From an uncultured Flavobacteriaceae bacterium (GTDB lineage Bacteria > Bacteroidota > Bacteroidia > Flavobacteriales > Flavobacteriaceae), in NCBI GenBank assembly GCA_913065125.1, contig CAJYAG010000002.1, forward strand, positions 496,001 through 560,000: a DNA stretch of 64,000 nucleotides, given 5' to 3'. The position numbers were made by a program, and so were the translations under genes. A model generated the notes under the pieces. That model was not told the origin of the DNA. It saw only the letters and a program-made list of their open reading frames with translations, and did not search any database. Shown in pieces: positions 1 through 64,000 of the stretch; positions within the stretch are counted from its first letter, which is position 1, and the number at the start of each line of letters is the position of its first letter.

Positions 1-150
1 GAGAAAACATTATTGTTCTTTGAAGAAAATAAGGAAAAATTTAATCCATTTTGGATTAAAAAACACGCTAAAGGCTTTTCAGAACAACAATTTTTAGTAA
101 ATTTCGAAAAAAAAATTGAAACCTTCTTAAACAGAACTCTTGAAAAATAA
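1..150 (+). CDS. C-terminal fragment of an unidentified protein
   Basis: An open frame runs from the first base to a TAA at 148-150, giving 49 residues that end in TLEK-like, lysine-rich sequence. The start lies outside the window. Its stop overlaps the TTG start of the sugar transferase gene by 11 bp, so it is probably in the same polysaccharide operon, perhaps a glycosyltransferase, but no diagnostic motif is left. Function not recognised. Confidence 0.5.
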   Translation, partial: EKTLLFFEENKEKFNPFWIKKHAKGFSEQQFLVNFEKKIETFLNRTLEK

Positions 151-1501
151 ACGCTATTTAAAATCAATAAGACCTTTAATGTTATTAATCGATTTAATAA
201 TTATTAATGCGGTAATTCTTTACATTTCTGATAAAGAATATTTACAATCTAGTTTTTTAATTTACATCAATATTTTTTGGATTGTTTCCTCTCTTTTTAG
301 TGGGTTTTATAAAGTATTTAGACATACAGAAATTTTTAGAGTACTTAGTTTATTAGCAATTCAGTTTTCAATTTTTTTTCTTGGGTTCTTCACCTATTTT
401 TCTTTGTTTAGAGAAGGAAATGTTGTAAACAATCAAACAGTAATTCTTACGACAATATTTTTAGGAATTACTGTGGTAAAATACAGCTTTATCTATGCCT
501 TAAAAAAGTACAGAGCAAAAGGAAATAACTTCAGAAAAGTAATAGTTTTAGGTTCTGATGAAACAGCCAAAAAAATAATCAAGCTTTTTAAAGAAAAAAA
601 AGAATTTGGATATCAAGTGTCAGGGTTTTTTACAGATAAAAAAACATCAAATAAAAAATTATTTAAGGGATCTATTGAACAAAGTTATGCGTTTATTTTA
701 GAAGAAAACATAGAAGAAGTGTATTGCTCTTTATCGGAATTAGATAGAGAAGAAATAAAAAAAATGACAACATTTGCGAATGAAAAGGACATTGTTGTTA
801 AGTTAATTCCGAATGCAAATGAGTTGTATAGTAAAAGTTACAAATCAGAATACTATGGAGATTCTCTTTTAGTTTTAAATGTAAACAAGTTGCCTTTTGA
901 GTCTATAGAAAGTAAAATTATTAAAAGAATATTTGATGTCGTTTTTTCACTTTTCATTTTAATCTTTTTAATGTCGTGGTTAACACCAATAATTTGGATT
1001 CTGATAAAATTAGAATCTAAAGGACCTGCTTTTTTCAAACAAAAAAGAGAAGGATTAAATGGAGAGTTATTTGTTTGTTATAAATTTAGATCGATGAAAG
1101 TGAATATAAACTCAAATCATAAACACACTGTAAAAAATGATGTAAGAGTTACTAAATTTGGTTCTTTTTTACGAAAAACAAGTTTAGACGAATTGCCACA
1201 GTTTTTTAATGTTTTACAAGGAAATATGAGTGTAGTTGGACCAAGACCGCACTTAAAAAGTTTGTCTGTAGAATACCAAAAAAATGTCAATAACTATTTA
1301 GAAAGACACGCGATGAAACCCGGAATTACAGGACTTGCACAAGTAAGAGGTTATAGAGGTGAAATAAAAAAGAAATCTGATATTAAAAACAGAATTCGAT
1401 TAGACATCTTTTATATAGAAAACTGGTCTATTCTTTTGGATATAAAAATTATATTACAAACTGTATTTAATGTGTATAAAGGTGAAGAAAAAGCCTACTA
1501 A
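140..1501 (+). CDS. Polyprenyl-phosphate sugar-1-phosphate transferase (WcaJ/PglC-type)
   Basis: Likely transfers a sugar-1-phosphate from a nucleotide sugar to undecaprenyl phosphate at the inner membrane, the first membrane step of capsule, O-antigen or exopolysaccharide synthesis. The 453 residues are full length for the WcaJ-like class: four N-terminal membrane helices (about 10-120), a Rossmann-like CoA-binding domain (VIVLGSDETA, about 134-230), a further hydrophobic segment (about 262-290), then the catalytic domain with FKQKREG, YKFRSM, DELPQFFNVLQGNMS and VVGPRP. The start is a TTG that overlaps the preceding gene by 11 bp, and the following glycosyltransferase begins 2 bp after the stop, so these genes are co-transcribed. 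The exact sugar cannot be told from sequence. Confidence 0.9.
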   Translation: MKNKRYLKSIRPLMLLIDLIIINAVILYISDKEYLQSSFLIYINIFWIVSSLFSGFYKVFRHTEIFRVLSLLAIQFSIFFLGFFTYFSLFREGNVVNNQTVILTTIFLGITVVKYSFIYALKKYRAKGNNFRKVIVLGSDETAKKIIKLFKEKKEFGYQVSGFFTDKKTSNKKLFKGSIEQSYAFILEENIEEVYCSLSELDREEIKKMTTFANEKDIVVKLIPNANELYSKSYKSEYYGDSLLVLNVNKLPFESIESKIIKRIFDVVFSLFILIFLMSWLTPIIWILIKLESKGPAFFKQKREGLNGELFVCYKFRSMKVNINSNHKHTVKNDVRVTKFGSFLRKTSLDELPQFFNVLQGNMSVVGPRPHLKSLSVEYQKNVNNYLERHAMKPGITGLAQVRGYRGEIKKKSDIKNRIRLDIFYIENWSILLDIKIILQTVFNVYKGEEKAY

Positions 1502-1503
1502 TT

Positions 1504-2256
1504 TTGAGTGATCAAATCGAAATATCAGCAACAATTGTTACTTATAATGAAGATATTGACACGCTCCAAAAAACCGTAGACTGTTTTCTAAAAACACCAC
1601 TTCTTAAAAAATTATACTTAGTTGATAATTCGCCAACAGACTCTTTAAAAGATTATTTTAAACAAGAAGAAATCACCTATATTTTTACTGGCAAAAACTT
1701 AGGTTTTGGAACAGCACATAACTTGGTTATTTCAAAATTAACATCAGAATTTCATTTAATTTTAAACCCAGATATCACTTTTAATCCGCAAGTCTTACCT
1801 AATTTAATACGTGAATTAAAGAAACAAGTAAAGGTTGCTATGATTTCCCCAAAGATTGTTTATCCAGATGGAAGCATGCAATATTACTGTAGAAAATACC
1901 CTAATTTTTCTGAGTTAGTTTATAGAAGATTAAGACTTTTTAAACGTAAAACTCAAGAAAGTGAGTACAGAAATTTAGATTTATCTCAATCATTTTTTCC
2001 AGAAAGCATGCACGGTTGTTTTATGCTTTTTAAAACTCTAGATTTTATAAAAATTAAAGGATTTGACGAACGGTATTTTTTGTACATGGAAGACATTGAT
2101 ATTTGTAAAAAAATAGATGTTATCAATAAGAAAAAGATGTATTTCCCAAACGAAACTATAACACATTTACATCAAAGAGGTTCTACCAATAAAATTAATT
2201 TACTTTTTCAGCATTTACTTTCTGCTAGAAAATACTTTAAGAAATGGCAAAATTAA
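1504..2256 (+). CDS. Family 2 glycosyltransferase
   Basis: A GT-A fold glycosyltransferase that probably adds a sugar to the lipid-linked acceptor made by the preceding transferase. Seen motifs are ATIVTYN near the N-terminus, LVDNSPTD, GKNLGFGTAHN (typical of the rhamnosyltransferase-like WbbL group), LILNPDI for the metal-binding region, and FLYMEDIDICKK with the ED acid pair near residue 198. The length, 250 aa, is normal. It starts at a TTG two bases after the sugar transferase stop. It is the last gene of the polysaccharide operon before purD, which has its own promoter. Donor and acceptor are unknown. Confidence 0.85.
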   Translation: MSDQIEISATIVTYNEDIDTLQKTVDCFLKTPLLKKLYLVDNSPTDSLKDYFKQEEITYIFTGKNLGFGTAHNLVISKLTSEFHLILNPDITFNPQVLPNLIRELKKQVKVAMISPKIVYPDGSMQYYCRKYPNFSELVYRRLRLFKRKTQESEYRNLDLSQSFFPESMHGCFMLFKTLDFIKIKGFDERYFLYMEDIDICKKIDVINKKKMYFPNETITHLHQRGSTNKINLLFQHLLSARKYFKKWQN

Positions 2257-2279
2257 ACAGATAATACATTTTCAGAATG

Positions 2280-2287
2280 TATATTTG
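2280..2287 (+). promoter_or_regulatory. Bacteroidota -7 box for purD
   Basis: TATATTTG matches the TAnnTTTG -7 element of the primary sigma factor in this phylum and lies 24 bp before the purD ATG. I do not see a good -33 TTG, so this rests on the -7 box alone. Confidence 0.5.
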
Positions 2288-2310
2288 TAGCCTAAAACAA
2301 CAACACAACA

Positions 2311-3585
2311 ATGAACATTCTTATTTTAGGTTCTGGAGGTAGAGAACACGCATTTACTTTAAAATTATCTGAAAGCAACAAGGTAAATCAGCTTTTTGTT
2401 GCGCCAGGAAACGCAGGTACTTCGCAAATTGCAAGTAATATAAATATCAACCCAACCGATTTTAAAGCCGTAAAAGAAATTGTATTAAAGAATAAAATTA
2501 ACATGGTTGTTGTTGGGCCAGAGGCGCCATTGGTAAATGGAGTTCATGATTTTTTCTTAGCAGATAGCGAATTGAAAAATATTCCTGTAATCGGACCTAA
2601 AAAAGACGGTGCTTTGTTAGAAGGATCTAAAGATTTTTCTAAAATTTTCATGGAAAAACACAACATTCCAACCGCGCGTTATCAATCTTTTACGAAAGCA
2701 AACTTAGCAGAAGGATTTGCGTTTTTAGAAACGTTAAATGCTCCGTATGTATTAAAAGCAGACGGATTAGCAGCCGGAAAAGGTGTGTTGATTTTAGATT
2801 CTTTAGCAGAAGCAAAATCAGAATTAGAAGAAATGGTTTCTAATCAAAAATTTGGTGAAGCTTCGTCAACCGTTGTTATTGAAGAGTTTTTAGACGGAAT
2901 AGAATTGTCGGTTTTTGTATTAACAGACGGCAAAAGCTATAAAATTTTACCTTCGGCAAAAGATTATAAACGTATTGGCGAAGGCGATGAAGGATTAAAT
3001 ACTGGCGGAATGGGAGCAATCTCTCCTGTGCCTTTTGCATCCAAAGAATTTTTACAAAAAGTCGAAGAACGAGTTGTAATTCCTACTGTAAACGGATTGC
3101 AAAAAGACGGAATTGATTATCGTGGGTTTATTTTTATTGGGTTGATGAACGTTGATGGAAATCCGCAAGTAATAGAATACAACGTAAGAATGGGCGACCC
3201 AGAAACAGAAGCTGTTTTACCAAGAATTGAATCTGATTTATTCGATTTGTTTGAAGGTGTTGCCAACCAAACATTGCACGAAAAATCGGTTGAAGTAACC
3301 TCAAAAATTGCAACAACAGTGATGTTGGTTTCTGGCGGATATCCAGAAGCATATGAAAAAAACAAAGAAATTTTAGGAATTGAATCGGTTACTGATTCTA
3401 TCGTTTTTCACGCAGGAACAACTTCAGAAAACGGAAAAGTTTTTACAAACGGAGGAAGAGTGATGGCAATTACTTCTTTTGGTGATACGATTGAAGAAGC
3501 ATTGAAAAAATCGTACAATTCAATTGATAAAATTTCTTTTGAAAACATGAATTATAGAAAAGATATTGGTTTTGATTTAATCTAG
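2311..3585 (+). CDS. purD: Phosphoribosylamine-glycine ligase (GARS)
   Basis: Catalyses ATP-dependent joining of 5-phosphoribosylamine and glycine, the second step of purine synthesis, in the cytosol. The protein (424 aa, normal length) opens with the family signature MNILILGSGGREHA, followed by LFVAPGNAGT, the ATP-grasp region VLKADGLAAGKGV (about 147-159), EEFLDGIELSVF, the glycine-rich NTGGMGA (about 231) and the metal-binding NVRMGDPE (about 291). It is a single gene with a TAnnTTTG promoter box just upstream, and not part of a pur operon here. Confidence 0.97.
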   Translation: MNILILGSGGREHAFTLKLSESNKVNQLFVAPGNAGTSQIASNININPTDFKAVKEIVLKNKINMVVVGPEAPLVNGVHDFFLADSELKNIPVIGPKKDGALLEGSKDFSKIFMEKHNIPTARYQSFTKANLAEGFAFLETLNAPYVLKADGLAAGKGVLILDSLAEAKSELEEMVSNQKFGEASSTVVIEEFLDGIELSVFVLTDGKSYKILPSAKDYKRIGEGDEGLNTGGMGAISPVPFASKEFLQKVEERVVIPTVNGLQKDGIDYRGFIFIGLMNVDGNPQVIEYNVRMGDPETEAVLPRIESDLFDLFEGVANQTLHEKSVEVTSKIATTVMLVSGGYPEAYEKNKEILGIESVTDSIVFHAGTTSENGKVFTNGGRVMAITSFGDTIEEALKKSYNSIDKISFENMNYRKDIGFDLI

Positions 3586-3593
3586 AAACAAAA

Positions 3594-3650
3594 CCTCTCG
3601 ACTCCGCTCGAGGAGACAAAATTATTGTCGGGTTGAGCAGAGTCGCAACC
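3594..3650. repeat. Small palindromic intergenic repeat (REP-like)
   Basis: The gap between purD and the next gene holds CTCGACTCCGCTCGAG followed about 20 bp later by a partly inverted relative, GGTTGAGCAGAGTCG. It is much richer in GC than its surroundings and can fold back on itself. Such CTCGA...TCGAG elements recur in flavobacterial genomes from my recollection; only one copy is in this window. It could act as a transcript stabiliser or weak terminator. Confidence 0.4.
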
Positions 3651-3663
3651 TAAAATTAACTTT

Positions 3664-4704
3664 GTGAAAAAAATAATTGTTGCACCGCTAAATTGGGGAT
3701 TAGGTCATGCTTCTCGATGTGTGCCAATTATTCATTTTTTATTAGAAAACAACTTCGTTCCTATACTTGCTTCAGACGGAAAAGCTTTAGCATTTTTACA
3801 AAAAGAATTTCCAGATTTAGAAAGTTTAGAATTACCATCTTACAACATTTCTTATACTAAAAATTTAAAATTAGGATTGTTAATCCAGTTTCCAAAAATT
3901 ATAAAAGCAATACAAAAAGAAACCATTGTTATTGGTGATTTTATTGCTAAAAACAACGATGTTGTTGGGATCATTTCTGACAATCGTTTTGGAGTTAGAA
4001 ATGCGAAAATTCCGTCTGTGTATATCACACATCAATTGAATGTGTTATCAGGATTTTTTACTTTTTTTTCAACAAAAATTCATCAGAAAATCATTCAAAA
4101 ATTTAATGAATGTTGGGTACCAGATTCAAAAGAAAATTCTTTGTCAGGAAAACTTTCTAAATCAACTAATAAAAAATTAAACTTAAAATATATTGGCGCT
4201 TTAAGTCGCTTTGAAAAAGTAAATATTCCAATTAAAAACTCGATTTTAATTGTGCTGTCGGGCATCGAGTCGCAAAGAAAAAGATTAGAAGAAAACCTAT
4301 TACAAGTTTTTAAAAACTATCCTAAAAAAGTAGTGTTGGTACAAGGTAAGATTGAAGAAAATCAAACAAAAAAAACGATCGGAAACTTAACCGTTTATAA
4401 TTATTTACTTTCAAAAGAATTGGAAACAGAAATCAATCAATCAGAAATTATTATTTGTAGATCTGGCTTCTCATCGATTATGGATTTGGCAGTTTTAGAA
4501 AAGCAAGCGTTTTTTATTCCGACAAAAAGTCAAACAGAACAAGAATATTTGGCAAAGCATTTAGAAGTGATAAAATGTGCTCCTTTTAGTAAAGAAGAAG
4601 ATTTTAAGTTGAGTGCTTTGGATGAAGTAAAAAACTACATCGGACTTTCTTGTAATCAAAATAAATTAGACAAAAAGTTACTTTGCCTTTTCAAGAGAGA
4701 ATGA
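3664..4704 (+). CDS. GT28/MurG-like glycosyltransferase
   Basis: A GT-B fold protein of 346 aa. The N-terminus has APLNWGLGHASRCVPI, a glycine-rich acceptor-side loop typical of the MurG/GT28 group, and the C-terminal half has VVLVQGK and ICRSGFSSIMDLAVLEKQAFFIPT, matching the donor-binding region (GxSSxMDL in place of GGxxTxxE). The start is GTG at 3664. The last 27 bp overlap, tail to tail, with the histidine kinase gene on the other strand. Likely transfers a nucleotide-activated sugar in envelope synthesis; the substrate is not known. Confidence 0.75.
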   Translation: MKKIIVAPLNWGLGHASRCVPIIHFLLENNFVPILASDGKALAFLQKEFPDLESLELPSYNISYTKNLKLGLLIQFPKIIKAIQKETIVIGDFIAKNNDVVGIISDNRFGVRNAKIPSVYITHQLNVLSGFFTFFSTKIHQKIIQKFNECWVPDSKENSLSGKLSKSTNKKLNLKYIGALSRFEKVNIPIKNSILIVLSGIESQRKRLEENLLQVFKNYPKKVVLVQGKIEENQTKKTIGNLTVYNYLLSKELETEINQSEIIICRSGFSSIMDLAVLEKQAFFIPTKSQTEQEYLAKHLEVIKCAPFSKEEDFKLSALDEVKNYIGLSCNQNKLDKKLLCLFKRE

Positions 4705-5715
4705 GAATTCTGAACCTTCTTTAAAAGTACTTTTTAAAAGAATGGTTTGGTTATGCGCTTCAATAATATGCTTTACAATTGCCAAACCTAAACCAGAACC
4801 ACCTTGATTTCTTGATCTACTTTGATCAACTCTGTAAAAACGTTCAAACAAACGAGAAATATGTTCTTGCTTTACGCCTTCTCCATTATCTGAAACTTTA
4901 ATAATGAATTTATTTTCGTTATAATCATCTACAGCAACTTTGGTTACACCACCAATTTTACCATATTTAATTGAGTTTACAATTAAGTTGATAAGCACTT
5001 GTTCAATTTTTTCAATATCACCAATAACATAAATAGGAAATTCATAGATTCTGTCAAAGACTAAAGAAATGTTCTTTTTTTTCGCTCTCATTTCAAACAA
5101 ATCAAATACATTTTGAACGAGTTCTAGAATATTAAATGGTTGTAAATCTATTTTTAAACCATCGGTTTCTAATTTGGCAATCATATCTAAATCTTTCACA
5201 ATAGCCGCCAATCTTTCTACACCTTTATTGGCTCTTTTTAAATATTTTTCTAGAATTTCTTTATCTTTTGATGCACCTTCAATTAAGGTTAGTAAATAGC
5301 CTTGAACAGTAAATAACGGCGTTTTTAATTCGTGCGCAACATTTCCTAAAAAATCGCGCCTAAAAGAATCTCTTTCTGTTAAATTTTGGATTTCAATACG
5401 TTTTCCTTCGGCAAATTTTTGAAGACTTTTAGAAAGAGTTTCCATATCTGTCGTAACAGACTTTCTTTTTAAATCTTCAATTTGTAAGAGAGAAACATCG
5501 TCATATATTTTACGAACACGCCTATAAATAAAGTGTTCAACTCTATACTGAATGATAAAAAAGGAAATTATTAATAGCGTTAAAACAGTAAAAGGCAACA
5601 CCCAAAAGCCAATTTTTTGATATAAAAAATAAGTCAAAACATTGATAACAATAACCAAGAGTACTAAATATATAGCTGTGATAATTGCAAAAGAATATGT
5701 TTTTTTTAACTTCAC
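4678..5715 (-). CDS. PhoR-like sensor histidine kinase
   Basis: A membrane-bound kinase of 345 aa: two transmembrane helices (about 8-30 and 36-55) with almost no periplasmic loop, a short linker, a HisKA dimerisation domain with the H-box VAHELKTPLF (about 130), and a HATPase domain with NLIVNSIKYG (N-box), DNGEGV and GSGLGLAIVKH. The response regulator lies 12 bp upstream on the same strand, so the pair is an operon. The absence of a large sensor domain, together with its partner, resembles PhoR-type kinases of Flavobacteriia; whether the signal is phosphate is inferred. Confidence 0.88.
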   Translation of the reverse strand: MKLKKTYSFAIITAIYLVLLVIVINVLTYFLYQKIGFWVLPFTVLTLLIISFFIIQYRVEHFIYRRVRKIYDDVSLLQIEDLKRKSVTTDMETLSKSLQKFAEGKRIEIQNLTERDSFRRDFLGNVAHELKTPLFTVQGYLLTLIEGASKDKEILEKYLKRANKGVERLAAIVKDLDMIAKLETDGLKIDLQPFNILELVQNVFDLFEMRAKKKNISLVFDRIYEFPIYVIGDIEKIEQVLINLIVNSIKYGKIGGVTKVAVDDYNENKFIIKVSDNGEGVKQEHISRLFERFYRVDQSRSRNQGGSGLGLAIVKHIIEAHNQTILLKSTFKEGSEFSFSLEKAK

Positions 5716-5727
5716 AAAAAAAGGTTT

Positions 5728-6429
5728 TTAGTTGTTGGTTTCTTCTTCTAAAACAAATTTATAACCAACGCCTTTGATGGTTTTAAAGAAATCATCACCA
5801 ATTTTTTCTCTTAGCTTTCTAATGTGAACATCAATGGTTCTTCCGCCAACAACAACTTCGTTTCCCCAAACAGAATCTAAAATAGTTTCGCGCTTAAATA
5901 CTTTACCAGGTTTAGACGTTAATAAAGAAAAAAGTTCAAACTCTTTTTTAGGCAAGACAATTTTTTGATCGCCTTTAAAAACTACGTATTCCTCTCTGTT
6001 GATTATAATATCACCAATTTTGGTAGTGGTTTCTTGCTCCTCGTTATTTTTTAAACGCCTTAATAATGACTTAATTTTACTAACTAAAACTTTTGGTTTT
6101 ATAGGTTTTGTTATATAATCATCAGCCCCAGCATCAAAACCAGCAACCTGAGAATAATCTTCTCCTCTTGCAGTTAAAAAAGAAATAAGAACATGCTCTA
6201 ACTCTTTAATTTTTCTAATTTTTTCACAAGCTTCGATTCCATCCATTTCTGGCATCATGATGTCTAACAGAATTAAATGCGGAATTACTTTTCTTGCTGT
6301 TTTTACACCTTCAGCACCGTTTTTTGCTGTAAAAACTTGATACCCTTCATTTTTTAAATTGTATCCAACAATTTCTAAAATATCTGGCTCATCATCAACT
6401 AATAAAATCTTAATATCACTTTTTTTCAT
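5728..6429 (-). CDS. PhoB/OmpR-family response regulator
   Basis: DNA-binding partner of the downstream histidine kinase. The receiver domain shows DDEPD, LLDIMMPEMDG (phospho-acceptor Asp), FLTARG and TKPIKPK; the C-terminal winged helix shows PKKEFELFSLL and GRTIDVHIRKLREK, as in PhoB/OmpR proteins. I start it at 6429 (MKKSDIK), not at the upstream ATG at 6456, because a -7 box lies at 6454-6461 and transcription would begin downstream of that ATG. It is divergent from a TonB receptor gene, and 11-bp direct repeats between them are a candidate binding site. Confidence 0.9.
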   Translation of the reverse strand: MKKSDIKILLVDDEPDILEIVGYNLKNEGYQVFTAKNGAEGVKTARKVIPHLILLDIMMPEMDGIEACEKIRKIKELEHVLISFLTARGEDYSQVAGFDAGADDYITKPIKPKVLVSKIKSLLRRLKNNEEQETTTKIGDIIINREEYVVFKGDQKIVLPKKEFELFSLLTSKPGKVFKRETILDSVWGNEVVVGGRTIDVHIRKLREKIGDDFFKTIKGVGYKFVLEEETNN

Positions 6430-6453
6430 GATTGTCTTTTGACATTTATAGTT

Positions 6454-6483
6454 CAAAAGTATGGATAAATATTGTAAATCAAA
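6454..6483 (-). promoter_or_regulatory. Promoter of the phoB/phoR-like operon
   Basis: On the minus strand a -7 box TACTTTTG (6454-6461) and a -33 TTTG (6480-6483) are 18 bp apart, matching the Bacteroidota consensus. The predicted start of transcription near 6447 decides the start codon at 6429. Confidence 0.6.
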
Positions 6484-6504
6484 GGTTACATAACAATCAT
6501 TTAA

Positions 6505-6526
6505 AGACTTAACTTAGACTTAACCT
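6505..6526 (+). promoter_or_regulatory. Candidate PhoB-type box: two 11-bp direct repeats
   Basis: AGACTTAACTT (6505-6515) is followed directly by AGACTTAACCT (6516-6526), 10 of 11 identical. An 11-bp period of direct repeats is how OmpR/PhoB-family dimers bind DNA. The site sits between the divergent regulator and TonB-receptor genes, with a partial inverted copy (TTAGTCTAA) near 6548-6556. Confidence 0.45.
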
Positions 6527-6624
6527 TCTGTTGACGCAAGGTTAATTTTAGTCTAACATTTCCTTTACAAAGCCACTAGACATTTGCAGTATGTTAAAAG
6601 ATAATAATATATAGTAAAGAAAAA

Positions 6625-9399
6625 ATGAAAAAAATAATCATTGTATTTGTATTTTTAAGTCAATTAATTTCTGCTCAAAGTAAAGGAACTGTAAAAGGAA
6701 TTATAACCGATGCAGACTCTAATAATGAACCTTTACCATTTGCAAATGTATTTATAAAAGGATCTACTGTTGGGCAAACAACAGATTTTGACGGGAACTA
6801 TTTACTAAATGTTGATGCAGGAAAACACATACTGGTTTTTAGTTTTATTGGATATAAAACGTTAGAAAAACAGATTGATGTAAAAGGTAAAGAAACCTTA
6901 ATTATTAACGAAAAGTTAAGTGTAGAAGACGGAGTTACATTAGATGAAATAAAAATTGAATCAACTATCAACAGAGCAAAAGTTTCTGCAATTTTATTAG
7001 ATCAAAAGAAAGCAGTTGCAATTAAGACGACTATTGGCGCTCAAGAATTAGAAAATAAAGGAATTTCTGATTTGGCAACTGCCGTAACGAAAGCAACCGG
7101 GATTTCTAAACAAGAAGGCTCTAATTACATTTTTGTAAGAGGTTTAGGAGACAGGTACAACTCTACTACATTAAACGGATTGCCAATTCCATCAAATAAT
7201 CCATCAAGAAAAAATATTACGCTAGATTTATTTTCTACAGATATTGTTCAAAAAATAGACATTAATAAAATATATAATGGAACAATTTATGGAGATTTTG
7301 GTGGCGCAAATGTAAATATTGTATCTAAAGCACACGTTGGAAAACCATCTATGGAAATTGGAATTGGTTCTGGAACAAATTCTAATCTTTCAGGTGATTT
7401 TTATTTACAAGACGGACCTAATTCTTTAGGCTTTTATAAAAATGAATATCCAACAAATGCTTTAACGGGATATAATTTTACAACAAGTTGGGACAATGTT
7501 TCTAAAACTCCGATTGCAACAAATATTTCTATAAAAGGAGGGAAAAAATATTACATAGGAGAAGAAGGAAAGCTTAATTTATTTGGAACAGCATCATTTT
7601 CTAGTGGATATAAGTTTAAAGACGGAATACAAAGAGGAAGTGTAAATGCACAAGGTTTAGCGTATACAGATTATGCCTTTAAATCATACAGTTATAAAAC
7701 GAATACAACAGTAATGTTAAACGCTGCATATAAAGTAAATGCAAAAAACACATATAAATTTAGTTCTTTATTTGTCAATTCTTCAAATCAAAGTTTAGAT
7801 GAATATAGTGGAATAATTAATGTTTTTGACAACGCAAGTAATGGTGGAGGTTTTGTAAAAAGAGCAACTTTTGATAAAACAGCATTGTTTGTAAATCAGT
7901 TTTTGGGAAATCATAAAATTGGAGATAAAGTTACTGTTGATTGGGGAATTTCATACAATCATATTAACAATGTAATTCCAGACAGAAGACAAAATATGTT
8001 GGTTCCTAAAGATAATAATGATCCAACAGGAGTAAAAATAGTTTCTGATTTAGCAGCTTCTGATAATCATCGTTTTTTCCAAGAATTGTTTGAAGATGAA
8101 GTTTCGGCAAATTTTTCAACTACTTACCTTTTCGCAAAAGACAAAGAAGAAGCATACAAAGGAAAATTTACAGCAGGTTATAGTGGAAGATTTAAAAAAG
8201 TAGATTTTAAAGCAACCCAATTTAATTTTAGAATCAATAGAAATGCAGCACAACCAATTGTTGATCCATCAAATTTAAATGCGTATTTTAATCAATCTAG
8301 CTTAACAAACAACTTTTTTAAAATAGAAACATTTAGAGGTGATGCTTCAACAGCAAACGCACTAGATCCACAAATCTATTTTGGAAATCAATTTATAAAT
8401 GGAGGGTTTTTAGAAACAAGCTACAAGTTTTCACCAAAATTTACAGCAGTTTTAGGAGTACGATTTGAGTATTTGTACCAAGATATTAGTTGGAAAACCT
8501 CTTTAGATCCAGCAGGAGATAAAAGCACTTTTACAAAGTTTGAGTTTTTACCAAACGCAACGTTTAAATATGAAGTAAATGACAAAAATAATTTAAAATT
8601 AGCAGCAAGTAAATCGTACACATTACCACAATATAAAGAACGAGCTCCGTTTCAATTCGAAGAAGTAACTCAAATTAAATTCGGAAATCCAGATTTAAAT
8701 TTATCTACCAATTACAATGCAGATATACGTTGGGAGTATTTTCCACGAAGAGAAGAAGTTATTTCTATAACCGGATTTGGAAAAATTATTCAAAATCCAA
8801 TTAACGAAGTCATTGTTGCTTCTGCAACAAACGATATTTCTTATGTAAATACAGGAAAACAAGCAACTATTTTTGGAGCAGAATTTGAAATTAGAAAAAA
8901 CCTTTTTTCATTAGAAAATGATAAAGAAACAGAGGTATTGACAAATAAATTATCTGCCGGATTTAATGCGTCATATATGCATTCGAATCAAGATTTTGAC
9001 AGACTTAAAGTAATCAACGAAACCAACCTAAATGTAAACTTTACAAACACAGAAGGAAGATTAACAGGAGCATCAGATTTAATTTTAAATGCAGATGTAA
9101 CTTATAAAAAAGATTTTTCTAAGACAGCTAATTTATTAGCAACCATAACGTACAATTATTTTTCAGATAGAGTGTACGCAATTGGTTCTGCTGGAAAAGG
9201 AGATCATATTGATAAAGGAGTTGGAAGTTTAGATGTAATATTAAAATCAGAACTTTCTAAAAAGATTAAAATTGGCTTTTCTTTAAAAAACCTTTTAAAC
9301 CCATCCATTAAAAGAGTGCAAGAAATTCAAAATGTAGAAGTACTTTCTTTTAAAAACGGAGTAAACGCAAGTGTATCACTTACTTATAAATTAGATTAA
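6625..9399 (+). CDS. TonB-dependent outer membrane receptor
   Basis: A 924-aa outer-membrane gated channel. Order of parts: signal peptide (1-17, ending ISAQ), a carboxypeptidase-D regulatory-like beta domain (about 22-105, KGIITDADSNNEPLPFANV), a plug domain (about 120-235, with FVRGLGDRYNSTTLNGLPIP), then a 22-strand barrel ending in the C-terminal aromatic/hydrophobic strand SVSLTYKLD. There is no SusD partner, so it is not a typical glycan locus. It is divergent from the PhoB-like regulator and followed by two exported-protein genes, which suggests regulated import of a scarce nutrient, possibly phosphate or an organophosphate; that is inference. Confidence 0.9.
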   Translation: MKKIIIVFVFLSQLISAQSKGTVKGIITDADSNNEPLPFANVFIKGSTVGQTTDFDGNYLLNVDAGKHILVFSFIGYKTLEKQIDVKGKETLIINEKLSVEDGVTLDEIKIESTINRAKVSAILLDQKKAVAIKTTIGAQELENKGISDLATAVTKATGISKQEGSNYIFVRGLGDRYNSTTLNGLPIPSNNPSRKNITLDLFSTDIVQKIDINKIYNGTIYGDFGGANVNIVSKAHVGKPSMEIGIGSGTNSNLSGDFYLQDGPNSLGFYKNEYPTNALTGYNFTTSWDNVSKTPIATNISIKGGKKYYIGEEGKLNLFGTASFSSGYKFKDGIQRGSVNAQGLAYTDYAFKSYSYKTNTTVMLNAAYKVNAKNTYKFSSLFVNSSNQSLDEYSGIINVFDNASNGGGFVKRATFDKTALFVNQFLGNHKIGDKVTVDWGISYNHINNVIPDRRQNMLVPKDNNDPTGVKIVSDLAASDNHRFFQELFEDEVSANFSTTYLFAKDKEEAYKGKFTAGYSGRFKKVDFKATQFNFRINRNAAQPIVDPSNLNAYFNQSSLTNNFFKIETFRGDASTANALDPQIYFGNQFINGGFLETSYKFSPKFTAVLGVRFEYLYQDISWKTSLDPAGDKSTFTKFEFLPNATFKYEVNDKNNLKLAASKSYTLPQYKERAPFQFEEVTQIKFGNPDLNLSTNYNADIRWEYFPRREEVISITGFGKIIQNPINEVIVASATNDISYVNTGKQATIFGAEFEIRKNLFSLENDKETEVLTNKLSAGFNASYMHSNQDFDRLKVINETNLNVNFTNTEGRLTGASDLILNADVTYKKDFSKTANLLATITYNYFSDRVYAIGSAGKGDHIDKGVGSLDVILKSELSKKIKIGFSLKNLLNPSIKRVQEIQNVEVLSFKNGVNASVSLTYKLD

Positions 9400-9519
9400 A
9401 AAAATACTTAACATAAGCATAACAACATAGGTTTATGCTTAACAAACTATTAAACTTAAGATAAAACACACACCAGATAGAAGCCATTTCTTTGTGGTAG
9501 AAAATAATTAAAACACAAA

Positions 9520-10626
9520 ATGAAAAAAACTATTTTATCGATTTTAGCAATTGCAGCAATTGCTTTTTCAAACTGTACAACTTCTGATGATGAACCTACA
9601 ACAGGTTTTCAAGTAGACCCAACAAATTTTAAAGGAATCATTACACAAGGAACAGTCACTTTAGATGCAAGTGTAGAATACAATTTAACTGGTGGACTAG
9701 TGGTTGAAGAAGGAGCTAAATTAGTAATTCCTGCAGGAACTGTAATAAAAGCATCTGGAGGAACAAGTGCTTATATTGCTGTAGCTCAAGGAGCTCAAAT
9801 TTTTGTTGAAGGAACTGCAAATAATCCTGTGGTAATGACATCCTCTAAAGCTACTCCAGCACCAGCAGATTGGGGCGGATTGGTAATTTGCGGAAAGGCA
9901 CCAACAAACAAAGGAGCAACAGCAACCGCTGAAGTTTCTGATTTAACATATGGAGGAACAGTTGCAAATGACAATTCTGGATCAATCAGGTATTTAAGAG
10001 TAGAATATACAGGAGCAACGTTTAATGGTTCAAAAGAATTTAACGGAGTTTCTTTATTCGGTGTGGGTTCTGGAACAACTTTCGAATACGTGCAATCTTA
10101 TAATGGTGGTGACGACGGAATCGAATTTTTTGGAGGAACAGTTACAGGTAAATATTTAGTTTCTACAGGTTCTGGAGATGATTCAATTGATTTTGCTGAT
10201 GGATGGTCTGGAACTGGTGAATACTGGTACATAAGCAAAGGAACAAAAGCAGGAATTGAAGGTTCTAATAACGGTGATGACGGAAATGCTAGTCCAACAA
10301 CTACAGCAGTTTTAAGAAATATTTCAATTGTTGGTCCTGGCTCTGAAGGAGCATTATACATTAAAGAAGGTGGAGGACATTGGACAGCGTCTAATATTTA
10401 TACTTCAGGTTTTGATTTAGGAATTAAGATTAAATCAACCGATACTGCAGCAAACGATAATGTAAAAAATGGAAACATTGTATTTACAAACATTCAGTTT
10501 GATAATGTTACAACAAAACATGAATATACAGGAACAGAAACGTATTTTACTGAAGGTACAACTACAGGAGCTGGAAATGGAAAATTAGCACCAACTTGGA
10601 CAGCAGGTTGGGCAGTTGGTTTGTAA
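9520..10626 (+). CDS. Exported lipoprotein, probable beta-helix
   Basis: 368 aa with a lipoprotein signal (MKKTILSILAIAAIAFSNC, cysteine at 19) and an acidic stretch after it (TTSDDE), a combination seen in surface-exposed lipoproteins of Bacteroidota. The rest is rich in G, T, N and repeated short strands (GGLVVEEGAKLVIPAGTVI, GGDDGIEFFGG, GSGDDSIDFADG), as expected for a right-handed parallel beta-helix. There is no catalytic motif I can name. It follows the TonB receptor by 120 bp and ends in a strong terminator, so it may share regulation with the receptor. Confidence 0.75.
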   Translation: MKKTILSILAIAAIAFSNCTTSDDEPTTGFQVDPTNFKGIITQGTVTLDASVEYNLTGGLVVEEGAKLVIPAGTVIKASGGTSAYIAVAQGAQIFVEGTANNPVVMTSSKATPAPADWGGLVICGKAPTNKGATATAEVSDLTYGGTVANDNSGSIRYLRVEYTGATFNGSKEFNGVSLFGVGSGTTFEYVQSYNGGDDGIEFFGGTVTGKYLVSTGSGDDSIDFADGWSGTGEYWYISKGTKAGIEGSNNGDDGNASPTTTAVLRNISIVGPGSEGALYIKEGGGHWTASNIYTSGFDLGIKIKSTDTAANDNVKNGNIVFTNIQFDNVTTKHEYTGTETYFTEGTTTGAGNGKLAPTWTAGWAVGL

Positions 10627-10644
10627 AGTTTAGAATTAATTAGA

Positions 10645-10676
10645 GTAAAAAAGCAGGGGAAAACCTGCTTTTTTAC
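10645..10676 (+). terminator. Intrinsic terminator
   Basis: A 13-bp perfect stem GTAAAAAAGCAGG/CCTGCTTTTTTAC with a 6-base loop, ending in a T run, 18 bp after the lipoprotein stop codon. Confidence 0.85.
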
Positions 10677-10789
10677 TTTAAGCAATACTTAAAACCAATA
10701 TGTTACATTGTGAAAATTTCTCTGTAACGAAGAAAATAAAGAATTATTTTATATATTTAGGGATTAATTCAACCTTTAAACTTTTATAC

Positions 10790-11716
10790 ATGAAAAAAAA
10801 TTACTTTTTAACTTTAGTATTCATATTAATTTCGGCAATGTCTTTTGGACAAGTTATTCTAGCTGAAAACTTTTCTTATACTGATGGAAGTCTCGTTGGA
10901 AATAGTACCTGGGAAAACGTAAGTGGAACAGCAGGAAATTTTTTAGTTTCTTCAGGTAAAGCTGTTGTTCAACATGGTACTCCTGACGAGGATGTCAAAA
11001 TTCCATTTGCTTCAGTTTCAGGAGATATTTATGTAGCTTTTGATTTTTCTGTAGATGATTTGGGAGCTCCATACAAAGCTGGATCAGACTTTGAATATTT
11101 TACTCACTTAGGATTCAAAGCGAGAATGGATATTCAAACCGGAGGAAGCGGTGGTGACTATACCGTTGGAATTTCATCATCATCAAGTACAGCTGAAGCA
11201 AATTGGGCTACTGACTTAACATTTGGCCAAGTATATAGAGCAATTATAAAGTTTGACCAAGTAACTGGTACAGCTCAACTTTGGATTGACCCTACTGCTT
11301 CAACAGATACATCTATTTCTGGTACTGGAACAGGAGCAGCGACAATATTAAGTTTTGACCTAAGACAGTCTGATTCAGAAGAAAATGAAACTGTTCGAGT
11401 TGATGATTTAATGATAGGTCAGACTTTTGCTGATGTATTAGTATATTCTGACGCTACAGCATCAGTAGGAAAGAACACCATTGAAGGATTTTCTAGTTAC
11501 CCAAACCCAGTTAATAATGGATTGTTAACAGTAAGAACTTCAAACTCTAACGAAAAAGAAGTTTCTATTTATAGCGTTTTAGGAAAACGTGTTTTTCAAC
11601 AAAAATTCTCTGGAGCAACGAAGCAATTAAATGTTTCTCATATAAACTCTGGAATTTATATTATGAAAGTTCTTGAAGGAGATAAAGTGGCTACTAAAAA
11701 ATTAGTTATAGAATAA
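10790..11716 (+). CDS. Secreted protein with type IX sorting domain
   Basis: 308 aa from the ATG at 10790, which begins a clean signal peptide (MKKNYFLTLVFILISAMSFGQ); the longer open frame upstream is not needed. The middle (about 25-225) is a beta-rich, concanavalin-like domain (ENFSYTDGSLVGNSTWENVSG; DDLMIGQTF). The C-terminal about 75 residues are a type A Por secretion tail (SYPNPVNNGLLTV, SIYSVLGKRV, SGIYIMKVLEG, KKLVIE), so the protein is exported by the type IX system and anchored or released at the surface. The gene stands alone between two terminators. Ligand unknown. Confidence 0.88.
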   Translation: MKKNYFLTLVFILISAMSFGQVILAENFSYTDGSLVGNSTWENVSGTAGNFLVSSGKAVVQHGTPDEDVKIPFASVSGDIYVAFDFSVDDLGAPYKAGSDFEYFTHLGFKARMDIQTGGSGGDYTVGISSSSSTAEANWATDLTFGQVYRAIIKFDQVTGTAQLWIDPTASTDTSISGTGTGAATILSFDLRQSDSEENETVRVDDLMIGQTFADVLVYSDATASVGKNTIEGFSSYPNPVNNGLLTVRTSNSNEKEVSIYSVLGKRVFQQKFSGATKQLNVSHINSGIYIMKVLEGDKVATKKLVIE

Positions 11717-11736
11717 CTTTTGCAAGAAAACTATAT

Positions 11737-11768
11737 AAAAAAAAGCCTCGAATTTTCGAGGCTTTTTT
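11737..11768 (+). terminator. Intrinsic terminator
   Basis: Stem AAAAAGCCTCGA/TCGAGGCTTTTT with a short loop and T run, 20 bp after the type IX cargo gene. Confidence 0.85.
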
Positions 11769-11802
11769 ATTTTTAGTAACTTCACAGTAAAAATTTACTG
11801 CT

Positions 11803-12519
11803 ATGAATTTACATTTAAAACTAGAAAACATCTTATTTCTAGACATAGAAACGGTTCCACAAGAAGCATCTTGGAACTCAGTTTCTGAAATCACAAAACA
11901 ACTTTTTGATCAAAAAACCGCCTACCAACGTAAAGAAGAGTTTACTGCTGAAGAATTTTACGAACGAGCCGGAATTTGGGCTGAATTCGGAAAAATAATA
12001 TGTATTTCGGTGGGGTATTTTGTGAATCAAAAGAACGAAAAACAATTGCGTGTAAAATCGTTTTTTGGGGATGATGAAAAAGAGTTGTTAATAGACTTTA
12101 AGAGGCTATTAGACACACATTTTAACAAGAGCGAACATGTTTTGTGTGCCCACAACGGAAAAGAATTCGACTTTCCTTATATCGCAAGAAGAATGATTAT
12201 TCATCGAATTGAATTGCCAAAAAAACTGAATCTGTTTGGTAAAAAGCCATGGGAAATTCCGCACTTAGACACCATGGAATTATGGAAATTTGGAGATTAT
12301 AAACATTATTCTTCTTTAAAATTATTAACGTCTATTTTAGGAATTCCTTCTCCGAAAGATGACATTGATGGTAGCGAAGTTGCAAGCGTATATTACAAAG
12401 AGAAAGATTTAGATAGAATTGTTACGTATTGCGAAAAAGACACCATTGCTGTTGCGCAATTAGTATTGCGTTTTAATAATGAAGAATTGCTTGAAGAGTT
12501 TCAAATTGTAAGAGCTTAA
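11803..12519 (+). CDS. DEDD-type 3'-5' exonuclease (PolB-exo-like)
   Basis: 238 aa related to the proofreading domain of B-family polymerases but without a polymerase. Seen acidic motifs: LFLDIETVP (DxE, about 12), CAHNGKEFDFPYIARR (NxxxFD, about 108-118), HLDTMELW, and YCEKDTIAVAQL (YxxxD, about 206-210), giving the full DEDDy set. It should remove nucleotides from 3' DNA ends; its pathway is not known. It converges with the ABC-F gene, their stops abutting at 12519/12520 with no terminator visible between. Confidence 0.85.
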   Translation: MNLHLKLENILFLDIETVPQEASWNSVSEITKQLFDQKTAYQRKEEFTAEEFYERAGIWAEFGKIICISVGYFVNQKNEKQLRVKSFFGDDEKELLIDFKRLLDTHFNKSEHVLCAHNGKEFDFPYIARRMIIHRIELPKKLNLFGKKPWEIPHLDTMELWKFGDYKHYSSLKLLTSILGIPSPKDDIDGSEVASVYYKEKDLDRIVTYCEKDTIAVAQLVLRFNNEELLEEFQIVRA

Positions 12520-14388
12520 TTAGCCTTCTAATTTCATTGAAAGTTCTAACCAACGTTCTTCTTTTTGTTCTAAATCGAAAATAATTTTCTCTAATTCTTG
12601 TGATTTCTCGTTAATTTCTTCCGGAGAAATTTCGTTATTTGCAAACTGATGTTCTATATGAGTTTTCTTTTTCTCTAACTTAGCAATATCGTTTTCTAGC
12701 AAACCAAATTCTCTATTTTCGTTAAAACTTAATTTTCCTTTTGGTTTAGAAACAGTTTTTGTTACTTCTTTTTTTGATGAAGGGATATTCGGTTTTTCTT
12801 CTCTAGGTTTAGAATCTTCATAGGCTCTAAAATCTGAATAATTTCCCGGAAAATTTTCGATCACTCCTTCTCCCCTAAAAACAAAAAGAGAATCCATTAT
12901 TTTGTCCATAAAATACCTGTCGTGAGAAACTACTAATAAGTTTCCTGGGAAATCTAACAAGAAATTTTCTAAGACGTTTAAGGTTACAACATCTAAATCG
13001 TTTGTGGGTTCATCTAAAATTAAAAAGTTTGGATTCTGAATTAAAACCGCACATAAATACAAGCGTTTTTGTTCGCCTCCACTTAACTTTTCTACAAAAT
13101 CGTGTTGTTTTTTTCTATCAAATAAAAACCGCTCTAATAATTGACCAGCTGTAATTTTTCGTCCTTTGGTTAACGGAATAAATTCCCCAAATTCTCTAAT
13201 AACTTCAATTACTTTTTGTCCTTCTTTTATAACGATTCCACTTTGTGTATAATACCCAAATTTTACAGTTTCGCCTAGTACAACTTTACCGCCATCAACA
13301 GGGATTTTTTGCGTAATTACATTTAAAAAAGATGACTTTCCTGTTCCGTTTTTACCAATAATACCGATGCGCTCTCCACGTTTAAAAACGTATTCAAATC
13401 CGTCTAAAATTAATGTATCATCAAAAGATTTTTTAATTTTATGAAGTTCTAGAATTTTACTCCCTAAACGTTCCATATTAATCTCTAACTGAACTTGATG
13501 ATCTTGTCTTCTCTTGTGTGCTTTTTCTTTGATTTCGTAAAAATCATCAATTCTAGATTTAGATTTTGTGGTTCTAGCTTTTGGCTGACGACGCATCCAA
13601 TCTAGCTCTTTATTGTAGAGGTTTTTTGCTTTTTCTACCGTAGTTTGTTCTAGTGCAATTCGTTCTTCTTTTTTCTCTAAATAATACGAGTAATTGCCTT
13701 TATATCTGTATAATTTTCCGTGATCTAATTCAACAATTTCATTACAAACACGTTCTAAAAAATAACGATCATGCGTAACCATAAACAGCGTTATTTTTTC
13801 TTTAGCAAAGTAACTTTCTAACCATTCAATCATTTCTAAATCTAAATGATTTGTAGGTTCGTCTAAAATTAATAAATCGGGTTTATTAATTAAAATAGTT
13901 GCTAAAGCCAATCGTTTTTTTTGTCCACCAGAAAGCTCAGAAATCTTTTGATGTAAATTATCGAACTTTAATTTTGATAAAATTTGTTTGTATTGAGTAT
14001 CAAAATCCCAAGCATTGTGTTGTTCCATCAATTCAAAAGCCTTTTGATACGCTTCTGCATTTTCTGAATTTTCTAACGCTTTATTGTATTGCTCAATAAC
14101 TTGCAAGGTTTTGTTTTCTGAAGAAAAAACAACTTCTTTAATGGTAAGTGTTGGGTCTAACTCATCGTTTTGTGCTAAATACGAAATCTGAATTCCTTTT
14201 CTACTAATTACTTGTCCGGTATCCGGAATATCTAAACCTGCAATAATGTTTAAAATGGATGTTTTTCCACTTCCGTTTTTGGCAACAAATGCTACTTTTT
14301 GATCTTTGTTTATTCCAAAGGAAAGATCCTCAAAAAGAATTCTTTCGCCGTAAGATTTAGAGATATTTTCTACTGATAAGTAATTCAC
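12520..14388 (-). CDS. ABC-F ATPase, Uup-like
   Basis: A soluble tandem ABC protein of 622 aa with no membrane helices. Both nucleotide-binding domains are intact: Walker A GKNGSGKTS-type (KNGSGKTSILN, about 38) and GKNGTGKSSFLN (about 345), signatures LSGGQKKRLA and LSGGEQKRLYL, and Walker B LLILDEPTNHLD and FLILDEPTNDLD. A basic linker separates them (about 230-310), and the C-terminal about 80 residues form a coiled coil (LEKKKTHIEHQFA...). This tail is typical of Uup, which binds branched DNA/ribosomes. Role in translation or in limiting transposon excision is by family analogy. Confidence 0.9.
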   Translation of the reverse strand: MNYLSVENISKSYGERILFEDLSFGINKDQKVAFVAKNGSGKTSILNIIAGLDIPDTGQVISRKGIQISYLAQNDELDPTLTIKEVVFSSENKTLQVIEQYNKALENSENAEAYQKAFELMEQHNAWDFDTQYKQILSKLKFDNLHQKISELSGGQKKRLALATILINKPDLLILDEPTNHLDLEMIEWLESYFAKEKITLFMVTHDRYFLERVCNEIVELDHGKLYRYKGNYSYYLEKKEERIALEQTTVEKAKNLYNKELDWMRRQPKARTTKSKSRIDDFYEIKEKAHKRRQDHQVQLEINMERLGSKILELHKIKKSFDDTLILDGFEYVFKRGERIGIIGKNGTGKSSFLNVITQKIPVDGGKVVLGETVKFGYYTQSGIVIKEGQKVIEVIREFGEFIPLTKGRKITAGQLLERFLFDRKKQHDFVEKLSGGEQKRLYLCAVLIQNPNFLILDEPTNDLDVVTLNVLENFLLDFPGNLLVVSHDRYFMDKIMDSLFVFRGEGVIENFPGNYSDFRAYEDSKPREEKPNIPSSKKEVTKTVSKPKGKLSFNENREFGLLENDIAKLEKKKTHIEHQFANNEISPEEINEKSQELEKIIFDLEQKEERWLELSMKLEG

Positions 14389-14505
14389 TATAAAAAGTTT
14401 TTACAAAGAACCTAAAAACTAATCAAACTATAAGAGGTTTTAGGCAATTTATCTTTTAAGAAATATTATAAATACTATCTTGCAACGTTATTAGTTATAA
14501 TTCTA

Positions 14506-15459
14506 ATGAAATTAAGCGTTACTTCTTTTTTCTTACTTCTTTTTTTGTGGAATCCAATTGCGGGATTTTCACAAGATAGCATTCCTATTTCACCAAATTT
14601 AAAAGAGGAAAATTTTTTAAAATTTCAAGATCATTTTTTTAAAGCTTTGGCACAAAAAGCCATTTATAACTATAGAGTTGCCATAGAAAATCTAGAAAAA
14701 TGCAACGAGTTAAAACCAAATGATGTTTCGGTATTGTTTGAGCTTTCTAAAAATTATTTGATGATGAAACGCTTTTTAGAAGCAGAACAATATGCACTGC
14801 AAGCTTTAAAAATTGAGCCTAAAAATTATTGGGTTTTAGAACATTTAGGAAAAATATATTTGGCATCTAGCAATATTAAAAGCGCGATTGTAATTCAAGA
14901 AAAAATTGTAAAAATCAATCCGAAAGGAAGAGAAAAATTAGTGTATTTATATTTTCAAAACAATCAACTAGAAAAAGCAAAAATACTGCTGAATGATTTA
15001 GAAAAAACAAATCAATTAACACCGGGTTTAATTCATTTAAGAAAAGAGTTTGTAAAATCTACTGTTGCAACAAAAATCGAAAAAGTAAAAGGTTTGCCAG
15101 AATTTATTAAAGAATTTGAATCTGATAAAAGTTTTGAGGCGCTTTATAAAATATTAACTTTGTCGGCAAATACCAACACCAATGTTTTGCTGTCTTATAG
15201 TCAGATTGGTTTAGAGTTGTTTCCTGCGCAAGCTTTTGTTTATTTAATGAATGCAAAAGCGTTAAATCAGAGTAATAACTTTGAAAAAGCAATTGAACAA
15301 CTATCAAACGGAATAGATTTTGTGATTGATGATCATAATTTAGAAGCCGATTTTTACGAAGAACTTGCCATAAGTTATGGTAAATTAGGAAACAAAAAAG
15401 AAGCAATAAAAAACAAAAATAAAGCGTTAGCATTACGTAAAAAAGAAGAACAAAAATGA
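14506..15459 (+). CDS. Exported TPR protein
   Basis: 317 aa with a signal peptide (1-23, ...AGFSQ) followed by tetratricopeptide repeats: the clearest are at about 45-78 (YRVAIENLEKCNELKPND), 79-112 (FLEAEQYALQALKIEPKN), 113-146, and 245-310 (EKAIEQLSNGIDF; KEAIKNKNKALALRK). It overlaps the DUF4292 lipoprotein gene by 4 bp (ATGA) and forms a three-gene operon with it and the EnvC-like gene. This context suggests a periplasmic adaptor in envelope assembly. Confidence 0.85.
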   Translation: MKLSVTSFFLLLFLWNPIAGFSQDSIPISPNLKEENFLKFQDHFFKALAQKAIYNYRVAIENLEKCNELKPNDVSVLFELSKNYLMMKRFLEAEQYALQALKIEPKNYWVLEHLGKIYLASSNIKSAIVIQEKIVKINPKGREKLVYLYFQNNQLEKAKILLNDLEKTNQLTPGLIHLRKEFVKSTVATKIEKVKGLPEFIKEFESDKSFEALYKILTLSANTNTNVLLSYSQIGLELFPAQAFVYLMNAKALNQSNNFEKAIEQLSNGIDFVIDDHNLEADFYEELAISYGKLGNKKEAIKNKNKALALRKKEEQK

Positions 15460-16229
15460 AATTTTTTAGAGTTGTAATCATTTTAATGTTAGCATTTACT
15501 TCATGTAAATCTAGCAGAACAGCAATTGGTAGTTCTGCTGATATAAAATCAATTTCGGCAAAGAAAGTTTCTAAAAAACACCTCCAAAACAAATTTCATA
15601 AAAACACAGTAGAAGCAAGACTTAAAGTTGCCTATAAAGACAATAAAAACGACGAAAGCTTAACGGTAAAATTACGAATAGATAAAGACAAGGTTATTTG
15701 GTTAAATGCTACTTATTATGGTGTAATTGCAGCACGAGTTAAAATAACACCCAATTCTGTTAGTTATTACGAAAAAATAAATAGAACCTACTTTAAAGGT
15801 AATTTTGACTTGCTAGAAAAAATGTTAGGAACGGAAGTGAATTTTACACAATTGCAAAATTTATTATTAGGACAAACAATTTTTGATTTGAATGCTCAAA
15901 AATACAAAGCTGTTGTAGATAATAACGCGCATTTATTAATTCCTGTAGAGCAAAAAGCATTGTTCGATATTTTGTTTTGGATTAATCCAATTCACTTTAA
16001 ATTAGACAAGCAAGAGTTGTATAATTCACAAAAAAATCAATCCTTAAAAGTAGCTTATAAAAGATATACAACAACAGACGGAGAAGTGTTTCCGAAGAAT
16101 ATCGAAATTAGAGCATTTGGTAATAACAGCTTTACAAATATTGATATAGAATATAGATCGGTTATTTTTAATAAAAAGTTTTCTACACCTTTTAAAGTAC
16201 CCAACGGATATAAACAAGTTGTTTTTTAA
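15456..16229 (+). CDS. DUF4292 lipoprotein
   Basis: 257 aa with a lipobox (LAFTSC, Cys 17). The body matches the DUF4292 family of Bacteroidota, an LolB/LolA-like half-barrel (LKVAYKDNKNDESLTVKLRIDKDKVIWLN-type strand pattern; YYEKINRTYFKGNFDLL; LLGQTIFDLNAQKY), suggesting that it handles a lipid or lipoprotein at the outer membrane. It is translationally coupled on both sides: a 4-bp overlap upstream and a TAATG overlap with the EnvC-like gene. Function by fold analogy only. Confidence 0.8.
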   Translation: MKFFRVVIILMLAFTSCKSSRTAIGSSADIKSISAKKVSKKHLQNKFHKNTVEARLKVAYKDNKNDESLTVKLRIDKDKVIWLNATYYGVIAARVKITPNSVSYYEKINRTYFKGNFDLLEKMLGTEVNFTQLQNLLLGQTIFDLNAQKYKAVVDNNAHLLIPVEQKALFDILFWINPIHFKLDKQELYNSQKNQSLKVAYKRYTTTDGEVFPKNIEIRAFGNNSFTNIDIEYRSVIFNKKFSTPFKVPNGYKQVVF

Positions 16230-17446
16230 TGAAACCTTTTAACCTTTTTTTCTGTGTTTTTCTGATTGCGTTATTTTCTAATATTGCTACTTCTCAGGCG
16301 CAAACAAGAAAAGAATTAGAAGAAAAAAGAAAAAAGTTAAAGCAAGAAATTCTTCAAGTTAACAAGTTGCTGTTTACAGAACAAAAGAAAGAAAAAAATG
16401 CTTTAGATGCCTTAGAAGATCTTAATCAGAAAATAGCAACTAGAGCAGATTATATTGCATCTATCAATAAAGAAGTGGCGCTTTTATCATCAGAAATAAG
16501 GCAAAACGAAAAAAGAATTTCAAAACTTACTAAGCAACTTACTTCTTTAAAGAAAGATTATGCCGATATGATTTTTAAATCATACAAAAGCAAATCTAAA
16601 CAAAGTCAGTTGTTGTTTTTAATGTCTTCAGAGAGTTTTCAGCAAGCCTATAAGCGTGTTCAGTATATGAAACAATATACTAAGTTTAGAAAAAAACAAG
16701 GACAAGAAATTGTTTTACAAACGGATGTAATAAAAAAACTAAACGATTCGCTTTTATATACAAAACAAGCAAAAGACACGTTGATAAAAGCAGAAACGGA
16801 AGAGCAACAAAAAATTGAAATTGATAAAAAAAACAAAGAAAAATTAGTTTCTCAAATCAAAAGAAAAGAAAAACAATACATCAGAGAAATAAATGCAAAG
16901 CAAAAAGAAGAACGTAAAATTGCTGCTCAGATAGATAAAATTATTAAAGACGCTATTGCTAAATCGAATGCAAAAAAAGGAAATAAAAAATCTACCAGCT
17001 TTGCACTAACTCCAGAAGCAAAAGCCTTAGCATTAAAATTTGAACAAAACAAAGGAAAACTACCTTGGCCAGTAAAAAGCGGATTGGTTGTTCGTAGATT
17101 TGGAAAACAATCGCACCCAACATTACGTGGAATTACAATTACAAGTTCTGGGTTACATATTGCCACAGAACAAGGTGCAACAGCTCAAAGTGTTTTTAAC
17201 GGAAAAGTATTGGCAATACAAGTTTTATCTGGCGGAAGAAAAGCCATTTTAATTCAGCACGGAAATTACATTACAACCTATAATAACTTAGAATCGTTAA
17301 CGGTAAATAAAGGCGATAACGTTGTAACGGGACAAGTTTTAGGGAAAATATTTACCAATAAAGTTACTGGAAAAACAACATTAGTTTTTGTGTTACACAG
17401 AGAAACACAACGACAAAACCCATCAAGTTGGTTGCTAAAAAGGTAA
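16229..17446 (+). CDS. EnvC-like murein hydrolase activator (degenerate LytM)
   Basis: 405 aa: signal peptide (1-24, SQAQ), a long coiled coil (about 25-250, rich in K, E, Q), then an M23/LytM domain (about 285-400). The zinc ligands of active LytM enzymes are missing: the HxxxD position reads SGLHIATEQG and the HxH position reads FVLHRETQ. This is the pattern of EnvC, which does not cut peptidoglycan but activates amidases at the division site. It is the last gene of the TPR-DUF4292-envC operon. Confidence 0.85.
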   Translation: MKPFNLFFCVFLIALFSNIATSQAQTRKELEEKRKKLKQEILQVNKLLFTEQKKEKNALDALEDLNQKIATRADYIASINKEVALLSSEIRQNEKRISKLTKQLTSLKKDYADMIFKSYKSKSKQSQLLFLMSSESFQQAYKRVQYMKQYTKFRKKQGQEIVLQTDVIKKLNDSLLYTKQAKDTLIKAETEEQQKIEIDKKNKEKLVSQIKRKEKQYIREINAKQKEERKIAAQIDKIIKDAIAKSNAKKGNKKSTSFALTPEAKALALKFEQNKGKLPWPVKSGLVVRRFGKQSHPTLRGITITSSGLHIATEQGATAQSVFNGKVLAIQVLSGGRKAILIQHGNYITTYNNLESLTVNKGDNVVTGQVLGKIFTNKVTGKTTLVFVLHRETQRQNPSSWLLKR

Positions 17447-17447
17447 T

Positions 17448-17957
17448 TTAATTAAATAAAGCTTTTAATTCGGTTGCTTTATTTGGCTCTAATTTTCCTG
17501 ATAAAATTAAACTCAATTGCTTTCTTCTTAAGGCGCCATCAAAACGTTCTTTTTCTAATGTTGTTTCAGGAATAACTTGCGGAACAGGAACTGGACTTCC
17601 AGTTTCATCAACAGCAACAAAGGTGTAAATTCCTTCGTTTACTCTTGCTCTTTCTCCAGATTCTCGGTCTTCAATCCAAACATCCACATAGATTTCCATA
17701 GAAGATTTAAAAGCTCTAGAAACCTTTGCTTCTACTGTAACCACGCTTCCAACTGGAACCGCTTTTGTAAATGCAACGTGATTTACAGATGCAGTAACAA
17801 CAATTCTTCTAGAATGACGACGAGCAGCAATACTACAAGCACGATCCATTCTTGCCAGAATTTCTCCACCAAATAAATTATTTAAAGGATTTGTTTCGCC
17901 TGGTAAAACCATATCTGTTAAAACAGTTAATGATTCTTTTGGAGTTTTTGAATGCAT
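17448..17957 (-). CDS. Acyl-CoA thioesterase, hotdog fold
   Basis: 169 aa of the YciA/BFIT cytosolic acyl-CoA hydrolase family. Seen are NPLNNLFGGEILARMDRACSIAARRHS (the hotdog helix with the active-site region), VTASVNHVAFTKAVPVGSVVTVEAKV, and SMEIYVDVW. A single-domain protein, normal length. It stands alone, converging with the EnvC operon with only 1 bp between stops. Substrate chain length unknown. Confidence 0.88.
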   Translation of the reverse strand: MHSKTPKESLTVLTDMVLPGETNPLNNLFGGEILARMDRACSIAARRHSRRIVVTASVNHVAFTKAVPVGSVVTVEAKVSRAFKSSMEIYVDVWIEDRESGERARVNEGIYTFVAVDETGSPVPVPQVIPETTLEKERFDGALRRKQLSLILSGKLEPNKATELKALFN

Positions 17958-18038
17958 TAGAATAGAAATTTAAATTTTCCGCAAAGATAAGCAATAAGAG
18001 ATGAATCTTATTGTGATATTCGTCTTAAAAAAGTGATT

Positions 18039-18947
18039 TTACTGTAGTTTCTTTATAAACATCCAAGCATCTTCAGAATATGTATCTCTGATTTTTTCTA
18101 GATTTTTATAAGCTTCCGCTCTGGTTTCGAAACTAGCATACGTTACTTGCGTTAAGCCCCATTTATTTTTTCCAATAATTTCTGCTTTAAAGCCTTTTGC
18201 TTTTAATTGCTTTAGTTTTTTTACTGCATTTTCAGGAAACTCAAACGCACCAGCTATAATATGAAAGTTTTTAGGTGTTTCTTTTGCAACATTTAATTGA
18301 ATTGTTGGTAATGGATCTCCAATTACAAAAGTTGCAGATTGTATTTTTTTCTCAAGATCTTGTTGCTGTTTTGCGTACTGTTCTTTTAATTGATTGTTTT
18401 GATAGCCGTTCCAACCAATTGTACCAACAGTTAAAAATATGGCAGCTGCTGCTGCGTATTTTATAAATCGTGATGATGATTTTTTAGCAACAACGGGTGT
18501 TAATTTTGTTGCTTGTTGTTGATATTCTAAACGTTTTACTGCAGGAGAACTTAAAGCGTTCATTCCAAACGTTTCAATCAAATAATTTGATTCTGAATTG
18601 GGTTCAAAGATCAGTTGATTTTCTTTATTTAAAGACAAACTACCAACTTTACCAATAACAACAGCTTCCGTTTTTAATTGCGTATTCCAAGCGTTTACAA
18701 CTTCACTAATCTTTTCTAATGCTTTTTCAAAAGAAATATTTTCTGATGAAGCAATATGATTGGCTAACAACCCATCATTATTTTTTAAATGCGCATTGAA
18801 CGTAACTTGTTTTGTAGGCGGATAAAAGGTGTGTGAAAAATGATTCACTTTTGCCGAAATAGCATTGGTTACAAAACCTCCAAAATCTGGAATAATTACG
18901 CAATCGTATCTGTATAATAAATCGTTGATGTAGCTGGTTAAAGTCAT
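18039..18947 (-). CDS. HU-CCDC81 and SPOR domain membrane protein
   Basis: 302 aa: an N-terminal HU-like CCDC81 prokaryotic domain (about 1-125, YINDLLYRYDCVIIPDFGGFV, VGSLSLNKENQLIFEP), one transmembrane helix (about 162-178, YAAAAAIFLTVGTIGWNG), a short coiled coil, and a C-terminal SPOR domain (about 225-302, FHIIAGAFEFPENAVKKLKQL) that binds denuded peptidoglycan. Probably links an internal partner to septal or cell-wall peptidoglycan. It is divergent from dprA. Confidence 0.85.
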   Translation of the reverse strand: MTLTSYINDLLYRYDCVIIPDFGGFVTNAISAKVNHFSHTFYPPTKQVTFNAHLKNNDGLLANHIASSENISFEKALEKISEVVNAWNTQLKTEAVVIGKVGSLSLNKENQLIFEPNSESNYLIETFGMNALSSPAVKRLEYQQQATKLTPVVAKKSSSRFIKYAAAAAIFLTVGTIGWNGYQNNQLKEQYAKQQQDLEKKIQSATFVIGDPLPTIQLNVAKETPKNFHIIAGAFEFPENAVKKLKQLKAKGFKAEIIGKNKWGLTQVTYASFETRAEAYKNLEKIRDTYSEDAWMFIKKLQ

Positions 18948-19025
18948 AAAAACAAAGTTAGTATTTTTTTGTAAAAAAAACGAATGTGATTAGAAACTTA
19001 TCAACAAAAAATTATTGTATATTGA

Positions 19026-20150
19026 GTGTCAATTTATTGCGATTTGAAAAAAGAAAAATTACTAGCCGTTTTGCGTTTGCAAAAAACAAAAGCTGTGGGC
19101 GATATTTCAGCAAAAAAACTCATTGTCGCCACCGGAGATGTTCGTCAGATTTTTAAAGAAAAACCAGCTACTTTATTAAAAATCAACGGAATTGGAACGC
19201 ATGTTGTCAATCAATTATTTGATAATCAACACAAAAATTTAGCAGAAAAGGAGTTCGATTATATTGAGCAGAATAATATTGCAACTTCTTATTTTTTAGA
19301 TGATGATTATCCAAAAAACTTGCAACAATGTATTGATGCACCCATTTTATTTTTTAAAGATGGAAATATCAACCTGCAAAACGAACGCATCATTAGCATT
19401 GTTGGTACAAGAAATATGACGTCTTACGGGCGTGATTTTTGTAAAGAACTCATTAAAAATTTAACTACATACAACCCAATTATTGTAAGTGGTTTTGCAT
19501 ACGGAGTTGATATTTGTGCGCACAAAGAAGCGGTTAAGAACAAGCTGCAAACTATTGCCGTTTTAGCGCACGGATTTGAGCAAATTTATCCGAAATCACA
19601 TAAAAAGTACATCAATCAAGTGAATGAAAATGGCGGATTTATCACAGAATTTTGGCATGATGAAGATCCGTTAAGAGAACATTTTTTACAACGAAATAGA
19701 ATTGTAGCAGGAATTTCTCAAGCAACAATTATCATAGAATCCGCAGAAAAAGGCGGTTCGTTAGTAACTGCTGATATTGCCAATTCGTACGATAGAGATG
19801 TGTTTGCTGTTCCAGGAAGAACAACAGACTTGTATAGTAAAGGTTGTAACCGCTTGATTAAAGACAACAAAGCGGCGCTATTCACTTCGGCAGAAGATGT
19901 TGCAAAAATGTTGAATTGGGATCTTGATTTAAAACAAAAAAAATCAAAAACCATTCAAAAACAACTATTTGTAGAACTGAATTCTAACGAACAAAAAGTC
20001 TACGATTATTTGCTTAAAAACGGCAAACAACTCTTAGATATTATTGCGATAGAATGTGCTATTCCTATCTACAAATTAGCGCCTTTATTATTACAATTAG
20101 AAATGAAAGGTGTTGTGCAACCTTTGCCAGGAAAATTGTTTGAAGTGTAG
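19026..20150 (+). CDS. dprA: DNA-processing protein DprA
   Basis: 374 aa, loads RecA on single-stranded DNA taken up during transformation. The N-terminus is a SAM/HhH-like region, the middle a Rossmann DprA fold (ISIVGTRNMTSYGRDFC about 121-137; IIVSGFAYGVDICAHKEAV; HGFEQIYPKSHKKY; LREHFLQRNRIVAGIS; GGSLVTADIANSYDRDVFAVPG), and the C-terminus a winged helix (about 315-374). The start is GTG at 19026. No promoter box is obvious. Confidence 0.93.
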   Translation: MSIYCDLKKEKLLAVLRLQKTKAVGDISAKKLIVATGDVRQIFKEKPATLLKINGIGTHVVNQLFDNQHKNLAEKEFDYIEQNNIATSYFLDDDYPKNLQQCIDAPILFFKDGNINLQNERIISIVGTRNMTSYGRDFCKELIKNLTTYNPIIVSGFAYGVDICAHKEAVKNKLQTIAVLAHGFEQIYPKSHKKYINQVNENGGFITEFWHDEDPLREHFLQRNRIVAGISQATIIIESAEKGGSLVTADIANSYDRDVFAVPGRTTDLYSKGCNRLIKDNKAALFTSAEDVAKMLNWDLDLKQKKSKTIQKQLFVELNSNEQKVYDYLLKNGKQLLDIIAIECAIPIYKLAPLLLQLEMKGVVQPLPGKLFEV

Positions 20151-20184
20151 TTTTTATCCTTATTTTTGATAAAAATCATACAAA

Positions 20185-21243
20185 ATGGCATCCGAAGAAA
20201 AATTAATGTCGCAAAAAAAACCTGCTTTTCCTGTCAACGAGTTGTTAAATGACTATTTGATAGAGAATAGCAGAAATATAAAAATTCCGATTTTTTATGA
20301 TGATTTACTTCGCTTTCAAGGTTCTGTTGTTGTGTATGATAAAAATGACGAAGACACACTTTGGATACGAACGTATTATTCTGAATTTGAAAGACAAGAA
20401 ATTGATTTAAGTTTAAAAAAAGTCTACACAATCTTGCATTCTAACGGAAATGAAGACACCATTAAATACTTAAATATTGATGCTGTTGATTACTGTACCT
20501 TTGGCAATTCGAAACCTTTTCGTGTAAAAGTTCGGAATATTTTAAACGATAATTACACGTATTTTTACGTAAAAAAAACAGATGCTTCTCGGGTGTATGG
20601 ATTAGAATTAGAGCATATTTTATCGCCGTATAATTTAAATTTTTTGGTGTATAAAGACACGCTAATTGAAGAACATATTGCAGGAATTCCTGGAGATGAT
20701 TTTATCAAAGATTTTTTACCAAAATGTACAGCATCAGAAAAATCGCAAATTGCAAAAGAGTTTGTAAAGTTTAACGAACGCTGTATGATTCGGCTTTTAG
20801 GAGATATGCGTTCGTATAATTATGTAATTGTACCAACGCACGATTTTGATCATATTGTATATAAAATTAGAGCCATAGATTTTGATCAGCAAAGTTTTGA
20901 AGGAAAGTTTAAAGTCTATTATCCGCAGTTTTTTAAAGAAAACAATAAAATGGTTTCTTTGGTTGGCGAAAAACTACAAGATTCTTCTATTGAACAATAT
21001 AAAATTGAAGAACGCTCTATTGTTGCAAAAAGAATTTTAAGTTCTGAAAATAGAATCAATCAGTTGATAAATGCCATGAAACACGACACCATTTCTACAG
21101 AGAAAAATATAAGCTTGTTAAAAAATCAAATTTTTGATTTTACCTTAGATGTAAATTTTAAGAAAAGCAATAACATGGGAGAAATCATTGAAACTGCTTT
21201 GGAATTTGTAAAACGGAATTATCAAGACGAAAATCCGAAATAG
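20185..21243 (+). CDS. Conserved protein of unknown function, kinase-like motifs
   Basis: 352 aa, no signal peptide or membrane helix. I do not recognise a named family. Near residues 212-235 it has LGDMRSYNYVIVP and then KIRAIDFDQQS, which resemble the GDxxxxN...IDFD catalytic and metal-binding pair of aminoglycoside phosphotransferase/choline-kinase-like proteins. A glycine-rich ATP loop is not evident, so a degenerate kinase fold is only a guess. The gene is 35 bp downstream of dprA on the same strand and converges with the EamA gene. Confidence 0.6.
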   Translation: MASEEKLMSQKKPAFPVNELLNDYLIENSRNIKIPIFYDDLLRFQGSVVVYDKNDEDTLWIRTYYSEFERQEIDLSLKKVYTILHSNGNEDTIKYLNIDAVDYCTFGNSKPFRVKVRNILNDNYTYFYVKKTDASRVYGLELEHILSPYNLNFLVYKDTLIEEHIAGIPGDDFIKDFLPKCTASEKSQIAKEFVKFNERCMIRLLGDMRSYNYVIVPTHDFDHIVYKIRAIDFDQQSFEGKFKVYYPQFFKENNKMVSLVGEKLQDSSIEQYKIEERSIVAKRILSSENRINQLINAMKHDTISTEKNISLLKNQIFDFTLDVNFKKSNNMGEIIETALEFVKRNYQDENPK

Positions 21244-21247
21244 AGTT

Positions 21248-22108
21248 TTACTTTTTCTTAGAACGAATACTCTCAATAATAACAGTAGACAAAATCAACA
21301 AACCACCAAAAAAGGTGTTTAAAGTCGGAATTTCATTCAAGAAGAAAAAAGCTAAAAGAATTCCGAATATGGGCTGAATGCTACTAATTATACTTGCGGT
21401 AGAAACTGAAAAATAAGTCAATTTTCTTACCATTAAAGTATGTCCAATTGCAGTTGTTAATAATCCTAATAACAACAAATATGGCAATTGCGTTTCAATT
21501 CCAGAAGTGTCAAAAAAGAACAATAATGGCGCAAATAAAATGGTGATAAAAAGCACTTGGTAAAACATCAACATGGTTCCGTTATAAACCGCAACATGTT
21601 GTTTTAAAATTAAGATTCTTAACGAATAACACAAGGCTGAAATCACCCCTAAAATAATTCCTTTTACATGATTGCTTTCTAAATCAAATTCTGGCGCTAG
21701 AATGTAAATTCCGAGCAACACAACCAATCCTAAAACAATATGAATTGGATTGAACTTTGTTTTGATAAACAAGGGTTCTAACAAAGCAGTTATCACAGGA
21801 AACGTGTATAAAGACAACATTCCTAAAGCAACATTTGAAAGTTTTAAAGCGTAGAAATATGTGGTCCAATGTGCTGCCATAAAAATGGCTCCAAGTGTAA
21901 ATGTGAAGATATCTTTTTTAGAATGAATTTTAAGATTTATTTTTTTAAATCGACAATAGGCATACAAAAAAACAAGCGCTAAAGAAGATCGCCACCAAAC
22001 CATAATTGAAGGCGGCATTTCTATATATTTCCCTAAAACACCAGAAGTACTTATAAATAAAGTAGCGAGTAAAAGTTCAGAAATGTGTTTTAGATGTTCG
22101 TTTTTCAT
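21248..22108 (-). CDS. EamA/DMT family transporter
   Basis: 286 aa with ten predicted membrane helices in two EamA repeats, as in drug/metabolite exporters (for example ISTSGVLGKYIEMPPSIMVW, ALKLSNVALGMLSLYTFPVI, and in the second half STASIISSIQPIFGILLAFFFL). Cytoplasmic membrane. The substrate cannot be told. It lies 30 bp downstream of mfd on the same strand and could be co-transcribed with it. Confidence 0.88.
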   Translation of the reverse strand: MKNEHLKHISELLLATLFISTSGVLGKYIEMPPSIMVWWRSSLALVFLYAYCRFKKINLKIHSKKDIFTFTLGAIFMAAHWTTYFYALKLSNVALGMLSLYTFPVITALLEPLFIKTKFNPIHIVLGLVVLLGIYILAPEFDLESNHVKGIILGVISALCYSLRILILKQHVAVYNGTMLMFYQVLFITILFAPLLFFFDTSGIETQLPYLLLLGLLTTAIGHTLMVRKLTYFSVSTASIISSIQPIFGILLAFFFLNEIPTLNTFFGGLLILSTVIIESIRSKKK

Positions 22109-22137
22109 ATTTTTTTTGTCTCCTCGTGCGGATATGT

Positions 22138-25100
22138 TTATTTAATTTTTTCAAGAATAGACACTGCCTTAGAAACAGCATCTATATGAATAAATGTAAT
22201 TAATAAGCGCAAACCATTTTTGGTTTCTTTCTCTTTCATCACGCAACTTTTAGGGTTTTGCTGAACGTATTTTAGCATGTTTGTAAAATTTTCGGTTTGA
22301 TAAAAAGGACTTTGTTGATCAGCAACATAATACCCGATCATGCGTTTTTTCTTCAAGATAATTTTTTCTAATCCCAATTTTTTTGCCAACCATTTGATGC
22401 GAACAGAATCTAATAAATCTACAACTTGAATCGGAACTTCTCCAAACCGATCCGTGATTTCAACTTCAAAATTCATCAATTCTTCCTCGGTTTTTAAGTC
22501 GCCCAATTTGTTGTATAAATTCAAACGTTCTGTAATTGAATTTACATAATCATCTGGAAATAAAATTTCGAAATCGGTATCAATCGTTACTTCTTTTACA
22601 AACTCTTTTGGTTTCGATTCATCAGCTGGATACAATTCCTTAAACTCGTTTTCTTTCAATTCTTCAATTGCCTCAGACAATATTTTTTGATAGGTATCAA
22701 AACCAATATCATTGATAAATCCACTTTGTTCTCCGCCTAATAAATCTCCAGCGCCACGAATTTCTAAATCTTTCATAGCGATGTTAATTCCGCTTCCTAA
22801 TTCAGAAAATAATTCCAACGCAGTAATTCGTTTTCGAGCATCATCTGTCATCATATGAAAAGGCGGCGTAATAAAATAACAGAACGCTTTTTTGTTTGAT
22901 CTACCAACTCTTCCACGCATTTGATGTAAATCAGACAACCCAAAATTATTGGCATTATTCACAAAAATGGTGTTGGCATTTGGCACATCCAAACCACTTT
23001 CTACAATGGTTGTAGAAACCAACACATCAAATTCGTTATTCATAAACCGGAGCATCAAATCTTCTAGTTTTTTTCCTTCCATTTGTCCGTGACCAATTCC
23101 GATTTTTGCATTGGGCAATAAACGTTGTAATAAACCAGCAACTTCTTTAATGTTTTCGATTCTATTATGGATAAAAAATACTTGTCCGCCACGAGAAATT
23201 TCATACGAAACAGCATCTCTAATCGTTTCTTCAGAAAAGCGAATGACATTGGTTTCTATGGGATGACGATTTGGCGGTGGCGTACTAATTACTGATAAAT
23301 CTCTTGCAGCCATCAAACTAAATTGTAAAGTTCTTGGAATTGGCGTTGCGGTTAGTGTCAGTGTATCAACATTTTCTTTGATGGTTTTTAATTTGTCTTT
23401 TACGGCAACACCAAATTTTTGTTCTTCATCAATAATTAGCAATCCTAAATCTTTAAACTGTATGCTTTTATTGGTTAATTGATGTGTTCCGATGACAATA
23501 TCTACAGAACCATTAGCAATACCTTCTATAACTCCTCTTTTCTGACTTGCAGATCTAAAACGATTTAAATAATCTATGGTAACAGGAAAGTTTTTTAAAC
23601 GCTCAGTAAACGTTCTAAAATGTTGATATGCTAAAATTGTTGTCGGAACTAAAACAGCCACTTGTTTTCCGTTGTCAACTGCTTTGAAAGCAGCACGAAT
23701 AGCAATTTCTGTTTTTCCGAAACCAACATCACCACAAACCAAACGATCCATTGGTTGTTGGTTTTCCATATCGGCTTTTACATCTTGCGTTGCTGTTAAT
23801 TGATCTGGTGTGTCTTCGTAAATAAAACTCGCTTCCAGTTCGTGTTGCATAAAGGTGTCTGGTCTGTATTGAAATCCTTTTTGCAGCTTTCTTTTGGCGT
23901 ATAACTGAATTAAATTGAACGCAATATGTTTAACTCTTGCTTTGGTTTTTTGCTTGATTTTTTTCCAAGCTCCAGAACCTAATTTGTAAATTTTTGGTGC
24001 TTTTCCGTCTTTGCCATTAAATTTTGAAATTTTATGTAACGAGTGAATGCTGATGTATAAAATATCGCGATCGCCATAAAATAATTTAATCGCTTCTTGC
24101 TTATTTCCCTCAACATCAATTTTTTGCAAACCACCAAATTTCCCAATTCCGTGATCAATATGTGTTACATAATCGCCAATTTCTAAATTATTGATTTCTT
24201 TTAACGTAATGGATTGCTTTTTTGCGTATCCATTTTTCAATCTGAATTTATGATAACGTTCAAAGATTTGATGATCAGTATAACACACTATTTTTTCATC
24301 AACATCTATAAATCCTTCGTGCAACGGAAAAACAATAGTTTCGTAACTAACATCTTCTTCTACATCGTTAAAAATGTCATGAAAACGCTCGGCTTGTTTG
24401 TCATTTGCGCAAAAAATATAATTGGTGTAACCTTGTTTAGAATAGTTGTTTAAATTGGTGATTAATAAGTCGAATTGCTTATTAAAAGAAGGTTGTGGCA
24501 ACACATTAAACCGAACATTTGTAGTTGTTTGCGCCTTCTCTGATTGATTGATTGCAACGGCAGAAAACTGATTGATTTGCTCTTTTATATACGCACCGTT
24601 ACAAAATAATTCTTCTGGTTCTGCGTGTTTTATTTCTTTGGATAATTCTTTAAAAGCTTCGGTTGCTTTTGCGTAAAAAGTGTCTAATTTTCCGGTTAAT
24701 AAATCAATATTTTGATGAAAAATAATTGTTTTGGATGAAATGTATTTTAGAAAACTTTCTCGTTTTTCTTGCAGCGTTTTGTTCTCAACATTTGGCATAA
24801 TGCTGATTTTTTTCAGCTTGTCAATAGAGAGCTGCGTTTCAACATCAAAAGTCCGAATACTTTCTACTTCATCACCAAAAAACTCTATTCTATAAGGCTC
24901 ATCATTAGAAAAAGAAAAGACATCTATAATTCCGCCACGAACAGAAAATTCACCAGGTTCAGTCACAAAATCAACTCGCTTAAAATGATATTCAAACAAC
25001 ACTTCGTTTACAAAATCGAGCGAAAGATTTTCTCCAACACTTAACTTTAACGTATTCTTTTCTAGTTCTTTTTTGGTAACAACTTTTTCAAACAATGCAT

Positions 25101-25494
25101 CAGGATAGGTAACAATAACCGCTGGTTTTTTTTGCGAATTAATTCTGTTTAAAACTTCTGATCGCAGTAAAATATTTGCATTGTCTACTTCTTCAATTTG
25201 ATAAGGTCTTCGGTAAGAACCCGGATAAAAAAACACGTTTTTATCACCCAATAATTGTTCAAAATCATTTAAATAATAAGCAGCTTCTTCTTTATCATTA
25301 AAGATGATAAGATACGGTTTTTCTACTTTTTTAAAAGTTTCGGAAATAACAAAAGACAACGACGATCCAACCAAATTCGTAATTTGAAAATGGTTTTTTT
25401 CGTGTTGAAGTTCCGATAAAATCTGTGTTGTTTTTACAGATTTTTTATATCGATTGATAATAATCTCTTTACTCAATTCAACTATTTTAAGCAA
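22138..25494 (-). CDS. mfd: Transcription-repair coupling factor
   Basis: 1118 aa, frees RNA polymerase stalled at DNA damage and recruits UvrA. Parts in order: UvrB-like N-terminal region (about 30-330), CarD-like RNAP-interacting domain (about 440-510, IGDYVTHIDHGIGKFGGLQK), RecG-like translocase with GDVGFGKTEIAIRAAF (Walker A), IIDEEQKFGV (DEEQ box), TLTATPIPRTLQFSL, and VVSTTIVESGLDVPNANT plus QMRGRVGRS, and the C-terminal TRCF domain (about 985-1080). All helicase motifs are present. Confidence 0.96.
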   Translation of the reverse strand: MLKIVELSKEIIINRYKKSVKTTQILSELQHEKNHFQITNLVGSSLSFVISETFKKVEKPYLIIFNDKEEAAYYLNDFEQLLGDKNVFFYPGSYRRPYQIEEVDNANILLRSEVLNRINSQKKPAVIVTYPDALFEKVVTKKELEKNTLKLSVGENLSLDFVNEVLFEYHFKRVDFVTEPGEFSVRGGIIDVFSFSNDEPYRIEFFGDEVESIRTFDVETQLSIDKLKKISIMPNVENKTLQEKRESFLKYISSKTIIFHQNIDLLTGKLDTFYAKATEAFKELSKEIKHAEPEELFCNGAYIKEQINQFSAVAINQSEKAQTTTNVRFNVLPQPSFNKQFDLLITNLNNYSKQGYTNYIFCANDKQAERFHDIFNDVEEDVSYETIVFPLHEGFIDVDEKIVCYTDHQIFERYHKFRLKNGYAKKQSITLKEINNLEIGDYVTHIDHGIGKFGGLQKIDVEGNKQEAIKLFYGDRDILYISIHSLHKISKFNGKDGKAPKIYKLGSGAWKKIKQKTKARVKHIAFNLIQLYAKRKLQKGFQYRPDTFMQHELEASFIYEDTPDQLTATQDVKADMENQQPMDRLVCGDVGFGKTEIAIRAAFKAVDNGKQVAVLVPTTILAYQHFRTFTERLKNFPVTIDYLNRFRSASQKRGVIEGIANGSVDIVIGTHQLTNKSIQFKDLGLLIIDEEQKFGVAVKDKLKTIKENVDTLTLTATPIPRTLQFSLMAARDLSVISTPPPNRHPIETNVIRFSEETIRDAVSYEISRGGQVFFIHNRIENIKEVAGLLQRLLPNAKIGIGHGQMEGKKLEDLMLRFMNNEFDVLVSTTIVESGLDVPNANTIFVNNANNFGLSDLHQMRGRVGRSNKKAFCYFITPPFHMMTDDARKRITALELFSELGSGINIAMKDLEIRGAGDLLGGEQSGFINDIGFDTYQKILSEAIEELKENEFKELYPADESKPKEFVKEVTIDTDFEILFPDDYVNSITERLNLYNKLGDLKTEEELMNFEVEITDRFGEVPIQVVDLLDSVRIKWLAKKLGLEKIILKKKRMIGYYVADQQSPFYQTENFTNMLKYVQQNPKSCVMKEKETKNGLRLLITFIHIDAVSKAVSILEKIK

Positions 25495-25598
25495 ATGTAC
25501 TATAACTATTTGTAATAATTTAATCTGTAAACTCGGTTTAAAAAAAATACAATAACTTTAGAAAAAATTAGTTATTAAAAAGAAATGCAGAAAAAGAC

Positions 25599-26174
25599 AT
25601 GTTTAAATCTTTAAAAATATTTTTCGTAGTGCTATTTATTGGTTTTCAAACTATTGCACAAAATAAAGAAAATAAATGGGTAGTTGGTGCAAGTGTTGGT
25701 GTTGCTAAGTTTGCATCAGAAGACGCTTCTTTTGTAGGCGATCAGTTTAACTTTCAACTTCCAAAATTAAATGTTACAAGATATTTTTTTAATGGATTTT
25801 CTTTAGACGGATCAGTTGCTGTTGCTGCTTTAAAAAGTTTCCCTGGGGTTTTTAGTAACAGTATTTCTTACCTGTCAATTGATACAAGTATAAAATATGA
25901 TTTTGGTACTTCTAATGAAAATTTGGTCCCTTATTTTCTTTTTGGTGGAAGCTTTATAAATTCATCAAACACTATGACCCCAACTTTAAATATTGGAGGA
26001 GGAGGAACATTTTGGCTGAACTCAACTTATGGTGTTAATATTCAACTATTATATAAAGCTGTTTCAGATACAAGTCCCACTTTACGCGCTCACACTTATT
26101 TTTCTATTGGCGCTGTTTATAGCCTTAAGCCCCGAACTCAGGTGCCGAGATTGTGGAGTGATAATAATTATTAA
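25599..26174 (+). CDS. Outer-membrane beta-barrel protein
   Basis: 191 aa with a signal peptide (1-20, QTIAQ) and an eight-strand-like barrel of alternating polar and hydrophobic residues. It resembles the N-terminal barrel of the OmpA-family protein at 33128 (NKWVVGASVGVAKF versus NPWAISLGVNTVDF, YLSIDTSIKYDF versus YYSIDANVKYDV) but has neither the calcium-binding repeats nor the peptidoglycan-binding domain. Its stop lies 4 bp from that of the convergent transporter-like gene. Role unknown. Confidence 0.7.
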   Translation: MFKSLKIFFVVLFIGFQTIAQNKENKWVVGASVGVAKFASEDASFVGDQFNFQLPKLNVTRYFFNGFSLDGSVAVAALKSFPGVFSNSISYLSIDTSIKYDFGTSNENLVPYFLFGGSFINSSNTMTPTLNIGGGGTFWLNSTYGVNIQLLYKAVSDTSPTLRAHTYFSIGAVYSLKPRTQVPRLWSDNNY

Positions 26175-26178
26175 ATCT

Positions 26179-26925
26179 TTATTTTTTGGGATTGATATTC
26201 CAACTTATGCCAGTTGAAAAATAACTCATAGAATAATTTAAACCGGTTCCATAAGAAATGTCTAATTGTAGGTTCTTTTTTAGTAAATAAGTAACCCCAG
26301 TGTCAAAGCTTGCTAAATGGTTTTTAAACTCACTGAATTCACCATAAGGCTCAATATAAAAACTTGTTTTTTGAGACAAGGAAATACCTAAAGCAACAGA
26401 GTACGTTAAGTTTCCATCTCCAGTTCCAAAATAGTCATAACCAACATTGTACCCCAAGCCAATTTTTTCTAAAAGCACATGTGATATTGATAGCTTATTA
26501 ATAGTTCCAATTTTATCATTTGTTAACTCTCTTCTTGCAGTTGGTAAGATTACATGTGATAAAAAAGCAATTTCAGTATTTACATTTTCTTTTTTGAATA
26601 ATTGAATTTTTGTTCCTATTTGAATATCACTTATTCCGCTATTTTTTAACGAACTATTTAATTGTTTGTTGGTTTCGAACTGTGTAAATAATCGGAACTC
26701 AACATTTTTAGTAATTCCATATCTCCATAAAACAGATGGGTATGCATTTGCTTGTATTCCGCTACTTCTTTGAAAAAGAGCACCAGCTTCTATTTGTAAA
26801 CTCTTTGCTGGTAGTGTAGATGCACTTTCTGTTTGATCTGGTCTATCAGTGATGATTTCTTGTGCAGAGATAGTTCCAACTGCAAACAATATAAAAAACA
26901 TATTAATTTTTTTCGATAGTTTCAT
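26179..26925 (-). CDS. Outer-membrane transporter-like protein (MetA-pathway type)
   Basis: 248 aa: signal peptide (1-21, GTISAQ) then ITDRPDQTESASTLPAKSLQIEAG, a motif typical of the Phenol_MetA_deg/transporter family of outer-membrane barrels, followed by amphipathic strands. It is divergent from the DtxR/MntR-type regulator, and a perfect 14-bp inverted repeat lies between them, so it is probably metal-regulated and may pass or sense metal across the outer membrane; that is inferred from context. Confidence 0.75.
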   Translation of the reverse strand: MKLSKKINMFFILFAVGTISAQEIITDRPDQTESASTLPAKSLQIEAGALFQRSSGIQANAYPSVLWRYGITKNVEFRLFTQFETNKQLNSSLKNSGISDIQIGTKIQLFKKENVNTEIAFLSHVILPTARRELTNDKIGTINKLSISHVLLEKIGLGYNVGYDYFGTGDGNLTYSVALGISLSQKTSFYIEPYGEFSEFKNHLASFDTGVTYLLKKNLQLDISYGTGLNYSMSYFSTGISWNINPKK

Positions 26926-26952
26926 TTTGCTAAATATTTTTTGTAAAAATAT

Positions 26953-26986
26953 AAAATTATTTTTAGATAAGACTAAAAATAATTTT
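26953..26986. promoter_or_regulatory. Perfect inverted-repeat operator of the metalloregulator
   Basis: AAAATTATTTTTAG (26953-26966) and its exact complement CTAAAAATAATTTT (26973-26986) are separated by 6 bp. The core TTTTAG-N6-CTAAAA resembles DtxR/IdeR/MntR boxes, and the site lies between the divergent barrel gene and the DtxR/MntR-type gene, just upstream of the latter's -7 box. Confidence 0.65.
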
Positions 26987-27004
26987 ATATAAACAGAAAA
27001 AGAT

Positions 27005-27012
27005 TATATTTG
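27005..27012 (+). promoter_or_regulatory. Bacteroidota -7 box for the metalloregulator gene
   Basis: TATATTTG fits TAnnTTTG. Transcription would start near 27019, which excludes the upstream TTG at 27010 as start codon and supports the ATG at 27031. The inverted repeat at 26953-26986 covers the -33 region. Confidence 0.6.
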
Positions 27013-27030
27013 CATTCTAATTATTATAGT

Positions 27031-27687
27031 ATGTTTACTTTATCAGAAGAGAATTACTTAAAAACTATTTATCATATTAGCAGTGCGTCTACAAAAGGTG
27101 TAAGCACAAATGCTATTGCAAAAAAGTTAGATACCAAAGCGTCTTCGGTAACTGATATGATAAAGAAATTGGCAGATAAAAATGTGCTAGTTTATAAAAA
27201 ATATCAAGGAGTTACATTAACGGGAGTAGGGAAAAAAACAGCTGCATTAATTGTTAGAAAGCATCGCTTATGGGAAGTTTTTTTAGTGGAAAAACTAAAT
27301 TTTAATTGGGATGAAGTCCACGATGTTGCTGAGCAATTAGAACATATAAAATCTTCTAAATTAATTAATGAAATTGATGCCCTACTCGGTTTTCCTAAAT
27401 ACGATCCACATGGAGACCCAATTCCTGATACTGAAGGAAACCTTCATCAAATGGAAAAGAATTTACTATCAACATTAGGAATAAACGACAGCGGAATTTG
27501 TGTTGGTGTAAAAGATTCTTCCGCTTCTTTTTTGCAATTTTTAGACAAACAGCAAATTGCTTTAGGTCAAGAGGTTGTGGTGTTAGAGAAAGAAGATTTT
27601 GATGATTCTATGACGATTAAAATCAATAATAAAAGAATGACAGTTTCACATAAAATTGCAAACAATTTATACATACAAAAACAATGA
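27031..27687 (+). CDS. DtxR/MntR-family metal-dependent repressor
   Basis: 218 aa from the ATG that begins MFTLSEENYLKTIYHI. The N-terminal winged helix (about 1-65) has GVSTNAIAKKLDTKASSVTDMIKKL; the dimerisation/metal-binding domain (about 66-140) has RKHRLWEVFLVEKLNF, VHDVAEQLEH, and FPKYDPHGDPIP; the C-terminal part is a FeoA/SH3-like domain. It is translationally coupled (ATGA) to a ZIP metal transporter and probably represses its own operon and the divergent barrel gene when Mn or Fe is plentiful. Confidence 0.9.
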   Translation: MFTLSEENYLKTIYHISSASTKGVSTNAIAKKLDTKASSVTDMIKKLADKNVLVYKKYQGVTLTGVGKKTAALIVRKHRLWEVFLVEKLNFNWDEVHDVAEQLEHIKSSKLINEIDALLGFPKYDPHGDPIPDTEGNLHQMEKNLLSTLGINDSGICVGVKDSSASFLQFLDKQQIALGQEVVVLEKEDFDDSMTIKINNKRMTVSHKIANNLYIQKQ

Positions 27688-28520
27688 GCATATTTGATCA
27701 ATTAGTTGCATTTGCAAAAGAAAATCCGATTTGGGCAGCACTTTATGCATCTTTATTTACGTGGGGTTTAACCGCTTTAGGTGCATCCTTAGTGTTTTTC
27801 TTTAAGAAATTAAACAGAGCTGTTTTAGACGGAATGTTAGGCTTTACTGGAGGAGTTATGGTTGCGGCAAGTTTTTGGAGCTTATTAGCACCAGCAATTG
27901 ATAATAGTCCAGGAGAAGGTTTTATGAAAGTTTTTCCTTCTGCAATTGGATTTGCTTTAGGAGCTTTATCCTTGTTTGGAATGGACAAGATTTTACCACA
28001 TTTACATATCAACTTTAAAGAAAGCGAGGCAGAAGGCGTAAAAACAAGTTGGCACAAAACAACCTTATTAGTTTTGGCAATTACGTTGCATAATATTCCA
28101 GAAGGTTTGGCAGTTGGAGTTCTATTTGGCGCGGCATCAACTTTGGTAGGTGTAGAACAAACAGAAATGATTATTGCCGCAATTTCGTTGGCAATCGGAA
28201 TTGGAATTCAGAATTTTCCTGAAGGATTTGCTGTTGCAATGCCTTTAAGAAGACAAGGAGTGAGTAGGTTTAAGAGTTTTTGGTACGGGCAATTATCTGC
28301 CATTGTAGAGCCAGTTGCAGCTGTTTTAGGAGCTGTTGCAGTTTCATTTTTTACACCAATTTTACCGTATGCTTTAGCCTTTGCTGCCGGAGCAATGATT
28401 TTTGTTGTTGTTGAAGAAGTGATTCCAGAAACACAAAGAGATAAATTTACAGACATTGCTACTTTAGGGTTTATTGGCGGATTTATAGTAATGATGTCGT
28501 TGGATGTTGGCTTAGGTTAA
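27684..28520 (+). CDS. ZIP-family metal transporter
   Basis: 278 aa with eight predicted membrane helices. The metal path is visible as LHNIPEGLAVGVLFG in helix 4 (about 134-148) and IQNFPEGFAVAMPL in helix 5 (about 175-188), the HNxPEG/xNxPEG pair of ZIP proteins, plus VVVEEVIPE in a later helix. Imports a divalent metal (Zn, Mn or Fe) across the inner membrane. It overlaps the upstream regulator by 4 bp and is followed by a strong terminator, so the two genes form a complete metal-homeostasis operon. Confidence 0.9.
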   Translation: MSIFDQLVAFAKENPIWAALYASLFTWGLTALGASLVFFFKKLNRAVLDGMLGFTGGVMVAASFWSLLAPAIDNSPGEGFMKVFPSAIGFALGALSLFGMDKILPHLHINFKESEAEGVKTSWHKTTLLVLAITLHNIPEGLAVGVLFGAASTLVGVEQTEMIIAAISLAIGIGIQNFPEGFAVAMPLRRQGVSRFKSFWYGQLSAIVEPVAAVLGAVAVSFFTPILPYALAFAAGAMIFVVVEEVIPETQRDKFTDIATLGFIGGFIVMMSLDVGLG

Positions 28521-28555
28521 AACACAATATCTTTTTAATAAAATAAAAAAGTATC

Positions 28556-28583
28556 ATTCCCGCGAAAGCGGGAATCTTTTTTT
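28556..28583 (+). terminator. Intrinsic terminator
   Basis: Stem ATTCCCGC/GCGGGAAT capped by GAAA and followed by seven Ts, 35 bp after the ZIP transporter gene. Confidence 0.9.
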
Positions 28584-28619
28584 AGTTAAATTGCTAACTC
28601 AAATTTTAACACGTCTTTT

Positions 28620-31600
28620 TTGCAAACAACATCAAATTTTCAGGTTTATAATGCATCCGCCGGCAGCGGAAAAACGTTTACGCTTGTAAAAGAATATTTA
28701 AAAGTGGTGTTGCAGTCTGATGATCGGTTTGTATTTCAGAAAATTCTTGCCATTACGTTTACCAACAAAGCGGCATCTGAAATGAAAGAGCGCGTTTTAG
28801 ATAATTTACAGCGTTTTTCAGAAGGAAAAGAGAGCGATTTATTCTTTAAAATTGTAGAAGAAACAACACTTGATAAAAGTACAATTCAGAAACGAAGTTC
28901 TTTAGTGTTAGAAGCAATATTGCAAAATTACAGTGCTTTTGCAATTACTACCATTGATAGTTTTACTCACAAAATAATTAAAAGTTTTGCTTTTGATTTA
29001 GGATTGAATTTAAATTTTGAAGTCGAATTAGATTCCGACACTTTATTGTCTTTAGCGGTTGATGTTTTGGTTTCTAAAATTGGTGTAGAAAACGACATTA
29101 CAAATACCTTAATCGACTATTCTTTAGACAAAGCAAAAGAAGATAAATCTTGGGATATTTCTAGAGATTTAAACGAATTTGCAAAGATTTTATTGAAAGA
29201 TGAAGATGCAAAACATTTTAAAAAACTAAACTCAAAAACGATCAGTGATTTTACTTCGTTAAAAACGAAATTGTTAAAGCAGCAAAACAGTATTGAGAAA
29301 AGATTTACGGAAATAGGAAACACTGCTTTAGAAATTATAAAAAATACTGGTTTAGAACATTCTGAATTTGGATACGGAGGAGAAGTGCCAAATCATTTTG
29401 TAAAATTGATAAATTATAAGTTTATTAAACCAGATATTATAAAATTTGATGGTAGATTAAATAAAACAATTGATGAGAATAAAAATTTTTCAGCATCCAA
29501 AACATCAACAAATTCAAAACAACTTATTGATGAGATTAAAGACGAATTAATTGATTTATATTGTCAATCAAAAGAATTTTTTGAAGAAAAAAATTCGATT
29601 TACAGATTAAATGAATTAGCGTTAAAAAGCATCATCCCGCTTGCCGTTTTAACCAAAATAAATTCAGAATTAACAAGCATCAAAGAAGAAAATAACATTC
29701 GGTTGATTTCAGAATTCAATCAGTTAATTTCTAACAACATTAAAGAAGAACCAGCGCCATTTATTTACGAGCGAATCGGTCAAAAATTTATGTATTATTT
29801 TATTGATGAAATGCAAGATACATCCACATTACAATGGCAAAATTTGATTCCGTTAATAGAAAATGCGTTGGCGCAAGAAAAGAGTAATTTGATGTTGGTT
29901 GGCGATGGAAAACAAGCTATTTATCGTTGGCGCGGCGGAAAAGCAGAACAGTTTATACAGTTGGGTTCTGATGTTCAAAACGAACGAGATTCGAATCCGT
30001 TTCAAGTACACAAAGAAGTAAAAGGATTAGACACAAATTATAGAAGTTATAGCGAAATAATCGACTTTAATAATTCATTTTTTCAATATGTTTCTGGATA
30101 TTTTCAAAACCCCAGGTATCAACAACTTTTTGTGGATGGAAACAAACAAAACAGCACACAAAAACAAGGCGGATTTGTATCCATAGATTTTCTAGAAAAA
30201 GAGGATGATAAAGATGAAAATGATGAAAAGTACGCCAAAAAAGTACATGAAATTATTACCAATTTAGATGCTGGTTTTTCTAGAAAAGAAGTGTGTGTTT
30301 TAGTGAGACGGAAAAAAGAAGGCGTTGCTGTTGCAAATTATTTATCAGAAAAAGGAATCGAAATTATTTCGTCCGAAACGTTGTTAATTCAGAACAGTAA
30401 AAAAGTAAACTTTATTGTTAATTTATTGCAGGGAATTCAGCATCCAAAAGACCAAGAAGCTTGGTTAAATAGTGTTTACTTTTTGCACGATCACTTAAAA
30501 ATCAAAACAGATAAACACCACTTTATTGCATCTTTTAACATTAAAAATGGTGTCGATTTTTTTAAATTGATTGCAGCATATAACATACAGTTTGATGTCG
30601 AAAATTTTACAAAATTGCCATTTTATGAAAAAATAGAAGAAATCATCAGAACTTTTTATTTAGCGGAAGAATCTGATGCCTACATTCAATTCTTTTTAGA
30701 TGTGGTTTTTGAACAACAGAAACAAGGAACTGAAATTCAACAATTTTTAGATTTCTGGAATTTGAAGAAAGACAAATTAAGTATCGTTGCGCCAGAAGCA
30801 GAAAATGCGGTTCAAATAATGACGATTCATAAATCGAAAGGATTGGAATTTCCAGTCGTTATTTTTCCGTATAATATTGAAATTTATCGACAAATAAACC
30901 CGAAAACATGGTTGACAAATTTACCTTCAGAACAATTTGAGAGTTTTGATGAATTGTTGGTAAATGCTACGTCAAGTATTCAATATATTGGAGAAAATGG
31001 CGTAGAAATTTATGAGAATCAACGACAAGAATTAGAATTGGATAATTTTAATTTGCTGTATGTTGCTTTAACCAGATCAATTGAACAATTGTATATTGTA
31101 ACAGAGAAAAATATCAGTAAAACAAAAGGTGTAAATACAAATTTTACTTCCGGAATTTTAATTAATTTTCTAAAAGAAAATGGCTATTGGTCAGATGAAA
31201 AGCAGACCTATATTTTTGGAGATAAAAGGAAGGTGAGCACCTCAGAAAAGGCAACTTCAGCTTCTATGATACAAAAAGAATTTATTAGTAATTCTTGGCG
31301 ACAGCACCATATTTATATGGTGGCAAACTCATCAAAACTTTGGGAAACAGCACAAGGAAAAGCTATTGAACATGGAAATTTAGTACATGAAATACTTTCG
31401 AAAGTATTCGTAAAAGAAGATGTGAAAAAAGTAGTTCAGCAATACTTACAACAAGGTTTTTTGAATTCTGAAAATGCAAAAAAATTAAAAAAATCACTTA
31501 GTGATGTTGTAAACCATCCAAAGTTAAAAAACTACTATTCTGATGAAGTTGTTGTTTTTAACGAGCGAGAAATTGTATCGAAAGACAATCATGTTTTTAT

Positions 31601-31787
31601 TCCAGATAGATTGATTTTTAATTCAAAAAAAGAAGCTATCATCATTGATTATAAAACTGGAAAACCAGCGAAAGAATATCACCAACAACTAATAAGTTAC
31701 GAAGATGTTTTAATATCGATGGGTGTAAAAGTGATAAAAAAAATATTGATATATATCAACGAAGAAATTATAGTAGAAGAATTTTAA
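28620..31787 (+). CDS. UvrD-like helicase with C-terminal nuclease (AddA/RecB type)
   Basis: 1055 aa, a superfamily 1 helicase-nuclease likely to process double-strand DNA ends for recombination. Helicase motifs: NASAGSGKTFTL (I, about 11-22), ILAITFTNKAASEMKER (Ia), YYFIDEMQDTSTLQW (II), LVGDGKQAIYRWRGG (III), TIHKSKGLEFPVVIFPY (V), LLYVALTRSIEQLY (VI). The C-terminus has HGNLVHEIL, IPDRLI and AIIIDYKTGKP, the PD-(D/E)XK nuclease set. The start is TTG at 28620. The usual AddB-like partner is not next to it in this window. kbl follows 30 bp downstream with its own -7 box. Confidence 0.9.
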   Translation: MQTTSNFQVYNASAGSGKTFTLVKEYLKVVLQSDDRFVFQKILAITFTNKAASEMKERVLDNLQRFSEGKESDLFFKIVEETTLDKSTIQKRSSLVLEAILQNYSAFAITTIDSFTHKIIKSFAFDLGLNLNFEVELDSDTLLSLAVDVLVSKIGVENDITNTLIDYSLDKAKEDKSWDISRDLNEFAKILLKDEDAKHFKKLNSKTISDFTSLKTKLLKQQNSIEKRFTEIGNTALEIIKNTGLEHSEFGYGGEVPNHFVKLINYKFIKPDIIKFDGRLNKTIDENKNFSASKTSTNSKQLIDEIKDELIDLYCQSKEFFEEKNSIYRLNELALKSIIPLAVLTKINSELTSIKEENNIRLISEFNQLISNNIKEEPAPFIYERIGQKFMYYFIDEMQDTSTLQWQNLIPLIENALAQEKSNLMLVGDGKQAIYRWRGGKAEQFIQLGSDVQNERDSNPFQVHKEVKGLDTNYRSYSEIIDFNNSFFQYVSGYFQNPRYQQLFVDGNKQNSTQKQGGFVSIDFLEKEDDKDENDEKYAKKVHEIITNLDAGFSRKEVCVLVRRKKEGVAVANYLSEKGIEIISSETLLIQNSKKVNFIVNLLQGIQHPKDQEAWLNSVYFLHDHLKIKTDKHHFIASFNIKNGVDFFKLIAAYNIQFDVENFTKLPFYEKIEEIIRTFYLAEESDAYIQFFLDVVFEQQKQGTEIQQFLDFWNLKKDKLSIVAPEAENAVQIMTIHKSKGLEFPVVIFPYNIEIYRQINPKTWLTNLPSEQFESFDELLVNATSSIQYIGENGVEIYENQRQELELDNFNLLYVALTRSIEQLYIVTEKNISKTKGVNTNFTSGILINFLKENGYWSDEKQTYIFGDKRKVSTSEKATSASMIQKEFISNSWRQHHIYMVANSSKLWETAQGKAIEHGNLVHEILSKVFVKEDVKKVVQQYLQQGFLNSENAKKLKKSLSDVVNHPKLKNYYSDEVVVFNEREIVSKDNHVFIPDRLIFNSKKEAIIIDYKTGKPAKEYHQQLISYEDVLISMGVKVIKKILIYINEEIIVEEF

Positions 31788-31789
31788 TT

Positions 31790-31797
31790 TATCTTTG
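31790..31797 (+). promoter_or_regulatory. Bacteroidota -7 box for kbl
   Basis: TATCTTTG fits TAnnTTTG, 20 bp before the kbl ATG and directly after the helicase stop codon. Confidence 0.5.
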
Positions 31798-31817
31798 TAA
31801 AACTAAAAAAAATAAAA

Positions 31818-33011
31818 ATGTACGGAAATATAAAAGAACAATTACAGCAAGAGCTTCAAGAAATAAAAGACGCAGGATTGTATAAATCAGAGCGCATCAT
31901 TACATCATCACAAGATGCGGTAATTAAGATTTCCACAGGAGAAAAGGTGATTAATTTTTGCGCAAACAATTATTTAGGTTTGTCTAATCATCGAGACGTT
32001 ATTCAGGCTGCAAAAGACACAATGGATACGCATGGATTTGGAATGTCATCCGTTCGTTTTATTTGCGGAACACAAGATATTCATAAAGAATTGGAAGCGA
32101 AAGTTGCAGAATTTTACAAAACAGAAGACACTATTTTGTACGCAGCAGCTTTTGATGCAAATGGCGGAGTTTTTGAGCCATTATTATCAAAAGAGGATGC
32201 CATTATCTCTGATAGTTTGAATCATGCTTCTATTATAGACGGCGTTCGTTTGTGCAAAGCGGCGCGTTATCGTTATGATAATAATGATATGGTTTCGTTG
32301 GAAGCACAATTAATTGAAGCGAATAAACAAAATCATCGTTTTAAAATTATTGTAACAGACGGAGTTTTTTCTATGGATGGAATTGTTGCAAAACTTGATA
32401 AAATATGTGATTTAGCAGACAAATATGACGCAATGGTGATGGTTGATGAATGTCATGCTGCTGGATTTATTGGAAAAACAGGAAGAGGAACTGTTGAGTT
32501 AAAAAATGTAATGAATCGCGTTGATATTGTAACGGGAACTTTTGGAAAAGCTTTAGGTGGCGCAATGGGAGGTTATACAACCGGTAAAAAAGAAATAATA
32601 GAAATATTACGTCAGCGTTCTAGGCCTTACTTGTTTTCTAATTCTTTGGCGCCAGCAATTGTAGGAGCAACATTAAAAGTATTTGATTTAATTGAAAATG
32701 ATACTTCTCTTCGTGATAAATTAGAATGGAACACAAACTATTTTAGAACAAAAATGGAGGAAGCTGGTTTTGACTTGGTTGGAGCAGATGCAGCAATAGT
32801 TCCTGTAATGCTGTATGATGCAAAATTATCACAAACAATGGCAAATATGTTATTGGAAGAAGGAGTGTATGTTATAGGGTTCTTTTTCCCAGTTGTACCA
32901 AAAGAAAAGGCAAGAATAAGAGTGCAACTTTCAGCGGCTCACACCAAAGAACACTTAGATCACGCAGTTAATTCATTTGTAAAGGTGGGTAAATCACTTA
33001 AAGTTATATAA
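31818..33011 (+). CDS. kbl: Glycine C-acetyltransferase (KBL)
   Basis: 397 aa, a PLP enzyme that converts 2-amino-3-ketobutyrate plus CoA to glycine and acetyl-CoA in threonine breakdown. Alpha-oxoamine synthase signatures are clear: [13 protein letters not shown] (about 46), [38 protein letters not shown] (PLP-ring Asp and His), and [13 protein letters not shown] with the Schiff-base lysine (about 244). Threonine dehydrogenase is not adjacent here. Confidence 0.95.
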
Positions 33012-33059
33012 TCGGAAGCGTTAAGCGATTTAAAATTTATAAATTTTTTTAAAAAATCT

Positions 33060-33089
33060 TTGTAAATACGTTTGAACAACTTACATTTG
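33060..33089 (+). promoter_or_regulatory. Promoter of the OmpA-family gene
   Basis: A -33 TTG (33060-33062) and a -7 box TACATTTG (33082-33089) with 19 bp between them match the Bacteroidota consensus. The start codon is 39 bp after the -7 box. Confidence 0.65.
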
Positions 33090-33127
33090 TATTCTTAATA
33101 AAGAACTTTTAATTTAAAAATTTGATA

Positions 33128-34504
33128 ATGAAACATTTAAAAATAGCTTTGATAGCTTTATTTACGTTTGTGATGGTCGCAAATGTAAACGCACAGGATT
33201 CTGACAATCCATGGGCAATTAGTCTTGGTGTAAATACTGTAGATTTTTATGGTGGTGGAGGTTTTACCGATAACATTAAAGATTTATTGGGTAATGGAGA
33301 TTGGAATGTTTTACCATCTATTTCTACTTTTGCTGCAACTAAATATCTAGAAGATGGTTTTTCTTTACAGTTAATGGGGTCTTTGAACAAGATTACATTT
33401 TTAAACAGTGAAAACGATTCTGATTTCATGTATTACTCTATTGATGCAAATGTTAAATATGATGTAAATAAACTTGTTGATTTAACTTTTGGTTCAACTA
33501 CTCAGTATTTTGACCCATTTGTTTATTTAGGAGGAGCTTATGCTGTTGCTGATGGAAATGGTGAGGCGATGTTGAATGTTGGAGTTGGGTTTAATACTTG
33601 GTTTAAAGAAAATATCGGGTTAACTTTCCAAACAGGAACTAAAAAAGGTTTCACAGACAATGTGAATACACATTACCAATCTTCTTTAGGTGTTGTGTTT
33701 AAGTTTGGAGGAAAAGACACAGACGGAGATGGAGTATACGATAAAGATGATTCTTGTCCAGATGTTGCTGGTTTAGCTGCTTTTAATGGTTGTCCAGATG
33801 CTGATGGTGATGGAGTTCAAGATTCAAAAGATGCTTGTCCAAATGTTGCTGGTTTAGCTGCTTTAAATGGTTGTCCAGATGCTGATGGTGACGGAATTGC
33901 TGATAAAGATGATATGTGTCCAAATGAAAAAGGATCTTCTGCGAACAGAGGTTGTCCAGATTCAGATGGTGACGGTGTAGTAAATAAGGACGATAAATGT
34001 CCAAATGTTGCAGGACCTGCAGCAAACGGAGGATGTCCTTGGCCTGATACTGATGGTGATGGCGTTTTAGATAAAGATGATAACTGTGTGAATGAAGCAG
34101 GACCTGCTTCAAACAATGGATGTCCAGAGCCAGTAATTACTGATGCAGCTGTTCAAACAATTAACATGGGTGCTAAATTTATCTTATTTAACACAGGAAA
34201 ATACAGCTTCAAACCTGGAGTAACTAAAAAATTAGATGAAATTGTTGCTATTATGAATCAGTTCCCTAAAGCTACTTTTATGGTTGAAGGTCATACTGAT
34301 AGTTCTGGAGGAGCGGCACTTAACTTAAGAATTTCTGAAAAAAGAGCTATGGCTGTTAGAGACTACTTCGTTAAGAAAGGAATTTCTACAGAAAGATTAG
34401 AAGCAAAAGGATTTGGAGAAGGTTCTCCAATAGCTGATAACAAAACTAGAGCTGGTAGAACAGAAAACAGAAGAGTAGAAATTAAAGTTGCAAATAACGA
34501 CTAA
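33128..34504 (+). CDS. OmpA-family protein with calcium-binding repeats
   Basis: 458 aa from the ATG at 33128. Signal peptide (1-22, NVNAQ), an N-terminal beta-barrel (about 25-195), five thrombospondin type-3 repeats (about 198-335; each with DxDGDGxxDxxDxCP, for example DADGDGVQDSKDACP) that bind calcium, and a C-terminal OmpA domain (about 345-458) with FMVEGHTDSSGGAALNLRISEKRA and NRRVEI that binds peptidoglycan. A major outer-membrane structural protein, with a good promoter and strong terminator, so probably highly expressed. Confidence 0.93.
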   Translation: MKHLKIALIALFTFVMVANVNAQDSDNPWAISLGVNTVDFYGGGGFTDNIKDLLGNGDWNVLPSISTFAATKYLEDGFSLQLMGSLNKITFLNSENDSDFMYYSIDANVKYDVNKLVDLTFGSTTQYFDPFVYLGGAYAVADGNGEAMLNVGVGFNTWFKENIGLTFQTGTKKGFTDNVNTHYQSSLGVVFKFGGKDTDGDGVYDKDDSCPDVAGLAAFNGCPDADGDGVQDSKDACPNVAGLAALNGCPDADGDGIADKDDMCPNEKGSSANRGCPDSDGDGVVNKDDKCPNVAGPAANGGCPWPDTDGDGVLDKDDNCVNEAGPASNNGCPEPVITDAAVQTINMGAKFILFNTGKYSFKPGVTKKLDEIVAIMNQFPKATFMVEGHTDSSGGAALNLRISEKRAMAVRDYFVKKGISTERLEAKGFGEGSPIADNKTRAGRTENRRVEIKVANND

Positions 34505-34524
34505 ATTTCAATTCATATAAAATC

Positions 34525-34555
34525 AAGCCCCATACATTGTATGGGGCTTTTTTTG
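34525..34555 (+). terminator. Intrinsic terminator
   Basis: Stem AAGCCCCATACA/TGTATGGGGCTT with a single-base gap and seven Ts, 20 bp after the OmpA-family gene. Confidence 0.9.
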
Positions 34556-34671
34556 TGTATTAGATATTAGGTATTTATATATTATTAATACAATTTCTAT
34601 AAAGAAATTACGCCATTTCTTTTTCCTTGGAAAAAATATTAAAAACACTTTTAATTTAGCGTTAATTAAAT

Positions 34672-34679
34672 TATCTTTG
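34672..34679 (+). promoter_or_regulatory. Bacteroidota -7 box for atpD
   Basis: TATCTTTG fits TAnnTTTG and lies 62 bp before the atpD ATG, leaving a leader of about 55 bases. Confidence 0.5.
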
Positions 34680-34729
34680 CACCCTGAAAAAGAGGGGTAA
34701 AAACCACTAAATAAAATAACTAACATTAA

Positions 34730-36253
<1,524 letters not shown>

Positions 36254-36298
36254 AAATCAGCTTAAAGCCAAAAGCTTAAAGCCAAAAGCAGTAAAAAT

Positions 36299-36592
36299 AT
36301 GTTTTTAGAAATTGTAACACCAGAGGCCGTTTTATTTTCATCAGATGTAGATTCTATTTCTGTACCTGGAAAAGATGGAAATTTTCAAATGTTAAATAAT
36401 CACGCACCAATAGTTTCTATATTAAAAGAAGGAACTGTGCAAATACATGTACATACTCAAGAGCATTTAGAAATGGACATGATTAGTGGTCATTTAGTGC
36501 CACATATTGATGATGATAAAATTTTAACATTCAAAATTAATTCTGGAACTATTGAAATGAAAGACAATAAAGTAATTTTATTGGCTGATTAA
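36299..36592 (+). CDS. atpC: F1 ATP synthase epsilon subunit (short form)
   Basis: 97 aa containing only the N-terminal beta-sandwich (LEIVTPEAVLFSSDVDSISVPGKDG, MLNNHAPIVSIL). The two C-terminal inhibitory helices of the E. coli protein are absent, which is normal for this phylum. It lies 45 bp after atpD and is closed by a terminator. Confidence 0.95.
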   Translation: MFLEIVTPEAVLFSSDVDSISVPGKDGNFQMLNNHAPIVSILKEGTVQIHVHTQEHLEMDMISGHLVPHIDDDKILTFKINSGTIEMKDNKVILLAD

Positions 36593-36616
36593 TTTTAATA
36601 TTTAAAGATAAAAATC

Positions 36617-36648
36617 AAAAAGTCCTCATTAAAATGAGGACTTTTTTT
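36617..36648 (+). terminator. Intrinsic terminator
   Basis: Stem AAAGTCCTCATT/AATGAGGACTTT with a 2-base loop and T run, 25 bp after atpC. Confidence 0.9.
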
Positions 36649-36752
36649 ATGCGTTTATGTTAAAAATTAGATAAAAAACTATTTTAAGTTTGATATGTTG
36701 TTTGTTTTGAAGAACTTTATCTCTTATATCTATAAACCAAACAATCTAAATT

Positions 36753-39242
36753 ATGAAAAATAGTGCATTAATATTGCTTTTTGTATTTGTTTCGAGCTTA
36801 ACATTTGCGCAAGAAACACCTAAGCCAAACTACAGACAGGCAGCAAAATATTCTCCAAAAAACTTGGCCAAATTAGTACATTCAACCTCTGTAAGTCCAC
36901 ATTGGTTAAAAAAAGGAAATCGTTTTTGGTATCAATACAAAACATCTGAAGGAGCTAATTATTATATCGTAGATGCAGATCGAAAAACAAGAAGAAAACT
37001 TTTTGACAATGTAAAAATGGCAAAGTGGTTAACAGAAATCACAAAGGATCCTTATGACGGACAACACTTACCACGCTTTAGTTTTAAATTTAATGAAGCT
37101 GAAACTGCAATTCGTTTTAGAGTAACATCAACTGAAGAAGTTCCTGTTAAAGAAGATGAAAAATCTGAAAAAAAGGATGCTAAAAAAGCGAAAAGCAAAA
37201 AACCTAAAATGGAAAAGAAAGTATATCACTTAGAATATAGGTTAGGTGGTAACGGATTAACGATTATCGATAACGAAAAGGAAGAAAAAAAATGGAAAAA
37301 CTGGGCAAATATTGCCCCAGATAGTTCTATTGTTTTATTTTCAAAAAACTATAACCTTTTTTGGATGGATAAAGCTAACTTTTTAAAAGCGGTTAAAGAC
37401 GAAAAAGATTCTACTATTGTTGAACATCAATGGACAAAAGATGGAGTTGAAAACTACGGCTATGGCGGTGGTGGAAGAGGTGAAAATAATGAAACGAAAA
37501 TCAAAAATAAAGACAAACGTAAAGGAGTTTGGGGAACATGGTCTCATGATTCTAAAAAATTCGTTTTTCAAAAATCGGATTCTAGACATATCAAAGATTT
37601 ATGGGTAATTAATTCTGTATCAAGTAAAAGACCAGTTTTGGAAACGTATAAATATCACATGCCAGGAGAAGCTGAATTTTACAAATCAGAATTATTAATT
37701 TTTGATATTCCGACTAAAAAAGTAGTGAATGTAGAACTAGATACCATTAAACAACAAAGTGTGTCGGTTTTTAGAGCGCCAAGAAAACAATCTAATAGAG
37801 ATGATGACTTTCAACCATCATTATTGCTATCAAAAAAAGGAAAAATCTATTATAGTGTAATCAGTAGAGATCGTAAAAAATATGATATTTGTGTAGCTGA
37901 CTTAGAAACAGGAAAATCAAAAGTACTTATCGAAGAGCGTTTTAATACGTATATAGAATCTAGACCCTTAATTTTATTTAACAATGAAACAGAAATGTTG
38001 CATTGGGCAGAACGTGATGGTTGGGCACATTTTTATTTGTATGATGCCAACGGAAAACTTAAAAATCAAGTTACAAACGGAGATTATCACGTAGCTGGTT
38101 TTTCTGGATTGGATGAAAAATCTAGAACGTTGTATTTTACAGCTAACGGAGTAAATAAGTCACAAGATCCTTATTATGCACACATGTATAAAATTAATTT
38201 AAACGGATCTGGAATGCGTACATTAAACCCTGGAGATTATACTTCTAGTACAAGCATGGCAGATTCTAATAAGTATTTTGTAAGTAATTTTTCTAGAGTA
38301 AATACTGTTCCTAAATCAGAATTACGCTCTTCAGATGGAAGGTTAGTAATGAAATTAGAAGAAGCAGATTTATCTCAACTGTTTGCAACAGGATATAAAT
38401 TCCCAGAAACTTTTAAAGTAAAAGCAGATGACGGAATTACAGATTTATACGGAGTAATGTATAAGCCTTTCGATTTTGATTCTACAAAAGTGTATCCATT
38501 ATTAGAATATGTATATCCAGGACCACAAACAGAATCTGTAAACAAGTCTTTTTCTTACAGAATGGATCGTTTAGACAGAATGGCTCAAGTTGGTTTTGTA
38601 GTGATAACCTTAGGAAATCGTGGTGGACATCCAGACCGTTCTAAATGGTATCATAACTATGGGTATGGAAATTTAAGAGATTATGGGTTGGCTGATAAAA
38701 AATTTGTAGCAGAACAATTAGCAAACAAACACAGTTATATTGATATTTCTAAAGTTGGAATTTACGGACATTCTGGTGGTGGATTTATGTCTACAGCAGC
38801 AATGTTAGTTTATCCAGATTTCTTTAAAGCAGCAGTTTCATCAGCAGGAAACCACGATAATAATGTGTATAATAGTTGGTGGAGTGAAACGCATCACGGA
38901 GTAAAAGAAGAAATAGACGAAAAAGGGAAATCGACTTATAAATACAAAATTGATGACAATCAATCGTTGGCAAAAAACTTAAAAGGACATTTAATGTTGA
39001 TTCATGGTGATGTTGATAACAACGTACATCCTGCAGGAACCATTAGAATGGCAAATGAATTGATTAAAGCAAATAAGCGTTTTAAATTTATGATTATGCC
39101 AGGACAACGTCACGGATTTGGAAGTATGACAGAATATTCTTTCTGGTTGCGTGCAGATCATTTTAGCAAATACTTTTTAGGAGTTGAAGCTACAAGTGTA
39201 GATATTACAGAAATGAATAGAGACAACCCGAAGAATAAATAA
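36753..39242 (+). CDS. S9 family (DPP IV-like) peptidase
   Basis: 829 aa exported serine peptidase. Signal peptide (1-19, LTFAQ), a beta-propeller domain (about 40-540, with repeated Y/W-rich strands), then an alpha/beta-hydrolase domain with the nucleophile motif GIYGHSGGGFMST (Ser near 673), the Asp in IHGDVDNNV and the His in GQRHGFG. Cleaves dipeptides, often X-Pro, from peptides in the periplasm or outside. A lysine-rich insert (about 133-155) and a glycine-rich loop (YGYGGGGRG) are unusual. It converges with the M61 gene across a shared terminator. Confidence 0.92.
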   Translation: MKNSALILLFVFVSSLTFAQETPKPNYRQAAKYSPKNLAKLVHSTSVSPHWLKKGNRFWYQYKTSEGANYYIVDADRKTRRKLFDNVKMAKWLTEITKDPYDGQHLPRFSFKFNEAETAIRFRVTSTEEVPVKEDEKSEKKDAKKAKSKKPKMEKKVYHLEYRLGGNGLTIIDNEKEEKKWKNWANIAPDSSIVLFSKNYNLFWMDKANFLKAVKDEKDSTIVEHQWTKDGVENYGYGGGGRGENNETKIKNKDKRKGVWGTWSHDSKKFVFQKSDSRHIKDLWVINSVSSKRPVLETYKYHMPGEAEFYKSELLIFDIPTKKVVNVELDTIKQQSVSVFRAPRKQSNRDDDFQPSLLLSKKGKIYYSVISRDRKKYDICVADLETGKSKVLIEERFNTYIESRPLILFNNETEMLHWAERDGWAHFYLYDANGKLKNQVTNGDYHVAGFSGLDEKSRTLYFTANGVNKSQDPYYAHMYKINLNGSGMRTLNPGDYTSSTSMADSNKYFVSNFSRVNTVPKSELRSSDGRLVMKLEEADLSQLFATGYKFPETFKVKADDGITDLYGVMYKPFDFDSTKVYPLLEYVYPGPQTESVNKSFSYRMDRLDRMAQVGFVVITLGNRGGHPDRSKWYHNYGYGNLRDYGLADKKFVAEQLANKHSYIDISKVGIYGHSGGGFMSTAAMLVYPDFFKAAVSSAGNHDNNVYNSWWSETHHGVKEEIDEKGKSTYKYKIDDNQSLAKNLKGHLMLIHGDVDNNVHPAGTIRMANELIKANKRFKFMIMPGQRHGFGSMTEYSFWLRADHFSKYFLGVEATSVDITEMNRDNPKNK

Positions 39243-39261
39243 TACACTTCTTTATAAAAAC

Positions 39262-39291
39262 AAAAACGCCGAGCTAAGCTCGGCGTTTTTT
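39262..39291. terminator. Bidirectional intrinsic terminator
   Basis: AAAACGCCGAGCT/AGCTCGGCGTTTT forms a near-perfect palindrome with As on one side and Ts on the other, between the convergent S9 and M61 peptidase genes; it can serve both. Confidence 0.85.
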
Positions 39292-39309
39292 ATACTTCTT
39301 AATTAGATC

Positions 39310-41112
39310 TTACTTTTTATCTAACCAATCTTTTCTGTTCTGTAAAACCTCTGGAGAAACTTCTAATCCAGCTTTTTCAAAAGACATAATTGTATAGCTA
39401 GGATCTTTTATCAACGTAACTTTTGCGCTTCTTAATTGGTTATATCTGCTGAATTTAATCGTAACAGTATCTCCAATTTTATAATTGCTTAAAATTGCAT
39501 TTACGGAGTTTCTGCTCCCAACAACGTGATTGTCTATTGCTAAAATTTTATCACCAGAATTGATTCCTGCTTTATAAGCCGGACTTCCAATTTGTGGATT
39601 ATTTCTTACAACACCATTCGAAATTGAAGCTCCAAAAAAGACTTTATTGCTATCTTGTTTTAAAACAACACCTACCTTTTTAAATAAAGGCTCGTAATTT
39701 GGCATTGCACTTTTATAGATAAAATGAGAAAAGAAATAATCTCCAAATAATTTACCAGCGTACTTATTTAAAACATCATTTAAATCACTAATTGAATATG
39801 GTTTTTCTTTCTTTCCGTGCGTTTTCCAAAGCACTTTCATATAACCATCTAAGCTTAAATTTCCTTTTTCGTTACGTAAAGCCAAATCTAACGCCAACCC
39901 TAAAGCACTTCCGTAAGAATAATAAGAAATAAATGTATTTTCTCTATTTACAGGATCAACAGAAGTTGCTGCATCTACAAACGGAGCTTGATAACTCATT
40001 TCTATTGGATTAAAAAAAGATCTTCCTGGAGAATTCCATACATAGTTAAAAGTTCCGTTTAAACTATTTATATAGCTTTCATGAGACATTAAACCTGCTC
40101 TTGTTAGGATTAAGTTTGTATAATAACTGGTAAAACCTTCTGCAAACCATAATTCGCCACTCATATTTGCCTCTTCGAAATTAAAAGGCTCTAAAGATTG
40201 TGGTCTAATTCTTTCCACATTCCAAGCGTGGAAAAATTCATGTGAAACAGTTCCGATATTACCTTTCATTCCGCCATTTGCTAAGGTTCTTGTACTTGTT
40301 AAAACGGTAGAATTTCTGTGTTCCATTCCGTCTCCGCTTGCATTTGGTACATAACAAGCTAAGAACACATATTCACCATAATCAAACTTTGGTAATTCGC
40401 CAAAAACTGCCATTTGTTGTAATACAACTTTTTTAACACTTTCAAAATATTCATCAGCTTCTGCTTCTGTTCCAATATTGTGTAATGCTAATTTTACATT
40501 TAATTTTTCTCCGTCAGATTCAACTTCAAAAGAACGCACAAAATGATCACTCAATTCAGTAGGACTATCCATAAAATACTGCATGTTTGGAGCATAATAG
40601 GTGTTGTCGAACATTGGTTTTAATTGTGTTGCAATTTTCCAGTCTTTTCTTGGATTAAACGTAACCTGAATTGGAGTTTCTTTTAATGATGGTGCAAACA
40701 TAAATGTTGCAGGAATATTTAAATGCGCGTGTGTTTCGTCAATTTGAGCATAAGTTCCTCCGCCTCTATTTGCAAATAGTGTATACGTTACAATTACAGT
40801 TCCGTCATGATTATCTACATCCCATTGATAAGGATTTGGACGCGTAATTTCTAATGCTTCTCCTTTGCTATTTGTAGCTTTTACATTGTACACATTTTTA
40901 GCAAACTCATGAATTGCATATCTTCCCGGAGAAGATCTGCTCATTCTAAAAGAAAATTGACCTTTTTTAATTTTTGTAAACGACACTTTAATTTCTGCTT
41001 CGTGATGCACAGCATTCGGAAATGAAATGTCGTAATTAATATAACTTTGAGCATTACTCATGGTAGTAATACAAAGCGATAACACTAAGATTTTAAGAAT
41101 TTGTAAACGCAT
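39310..41112 (-). CDS. M61 family metallopeptidase with PDZ domain
   Basis: 600 aa exported glycyl-aminopeptidase-like enzyme. Signal peptide (1-21), an N-terminal beta domain (about 25-180), the zinc site VSHEFFHAWNVERIRP (HExxH near 289) with a downstream GELWFAEGFTSYY glutamate (about 322), and a C-terminal PDZ domain (about 480-575, GSPAYKAGINSGDKILAIDN). Family size and order of parts are normal. It stands alone on the minus strand. Confidence 0.92.
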   Translation of the reverse strand: MRLQILKILVLSLCITTMSNAQSYINYDISFPNAVHHEAEIKVSFTKIKKGQFSFRMSRSSPGRYAIHEFAKNVYNVKATNSKGEALEITRPNPYQWDVDNHDGTVIVTYTLFANRGGGTYAQIDETHAHLNIPATFMFAPSLKETPIQVTFNPRKDWKIATQLKPMFDNTYYAPNMQYFMDSPTELSDHFVRSFEVESDGEKLNVKLALHNIGTEAEADEYFESVKKVVLQQMAVFGELPKFDYGEYVFLACYVPNASGDGMEHRNSTVLTSTRTLANGGMKGNIGTVSHEFFHAWNVERIRPQSLEPFNFEEANMSGELWFAEGFTSYYTNLILTRAGLMSHESYINSLNGTFNYVWNSPGRSFFNPIEMSYQAPFVDAATSVDPVNRENTFISYYSYGSALGLALDLALRNEKGNLSLDGYMKVLWKTHGKKEKPYSISDLNDVLNKYAGKLFGDYFFSHFIYKSAMPNYEPLFKKVGVVLKQDSNKVFFGASISNGVVRNNPQIGSPAYKAGINSGDKILAIDNHVVGSRNSVNAILSNYKIGDTVTIKFSRYNQLRSAKVTLIKDPSYTIMSFEKAGLEVSPEVLQNRKDWLDKK

Positions 41113-41156
41113 TTTTATAAGATTTTAAATAGTTCTTCAAAACTACACAAAATTGA

Positions 41157-41363
41157 TCAATCATTTACATATTCTAAAATATCTGATGGCTGACAATCTA
41201 ATGCTTTACAAATAGCTTCTAAAGTAGAAAAACGAATGGCTTTTGCTTTACCTGATTTTAAGATGGATAAGTTAGCAGTTGTAATATTTATTATTTCTGC
41301 CAAGTCTTTACTTTTCATTTTCCGTTTGGCAAGCATTACATCTAAGTTTACAATTATTGCCAT
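41157..41363 (-). CDS. Small Cro/C1-type HTH regulator
   Basis: 68 aa, all of it a helix-turn-helix domain: MLAKRKMKSKDLAEIINITTANLSILKSGKAKAIRF-type helices followed by LEAICKALDCQPSDILEY, matching the YozG/HTH_26 group. The gene starts 2 bp after the upstream DUF2975 gene, a common pairing, so it probably regulates that membrane protein's operon. Confidence 0.88.
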   Translation of the reverse strand: MAIIVNLDVMLAKRKMKSKDLAEIINITTANLSILKSGKAKAIRFSTLEAICKALDCQPSDILEYVND

Positions 41364-41365
41364 GT

Positions 41366-41881
41366 TTAAATTGTTAAATCGTTTTCTGACTGAATGGCAA
41401 TTCCGCGTTTTACAATTTGCGCAAAAATAAAGATGATAACAGATAAGAACACAAAATCGCTTGAGAATAAATACAATTCAAAATCGTGCTTTTTACCAAT
41501 CAATTGCATGTGTGTATTATGAATAATTGCAATGATCCACAGATAAAAAATGCAGTAACTTATTTTTTGCATAAACTTTTGTACATCGATATTAAAAGGA
41601 TGTTCCATGTTTAGTTTCTGCAATAGTTTAATTACCAAATAGGCAATATAAGCTTCTACAGAGAAGAGTAAAATTTTATATCCAATAATAAAAGAATAGT
41701 GTGTAAAGCTATAATTTCTATATTCAATAAGATTCATTCCTTCGTATAAGTCTTTAGATATTGTTGCATTTTCTATGCTCAACAAATAGGTAACTAAAAT
41801 CGCTCCTGCTTTTATCAATAATCCGATAAAAGCAAACCATGAAAAAATTTTCATAATTTTTAATAGTTTTTCTGTTTTCAT
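41366..41881 (-). CDS. DUF2975 membrane protein
   Basis: 171 aa with four predicted membrane helices (about 10-32, 60-82, 100-122, 135-157), typical of DUF2975, with the family-like NPFNIDVQKFM-type cytosolic loop (HPFNIDVQKFMQKISY). Between a zinc-ribbon gene (6 bp upstream) and a small HTH gene (2 bp downstream), forming a three-gene operon. Function unknown. Confidence 0.8.
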   Translation of the reverse strand: MKTEKLLKIMKIFSWFAFIGLLIKAGAILVTYLLSIENATISKDLYEGMNLIEYRNYSFTHYSFIIGYKILLFSVEAYIAYLVIKLLQKLNMEHPFNIDVQKFMQKISYCIFYLWIIAIIHNTHMQLIGKKHDFELYLFSSDFVFLSVIIFIFAQIVKRGIAIQSENDLTI

Positions 41882-41887
41882 AATTTG

Positions 41888-42097
41888 TTATTTTTTATTC
41901 ATAAACCAATGAACGTGCCCGCAATTATCACAGATTAAATTTTGTGCTTTTTTGTTAAGCCAATCGAGTTTAAAAAAAGTTAAAGCAGTTGTATTCATTA
42001 ACGTTTCTCTTTCCCAAAAAGTTTCGTTTTTACAAACAGTACAACTTAACTTGTTCCCTTTTATGGTTCTTTCTTTTGATATAGGTTTTTGTGCCAT
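41888..42097 (-). CDS. Small zinc-ribbon protein
   Basis: 69 aa with two CxxC knuckles (CTVCKNE near 19-22 and CDNCGHVHWF near 58-61) that would bind one zinc ion. First gene of the zinc-ribbon/DUF2975/HTH operon. It could bind nucleic acid or a protein partner; nothing more can be said. Confidence 0.7.
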   Translation of the reverse strand: MAQKPISKERTIKGNKLSCTVCKNETFWERETLMNTTALTFFKLDWLNKKAQNLICDNCGHVHWFMNKK

Positions 42098-42210
42098 GTT
42101 CTATTTTTTACACAGCAAAGATATAAAAATTATTGAATAACAATAATAAATTATTAAAAAAGAATGATTTTATGAATGATAAACAGAATGTATTACAATT
42201 TTAAACCTTA

Positions 42211-43821
42211 TTATTTCTTCTTTTTTAAAGTTGGATAAGTAACACCTAATTGTTCTAAATAGGTATCAAACTTTTTTTCGTTATAATAAAATTTTTCTAG
42301 TTGAGGTCTAAACTGTTTTTGCTTGTCTTTATTTAAATAGATTGGTGGCAAGTCATTAACAGAAATCATTGGTTTATATGAAGTATTTTTACGCTGCACA
42401 TTATTAAAATACTCTTTCGCTTCTTTTAATAAGTTGGGTTTTAATAAAAAATCAATAAGTGTCATTGCCTCTACTTTTGCACCAGCTGTAACTCCTTTGT
42501 GAGCAATTGGAGTTGCCATCGCAATGGCGTTACTCCAATGATGTCCTTGTAAACCAGGAATGTTAGAAGGATATCTTAACGTTACAGTTGGAACCGTCCA
42601 TGAAACATCACCAATATCATCTGAACCACCGCTTACAGGAGATTTTATTGGCAATCCTAAGGAGTTTAATTTTGTGCTTAATCCGCTAATTCTAGTAGAT
42701 TTTACTTCTGTTTGTACAGCTTTCGCTAATATTTGATCCTTTTCTGACCATTTTGGCAATCCAACAGTTTTAATATTTTCATACATGGTTTCTGCAATGG
42801 TTTTATTAAAATGTCTTGGCCAAGCGGTTCCTAAAATTCTGGATCTAACTTTTGTTTTTGTCATTAATGCTGCTCCTTTTGCAACATCATTTGCTTCTTG
42901 ATACATTTCCATAATGCCTTTATAAGTAACATCTCTAAAATAATACCAGATAGATGCAATTGAAGGCACTACATTTGGTTGATCACCAGCATCTGTAAAG
43001 ATAGAATGCGATCTTTTTAATGGATGCAAATGTTCTCTTTTATAATTCCAACCAACATTCATTAATTCAGCAGCATCCAAGGCGCTTCTTCCTCGCCATG
43101 GCGAACCAGCAGAATGCGCAGACTCTCCTTCAAAAGTATATTCTACAGAAATTAATCCTGTACCACGGGCTTCTCCATAAGAAACACCTAAATTACTACT
43201 AACATGAGTAAAAATACACATGTCTATTTTATCAAAAAGTCCATCTCTAGTGTACCAAGCTTTTGCAGCAACTAATTCTTCAGCAATTCCTGGCCATAAA
43301 ATAAGTGTTCCACCAATATTTTCACGTTCCATTATTTTTTTTACAGCTAAAACAGCCGTAATATTTAATGGGATTCCGGAGTTGTGTCCTTCTCCGTGAC
43401 CGGGAGCTCCTTCAACAATTGGTTTGTGATAAGCAACTCCTGGATATTGTGATGCTTTCGGAATACAATCTACATCGCTTCCTAACGCAATTACAGGTCC
43501 GTCTCCATTAGACCATTTTGCAAACCATGCAGTTGGAATTCCAGAAACCGATTCTTCAATTTCAAATCCGTTTTGTTTTAAAATTCCGGTTAAATATTTA
43601 GATGATTCATATTCTTGAAAACCAAGCTCTGAGAAACTAAAGATTTTATCAACCATTACTTGAGATTGTTTATGGTTGGCTTCTACAATTTGTGAAACTT
43701 CTTTTTTTAAAGCTTCTATTTTTCTTTTGCTCCATTTTTTTTGAGCTTGAGAAAGTTGAGAAGTTCCTAGAAAAAGTAAACATAAAATTACTGCGAGTTT
43801 TTTGGTAAGACTTGTAAACAT
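42211..43821 (-). CDS. M20-type amidohydrolase (AbgB-like)
   Basis: 536 aa with a signal peptide (1-26, LSQAQ), so periplasmic. Metal-binding and catalytic regions: SDVDCIPKASQ, GHGEGHNSGIPLNITAVLAVK, and WPGIAEELVAAKAW, with a C-terminal SGGSDDIGDVSW motif that in AbgB-type enzymes carries a metal ligand. The dimerisation domain (about 225-345, TGLISVEYTFEGESAHSAGSPWRGRSALDAAEL) is complete. Likely hydrolyses an N-acyl or aminobenzoyl-glutamate-like amide; the substrate is not known. It is the last ordinary gene before the cassette array. Confidence 0.88.
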   Translation of the reverse strand: MFTSLTKKLAVILCLLFLGTSQLSQAQKKWSKRKIEALKKEVSQIVEANHKQSQVMVDKIFSFSELGFQEYESSKYLTGILKQNGFEIEESVSGIPTAWFAKWSNGDGPVIALGSDVDCIPKASQYPGVAYHKPIVEGAPGHGEGHNSGIPLNITAVLAVKKIMERENIGGTLILWPGIAEELVAAKAWYTRDGLFDKIDMCIFTHVSSNLGVSYGEARGTGLISVEYTFEGESAHSAGSPWRGRSALDAAELMNVGWNYKREHLHPLKRSHSIFTDAGDQPNVVPSIASIWYYFRDVTYKGIMEMYQEANDVAKGAALMTKTKVRSRILGTAWPRHFNKTIAETMYENIKTVGLPKWSEKDQILAKAVQTEVKSTRISGLSTKLNSLGLPIKSPVSGGSDDIGDVSWTVPTVTLRYPSNIPGLQGHHWSNAIAMATPIAHKGVTAGAKVEAMTLIDFLLKPNLLKEAKEYFNNVQRKNTSYKPMISVNDLPPIYLNKDKQKQFRPQLEKFYYNEKKFDTYLEQLGVTYPTLKKKK

Positions 43822-44044
43822 GGATTAGTTTTTTTATTAGCAAAACAATCGGATTACTTAAAATGTTGTTATGCTGAGTTTTGCAACCAAGTTACTAAAA
43901 AAATGAGAATCAAAGAATTATTTATAAGCTTCAAAAGTAATTGGATATTCGAAATAATATTTAAAAAGACTCTTAAATGACTTTTTTCCTTAATGTACTA
44001 ATGTTAAAAAAAGCGATTTTTGGCTTTTTTTAATTTTTTGCTAC
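43822..44044. other. Gene-free junction between chromosome and cassette array
   Basis: AT-rich DNA upstream of the amidohydrolase gene. I see no gene and no clear promoter. It ends directly at the first repeated site of the array at 44045. Confidence 0.6.
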
Positions 44045-44170
44045 GACGTGTTTGTGTTATGATTAGTTACGGAAAAGTGCGTGAGCAATTTTCCGCCGTT
44101 GCACTAAGATAATTAATTCGCGTGAATTTCCGACAGGGAAGTTCCGCAGCAATTAATTATACACGGTGTT
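44045..44170 (-). repeat. attC-like site 1 (class B, distal end)
   Basis: Leftmost site, 126 bp. Its outer left base is changed (GAC in place of AAC), as if decayed or terminal. It contains the class B hairpin GAATTTCC/GGAAGTTC-like and ends ACACGGTGTT next to cassette 1. Confidence 0.75.
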
Positions 44171-44184
44171 GTAACCAGTTGTTT

Positions 44185-44850
44185 TCAGAAACTAAATGTT
44201 CGTTCCTGTCTTTTCATTCTCATATCCAAAATGATTCCAATTCCGATTATTAATAAAGCAACTGAAATCACTCCAATTTTAATACTATAATCGATATTTT
44301 TTTGAACAGCAAAAGCTACAGCAAATGAAAGTCCAAAACTTGTTGCCCAAGTCGTGTAATAATTTTTTGGTACAAAACGCAATTTATTTTTTAAGTATTT
44401 TCTAAATTTTGTCAGTTTATGTTTGAACATTTCATTACTAAATGATGGTATTTTTTCAAGTTCTAAATATTGTAGGTAACTTTCAATTCCTTCTTTCTGC
44501 CTAGTACTTAAATCCTTTTCTTTTAGTTTCTGTAAAATTCCTATAAATCTTTCAAATGTTTTTATTTCCGATTTTTCATTTGTTTTAGAAAGTTGTTTTT
44601 TTAGAAAAATAATAGTTGCTTTTAAATCGCTCGTTTCCGTCACAGAATTTGAACCAATCAATTCAGTCAATTCTACATCTAACGCAATTGCTATTCTTTT
44701 AATCGTTTCGCCTGTTGGTTCCGATTCATTATTCTCAATTCTTTGGATTGTCCTCAAACTTACTCGTGATTCATCAGCTAAATATTCTTGAGACATTCCT
44801 CTAAGTGCTCTTAATTCCTTTAATCTTTTTGCTAAAATTTTAGATTCCAT
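44185..44850 (-). CDS. Cassette 1: XRE-family regulator with membrane anchor
   Basis: 221 aa. The N-terminal 65 residues are a Cro/C1 helix-turn-helix (RLKELRALRGMSQEYLADESRVSLRTIQRIEN), followed by a helical linker (about 75-150) and two C-terminal membrane helices (about 166-182 and 188-206). This looks like a membrane-tethered transcription regulator. Its stop is 14 bp from site 1. A -7 box TACTTTTG (44875-44882, minus strand) and a palindrome CGTCAA-G-TTGACG (44907-44919) lie upstream and may be its own promoter and operator. Confidence 0.75.
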   Translation of the reverse strand: MESKILAKRLKELRALRGMSQEYLADESRVSLRTIQRIENNESEPTGETIKRIAIALDVELTELIGSNSVTETSDLKATIIFLKKQLSKTNEKSEIKTFERFIGILQKLKEKDLSTRQKEGIESYLQYLELEKIPSFSNEMFKHKLTKFRKYLKNKLRFVPKNYYTTWATSFGLSFAVAFAVQKNIDYSIKIGVISVALLIIGIGIILDMRMKRQERTFSF

Positions 44851-44874
44851 TTTTAATGTATTTATTGTTCATAG

Positions 44875-44919
44875 CAAAAGTATATAGTGTTCCTTATCAG
44901 TAGTTGCGTCAAGTTGACG
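44875..44919 (-). promoter_or_regulatory. Promoter and candidate operator of cassette 1
   Basis: -7 box TACTTTTG on the minus strand (44875-44882), and a perfect 6-bp inverted repeat CGTCAA/TTGACG with one base between at 44907-44919, in or just upstream of the -33 region. A good -33 TTG at the right distance is not seen. Confidence 0.4.
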
Positions 44920-44941
44920 TCATCTTTGCGCCAATTGGTTA

Positions 44942-45066
44942 CGGGGTGTTTGTGTATGGTTTGTTGCGTGGTTTAAGCAACTAATTTAGCAAATAAAAAC
45001 CGAATAGAAAATCCGCGAGGATTTTCGTAAGTAGGCGAAAACTAGCCATTAATTATACACGGTGTT
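44942..45066 (-). repeat. attC-like site 2 (class A)
   Basis: 125 bp; hairpin GAAAATCC-GCGA-GGATTTTC inside. The left arm is altered (ACGGGG in place of AACGTG). Separates cassettes 1 and 2. Confidence 0.8.
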
Positions 45067-45092
45067 GTAAGTAGTATTTTTCTTGCATCTTG

Positions 45093-45638
45093 TCAATAAT
45101 TCGCAATTTCGTCCATATAAAAATTGGTCAATTTTAGTTTTTTAAACTCTTTATATACTTTTCGTTTATTAGTTGAAATAAAAACAATTCCGCAATTTGC
45201 ACTTGTTCCGTATAAAACTTGTCTTTTGTCATCAGTCCAAACTTCTAAATCAGAAATATTATTTCTAGTTATTAGTTCCGACACCGAATTTGTTAATTCT
45301 GCATTTATTGGATTTTCTATTCGGAATGCAATTTGTTTGTTTTTATATTTAACAACATAAAGCGGTTTACAGAATCCTTTAGTTCTAATTTTTCGAATAC
45401 TATCCAATTTTGGTATTCTCTCCACAGTTATTCCATCTGGAAATCCCCATTCAATATAAACGTTTAAGTCTTGAATCAGTCTTTGGTTTATGAAATCAAT
45501 TTTTTCGGTCAGTTTTTCAGTTGTCTTAAGTGATTGAAACCACAAATCATTATCATTTTCAGTCAAAATCAGTTTTTCATTTTGAGCTAAACTGCAAATT
45601 GATTTCAGAATTAATAATGTGAGCAAAAAGTGTTTCAT
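45093..45638 (-). CDS. Cassette 2: exported protein, TonB-plug-like end
   Basis: 181 aa with a signal peptide (1-18, SLAQ). Near the C-terminus (about 147-163) is VLYGTSANCGIVFISTNKR, which resembles the (I/L)YGxxxxxGVIxITTKK strand at the end of TonB-receptor plug domains, but there is no barrel. I do not recognise the rest. The leader is only 12 bp from site 3, leaving no room for a promoter inside the cassette. Confidence 0.65.
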   Translation of the reverse strand: MKHFLLTLLILKSICSLAQNEKLILTENDNDLWFQSLKTTEKLTEKIDFINQRLIQDLNVYIEWGFPDGITVERIPKLDSIRKIRTKGFCKPLYVVKYKNKQIAFRIENPINAELTNSVSELITRNNISDLEVWTDDKRQVLYGTSANCGIVFISTNKRKVYKEFKKLKLTNFYMDEIANY

Positions 45639-45650
45639 AATATTACTTAC

Positions 45651-45774
45651 AACGTGTTTGTATAAGATTAGTTGCGTGGTTTAAGCACCTAATTTAGCAA
45701 ATAAAAACCGAATAGAAAATCCGCTAGGACTTTCGTAAGTAGGCCAGCACTAGCAATAAATTATATACGGTGTT
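45651..45774 (-). repeat. attC-like site 3 (class A)
   Basis: 124 bp; hairpin GAAAATCC-GCTA-GGACTTTC with one mismatch. Separates cassettes 2 and 3. Confidence 0.85.
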
Positions 45775-45786
45775 GGCTTTAGTTTT

Positions 45787-46383
45787 TTAGTTTTCTGCAA
45801 ATTTTATTAATGGTTTTATATTTCCATTGTCAGCTTTTCTTAATGCTATGATATACTCTTTTCTTGTTTCATCTGCTCTAACCATATTTGACTTGTGCCA
45901 GCTGAAAATTTCTTTTCCGAAAATAGATTCAATAATTATATCAGCCATCATTCTTGAGTGTCTACCATTTCCATTAGGAAAGCAGTGAATTGCTACGATT
46001 CTATGTTTAAATCTAATAGCAATTTCTTTAGGCGAATAAGTCTTGTTTTCTAGCCAATATTTAGTGTCATCAATTAGATTTTTCAGTTCTATTCCGATTT
46101 GAGTCCATCTTATTCCAATGTTTTTGTCAGTCTTTCTAAATTCACCTGCCCATTTCCAAACATCGCCGTACATTTTTTTGTGTAAATCTTTTATAAACTT
46201 TTCAGTCAATATTTTTTCAGGTTTTAAATTAGCTCGAATAGTCCATTCTACAGCTTTTTCAATATTTAACTGTTCAAATTCATCGAGTTCTTTTTGCGTT
46301 GTTATTGATTTTATTTTTAGACCTTCTTTTTCGTCTTCATCTAAGGGTGTTTGGCCATCTGCGTATTTTAAATCTAATCCCAT
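45787..46383 (-). CDS. Cassette 3: Fic-domain protein (mobile mystery protein B)
   Basis: 198 aa AMP-transferase-like Fic protein. The catalytic loop HCFPNGNGRHSR (residues 133-144) fits HxFxxGNGRxxR with N in place of the usual acidic residue. It matches the family known as mobile mystery protein B, always paired with mobile mystery protein A; the partner lies upstream and overlaps by 10 bp. The two form a toxin-antitoxin-like module. The stop is 12 bp from site 3. Whether it AMPylates a target or has lost activity because of the changed acidic residue cannot be told. Confidence 0.88.
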   Translation of the reverse strand: MGLDLKYADGQTPLDEDEKEGLKIKSITTQKELDEFEQLNIEKAVEWTIRANLKPEKILTEKFIKDLHKKMYGDVWKWAGEFRKTDKNIGIRWTQIGIELKNLIDDTKYWLENKTYSPKEIAIRFKHRIVAIHCFPNGNGRHSRMMADIIIESIFGKEIFSWHKSNMVRADETRKEYIIALRKADNGNIKPLIKFAEN

Positions 46384-46835
46384 AATGACTTTTTCATTTC
46401 CCTTTTTATTTCATTAGTCAAGTCATTTATTGAATGTTCAATTTTATCCTCACTGATTCCTTGGTCCTCTAATTTCATATTTTGATTGGTCCTTAAAACA
46501 ATTTTACGGGCCAGTTTTTCAGCCTTTAAGTTGATTAGACTTTCGATGGTCCCATCTTTAGGAATAAAACCATAGATAAATTTCATATTCAAGGCATTGC
46601 CAACATCCTTTAGTTTATTGATGGTTATCTGACCTGTAGCTTCACGGTCCTCCATTTTTTGAATAGCTCCTTTAGTCAAGTTAAGTTTGGTCCCTAATTG
46701 GTCCCTTGTCATATTAAGAGTGGTTCTAATAGTATTTACCCACCCTTTTTGTGGGACCAGGACCATTCCTGCATCTTTAAAATTAGCCAGTTTTTGATCT
46801 AATTGTTCTATGAGTAGTTTTTTCTTGTTTCTCAT
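46374..46835 (-). CDS. Cassette 3: HTH partner (mobile mystery protein A)
   Basis: 153 aa with a central helix-turn-helix (about 30-80: MTRDQLGTKLNLTKGAIQKMEDREATGQITINKLKDVG-type, shown here by its ends) and a helical C-terminus. It matches mobile mystery protein A, the partner of the Fic protein. First gene of the cassette, and likely the autorepressor that binds the four ATACnnATnnGTAT sites just upstream, one of which sits between its -33 and -7 boxes. Confidence 0.88.
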   Translation of the reverse strand: MRNKKKLLIEQLDQKLANFKDAGMVLVPQKGWVNTIRTTLNMTRDQLGTKLNLTKGAIQKMEDREATGQITINKLKDVGNALNMKFIYGFIPKDGTIESLINLKAEKLARKIVLRTNQNMKLEDQGISEDKIEHSINDLTNEIKREMKKSLWD

Positions 46836-46848
46836 TTGTTAACATTTT

Positions 46849-46957
46849 ATACATATAAGTATGTAAATTAAAACAAAAGTATACAAATATGTATAAATAA
46901 ACAAAAAAAGAATACTCATATGTATTCTTTTGTGTAAATAATCATACAAATATGTAT
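46849..46957 (-). promoter_or_regulatory. Four phased operators and promoter of cassette 3
   Basis: ATACnnATnnGTAT occurs at 46849-46862, 46881-46894, 46912-46925 and 46944-46957, 31-32 bp apart (three helical turns), so all lie on one face of the DNA. On the minus strand a -7 box TACTTTTG (46874-46881) and a -33 TTTG (46902-46905) are 20 bp apart, with the second operator between them and the first just after the predicted start of transcription. Confidence 0.75.
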
Positions 46958-46997
46958 GAATAAGCTTGTCTAAAAGGTTCTGATTTAAATTAAAGCC

Positions 46998-47123
46998 AAC
47001 GTGTTTGTGTTATGATTATTTGCGGTTTAAAGTGCTTTACACTTTCCGCCGTAGCGGAAAGATAATTAATTCGCGTGAATTTCCGACAGGGAAATTCCGC
47101 CGTAATTAATTATACACGGTGTT
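46998..47123 (-). repeat. attC-like site 4 (class B)
   Basis: 126 bp; two hairpins, CTTTCCGC-CGTA-GCGGAAAG and GAATTTCC-GACAG-GGAAATTC. Separates cassettes 3 and 4. Confidence 0.88.
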
Positions 47124-47136
47124 AGCGGTAGTTTTT

Positions 47137-48048
47137 TTATTTGTATTTACTCAACTCTAAAATTTTGTTCGCCTCAAGATTTGTCCAGTTGACTGCTTTC
47201 AGATTTTTGTTGTTTATCAATGCTGTTAACACAATGTCGTAACCTAGTGAGTAACCACCCGAAATAGGATATTTTCTTGACCCAAACATGACCTCTATTT
47301 GATAGCTCATGTCTTCGCTTTGTAAGTTAGGTTTGATTTTTTCCCATAATTCTGATTTTTGATTTTCAGTCAAAGCCATTGTCCAAGGGGCTATTACCTC
47401 TGGGTAAAGCAAGTGAGCGAAATAGTCGCCTCTTCCTTCAAATACCAAGTAGTCAAGTAATGTCCATTTTGCTAATTTTCCAAAGTTCACATTTGTCCAA
47501 TAGGCATGATTAAATTCGTGTGCAACTGCATACTCAAGCATATTTTCCCAACCCAATATGTCAGGTTCAATTGTCAAAATGATTTGTTTAGAACCCGCTG
47601 TCAAACCCATTATTCCACTCATTCCATCTATAATCTTTCTGTTCTCGGGATTTACTGGCATTATATAAATGGTCAAACTATCATTGTCAATATTTCCTCG
47701 GCTCATTTTTAATGCTCCAATTATTTTGGTTTTTATTAACTCACGATTTTCGTCAATTTTGTCAATTGATTTTTTTAATTCAGAGGTGTTTTGTATTGGT
47801 GGTGCAAAAAAATCCTTAACGATGAAAGCATATTCACTTTTTTGAAAGTATTTGTCATAGATTGAATTTTGTATTACCTCCTTGTAAATGCTATCTCTAT
47901 TATTATCATCCACGTTTACCTTTTCTATGAAGGTAGTGTAATAGTCAGTTAAGAAAATAATTTTGTCCGAAGTAGTTTGTCCAAAGGCGGTAGATAAGTT
48001 TGCTGATAATATTATAGCCAACAATATAATTTGAATATTCCTTTTCAC
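47137..48048 (-). CDS. Cassette 4: exported putative zinc metalloprotease (DUF2268-like)
   Basis: 303 aa with a signal peptide (1-23, TAFGQ). The zinc site HEFNH at 177-181 follows YAVA, and a downstream LVFEGRGDYFAHLLYPE supplies a third ligand (Glu near 204), the arrangement seen in DUF2268 proteins. Probably periplasmic or secreted. The stop is 13 bp from site 4. Substrate unknown; family assignment is from motif memory and could be off. Confidence 0.7.
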   Translation of the reverse strand: MKRNIQIILLAIILSANLSTAFGQTTSDKIIFLTDYYTTFIEKVNVDDNNRDSIYKEVIQNSIYDKYFQKSEYAFIVKDFFAPPIQNTSELKKSIDKIDENRELIKTKIIGALKMSRGNIDNDSLTIYIMPVNPENRKIIDGMSGIMGLTAGSKQIILTIEPDILGWENMLEYAVAHEFNHAYWTNVNFGKLAKWTLLDYLVFEGRGDYFAHLLYPEVIAPWTMALTENQKSELWEKIKPNLQSEDMSYQIEVMFGSRKYPISGGYSLGYDIVLTALINNKNLKAVNWTNLEANKILELSKYK

Positions 48049-48122
48049 CTGTAAGTCTCGTTTTATATATGACGATTAACGTGTTAAAATGTTACAGTCT
48101 GTCGTGCTCTAAAATTACCGCT

Positions 48123-48247
48123 AACGTTTATGTATAAGGAAAGTTGCGTGTTTGTGTGCGAGGATTTTCCGAAGGAAAATCAGAAGCTAGCAAACGAGCA
48201 ACTAACATTGGTTTAGCTAAAACTAGCAATTTTTTTTATACGGTGTT
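48123..48247 (-). repeat. attC-like site 5 (class C)
   Basis: 125 bp; hairpin GATTTTCC-GAA-GGAAAATC. The interior differs from classes A and B but the outer arms are conserved. Separates cassettes 4 and 5. Confidence 0.82.
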
Positions 48248-48258
48248 GTGGTTAGTGC

Positions 48259-48789
48259 TTATTCAATCCAAACTCCACTTGAACAAATTCTTTCCCATTT
48301 ATTTCGATCCTTTTTCAATAAAGTAAATTCACCTCCGTATCTCGCCTCAAGGTAAAAAATCGCATATTTTCCATTATTGAATATAATTGGAAATGTCATA
48401 AAAATAGTATTTGATTTTCCTTTACTTTTTATGATAACCGATTTATTCTTAATTAATGAATTGTCAATTTTTACACTTTTTAGTTCTTTCAGTCGTCTTC
48501 TTATGAATTTATAATCCGAATCCTTTAAAATATTCGACTTGTCAATTGATTTATCGCAAAATGAAACATCCAAGAGACCAGGCTTGATATAATCCGATAA
48601 AACAAAATCACCATTGATATTATTTAAAGTACGATAATAAATATGATTATTAACAGGTCGGCCTGAAATTGTATTCAAAATACGATAGGCTTCTTTATCA
48701 TTTTCTGTCATACTTTTTGAAGCTATACAACTAGATAGAAACAAAAAAGTCGCAAGAAATGGAAATAAAACTCTTAATTTTGAAATCAT
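48259..48789 (-). CDS. Cassette 5: orphan lipoprotein
   Basis: 176 aa with a lipoprotein signal (LFLSSC, Cys 21). No domain that I recognise; the mature part is basic and rich in K and N. Stop 11 bp from site 5, start 39 bp from site 6. Confidence 0.65.
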   Translation of the reverse strand: MISKLRVLFPFLATFLFLSSCIASKSMTENDKEAYRILNTISGRPVNNHIYYRTLNNINGDFVLSDYIKPGLLDVSFCDKSIDKSNILKDSDYKFIRRRLKELKSVKIDNSLIKNKSVIIKSKGKSNTIFMTFPIIFNNGKYAIFYLEARYGGEFTLLKKDRNKWERICSSGVWIE

Positions 48790-48828
48790 AGCAAAACTTA
48801 ATTTTAAAGATCATTTGGGATTAACCAC

Positions 48829-48953
48829 AACGGTTACGTATAATGTTAGTGGCGCGTTTAAGCACTAATTTAGTAAATAGAAACTTGCCAGCGGAAAATT
48901 CCGAAGGAATTTTCCAAGTAAGCTAAAACTAGCCATTAATTTTATGCTTTGTT
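48829..48953 (-). repeat. attC-like site 6 (class C, divergent arms)
   Basis: 125 bp; long hairpin GGAAAATTCC-GAA-GGAATTTTCC. The arms differ from the rest (AACGGTTACGTATAATG at left, TTATGCTTTGTT at right) but still pair. Separates cassettes 5 and 6. Confidence 0.78.
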
Positions 48954-48965
48954 GTGTGTAGTACT

Positions 48966-50543
48966 TTATTTTTCATAGATGTTTAAATCAATTATTTCAT
49001 TTTCAAATTCAAAGAAGAAAGCCATTCTTTTGTTTGATATCAAATATCCAAACCCTTTTAAATCTTTATAAGTATATTTAGTAGTCTCACTATAGCTGTA
49101 AATATTCTTTTTAGGTTTTTTATAAGTAGCTGTAATTGAATTATTTATTAAAACACCACTAATTGAATGCTTTTCTTCTCCAACTTCCCAAGTTAATTCA
49201 ATTATCTGGTCTTTTTTTGAAACAACAACTTGGGTTTCATTATAAATCCAATTGTTTGATGTTTTTACATCGATTACTTTTGAGGTGAAAGCAGCGCTAC
49301 CAAAGTGATTAAAAAATCTTAGTTTTTTGTTTGCTCTTTTTATAATCTTTTCTTCTTCTTCTTTTTCTTTAGTGATTTTTGTTTTTATTGATGAAATTGC
49401 TTCAAAAACATTTTCGTGAGGGTTTTCAAATTCCTCTGCTTTTTTCAAATATTCTTCTGCTTCTTGCACAAAGCCTAAATGAATTAATTGATAAGCAATA
49501 TTTGAGCCTGCTAAACTATTTTTTAATTCAAAGGCCTTTTTGTAATATTCAGTTGATTTTATTTCTAGGCCTAAATTCTTATAAGCTACACCAAGATTAT
49601 TTAAAGAACCTTGGGCTTTTGAGTCAAAGCCCAAAAGCTTTTTATAAAATAAAAGACCTAAGTCTTTTAATTTATATTCAGTTTCGCTGTAATTGTAAGC
49701 AGCATCAAATAATAAATTAGTATTGTTTGGTGTCAACTCGTGTGCTTTTTGGTACGCTATTGACTCCAATAATTTATTTTCAGTTTTCTTATAGTAATTT
49801 GCTAATGCTCTGTACAGCGTTACCTTCGGTTCATTTTCATCAATGTTATCTATATTTTTTATAATTATTTCTAAAGATTTTTCAGGATTTTCATTCTCTA
49901 AATGGTAATCCGAAATTCTTGAAATACAATAAGCTTTTTGCTGATTATCATTCGTTAACTCCAAAGCCTGTTTAGCCAAATTAACTGCTTTTGTATAATT
50001 ATTCGCCTGATTATAAATTAGACTTAAATAATAAAAACCGTGAGATTTCTTCTCATTGTCGTTTTCAATTTTGTTCGTAAATTCTTCTAATTCTTTGAAT
50101 GCCGATGTATCTCCATATTGATAACGTAGATAGAAAATTCTAACAACTTCTTCTTTTTTCCGATTTGGGTCTTCTATTTCTAATAAAACTTTATCCAATA
50201 ATTCTTTTGCTTCTTTAAATTTTTTCTCACGTAAAGCTTCGTGGTATTGAATAAAAATATTTCCGTCCTCTTTTACTTCTTCTAATTCCTCATTATCATC
50301 TTCTAATGATTCTTCTTTAGGTTTAGCTTTTTCTTGATTAGTTACTTCATCTTCTTCTTTATTTTCTTTTCGATGTAATTCAAATTCAGTTTCCCCTCGT
50401 TTTACTCTGACCTGTGTGAAATTGCTTATAAATGACCAAATTGTTTTCCATTTAATAATGAAAATGATAATAAAAAAAACGACTAGTAAAAACTTCCATT
50501 GACTTCCAATGGTTTTGATTATTTCAATTGTTTTGTCTTCCAT
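48966..50543 (-). CDS. Cassette 6: membrane-anchored TPR protein
   Basis: 525 aa: one N-terminal membrane helix (about 13-32, FLLVVFFIIIFIIKW), an acidic linker (about 55-95), then about eight tetratricopeptide repeats (about 95-395, for example YTKAVNLAKQALELT and YYKKAFELKNSLAGSNIAY), and a C-terminal beta-rich domain (about 415-525) I do not recognise. The largest single protein of the array. Resembles scaffold proteins of some defence or envelope systems, but no partner is present. Confidence 0.72.
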   Translation of the reverse strand: MEDKTIEIIKTIGSQWKFLLVVFFIIIFIIKWKTIWSFISNFTQVRVKRGETEFELHRKENKEEDEVTNQEKAKPKEESLEDDNEELEEVKEDGNIFIQYHEALREKKFKEAKELLDKVLLEIEDPNRKKEEVVRIFYLRYQYGDTSAFKELEEFTNKIENDNEKKSHGFYYLSLIYNQANNYTKAVNLAKQALELTNDNQQKAYCISRISDYHLENENPEKSLEIIIKNIDNIDENEPKVTLYRALANYYKKTENKLLESIAYQKAHELTPNNTNLLFDAAYNYSETEYKLKDLGLLFYKKLLGFDSKAQGSLNNLGVAYKNLGLEIKSTEYYKKAFELKNSLAGSNIAYQLIHLGFVQEAEEYLKKAEEFENPHENVFEAISSIKTKITKEKEEEEKIIKRANKKLRFFNHFGSAAFTSKVIDVKTSNNWIYNETQVVVSKKDQIIELTWEVGEEKHSISGVLINNSITATYKKPKKNIYSYSETTKYTYKDLKGFGYLISNKRMAFFFEFENEIIDLNIYEK

Positions 50544-50577
50544 TTATTTTCTTTGGTTGTAGGTTCGTATTACACAC

Positions 50578-50701
50578 AACGTGTTTGTGTATGATTTCGT
50601 TGCGTGTTTCAGCAACTAAATTAGCAAATACAAACCGAATAGAAAATCTGCGAGAATTTTCGTAAGTAGGCTAGTACTAGCAATGAATTATACACGTTGT
50701 T
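50578..50701 (-). repeat. attC-like site 7 (class A)
   Basis: 124 bp; hairpin GAAAATCT-GCGA-GAATTTTC and the palindrome GCTAGTACTAGC. Separates cassettes 6 and 7. Confidence 0.87.
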
Positions 50702-50713
50702 ACCCAACGTTAT

Positions 50714-51148
50714 TTATTCGCTTAATGCATCTATTATTTTCAATTTCAGCTCTTCATTAAAGTCATCTTCTATTAATATTGAACTGATTATTTCTTGCAG
50801 TAGTTCTTTGTCAATTTTATTGTCAGCAACATATACTGCGATGTTCTCCATTTCTATAATGAATTTATCAATGCAGTATTCAATCCCATTGACCTCTAAT
50901 AAATATGCACCTAAAGCGATTGAGGTTCTTTTATTTCCATCGTTAAATGCGTGAAATTTATTTACGGAAAATACAAGATGCGTTAACTTTTCTTCAAATT
51001 CAGGATAATATAGGTCGTTCTGAATATGTTCTAGCACACTCTCAATTTTTCCAATTTCTATAATTCCAGAATTTCCACCAGAATTTTCTATAATAAAGTC
51101 GTGAGTTCGAATGGCGTGTTCAATGTCAAAATAAATATATGTTTCCAT
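50714..51148 (-). CDS. Cassette 7: Doc-type Fic toxin
   Basis: 144 aa, Doc/death-on-curing group, with the loop HAFNDGNKRTS (from residue 66; HxFxxGNKR), the form found in kinase-like Doc toxins that modify EF-Tu. Its start overlaps the stop of the upstream gene by 1 bp, so the pair is translated together. The stop is 12 bp from site 7. Confidence 0.85.
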   Translation of the reverse strand: METYIYFDIEHAIRTHDFIIENSGGNSGIIEIGKIESVLEHIQNDLYYPEFEEKLTHLVFSVNKFHAFNDGNKRTSIALGAYLLEVNGIEYCIDKFIIEMENIAVYVADNKIDKELLQEIISSILIEDDFNEELKLKIIDALSE

Positions 51149-52176
51149 TATCTATTTTTTAATCTTTTAAATACGTCAATATTGTTTAGAATTCGGTCTT
51201 CTAAATCCATACTTTTTTCTCCAAGGAATTTGTCAAATTCTTCTGTTGAGAGATGAGTAATATAATTCTTTAACTTTTCGTGTAAAGCATCTCTGAAAGC
51301 CATATCTCTACTAGCCATTAACCCTCTTACTTTTTCTCTTAAAGGTTCATATATAGAATTTGTGAGACTTTCAAATTGGTCGAACAAAGTATTTGTTTCT
51401 GATAAACGAAGTTTTCTGTTTGCCTTTTCAGAGTGTTTTTTTAAAAAGTCAGCAAATCCGTTTTCATAACTTGAAATCAAATCCAATACTTCTGAATACA
51501 TTGTTGACCTAACACTTTCTTTATCTTTTAATTTTAGTATTTGGCGATATTCTTTAGCATCTTCTTTAAAAACGCTCTTGTAAACTTTATTAGTTAGTTG
51601 AGCATATTTAAATTTATTAGGTTCAACATATTGGTCAAGAGCATTTGTAAATTCTTGTCTATAATTATGTTCTTTCAAAGCACTAGAAAGAAACTCTTCT
51701 TCTCTTTGATTTATGTACTTTGTGTTTCCTCCAAGTTTTTGATTAATTGCATCGAGTACAATGTCTAATATAAAAGCTCGTAGTAATTTTGCCTTTTCAC
51801 TTTCTGTTAAAATCATTCCAATATTTAGAAATGCACGAAAGGTAAAAACGCCTAAAACCGATGTTTTTTTTAGAGATTCATCTATGGTGCCGACATTTGT
51901 GTCGGTACCATATGCTAACTTGAAGTCTTTCAGCCTCTTTCCAGTTAGAATTTCATATCCTGATTCTTCAAATTCTGACTTGTTATTTTCAATATATCTT
52001 TCTACAGTTCTATCGTCAATTTCAAAGAATTCAGCTACTTGTTTTTTTGTAAACCTATATTTATTTTCAAACATTACACCTGGAAAAGAAATTTCGTTAT
52101 AGATGATTTCTAAAGCATAATTATTATTGAGAATATTTCTCCTATGTAAGTCAGATGTTGTTAAATCTTTGTTCAT
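51148..52176 (-). CDS. Cassette 7: RhuM-like DNA-binding partner of Doc
   Basis: 342 aa. The N-terminal part has a helix-turn-helix (FTKKQVAEFFEIDDRTVERYI, about 42-61), followed by a RhuM-like block (SVLGVFTFRAFLNIGMILTE, about 106-125) and a long helical C-terminus. Proteins of this type are often found beside Fic/Doc genes and are likely their antitoxin or regulator. It is the first gene of the cassette. Family name is moderately sure. Confidence 0.7.
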   Translation of the reverse strand: MNKDLTTSDLHRRNILNNNYALEIIYNEISFPGVMFENKYRFTKKQVAEFFEIDDRTVERYIENNKSEFEESGYEILTGKRLKDFKLAYGTDTNVGTIDESLKKTSVLGVFTFRAFLNIGMILTESEKAKLLRAFILDIVLDAINQKLGGNTKYINQREEEFLSSALKEHNYRQEFTNALDQYVEPNKFKYAQLTNKVYKSVFKEDAKEYRQILKLKDKESVRSTMYSEVLDLISSYENGFADFLKKHSEKANRKLRLSETNTLFDQFESLTNSIYEPLREKVRGLMASRDMAFRDALHEKLKNYITHLSTEEFDKFLGEKSMDLEDRILNNIDVFKRLKNR

Positions 52177-52217
52177 TCTGTAAAGTTACGATTTTTGTTT
52201 TTTTCGTAATGTTGGGT

Positions 52218-52342
52218 AACGTTTTTGTATATGGTTTGTTGCGTGTTTTAAGCATCTAATTTAGTAAATAATTACCGACCAAGAAAGTCTGCGAGGACTT
52301 TCGTAAGTAGGCTAGAACTAGCAATAAATTATATACGGTGTT
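52218..52342 (-). repeat. attC-like site 8 (class A)
   Basis: 125 bp; hairpin GAAAGTCT-GCGA-GGACTTTC and GCTAG-AA-CTAGC. Separates cassettes 7 and 8, which share the same terminal tag ACCCAAC. Confidence 0.88.
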
Positions 52343-52350
52343 ACCCAACG

Positions 52351-52995
52351 TTATTTTATTCTATATTCAATTTGTAAATTAAAACTGGTTGTTCTCAAAT
52401 TGAAATCATCTGTTTTATATAAATCTGTTAAAGCTGTTTGGTAATTATATCCAATTCCTGCATTCCATTTTTCGGAAAATCTATAATTCATTGACACACC
52501 AATAAAGGCCTCTAAAAAATAGCTTTTACTTTGTTCTTTTAAATCGTTTTTAATTTCTAAGTTGTTATTAAATCCGCCATTTATAACTGGTTTTAACTTA
52601 CCACTCAAAAACGAGTAATTTATTGAAATAGGTATTACTAAAAATCTTTGTTCTATTTTTTCAGGTGAATAACCAGGAAAAGTTCCAATAAAGTCGCACG
52701 TTGCACAATTATACGTTCCTATAAAATCTTTATTTGAGTATAAAAGTCCAGATGATAGGCTCAGTTTTTCATTAATTAAGTATTTGGTAGTTAATCCTAA
52801 ACTATAATTGTTTCTGTCAAATTTAATTCCGTATCCATTAATATTTCCTTGAGTAATGAGATAATCATTATTCTTTCCGTTGTCGATAGATAATTTATCA
52901 ATTGAATATTCAATTCCTATATTCAATTTTGAATCGTTTTGTGCGTAAACTCCAATTTGAAATAATAATAATGTTATAAGTAGTATTTTTTTCAT
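52351..52995 (-). CDS. Cassette 8: outer-membrane beta-barrel protein
   Basis: 214 aa with a signal peptide (1-18, GVYAQ) and amphipathic strands ending in an aromatic/charged last strand (SFNLQIEYRIK), like the PorT/OMP_b-brl family. Two cysteines (CATCDF, about 96-100) are unusual for a barrel and could form a disulfide in a loop. Stop 8 bp from site 8. Confidence 0.72.
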   Translation of the reverse strand: MKKILLITLLLFQIGVYAQNDSKLNIGIEYSIDKLSIDNGKNNDYLITQGNINGYGIKFDRNNYSLGLTTKYLINEKLSLSSGLLYSNKDFIGTYNCATCDFIGTFPGYSPEKIEQRFLVIPISINYSFLSGKLKPVINGGFNNNLEIKNDLKEQSKSYFLEAFIGVSMNYRFSEKWNAGIGYNYQTALTDLYKTDDFNLRTTSFNLQIEYRIK

Positions 52996-53063
52996 GTCTT
53001 ACATTTTTTATTTGTAATTAGTAGATGCAATTCTGTTTAATTGGTAGCGTGGTAATGTTGGGT

Positions 53064-53187
53064 AACGGTTTTGTGTATGATTTCGTTGCGTGTTTAAGCA
53101 CTAAAGTTAGCAAATAAATCACAGATAGAAAGTCCGCGAGGACTTTCGTAAGTAGGCTATTACTAGCAATGAATTATACACGGTGTT
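53064..53187 (-). repeat. attC-like site 9 (class A)
   Basis: 124 bp; hairpin GAAAGTCC-GCGA-GGACTTTC. Separates cassettes 8 and 9. Its interior is nearly the same as that of site 20. Confidence 0.88.
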
Positions 53188-53199
53188 AGCAAATCGTTT

Positions 53200-53847
53200 T
53201 TATTTCTCAATTTTAATAAATTCGTACAATTCCGTGTCCTCTTTTAATTCCTCCGTTTCATACAAATATTTATCTTGCCAAATATGAAATCCAAATCCGT
53301 TACTCTGCAAAAAAGCTCGTAAATATTTATTTTCAATTTCAATCAGTAATCCAACGTCAAGCAAATTCGCAAAGTTTAAATCAATATTTTCCGCTTCTTG
53401 TGATTTTGGATGACAAATATATTCAGCTCCAGCTCCAGTTGTTTTTGAAATTATTTGATCTAAAGGATCTGATTTTCCTTTTATTAATGTTTTTATTTTA
53501 TGTCCAATTCGATTTGCAATTTTTTCAGATTTCGTATAATTCCTAAAGTCAGAAAAGTATAGAAAAGTCCGCACAATATATATGTTGTCAATCGGTTTGT
53601 TTTCGCAAACAAGTTTTGAATGTTCGTCAGGAACATACTTTTCATTTTTGCGAGTCAATTCCGCTATCAGAGCTTCGTCATATTTATTTTGAGATTTTGC
53701 TACCTTGCTATCGCATTCCAAAATCAAATGGTAATTCCCATAGTCAAATACATAAAATACAAAATTGTGCCATATTTTTTCGGGCGTATTATTCCGTAAA
53801 TGGTGAATAAGTTCAATTTCTGGTTCTTTATAAATGTATTCTCTCAA
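53200..53847 (-). CDS. Cassette 9: cytosolic protein of unknown function
   Basis: 215 aa, no signal peptide or membrane helix. Acidic, with no family I recognise. Visible features are an IWHNFVFYVFDYGNYHLILECDSKVAK-like beta-hairpin near 23-48 (hydrophobic core then acidic residues) and a C-terminal GFGFHIWQDKYL segment. Stop 12 bp from site 9 and start 19 bp from site 10. Confidence 0.62.
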   Translation of the reverse strand: MREYIYKEPEIELIHHLRNNTPEKIWHNFVFYVFDYGNYHLILECDSKVAKSQNKYDEALIAELTRKNEKYVPDEHSKLVCENKPIDNIYIVRTFLYFSDFRNYTKSEKIANRIGHKIKTLIKGKSDPLDQIISKTTGAGAEYICHPKSQEAENIDLNFANLLDVGLLIEIENKYLRAFLQSNGFGFHIWQDKYLYETEELKEDTELYEFIKIEK

Positions 53848-53866
53848 TTTTTGTCAAATGTTTGCT

Positions 53867-53991
53867 AACGTGTTTGTGTATGATTTTTTGCGGTTAAAGG
53901 TACGATCTACTTTCCGCCGTAGCGGAAAGATAATTAATTCGCGTGAATTTCCGACAGGGAAATTCCGCAGCAATTAATTATACACGGTGTT
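53867..53991 (-). repeat. attC-like site 10 (class B)
   Basis: 125 bp; same two class B hairpins as sites 4 and 12. Separates cassettes 9 and 10. Confidence 0.88.
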
Positions 53992-54007
53992 GTGCAACGT
54001 TATTTTA

Positions 54008-54526
54008 TTATTCAGTTTTTTTTAATTCAATTATAGTTTCAAATTCGAATATTTCGTTTTTAGCAACCATTTCGTGTTCGAAATCAACCATTATTTTTCC
54101 AGTTGCTCTATAATTTCTGTCGTCAATTTTATTTAAAGTCAGATTGAAAATATCAAATGGGTTATGAGCATTTCCAATATATATGGAAGCTTCCGTTTCG
54201 GAATCTTTATCGGTCTGAATCGATATTCCATCCAGTTCATCCGGATTTGATAAATTCAAATTCATCCACTCAATAATCATTATGGTTTCAACTGGTTGCG
54301 ATTCGTATTCAATCCCAGAGTCAAATGGTTTTAATGGAATTGAAATCCTATGAAACAAAGTTCTCTTTAATCCAATATTTTTATTTTCAAACCAATACTT
54401 TTCAACGGTTCCTTTTTCAGCTTGCGTTTTATTTTGTAGGTCAATAGTTATTTTCTCATAAAAAGGAACTTCCTCTGCGTTTAATTCAGAGTTTTGTTTT
54501 TTCTTCCAAAAATCAAATATTCCCAT
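54008..54526 (-). CDS. Cassette 10: cytosolic protein of unknown function
   Basis: 172 aa if started at MGIFDFWKKKQ (54526), which keeps the whole gene inside the cassette; the longer reading to 54643 would run through the recombination site. The protein is beta-rich with no recognised domain. MGIFDFWKKK is a common start among small envelope or immunity-like proteins, but this is not diagnostic. Stop 16 bp from site 10. Confidence 0.62.
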   Translation of the reverse strand: MGIFDFWKKKQNSELNAEEVPFYEKITIDLQNKTQAEKGTVEKYWFENKNIGLKRTLFHRISIPLKPFDSGIEYESQPVETIMIIEWMNLNLSNPDELDGISIQTDKDSETEASIYIGNAHNPFDIFNLTLNKIDDRNYRATGKIMVDFEHEMVAKNEIFEFETIIELKKTE

Positions 54527-54580
54527 AGTTCTTGGTAATGTTGCACAACGAAGCTCGACATGTTTCGTTGCGGCTATGAA

Positions 54581-54604
54581 AGTACTTATTTTTTTATAAG
54601 TACT
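54581..54604. other. Short perfect hairpin within variant site 11
   Basis: AGTACTTAT and ATAAGTACT pair over 9 bp with a six-T loop. It may be the inner stem of the variant site, or a terminator-like structure. Confidence 0.5.
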
Positions 54605-54725
54605 GAGAATAGTAGAGCAGCGAACAGTTAAAAAACCACTCAATGCACCAGCATTGAAATATGTTGATTGTTGCCTGCAGTACGTGTGAATATTAAAGTT
54701 AAATATAAATTAAAAAATAGAAACG

Positions 54726-54950
54726 ATGCGTAAAAAAGATTTAAAAAAAGATTCCTTAGATTCAAAAAAGACAAAGCCGATAGGCTTTAAAAATAATATT
54801 AGACCAGATTTTATTATTGAAGATAAAAATCTTGAAAAATTAGTAAAAGATATTATTTATAGGATTGATGTACCTTATTGTGATACTGATGCTTATGATA
54901 TTTCTATTTTAATTAATAATTATTTAAAAAATGGTTTTCTTGATAATTAA
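54726..54950 (+). CDS. Small basic protein, only plus-strand gene in the array
   Basis: 74 aa, lysine-rich start (MRKKDLKKDSLDSKKTK) then a segment with alternating acidic and hydrophobic residues. No family recognised. Its last 38 bp overlap, tail to tail, the end of the gene on the other strand. Orientation opposite to all cassette genes supports its belonging to the inserted element. Could be a small partner or antitoxin of its neighbour; no direct evidence. Confidence 0.45.
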   Translation: MRKKDLKKDSLDSKKTKPIGFKNNIRPDFIIEDKNLEKLVKDIIYRIDVPYCDTDAYDISILINNYLKNGFLDN

Positions 54951-55392
54951 ATGTTTTTTTTAATTCAGAATAAACTCTATAAATATGTCTTTTTATATAT
55001 AAAATATTTGTCCCCATTATTATAGCTATATCATCATCATATTTAGATTTTATTTCAACACCATTTATAGCGCCCCAATTACATTTGCCAAATGCTTTTC
55101 CAAAAGAAACGTTGTTTGAATCTATTTTTCTTCTAAATGAATGAATATGGCAAGCGGCATCTCTAAAATTTTTAATCAAATCAGTAATATCATAAATTTT
55201 AAACTTTTCATCTATTATTATGTCATCATTAAATGTTATTCTTTTATCATTTTTTTTAGCTTTAATTAGTAAATCGTTTAAATTAATTAATATTTCAATT
55301 AATACTGAATTAGAAGTGGTTTCATTTTTAGCTATTAAATTAGTTCTAAAAAGAGATTCTAATCTTAAGAAAGTAGTTGAGTTTTCATCCAT
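54913..55392 (-). CDS. Possible HEPN-like protein in the inserted element
   Basis: 159 aa of unknown family. Residues 77-82 read RDAACH within a helical segment (LIKNFRDAACHIHSF), which fits the RX4-6H motif of HEPN ribonucleases with the usual polar residue after R. The protein is short and otherwise lacks a matching partner domain, so the assignment is tentative. AT-rich codon use compared with adjacent cassettes fits recent acquisition. Confidence 0.5.
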   Translation of the reverse strand: MDENSTTFLRLESLFRTNLIAKNETTSNSVLIEILINLNDLLIKAKKNDKRITFNDDIIIDEKFKIYDITDLIKNFRDAACHIHSFRRKIDSNNVSFGKAFGKCNWGAINGVEIKSKYDDDIAIIMGTNILYIKRHIYRVYSELKKTFNYQENHFLNNY

Positions 55393-55454
55393 AGTTCTGA
55401 GTTGTCAATTTGTAAAAATTGAAAGTGGTTTTTTAACTGTTGTCGAGCTTCGTT

Positions 55455-55597
55455 GCCAGCAATCTTCAAAACTTAAGAATTTCATTAAAAATTCGGTTTT
55501 GTTAGACTCAGCAAGGCATCTACGTAATAAAACGATTTCAGCGATAGCGAAGCCGAAATTGTTTTATAGTTGAGGTCGCAGCTGAGGTATTGCTGGC
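55455..55597. other. Cassette 11: gene-less hairpin cassette
   Basis: Bounded by GTTGCCAGCAAT and its complement ATTGCTGGCAAC, so it is a complete unit of about 145 bp with no open frame worth calling. It holds nested inverted repeats: CTCAGC (55507-55512) with GCTGAG (55581-55586), and ATAAAACGATTTC (55527-55539) with GAAATTGTTTTAT (55555-55567, one mismatch). It may encode a structured RNA or be the remains of another site. Confidence 0.6.
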
Positions 55598-55723
55598 AAC
55601 GTGTTTGTGTATGATTTTTTTGCGGCTAAAAGTGCGATCCACTTTCCGCCGTAGCGGAAAGATAATTAATTCGCGTGAATTTCCGACAGGGAAATTCCGC
55701 AGCAATTAATTATACACGGTGTT
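55598..55723 (-). repeat. attC-like site 12 (class B)
   Basis: 126 bp; class B hairpins. The end of the cassette 12 gene reads into it. Separates cassettes 11 and 12. Confidence 0.88.
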
Positions 55724-56173
55724 GTGTGCAGTTATTTTATTTCGATTTTTATTTTTCAATTCAATTATTTTTAAAATTCTATTCGTTATTATTCCAACAT
55801 ACGAGGTCAGAACAATAATCAGCGATATTATGATTTGCCAATATTCCGATTTCAAGCCCTCAAATAATAATTCAAATTGAGGGATTTGAACAAAAGTCAA
55901 TATTGTTATTAACACTATAAAAATCAACAATGATTTTAAATTCCGTTTTTTTGATTTCGGTTTATATCCAATTAAGAGTTCTATTGTATAGAAAATCAAA
56001 AGTCCAATTGTGAAGATATTCGGCAAGAGCAAATTCCAAAATCCATATTTTTCCTTAAACAAATTCCCAAATGTTAAATAACCAAAGGTCAGCCAACCAA
56101 AAATATAAATTGTAAACAGAATTAGTCCAATCCAGATTAATTTCAACAATATTTCAGATTTACTTTTTTCCAT
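55706..56173 (-). CDS. Cassette 12: four-helix membrane protein
   Basis: 155 aa with four predicted membrane helices (about 10-33, 46-67, 80-97, 110-133) and a basic end. No family recognised. The last residues (HNTVYN) and the TAA stop are encoded by site 12 itself, so the site supplies its C-terminus; a different site at this point would change the end of the protein. Confidence 0.65.
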   Translation of the reverse strand: MEKSKSEILLKLIWIGLILFTIYIFGWLTFGYLTFGNLFKEKYGFWNLLLPNIFTIGLLIFYTIELLIGYKPKSKKRNLKSLLIFIVLITILTFVQIPQFELLFEGLKSEYWQIIISLIIVLTSYVGIITNRILKIIELKNKNRNKITAHNTVYN

Positions 56174-56202
56174 TTTCAGATTACTGTTTCTCTAATTGCA
56201 CA

Positions 56203-56328
56203 CAACGTGTTTATATATGGTTTGTTGCGTGAATTTAGCACCTAATTTAGTAAATAATTACTGACCAAGAAAATCCGCGAGGATTTTCGCAAGTAAGCAA
56301 AAAGCCAGCAATAAATTATATATGGTGT
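56203..56328 (-). repeat. attC-like site 13 (class A)
   Basis: 126 bp; hairpin GAAAATCC-GCGA-GGATTTTC. Separates cassettes 12 and 13. Confidence 0.87.
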
Positions 56329-56339
56329 TGGTAAAAGTT

Positions 56340-57413
56340 TTATTCAATTATTTTACAATTTTCCATAAATAATTTCTCTCCTTTTTTTTGACCTAATTCT
56401 TTCAAAATATTCCAATCTACACAAGCTTTATCATATTCCTTTAATTTATAATAGCAAAATGCTCTATTATATAAAGATTCAACTAATGTATGATTAGATT
56501 CAAAAGATTTAGTAAAATATTCAATTGCCTTTTTAAATTCGTTATTTTCTATACTTTTAATTCCTAAACTCAAAAATTTGTTTCCATTTGTAATTTGATT
56601 ATAAGTAAGTCCATACAAACCAAGTGCTTGTTCAAATGAATTAGTTAAAAGTCCAACTTTGATACCAAACGATTTCTTTCCTTTTCTGTCCATAATTATC
56701 ACAAAATTGATTATTATGTTTTCAAAATTTTCGAAGCCTTTAATGTCCCAAAGTGAGTAAGAATTATTTAAGGCATTAACTAAAATATTTTCTTGCATTG
56801 ATATCTTTTCACTGTCTCTAAATGTTATTTTAGTTTCAACTTTTTTATTTTTTGTATCTAGTATTATTTTTCCTTTTAATTTTAAATTAATATGTCTTTT
56901 CATTAACATATTATTCAAATACAATTTAATATTATCTTTAAATTTTGGTGTAAAAAAAAAGTTTGCAATTAAATTTTTAGAATCTTTTTTTAATTCTTTT
57001 TGTCTGTGTATAATATTTTCCTTTTTTATTAAATAGTGTCTTTTGAGTTTATCACTTTCTAAACCTTTCATTTCTTCACTAATAACCAAACTGTCTTTTG
57101 TGATTTTTTCAATTTTATAGGAAAAATGTTTTGAGGTTATTAACTTATTATTTTTTAATTTATAATCAAAAGTTGCATTTTTATAGTATTGTGCAGGATA
57201 ATAATCTATATAGAATTTCTTTTTTTGAAAGATCATTTCAAAAGGTTTTATATAGCCTTTATAAATAGGGATTAATTTGCTTCCATCTTTCATTTCAGTT
57301 TTAATTTTCACCCAATTTCCTAAAAATTCCTCTTTTTTAATTTTTTTTTGAGAAAATGAATTAGTTGAAATAAGTAAAAAAGCTGTGAATAAATAAATAA
57401 AAGGTAATTTCAT
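56340..57413 (-). CDS. Cassette 13: exported TPR protein
   Basis: 357 aa with a signal peptide (1-21, TNSFSQ). The first part (about 25-130) is a lipocalin-like EEFLGNWVKIKTEM domain, the middle is beta-rich, and the C-terminal region (about 285-345) has two tetratricopeptide repeats (EFKKAIEYFTKSFESNHTLV, ALY-type RAFCYYKLKEYDKACVDW). Similar two-part proteins occur in flavobacteria without known function. Stop 11 bp from site 13, start 15 bp from site 14. Confidence 0.68.
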   Translation of the reverse strand: MKLPFIYLFTAFLLISTNSFSQKKIKKEEFLGNWVKIKTEMKDGSKLIPIYKGYIKPFEMIFQKKKFYIDYYPAQYYKNATFDYKLKNNKLITSKHFSYKIEKITKDSLVISEEMKGLESDKLKRHYLIKKENIIHRQKELKKDSKNLIANFFFTPKFKDNIKLYLNNMLMKRHINLKLKGKIILDTKNKKVETKITFRDSEKISMQENILVNALNNSYSLWDIKGFENFENIIINFVIIMDRKGKKSFGIKVGLLTNSFEQALGLYGLTYNQITNGNKFLSLGIKSIENNEFKKAIEYFTKSFESNHTLVESLYNRAFCYYKLKEYDKACVDWNILKELGQKKGEKLFMENCKIIE

Positions 57414-57428
57414 TTCTTAATTTTTACC

Positions 57429-57554
57429 AACGTTGTTGTATATGGTTTGTTGCGTAGTTTAAGCAACTAATTTAGTAAATAATTACAGACCAAGAAAGTC
57501 CGCGAGGACTTTCGTAAGTAGGCGAGAAGCCAGCAATAAATTATATATGGTGTT
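57429..57554 (-). repeat. attC-like site 14 (class A)
   Basis: 126 bp; hairpin GAAAGTCC-GCGA-GGACTTTC. Separates cassettes 13 and 14. Confidence 0.87.
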
Positions 57555-57568
57555 GGCAACTGGCTTTT

Positions 57569-58369
57569 TTATTCAGTTCTATTTAAAAATCTTAAATCGT
57601 TCATATTATATTCATTTTCATAAGTTCCTATTTTTTTCAAGTAGTAATATCTTAATCTATAAGAACAAGATTTGTAGTTATTGTGTCCATTTACAGAATA
57701 TTTCAACATCTTAAATGGTTTCAAATCATTTTTTTTAAATTCAAATCCTTTTCCAAAATATTCTATCTTTCTTGAGTATTCATTAAAAGTTTTATTTACG
57801 AGTAATCCTGCAATAATTTCTTTTCCATTTTCAGAGTAAAATAAAGTGTCAATTATTGATTTTTTGTATTGAATTTTTATTGGTAAGTCAATTGCCCAAT
57901 CTCTTTCTATAGAATCGTTGTAGCTTTTTCCATTAAAATATCTCAAAGCTAATTCAGAAGGTCTTTCAATAATTTTTACTCTTAATAAACTATCAATTAG
58001 TTTTTCAAGTTTTACTTTGTCTTTTTTATAAGTTTCATAATTAACTTCTGAACTGTAAGTATATTCTTTTGGTGTAGTTGTTTCAATTATTTTTAAATAA
58101 TATTCATTTCCTATATTTTTTACAATTTGGAATGAAAGAGGAAGACTAATAATTAATAAAATCCAAATATTGGTTTTTCGTATATTTTCCTTAAAGTTAA
58201 ATATAAGTAGAATCAAAGTAGCAAAAAATAAAACTAAAGAAGTAAATCCTAATGTTTCAATTATGTTTCCAAATGCAGAACCACCTTTGTCATTTGCCAA
58301 ATGAATCAAGCACAAAATTATTCCAATTCCAATAATTCCATACAAAGTTTTGATTCCGTATTTTTTCAT
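57569..58369 (-). CDS. Cassette 14: membrane protein of unknown function
   Basis: 266 aa with three membrane helices in the first third (about 8-25, 38-59, 69-86) followed by a soluble domain of about 170 residues. No family recognised. Stop 14 bp from site 14, start 30 bp from site 15. Confidence 0.62.
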   Translation of the reverse strand: MKKYGIKTLYGIIGIGIILCLIHLANDKGGSAFGNIIETLGFTSLVLFFATLILLIFNFKENIRKTNIWILLIISLPLSFQIVKNIGNEYYLKIIETTTPKEYTYSSEVNYETYKKDKVKLEKLIDSLLRVKIIERPSELALRYFNGKSYNDSIERDWAIDLPIKIQYKKSIIDTLFYSENGKEIIAGLLVNKTFNEYSRKIEYFGKGFEFKKNDLKPFKMLKYSVNGHNNYKSCSYRLRYYYLKKIGTYENEYNMNDLRFLNRTE

Positions 58370-58399
58370 TTTTCAGAGTTCAGTTTGGTGCTTGTTGCC

Positions 58400-58522
58400 A
58401 ACGTGTTTGTATATGGTTTGTTGCGTGGTTAAGCACGTAATTTAGCAAATAAAAACCGAATAGAAAATCCGCGAGGATTTTCGTAAGTAGGCTAGAACCA
58501 GCAATAAATTATATATGTTGTT
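58400..58522 (-). repeat. attC-like site 15 (class A)
   Basis: 123 bp; hairpin GAAAATCC-GCGA-GGATTTTC. Separates cassettes 14 and 15. Confidence 0.87.
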
Positions 58523-58583
58523 GTAGTGCGTTTTTTTCATTCCGTTTATGTTTTTCAATTCAGATTATGTTCCGCTTTATATT

Positions 58584-59075
58584 TTATTTTAGTTCCATTT
58601 CATTAATATTTTTGTCAATTCTTTTCCAGTCAGTTCCGATAAAATTCCGTTCGTCATAATTTTCCGAAAATACCAGATAAAAATACTTGGTCAAATAATA
58701 GACTTCAGCGTTTCGTTTTGCATATCCTAAAGCTCCAATATCTTTCATTTGAAATTCAACTTTATGATTTTCTTTATTTTCATTAATCAACTCAACAGTT
58801 TGAGTTTTCCAAGTTGCAACATTGAATAAAATTTTTAAAGGATTCAAGTAAATCAGCCCAATGATTGTCAAAATTGGAATTACCTTTCTTAAAATCGGTT
58901 CAGATAAATTCCGATTAGCTTTAAATTCCATTATGAGCAAAGGAATTGGTAAAGTCATAATTCCGTAATAAATAATTGATTTTAGAATTTCGATTTTGGT
59001 TTGAAATAAGTCGAAAATATCCAATAAAAAAAGTGACAAAATTATGTAAAATGTTATTCGGATTATTTTCAACAT
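58584..59075 (-). CDS. Cassette 15: small membrane protein
   Basis: 163 aa with three membrane helices (about 5-22, 33-50, 64-86) and a short soluble tail. No family recognised. The distance from its stop to the site (61 bp) is longer than in other cassettes. Confidence 0.6.
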   Translation of the reverse strand: MLKIIRITFYIILSLFLLDIFDLFQTKIEILKSIIYYGIMTLPIPLLIMEFKANRNLSEPILRKVIPILTIIGLIYLNPLKILFNVATWKTQTVELINENKENHKVEFQMKDIGALGYAKRNAEVYYLTKYFYLVFSENYDERNFIGTDWKRIDKNINEMELK

Positions 59076-59100
59076 ATCGGTTTTTTCTCAAATGCACTAC

Positions 59101-59225
59101 AACGTGTTTGTGTTATGATTTGTTGCGGTTAAAAGTGCTTTACACTTTCCGCCGTTGCGGAAAGATAATTAATTCGCGTGAATTCCGATGAAGGAATTCC
59201 GCAGCAATTAATTATACACGGTGTT
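59101..59225 (-). repeat. attC-like site 16 (class B)
   Basis: 125 bp; class B, with the second hairpin changed to GAATTCC-GATGAA-GGAATTC, both arms shortened together. Separates cassettes 15 and 16. Confidence 0.87.
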
Positions 59226-59233
59226 GTAAGTAG

Positions 59234-60256
59234 TTATTTTGATATTTTGAATTTATTTCTGTTTGATATTCTTTTAAATAAAGATATTCCAACATTTAAA
59301 TCAGAACTACCATCGATTTCTGTTATTTTTTTATGATTAACTTGAATTTCATTTATTTCACTTTCAATATATTTAGGATAGTTGTTTTTTCTTTTAACAA
59401 TAATTTTGGTTGACATCTTTAATGGGATTTGATTCAATCTGCATAAAAGTATTTCATTACGAATAACTCCTAACGGTTCTATCACAACTTCTGAATTTTG
59501 GAATTTATATTCCAAATAACTATCATTAATTAATTGAAATAATGAATGGCAATAGTCCAAAATGAAGTCTATATATTCAACAACCATGTTTGGATGAATT
59601 ATAGATATATTTTCTACTCCATGTGCAATAGCATTTCTTCTTTCTGATAAGTCATCTATTATACTAAAAAGCACTTTAGATTTTTGGTTTTTAATATCTA
59701 AAAATTCTAATTCTAGTCTTTCTTTTAGAGGTGAATAAAGTCTTATTTGATTAGATAGATTGTTAATTCCTACATTTTTGAAGAACTCATTTATAGTATT
59801 ATGTCTAAAGTTTGATTTATGCTGTGTAAATACTTTTGGATATAATTTTGGATTATTGTTTGATAAGTTATTATTCAAAACCTCTATTAATTCTTTTGAA
59901 TCTATATTTTTGTTTTTTGCTAATGAAAGATTCATTAATAATTCAGAGTTTTTCTGAATATTATTATCTTTAATTACTTGAGGAAGTGTTTCATATTTAT
60001 CTGATTTATTTGAAAGTTCTGTCAGATATTGTGCTAATAAATTTTCTATAAATCGTTCTAGAAAACCATATAGAGTAATAATATAAGAGTTATAATTATA
60101 TATCTTTTTTTTAGCGATATTGAATTCAATATAGTCGTCACCCAGAGTATTGTTTTTCTTTAAATCATTTAATAATTTCGAAGTTGTTAATTGAGAGTTT
60201 ATAAATTCTTTTAGTGATATAAGTTCACTTTCCAATAAATTATAACTACTTCTCAT
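59234..60256 (-). CDS. Cassette 16: HEPN-domain protein (MAE_28990-like)
   Basis: 340 aa, largely helical, with RNAIAH at residues 207-212 in SERRNAIAHGVENIS, the RX4H core of HEPN ribonucleases, and the context (LFSIIDDLSERRNAIAHG) of the MAE_28990/RiboL-PSP group of predicted toxins. The C-terminal about 80 residues are beta-rich. It overlaps the DUF262 gene by 11 bp and is second in the pair. Likely an RNA-cleaving effector of a defence or abortive infection module. Confidence 0.8.
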   Translation of the reverse strand: MRSSYNLLESELISLKEFINSQLTTSKLLNDLKKNNTLGDDYIEFNIAKKKIYNYNSYIITLYGFLERFIENLLAQYLTELSNKSDKYETLPQVIKDNNIQKNSELLMNLSLAKNKNIDSKELIEVLNNNLSNNNPKLYPKVFTQHKSNFRHNTINEFFKNVGINNLSNQIRLYSPLKERLELEFLDIKNQKSKVLFSIIDDLSERRNAIAHGVENISIIHPNMVVEYIDFILDYCHSLFQLINDSYLEYKFQNSEVVIEPLGVIRNEILLCRLNQIPLKMSTKIIVKRKNNYPKYIESEINEIQVNHKKITEIDGSSDLNVGISLFKRISNRNKFKISK

Positions 60257-61457
60257 CTATAAAACTGTTAAAGAAATTGTTTAAAAGCTCAATTCTTTCT
60301 GTAACCTTTGTTTTATTGGTATCTCTACCTTTAAATGTTTCATAATTATCAATATGAAAAGCTTTAGTAGCTTGAATAATTTCTTCTTTTTTTGAAATAA
60401 GAATTTCACTTTTATCAACGAATTTCGAAAGAACTTGCATTAAAGGATCATAAAGTATTTTTGTAGGTCTTTCATAGTGAAACCAAACGCCTTCTCTACT
60501 TCTATGAAGCCAAAATGCTTTTTTTTCAAAAATATCAAAAGCTAGTTTGGTTGTGCTTTTAAATAGTGTTTCCAAATGCTCTAATACTTCATCACGAAAA
60601 CTTTCATTACCAGCTTTTAAAAATTCATCAAGAAATATCTCCATTGTATTACCTTGCCATCCTTCAATCTGTCTGTAAGCAATGAATCGTAAACATAATT
60701 CTGCGTCTGACATATCCTTGTAATAGATATTTTCTATAACTTCTTGTCTCGGTTCATTAGTTTGAATTTCATGTTGGTCAGGTTCAGGAATATCCCAAAG
60801 CTTACAAAAATGTTCATCTCTAGCTATTCTGATTGTAAGTGTATTTAATTTACCTGGATAAAGTGCATTTCTTATCTCTTGAGCTTTTAATTTTTCTCCT
60901 CCACTATTTATTCTTTCGAAAACTAATTGCTTTAAGCGGTTAGCTTCTCTTTCAGTTTTTGCGGTTTCTTGTAAAAGTATTATGGAAGAAATATACCTTC
61001 TGTCAATTCCTTTCCTTATTTGTTCAGGCAGATTTGAGTATTTATAACCATTTAATTCAGACCATTCTACCAAGTCTTGTAATTCAAACTCATCTTTGTA
61101 AAATTGAGATATAGCAGTTAATCTTTGTAAACCATCCATAACTTCATAAACAGAATATTCTTTTTCGTACAAAAAAATGGGTGGAATAGGAACATTCATA
61201 ATAAATGATTCTATTAATCTAGATTTTCTTTTTTTATCCCATCTATGTCTTCTTTGAAATTCTGGGTTTAATATATAATCAGGGCTTTCAACTAATGATA
61301 AGATAGTATTTAAAGGATATCTTGCTTGTTCAGTTATTATTCGAACTTCTCCTTTTGAATATTTCTCGTTGATATCCTCATCACTATGTTTTCTTTTGAT
61401 AAAGTTGTCAGTATCAAAAAGTTGAAGCTGTTCTTCTGAATGTAAATTTATACTCAT
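60246..61457 (-). CDS. Cassette 16: DUF262 (GmrS/ParB-like) protein
   Basis: 403 aa. The N-terminal DUF262 domain shows NPEFQRRHRW (64-73) and MDGLQRLTAI (107-116), the QRxxRW and DGxQR signatures of the ParB/sulfiredoxin-like NTPase-nuclease fold found in GmrSD and many defence systems. There is no DUF1524 nuclease at the C-terminus; the neighbour HEPN protein may supply that role. First gene of the cassette, 23 bp from site 17. Confidence 0.88.
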   Translation of the reverse strand: MSINLHSEEQLQLFDTDNFIKRKHSDEDINEKYSKGEVRIITEQARYPLNTILSLVESPDYILNPEFQRRHRWDKKRKSRLIESFIMNVPIPPIFLYEKEYSVYEVMDGLQRLTAISQFYKDEFELQDLVEWSELNGYKYSNLPEQIRKGIDRRYISSIILLQETAKTEREANRLKQLVFERINSGGEKLKAQEIRNALYPGKLNTLTIRIARDEHFCKLWDIPEPDQHEIQTNEPRQEVIENIYYKDMSDAELCLRFIAYRQIEGWQGNTMEIFLDEFLKAGNESFRDEVLEHLETLFKSTTKLAFDIFEKKAFWLHRSREGVWFHYERPTKILYDPLMQVLSKFVDKSEILISKKEEIIQATKAFHIDNYETFKGRDTNKTKVTERIELLNNFFNSFIDEK

Positions 61458-61480
61458 TAGTGTTTTTTTTAATTACTTAC

Positions 61481-61607
61481 AACGTGTTTGTGTATGGTTA
61501 GTTGCGTGTTTAAGCAACTAATTTAGTAAACAAAAACGAACGCGAGAAAATTCCGAAGGAATTTTCCAAATAAACAACGACCAAAGCAATTAATTATACA
61601 CGTTGTT
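61481..61607 (-). repeat. attC-like site 17 (class C)
   Basis: 127 bp; hairpin GAAAATTCC-GAA-GGAATTTTC. Separates cassettes 16 and 17. Confidence 0.86.
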
Positions 61608-61621
61608 GCCATTAGTACTTT

Positions 61622-62344
61622 TTATCTCATAAGGTTTTTCAATTCCGAAATCGAATAAGCAGGCTTTTGCTTGTGCAACATAGCGTGACAATTCGGACAA
61701 ACTGGAATCAAGTCCGTTTTCGGATTCACAGAGTACTCTTTTCCAATTGTTGATATGTCGATTATATGATGCACGTGAATAAAATTCCTTCCTAAATCGC
61801 CAAATTTTTGTTCAAAATTAAAATCACAAACTTGACAGTTTAATCCGAAATGTTCAATACATTCTTGACGTGCTAATTGATTTCTTTCGTAACTATTTAC
61901 AGTAACTTGTCTTGTTTTACCTTCCGAATAGTTTATATCAGCATCAACTTCATTCGGGAAAACAGTTTCTCCAAAATCATCTTTTACTATTTCGTAAAAT
62001 TTTTCATAAATCTTTCTTCCTGTCTTTACAGAAGCACCAGAAACTTCTTCATAATATTCTATATGCTGGTAAAGAGAAAGTAAAGCTGTTTTTAATCCAC
62101 TAACACCATTTTCATTATAAATCCGTTCGAGATAATATTCCGTTCCATATGAGTTAATTGTTCGCGTGAATAATTTTCCTTGGATTAGATTTGAATAAGC
62201 ATAAATATAATCAAGTCCAGAACTTTTTTTCATTCCCATACTTGTAAGGGATTCAGTTCCTTCGTTTAAAGACATTTGATTCAGGTAAATCTTTTTTCCA
62301 AGTTCAAATGCCTTATGAATTTGTTCATTCGTAATTTTTCCCAT
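61622..62344 (-). CDS. Cassette 17: HNH endonuclease
   Basis: 240 aa. The C-terminal HNH domain is complete: CQVCDF (170-175) and CPNCH (216-220) as zinc knuckles, and HVHHI (190-194) with NPKTDLIPV before the second knuckle. The N-terminal 130 residues have no recognised family and probably recognise DNA. Such proteins include McrA-like type IV restriction enzymes, so a role in defence against foreign DNA is likely. Stop 14 bp from site 17. Confidence 0.85.
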   Translation of the reverse strand: MGKITNEQIHKAFELGKKIYLNQMSLNEGTESLTSMGMKKSSGLDYIYAYSNLIQGKLFTRTINSYGTEYYLERIYNENGVSGLKTALLSLYQHIEYYEEVSGASVKTGRKIYEKFYEIVKDDFGETVFPNEVDADINYSEGKTRQVTVNSYERNQLARQECIEHFGLNCQVCDFNFEQKFGDLGRNFIHVHHIIDISTIGKEYSVNPKTDLIPVCPNCHAMLHKQKPAYSISELKNLMR

Positions 62345-62374
62345 TCAGTTCGAGTGTTTTTGGGTATTAATGGC

Positions 62375-62498
62375 AACGTGTTTGTATAAGAATAGTGCGG
62401 CTTTGTGTGCGAGGATTTTCCGCAGGAAAATCAGACGTAACAAAAGTGCACGGACTCTTGATTAAGCACTAAAATAAGCATTATTTTTATACGGTGTT
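62375..62498 (-). repeat. attC-like site 18 (class C)
   Basis: 124 bp; hairpin GATTTTCC-GCA-GGAAAATC, related to site 5. Separates cassettes 17 and 18. Confidence 0.83.
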
Positions 62499-62510
62499 GT
62501 GCGTTCGTTT

Positions 62511-63104
62511 TTATTGTATCCAAGATTCTTTACACCAATCAACTACTTTTAAATTTTCATCCAATTTTATTATTACATTACTTCCATATTCAGAATCATT
62601 TTTGTTGATTGCAAGTCGTACAAAATAAAATCCTTTAAATTTTACTGAAGGTTCAACAGCAAAGTTAAACTTATGGGGGAAAACAGAATGCCAAATTTTG
62701 TCTGCGTAAAAGTTGATAAATCCGCCACGTAATTTTTTATATTTTAATTTTTTTCGATACTTGAAATTATCTGGGATTTTTAACTTTTCGGGATAATTTT
62801 TTTCAAATCCGATTTCTGTTTTCTTTAATTGGTCGTTTATTTTATCAATGTCGGAAAAGTCAATTTTAATAGAATCATTATTCTGGTTATGTTTCCCAAT
62901 TTTACAATAATGAAATGTTGAAATTATAATTCCTGCTTGTTTTTCTCCATAACTTTTAATTTTTCCGTCAAATCTTATTCTTTTTCCTTTATTTTCTTTC
63001 GAGAATTTTTGAGCATAAAAATCAACCGCAACTTGTTCAGGATTTTGTCCAAAACAAATTGAAATATTAAAAATCAACAATATTAGAATTAAAAATAATT
63101 TCAT
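62511..63104 (-). CDS. Cassette 18: exported protein of unknown function
   Basis: 197 aa with a signal peptide (1-19, CFGQ). Basic, with no family recognised. Stop 12 bp from site 18, start about 100 bp from site 19; the leader may hold its own promoter. Confidence 0.62.
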   Translation of the reverse strand: MKLFLILILLIFNISICFGQNPEQVAVDFYAQKFSKENKGKRIRFDGKIKSYGEKQAGIIISTFHYCKIGKHNQNNDSIKIDFSDIDKINDQLKKTEIGFEKNYPEKLKIPDNFKYRKKLKYKKLRGGFINFYADKIWHSVFPHKFNFAVEPSVKFKGFYFVRLAINKNDSEYGSNVIIKLDENLKVVDWCKESWIQ

Positions 63105-63208
63105 TTTTTTATCTTATTCTCAAAATTATTTCAATTCCGTTATTCATAAAAGTTAAATTGAGTGAACGATGTTTTTCAATTAGTTAACGAGTTTCTTAAA
63201 TGACGCAC

Positions 63209-63332
63209 AACGGTTTGTGTATGGTTAGTTGCGTGGTGCGGTTTAAAATTAGCAAATAAAAACCGAACCAAGAAAAAACGAGAGTTTTTTCGTAAGTAAG
63301 CGATGACTAAGCAATTAATTTTACACGTTGTT
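63209..63332 (-). repeat. attC-like site 19 (class A, GAGA loop)
   Basis: 124 bp; hairpin GAAAAAAC-GAGA-GTTTTTTC, a compensated version of the class A hairpin. Separates cassettes 18 and 19. Confidence 0.85.
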
Positions 63333-63849
63333 GGCGTGTCGTAATATTTTAAGTGATTTACTCAAAAACATAATTTAAAACTAAAAACTTCTCAGATAAA
63401 ATGTATTGTTGGTAGTTAATTTTTTTAATAAACAGCTTTTCCATTTAACCAGCAAACTTGCTCAAAAAGATAATTTAAAACTAAAAAGGTTTCAGGTAAA
63501 AATGTATTGTTGGTAGTTGATTTTTTTAATAAATAGCTTTTTCATTTAATCCGCAAACCTGCTCAAAAATATGATTTGAAACTAAAAATTTCTCAGGTAA
63601 AATGTATTGTTGGTAGTTGGTTTTTTAATAAATAACTTTTTTCATTTCATTGGCAAAATTGTTCAAAAACATAAATTGAAACTAAAAAGCTTTCAGGTAA
63701 AAATGTATTGTTGGTAGTTATTATTTGATAAATAACATTTTCATTTAAACGGCAAACATGCTTAAAATTATAATTAAAAACTAAAAAGATCTAAGGGAAA
63801 ATCCGTGAATGGTAGTTGAGGTTTTGAATTTGAAGATTTATGCACGCCT
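63333..63849. other. Cassette 19: gene-less tandem-repeat cassette
   Basis: 517 bp between two sites with matching ends (GGCGTGT... and ...CACGCC) and no gene of normal length. Nearly all of it is the 100-bp tandem repeat listed separately. Confidence 0.7.
63356..63822 (-). repeat. Five tandem copies of a 100-bp unit
   Basis: The marker TGTATTGTTGGTAG recurs at 63402, 63503, 63603 and 63704 (period 101, 100, 101) with a fifth, decayed copy near 63803. On the minus strand several units begin an open frame: unit 2 reads MKKLFIKKINYQQYIFT and unit 1 MEKLFIKKINYQQYI followed by 13 more residues; units 3 and 4 are frameshifted. Confidence 0.8.
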
Positions 63850-63973
63850 AACGTGTTTGTATAAGATTAGTTGCGTGTTTTAAGCACTAAAGTTAGCAAA
63901 TAAATCACAGATAGAAAGTCCGCGAGGACTTTCGTAAGTAGACTAAAACCAGCAATTAGTTTTATACGGTGTT
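63850..63973 (-). repeat. attC-like site 20 (class A)
   Basis: 124 bp; hairpin GAAAGTCC-GCGA-GGACTTTC. Followed by the tag GTTGTAGGTAGTT of cassette 20, which runs past the end of the window, so the array continues. Confidence 0.87.
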
Positions 63974-64000
63974 GTAGGTAGTTTTTTTATACTCGAACTA

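Follow-up and report, generated by a model that had tools for sequence, protein, structure and literature searches.

Does the segment that begins at position 54547 of this stretch represent a recombination site interrupted by an insertion, or a cassette of an unusual kind? The original prediction described a variant site with arms AACGAAGCTCGACA (54547–54560) and TGTCGAGCTTCGTT (55441–55454), split by an element with 18-bp ends AACAGTTAAAAAACCACT (54623–54640) and AGTGGTTTTTTAACTGTT (55424–55441). Both proved to be perfect inverted pairs, and convergent ORFs lie between the 18-bp ends. In the 57 kb around the array that holds the segment there were five AAC..GTT inverted pairs of at least 12 bp, spaced 60–2000 apart, all of them in three sister elements. 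The inverted pairs of the 54549–55599 unit exceed chance. We argue below that this unit is probably one member of a mobile-cassette class that lives in an integron-like Flavobacteriaceae array and carries a built-in splint. Assignment to a cassette class is well supported by the sequence comparisons, and the splint is the role that we infer for one part of the unit.

The array and its ordinary cassettes

The window (the whole 64,000-bp stretch that was analysed) is C2:496001–560000 of a 2.66-Mb genome. A cassette array begins at window position 44045 and runs to ~C2:583.2 kb; at its end, after that point, lies a gene for a 382-aa tyrosine recombinase (C2:583827–584972), adjoined by a gene that we take, from a reading of its protein, to be recJ. 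The closest named records of the recombinase were mostly from Polaribacter and other Flavobacteriaceae (best 80 of 247). Comparison with IntI4 (2a3v) left 60 residues of the IntI4 chain unmatched (189–248) versus 15 in the query (283–297). The recombinase scored 204.1 bits with the NCBIfam integron integrase model, below its cut-off of 265, and 208.9 bits with the XerA model, below its cut-off of 220. By these comparisons it is a protein without the extra IntI segment, and the array does not use a standard integron integrase. The whole array (window 44045–64000, on to C2:584972) can be described as integron-like, with a recombinase that has no integron-integrase segment.

The recombinase was found in 102 of 166 genomes of the same genus (E 1e-60), and the site family in 315 of 397 Flavobacteriaceae genomes (E 1e-6), representing 202 of 237 genera. 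An array site with its flanks (201 bases) had no match in 50,697 phage records. A strong ordinary site also occurs outside the array on another contig of the genome (G000:C1:624212–624335).

A site profile was built from 32 ordinary sites of the array plus the three sites under study. It found 248 sites, 40 of them in this array. The remainder lay in relatives (20 stretches of 19 relatives scanned, 16 with sites), and every site had the same strand with respect to the recombinase. We kept 229 cassettes from 231 neighbouring site pairs (body 60–6000 nt). In window orientation a cassette consists of a site of ~125 nt followed by the body, and the longest ORF of the body lay on the minus strand in 169 cassettes and on the plus strand in 10; the other 50 were without an ORF of 60 aa. 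In 197 of the 229 cassettes the first and last 14 nt of the body pair at 10 positions or more, compared with 175 of 2000 random pairs; these ends are the cassette-specific arms.

Several side observations concern these ordinary cassettes. Most of those in the array (arms, window 45651–63973) share one arm mismatch at position 11, G at the start and A in the complement of the end, which is a signature of the site family. The body at window 63361–63726 consists of ~100-nt repeats and has no ORF of 60 aa. Several relatives carry families of related 370–550-nt cassettes in several copies, among the matches listed; in L091 (oriented copy) a gene-poor stretch of ~550 nt with a site-like start of its own recurs in near-identical copies at 11411, 14607 and 17555. 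The cassette after the third sister unit (L006:6137–7044, from C2:563137 on) is 97% identical over 787 bp to a cassette in the array of L095, and a recent exchange between the genomes is likely.

A complete site and an inverted copy of the predicted circular joint

The features of the unit are as follows.

54549–55599, plus strand: whole putative mobile unit, 1051 bp; it starts with the C of its first AAC and ends with the AA of its last; arms complementary at 12/14
54547–54672, plus strand: complete site, matched by model R2 (AAC, 5-nt spacer, L'' TCGACAT, centre, L' ATGTTGA, 2-nt spacer, GTT)
54564–54624, plus strand: side hairpin P2 of the site, predicted from the fold and from covariation (two double changes in E3); missing from the inverted copy
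54623–54640, plus strand: 5' strand of the second stem, P3; identical to the 18-bp repeat of the original prediction
54641–54656, plus strand: hairpin P4, CAATGC..GCATTG
54670–54681, plus strand: cassette-specific start arm, GTTGCCTGCAGT
54726–54950, plus strand: ORF A, 74 aa; first 15 residues like those of the sister units, remainder different
54913–55392, minus strand: ORF B, 159 aa; relative on an Acinetobacter plasmid, differs in the sister units
55406–55421, plus strand: hairpin P5, ahead of the inverted copy
55424–55454, plus strand: inverted copy, 31 nt long, of the left half of the site, with P2 left out
55452–55463, plus strand: right end of the unit as an inverted copy, GTTGCCAGCAAT; together with 55441–55454 it forms the exact complement of the circular joint
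55452–55600, plus strand: 'mini' terminal hairpin, 149 nt, with a 12-bp stem
55598–55723, plus strand: next ordinary array site, 99.4 bits with R2 and one of R2's 32 training rows

The box names L'' and L' follow integron attC nomenclature.

We compared the left end with R2, a covariance model made from the 32 ordinary sites only. R2 aligned to 54547–54672 over positions 1–124 of 124 (48 bits, E 1.1e-7), and gave 47.8 and 56.3 bits for the sites of two sister units. Ordinary sites scored at least 78 bits, except for one long site at 37, and the best match other than an array site reached 15.5 bits. In the converse comparison, many ordinary sites were matched end to end by a model of the three elements' left ends. 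Because R2 matched over its full length and the converse model also matched, 54547–54672 is a divergent but complete member of the site family, and the claim that an insert had split it does not hold. The site has paired outer boxes and unequal spacers, as integron cassettes do. The letters changed in the site of sister unit E3 still pair, and in 11 of 11 aligned elements the right box of the short site pairs with the left box at 5–7 of 7 positions. The arms of the body, GTTGCCTGCAGT at the start and ATTGCTGGCAAC at the end, are complementary at 12 of 14 positions, like those of ordinary cassettes. The unit starts with a complete array site and ends at the array's AAC crossover position. Our own first reading (18-bp ends as transposon ends) and our second (149-nt mini as an independent site type) were both ruled out by the complete site at the left end.

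The arms and repeats are real, and the element runs past the end originally given for it, 55454, to 55600. What had been taken as a right arm, 55441–55454, belongs to the 31-nt inverted copy of the site's left half. Immediately after this copy comes a second one, the unit's right end in inverted form, and together they yield a contiguous stretch of 23 nt that is the exact reverse complement of the right end joined to the left end, that is, of the joint of a circularized unit. The 149-nt mini hairpin begins inside this stretch. Near its right end the unit holds a complement of its own joint, a further stem rich in A/T, and a terminal hairpin. Of 229 cassettes, three, all of them such units (E1–E3), contained an exact 14-nt inverted copy of their own site start; the next-best cassettes had 11 nt, and the best of ~1500 random pairs had 12.

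The two sister units stand in tandem just outside the window (C2:561419–562263 and C2:562261–563139; 842 and 876 bp). The ends of the three units are 89–97% identical and their middles are different, with ORFs of 74 and 159 aa in the window unit and of 40 and 111 aa and 84 and 84 aa in the sisters. Codons 1–15 of ORF A (54726–54770) are nearly constant in the three units and the remainder differs, as if frames had been joined to a fixed start.

Across E1–E3, all 59 of 59 stem pairs were kept and 7 had changed on both sides. None of 500 shuffles reached 59 kept pairs or 7 double changes, and 6 of 500 reached the number of pair types; stem partners that were slid along the sequences were 27–54% paired. 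Because there were only three sequences and the structure was drawn from one of them, this covariation alone is weak. Folding of the circular joint with DNA parameters gave −77.0, −75.0 and −76.8 kcal/mol for the three units, and −47.8, −45.8 and −50.2 kcal/mol when the 31-nt copy was kept unpaired. The left box of the site has two mutually exclusive partners, its own right box in the short site or the inverted copy.

The same architecture in other Flavobacteriaceae

By DNA similarity, the mini was found in 1 of 397 family genomes, the source genome itself, and the left end had no match in the other genomes of the 166 in the genus beyond short weak pieces. Weak matches occurred in 63 other genomes of the genus; the four that were read were AT-rich or coding-looking chance matches, and the remaining ones were judged from short aligned pieces only (at most 73 bases).

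We rely here on R1, a covariance model of the left end that contains nothing of the inverted copy. Within the genus, the source genome alone scored above 29.5 bits (1 of 166). In the family, R1 found 7 of 397 genomes at E 1e-5 (strict filters), the source genome and six others, the latter with 13 matches of 45–77 bits. Five of these loci were read before a structural detector was written, and all had the same plan: site, cargo, inverted copy (16–18 exact letters), second copy of the arm, small hairpin and end arm. After the end arm came an ordinary site at three loci, a recombinase-like gene (by reading) at one and no site at one.

The detector, which asks only for the inverted plan, found inverted copy and mini at 13 of 13 R1 matches. 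Beyond these and the three units of the source genome it picked out two further places in genome G285 and one AT-rich place in L164, and it had no match in 888,784 bases of reversed sequence. Its criteria (12 exact arm letters, AAC at either end, no more than one mismatch in the mini) mean that its own counts are partly by construction; independent support comes from the 13 of 13 R1 matches and from breaks of identity at those same points in the copies of G255 and G087. Cross-strand or overlapping detector matches in tandem copies were not counted as separate elements. The L164 match has one mismatch and an arm, AACTATTTTATTT, without an AACG start, and was dropped. A one-mismatch arm in a contig of L012 lies, by reading, inside coding sequence, and the architecture does not follow a 13-nt resemblance in L082.

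The catalogue holds 18 units and one more. By letters, the arms fall into ten kinds from six genomes; the arms of the seventh genome, G028, are those of G255. The left arm matched its own inverted copy at 14 of 14 positions in nine kinds and at 13 of 14 in one, compared with a mean of 7.5 and a maximum of 11 against the copies of other kinds (n = 90). The ends of the mini pair at 12 of 12 positions in 10 of 10 kinds; between kinds the mean was 7.7 and the maximum 12, the latter because E1 and E3 share those letters. Stem P3 (13–18 letters) is present in nine of the ten kinds; being A/T-rich, and pairing between kinds as well (cross scores as high as 15.5), it carries less weight than stem P1. 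The tenth kind, G285c, is without P3 and without one P1 pair and has a mini of another sequence, and we treated it as degenerate. In a 14-kb stretch of G285 the site profile found the unit's site only and no ordinary site. R3, a model trained on these elements, found no new kind. Every site that it scored at 89 bits or higher was either in its training set or nearly identical to such a row, and the clear gap to ordinary sites, which reach 61.5 bits at most, is therefore partly built in. Overall the class is rare, with 1 genome of 166 in the genus and 7 of 397 in the family. In the genus of G255, two of the four genomes, judged by score, have such elements. The design is kept in other genera with other letters.

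All evidence for movement comes from assembled genomes. In G255, six units were identical over 757 of 757 letters and had different neighbours on both sides, except in a tandem of three; one of the six lies ~590 kb away. Two units in G087 were identical over 862 of 862 letters, again with different neighbours. A seventh G255 unit (848 bp) and the G028 unit (958 bp) have ends 95–99% identical to those of the 757-bp unit and other contents. Nearly the same ends with other cargo were seen within the source genome, between G028 and G255, and in the seventh G255 unit. Cargo may have been exchanged by recombination in the conserved ends. In G255, one unit lies beside a recombinase gene with 43% identity to that of our array and starts 55 bp past the gene's aligned end, and one G285 unit adjoins a recombinase gene (34%) on the gene's 5' side, with the recombinase on the opposite side of the unit from that in our array and in G255. 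Such placements would fit entry where cassettes enter.

The cargo is small and varied. A unit in G285 (G285b) encodes a PAPS-reductase-like protein (PF01507, 1.5e-11). The orphan proteins of G141a and G028 are related (42% over 130 aa), as are those of G087 and G314 (35% over 158 aa). Of 72,556 plasmid records, one, from Acinetobacter schindleri, encodes a relative of ORF B (39% over 138 aa); there were no relatives in 50,697 phage records, none in viral_contigs and, among 166 genomes of the genus, none but itself. When cargo ORFs were scanned with Pfam (six from our units, five from relatives), neither a transposase nor a reverse transcriptase family came up, and no defence or phage family was convincing among the ORFs of our units. 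A PADLOC HamB1 match to ORF A (E 0.006, 12.6 bits) was taken as chance, as were other weak family matches of cargo ORFs; an AlphaFold model of ORF B had a mean pLDDT of 36 and was not used. As DNA, the whole unit had no phage match, and its single plasmid match (65 bases, 79%, AT-rich) was likewise taken as chance.

Taken with these data, the original prediction stands in part, both as an observation and as an interpretation. Its option of a new cassette type gained support, given that the same architecture with other sequences is found in six other genomes and that identical units occupy several array positions. Relatives differ in length and cargo rather than sharing one intact 908-bp structure, and the ends are related to those of other copies. 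Exact patterns for an empty version of the site had no match in genome_contigs and viral_contigs, from which records of the source genome were possibly excluded. The recurrence with other sequences and passenger genes suggests a new kind of self-folding mobile cassette.

Possible function and relation to known systems

We infer that the array's tyrosine recombinase moves the unit in trans, because unit and array share site, arms and boundaries. Our explanation for the 23-nt stretch is less sure: on a single strand it may act as a splint that holds both ends side by side as they would lie in the circle. Alternatively, it may switch the site from its own fold to a locked one and back. Either splint or switch could govern excision, circularization or copying; since the site can fold by itself, the splint may instead be a lock or regulator. 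A stronger version would make this a transposase-free element class, in which the splint holds the single-strand ends together for circularization by the recombinase of the host array and cargo is freely swapped; we offer it tentatively, as the less probable form of the proposal.

Could the 908-bp AACG..CGTT stretch be one very long folded site instead, with the genes in its terminal loop and the 149-nt mini as the cassette body? The stretch does occupy the slot of a site, the arm after the last GTT pairs with the mini end at 12 of 12 positions in 10 of 10 kinds, and P1 and P3 together would supply 31 stem pairs. Against this, a complete short site already stands at the left end, and its boxes pair at 5–7 of 7 positions in all 11 aligned elements. 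The start arm of the short site has GT at positions 11–12, as in most ordinary cassettes of the array, whereas the start of the mini has AT there, the signature of a cassette end, and the long form would have no unpaired spacers. We consider this reading unlikely.

Slightly less probable still is that the paired ends act at the RNA level and surround the cargo genes with a structured leader, a terminator or a ribozyme. A multi-branched, covarying structure with hairpins P2, P4 and P5 is what such an RNA might show, but Rfam gave no match up to E 1 in L001 or L006, which hold our units. Nor did a simple flavobacterial promoter pattern have a strict match before ORF A or B in the three units; two one-mismatch matches compared with a background of 2.5 per kb, and we saw no convincing motif. 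The complement, moreover, spans a DNA joint that would not be one piece in the RNA of an integrated unit.

We regard as improbable the idea that template switching on a circular intermediate left the inverted copy behind as a functionless by-product and that gene conversion has kept it alike. That origin would account for a copy that matches the circular joint and for the near identity of copies within one genome, but not readily for the same extent and the same missing side hairpin across genera with unrelated arm letters; one E3 stem position, furthermore, is a G-T pair and not an identical copy. Least credible is the originally proposed insertion sequence relative in a split folded site: its perfect 18-bp inverted ends do recur, both of them 11 kb away around different genes, but the site is complete, the repeat belongs to a longer inverted copy that is conserved and holds the same place in the site in the sisters and in nine well-formed kinds, arms and copies covary, the end of the unit coincides with the array's own AAC crossover position, and the ORFs scanned include no recognizable transposase.

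The preferred reading, a cassette class with a built-in splint, can be set beside known systems. By its site and arms the unit would be an integron-type cassette, for which integration and excision through a folded single strand are predicted. Like integron cassettes with attC, the array has sites in one orientation, paired AAC/GTT arms, cassette-specific end arms, unequal spacers and a tyrosine recombinase at its end; it differs in that its recombinase is without the extra segment seen in IntI4, and the unit is set apart by its terminal hairpin and by the inverted copy of its own joint. In single-strand transposons of the IS200/IS605 type, internal sequences pair with the cleavage ends, and terminal hairpins are present. 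The likeness lies in internal pairing with the ends and in the terminal hairpin; in contrast, no transposase was found in our unit, the pairing is long and perfect, and the ends are the array's crossover points. Group IIC-attC introns and IS1111-attC elements associate with cassette sites. Unlike these, the unit has a complete site of its own, and neither a reverse transcriptase nor a DEDD transposase was found; for group II introns, there was no Rfam match up to E 1 (L001, L006) and no such ORF family in our units. In the internal guide sequence of group I introns, one internal stretch aligns both ends. Our unit instead carries a complement of its own ends, and our units matched no Rfam family.

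In the literature, the IntegronFinder 2.0 report gives Bacteroidetes as earlier known for In0 only and now for a complete integron in Salinibacter (PMC9024848), and another report describes attC sites in a Polaribacter phage (PMC9892861). Among the matches listed in a search of the open-access literature, no paper dealt with such Flavobacteriaceae arrays or with cassettes that copy their own joint.

Cassettes are usually seen as passive cargo. If our explanation is true, the units described here would form a selfish cassette class with structural control of its own over recombination, carrying the complement of its own excision joint, present in up to seven copies per genome and changing its genes. 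Such a class would make the on/off switching of folded single-strand sites testable. It would do so within an array system that is seemingly very common in Flavobacteriaceae and whose recombinase is not a standard integron integrase.
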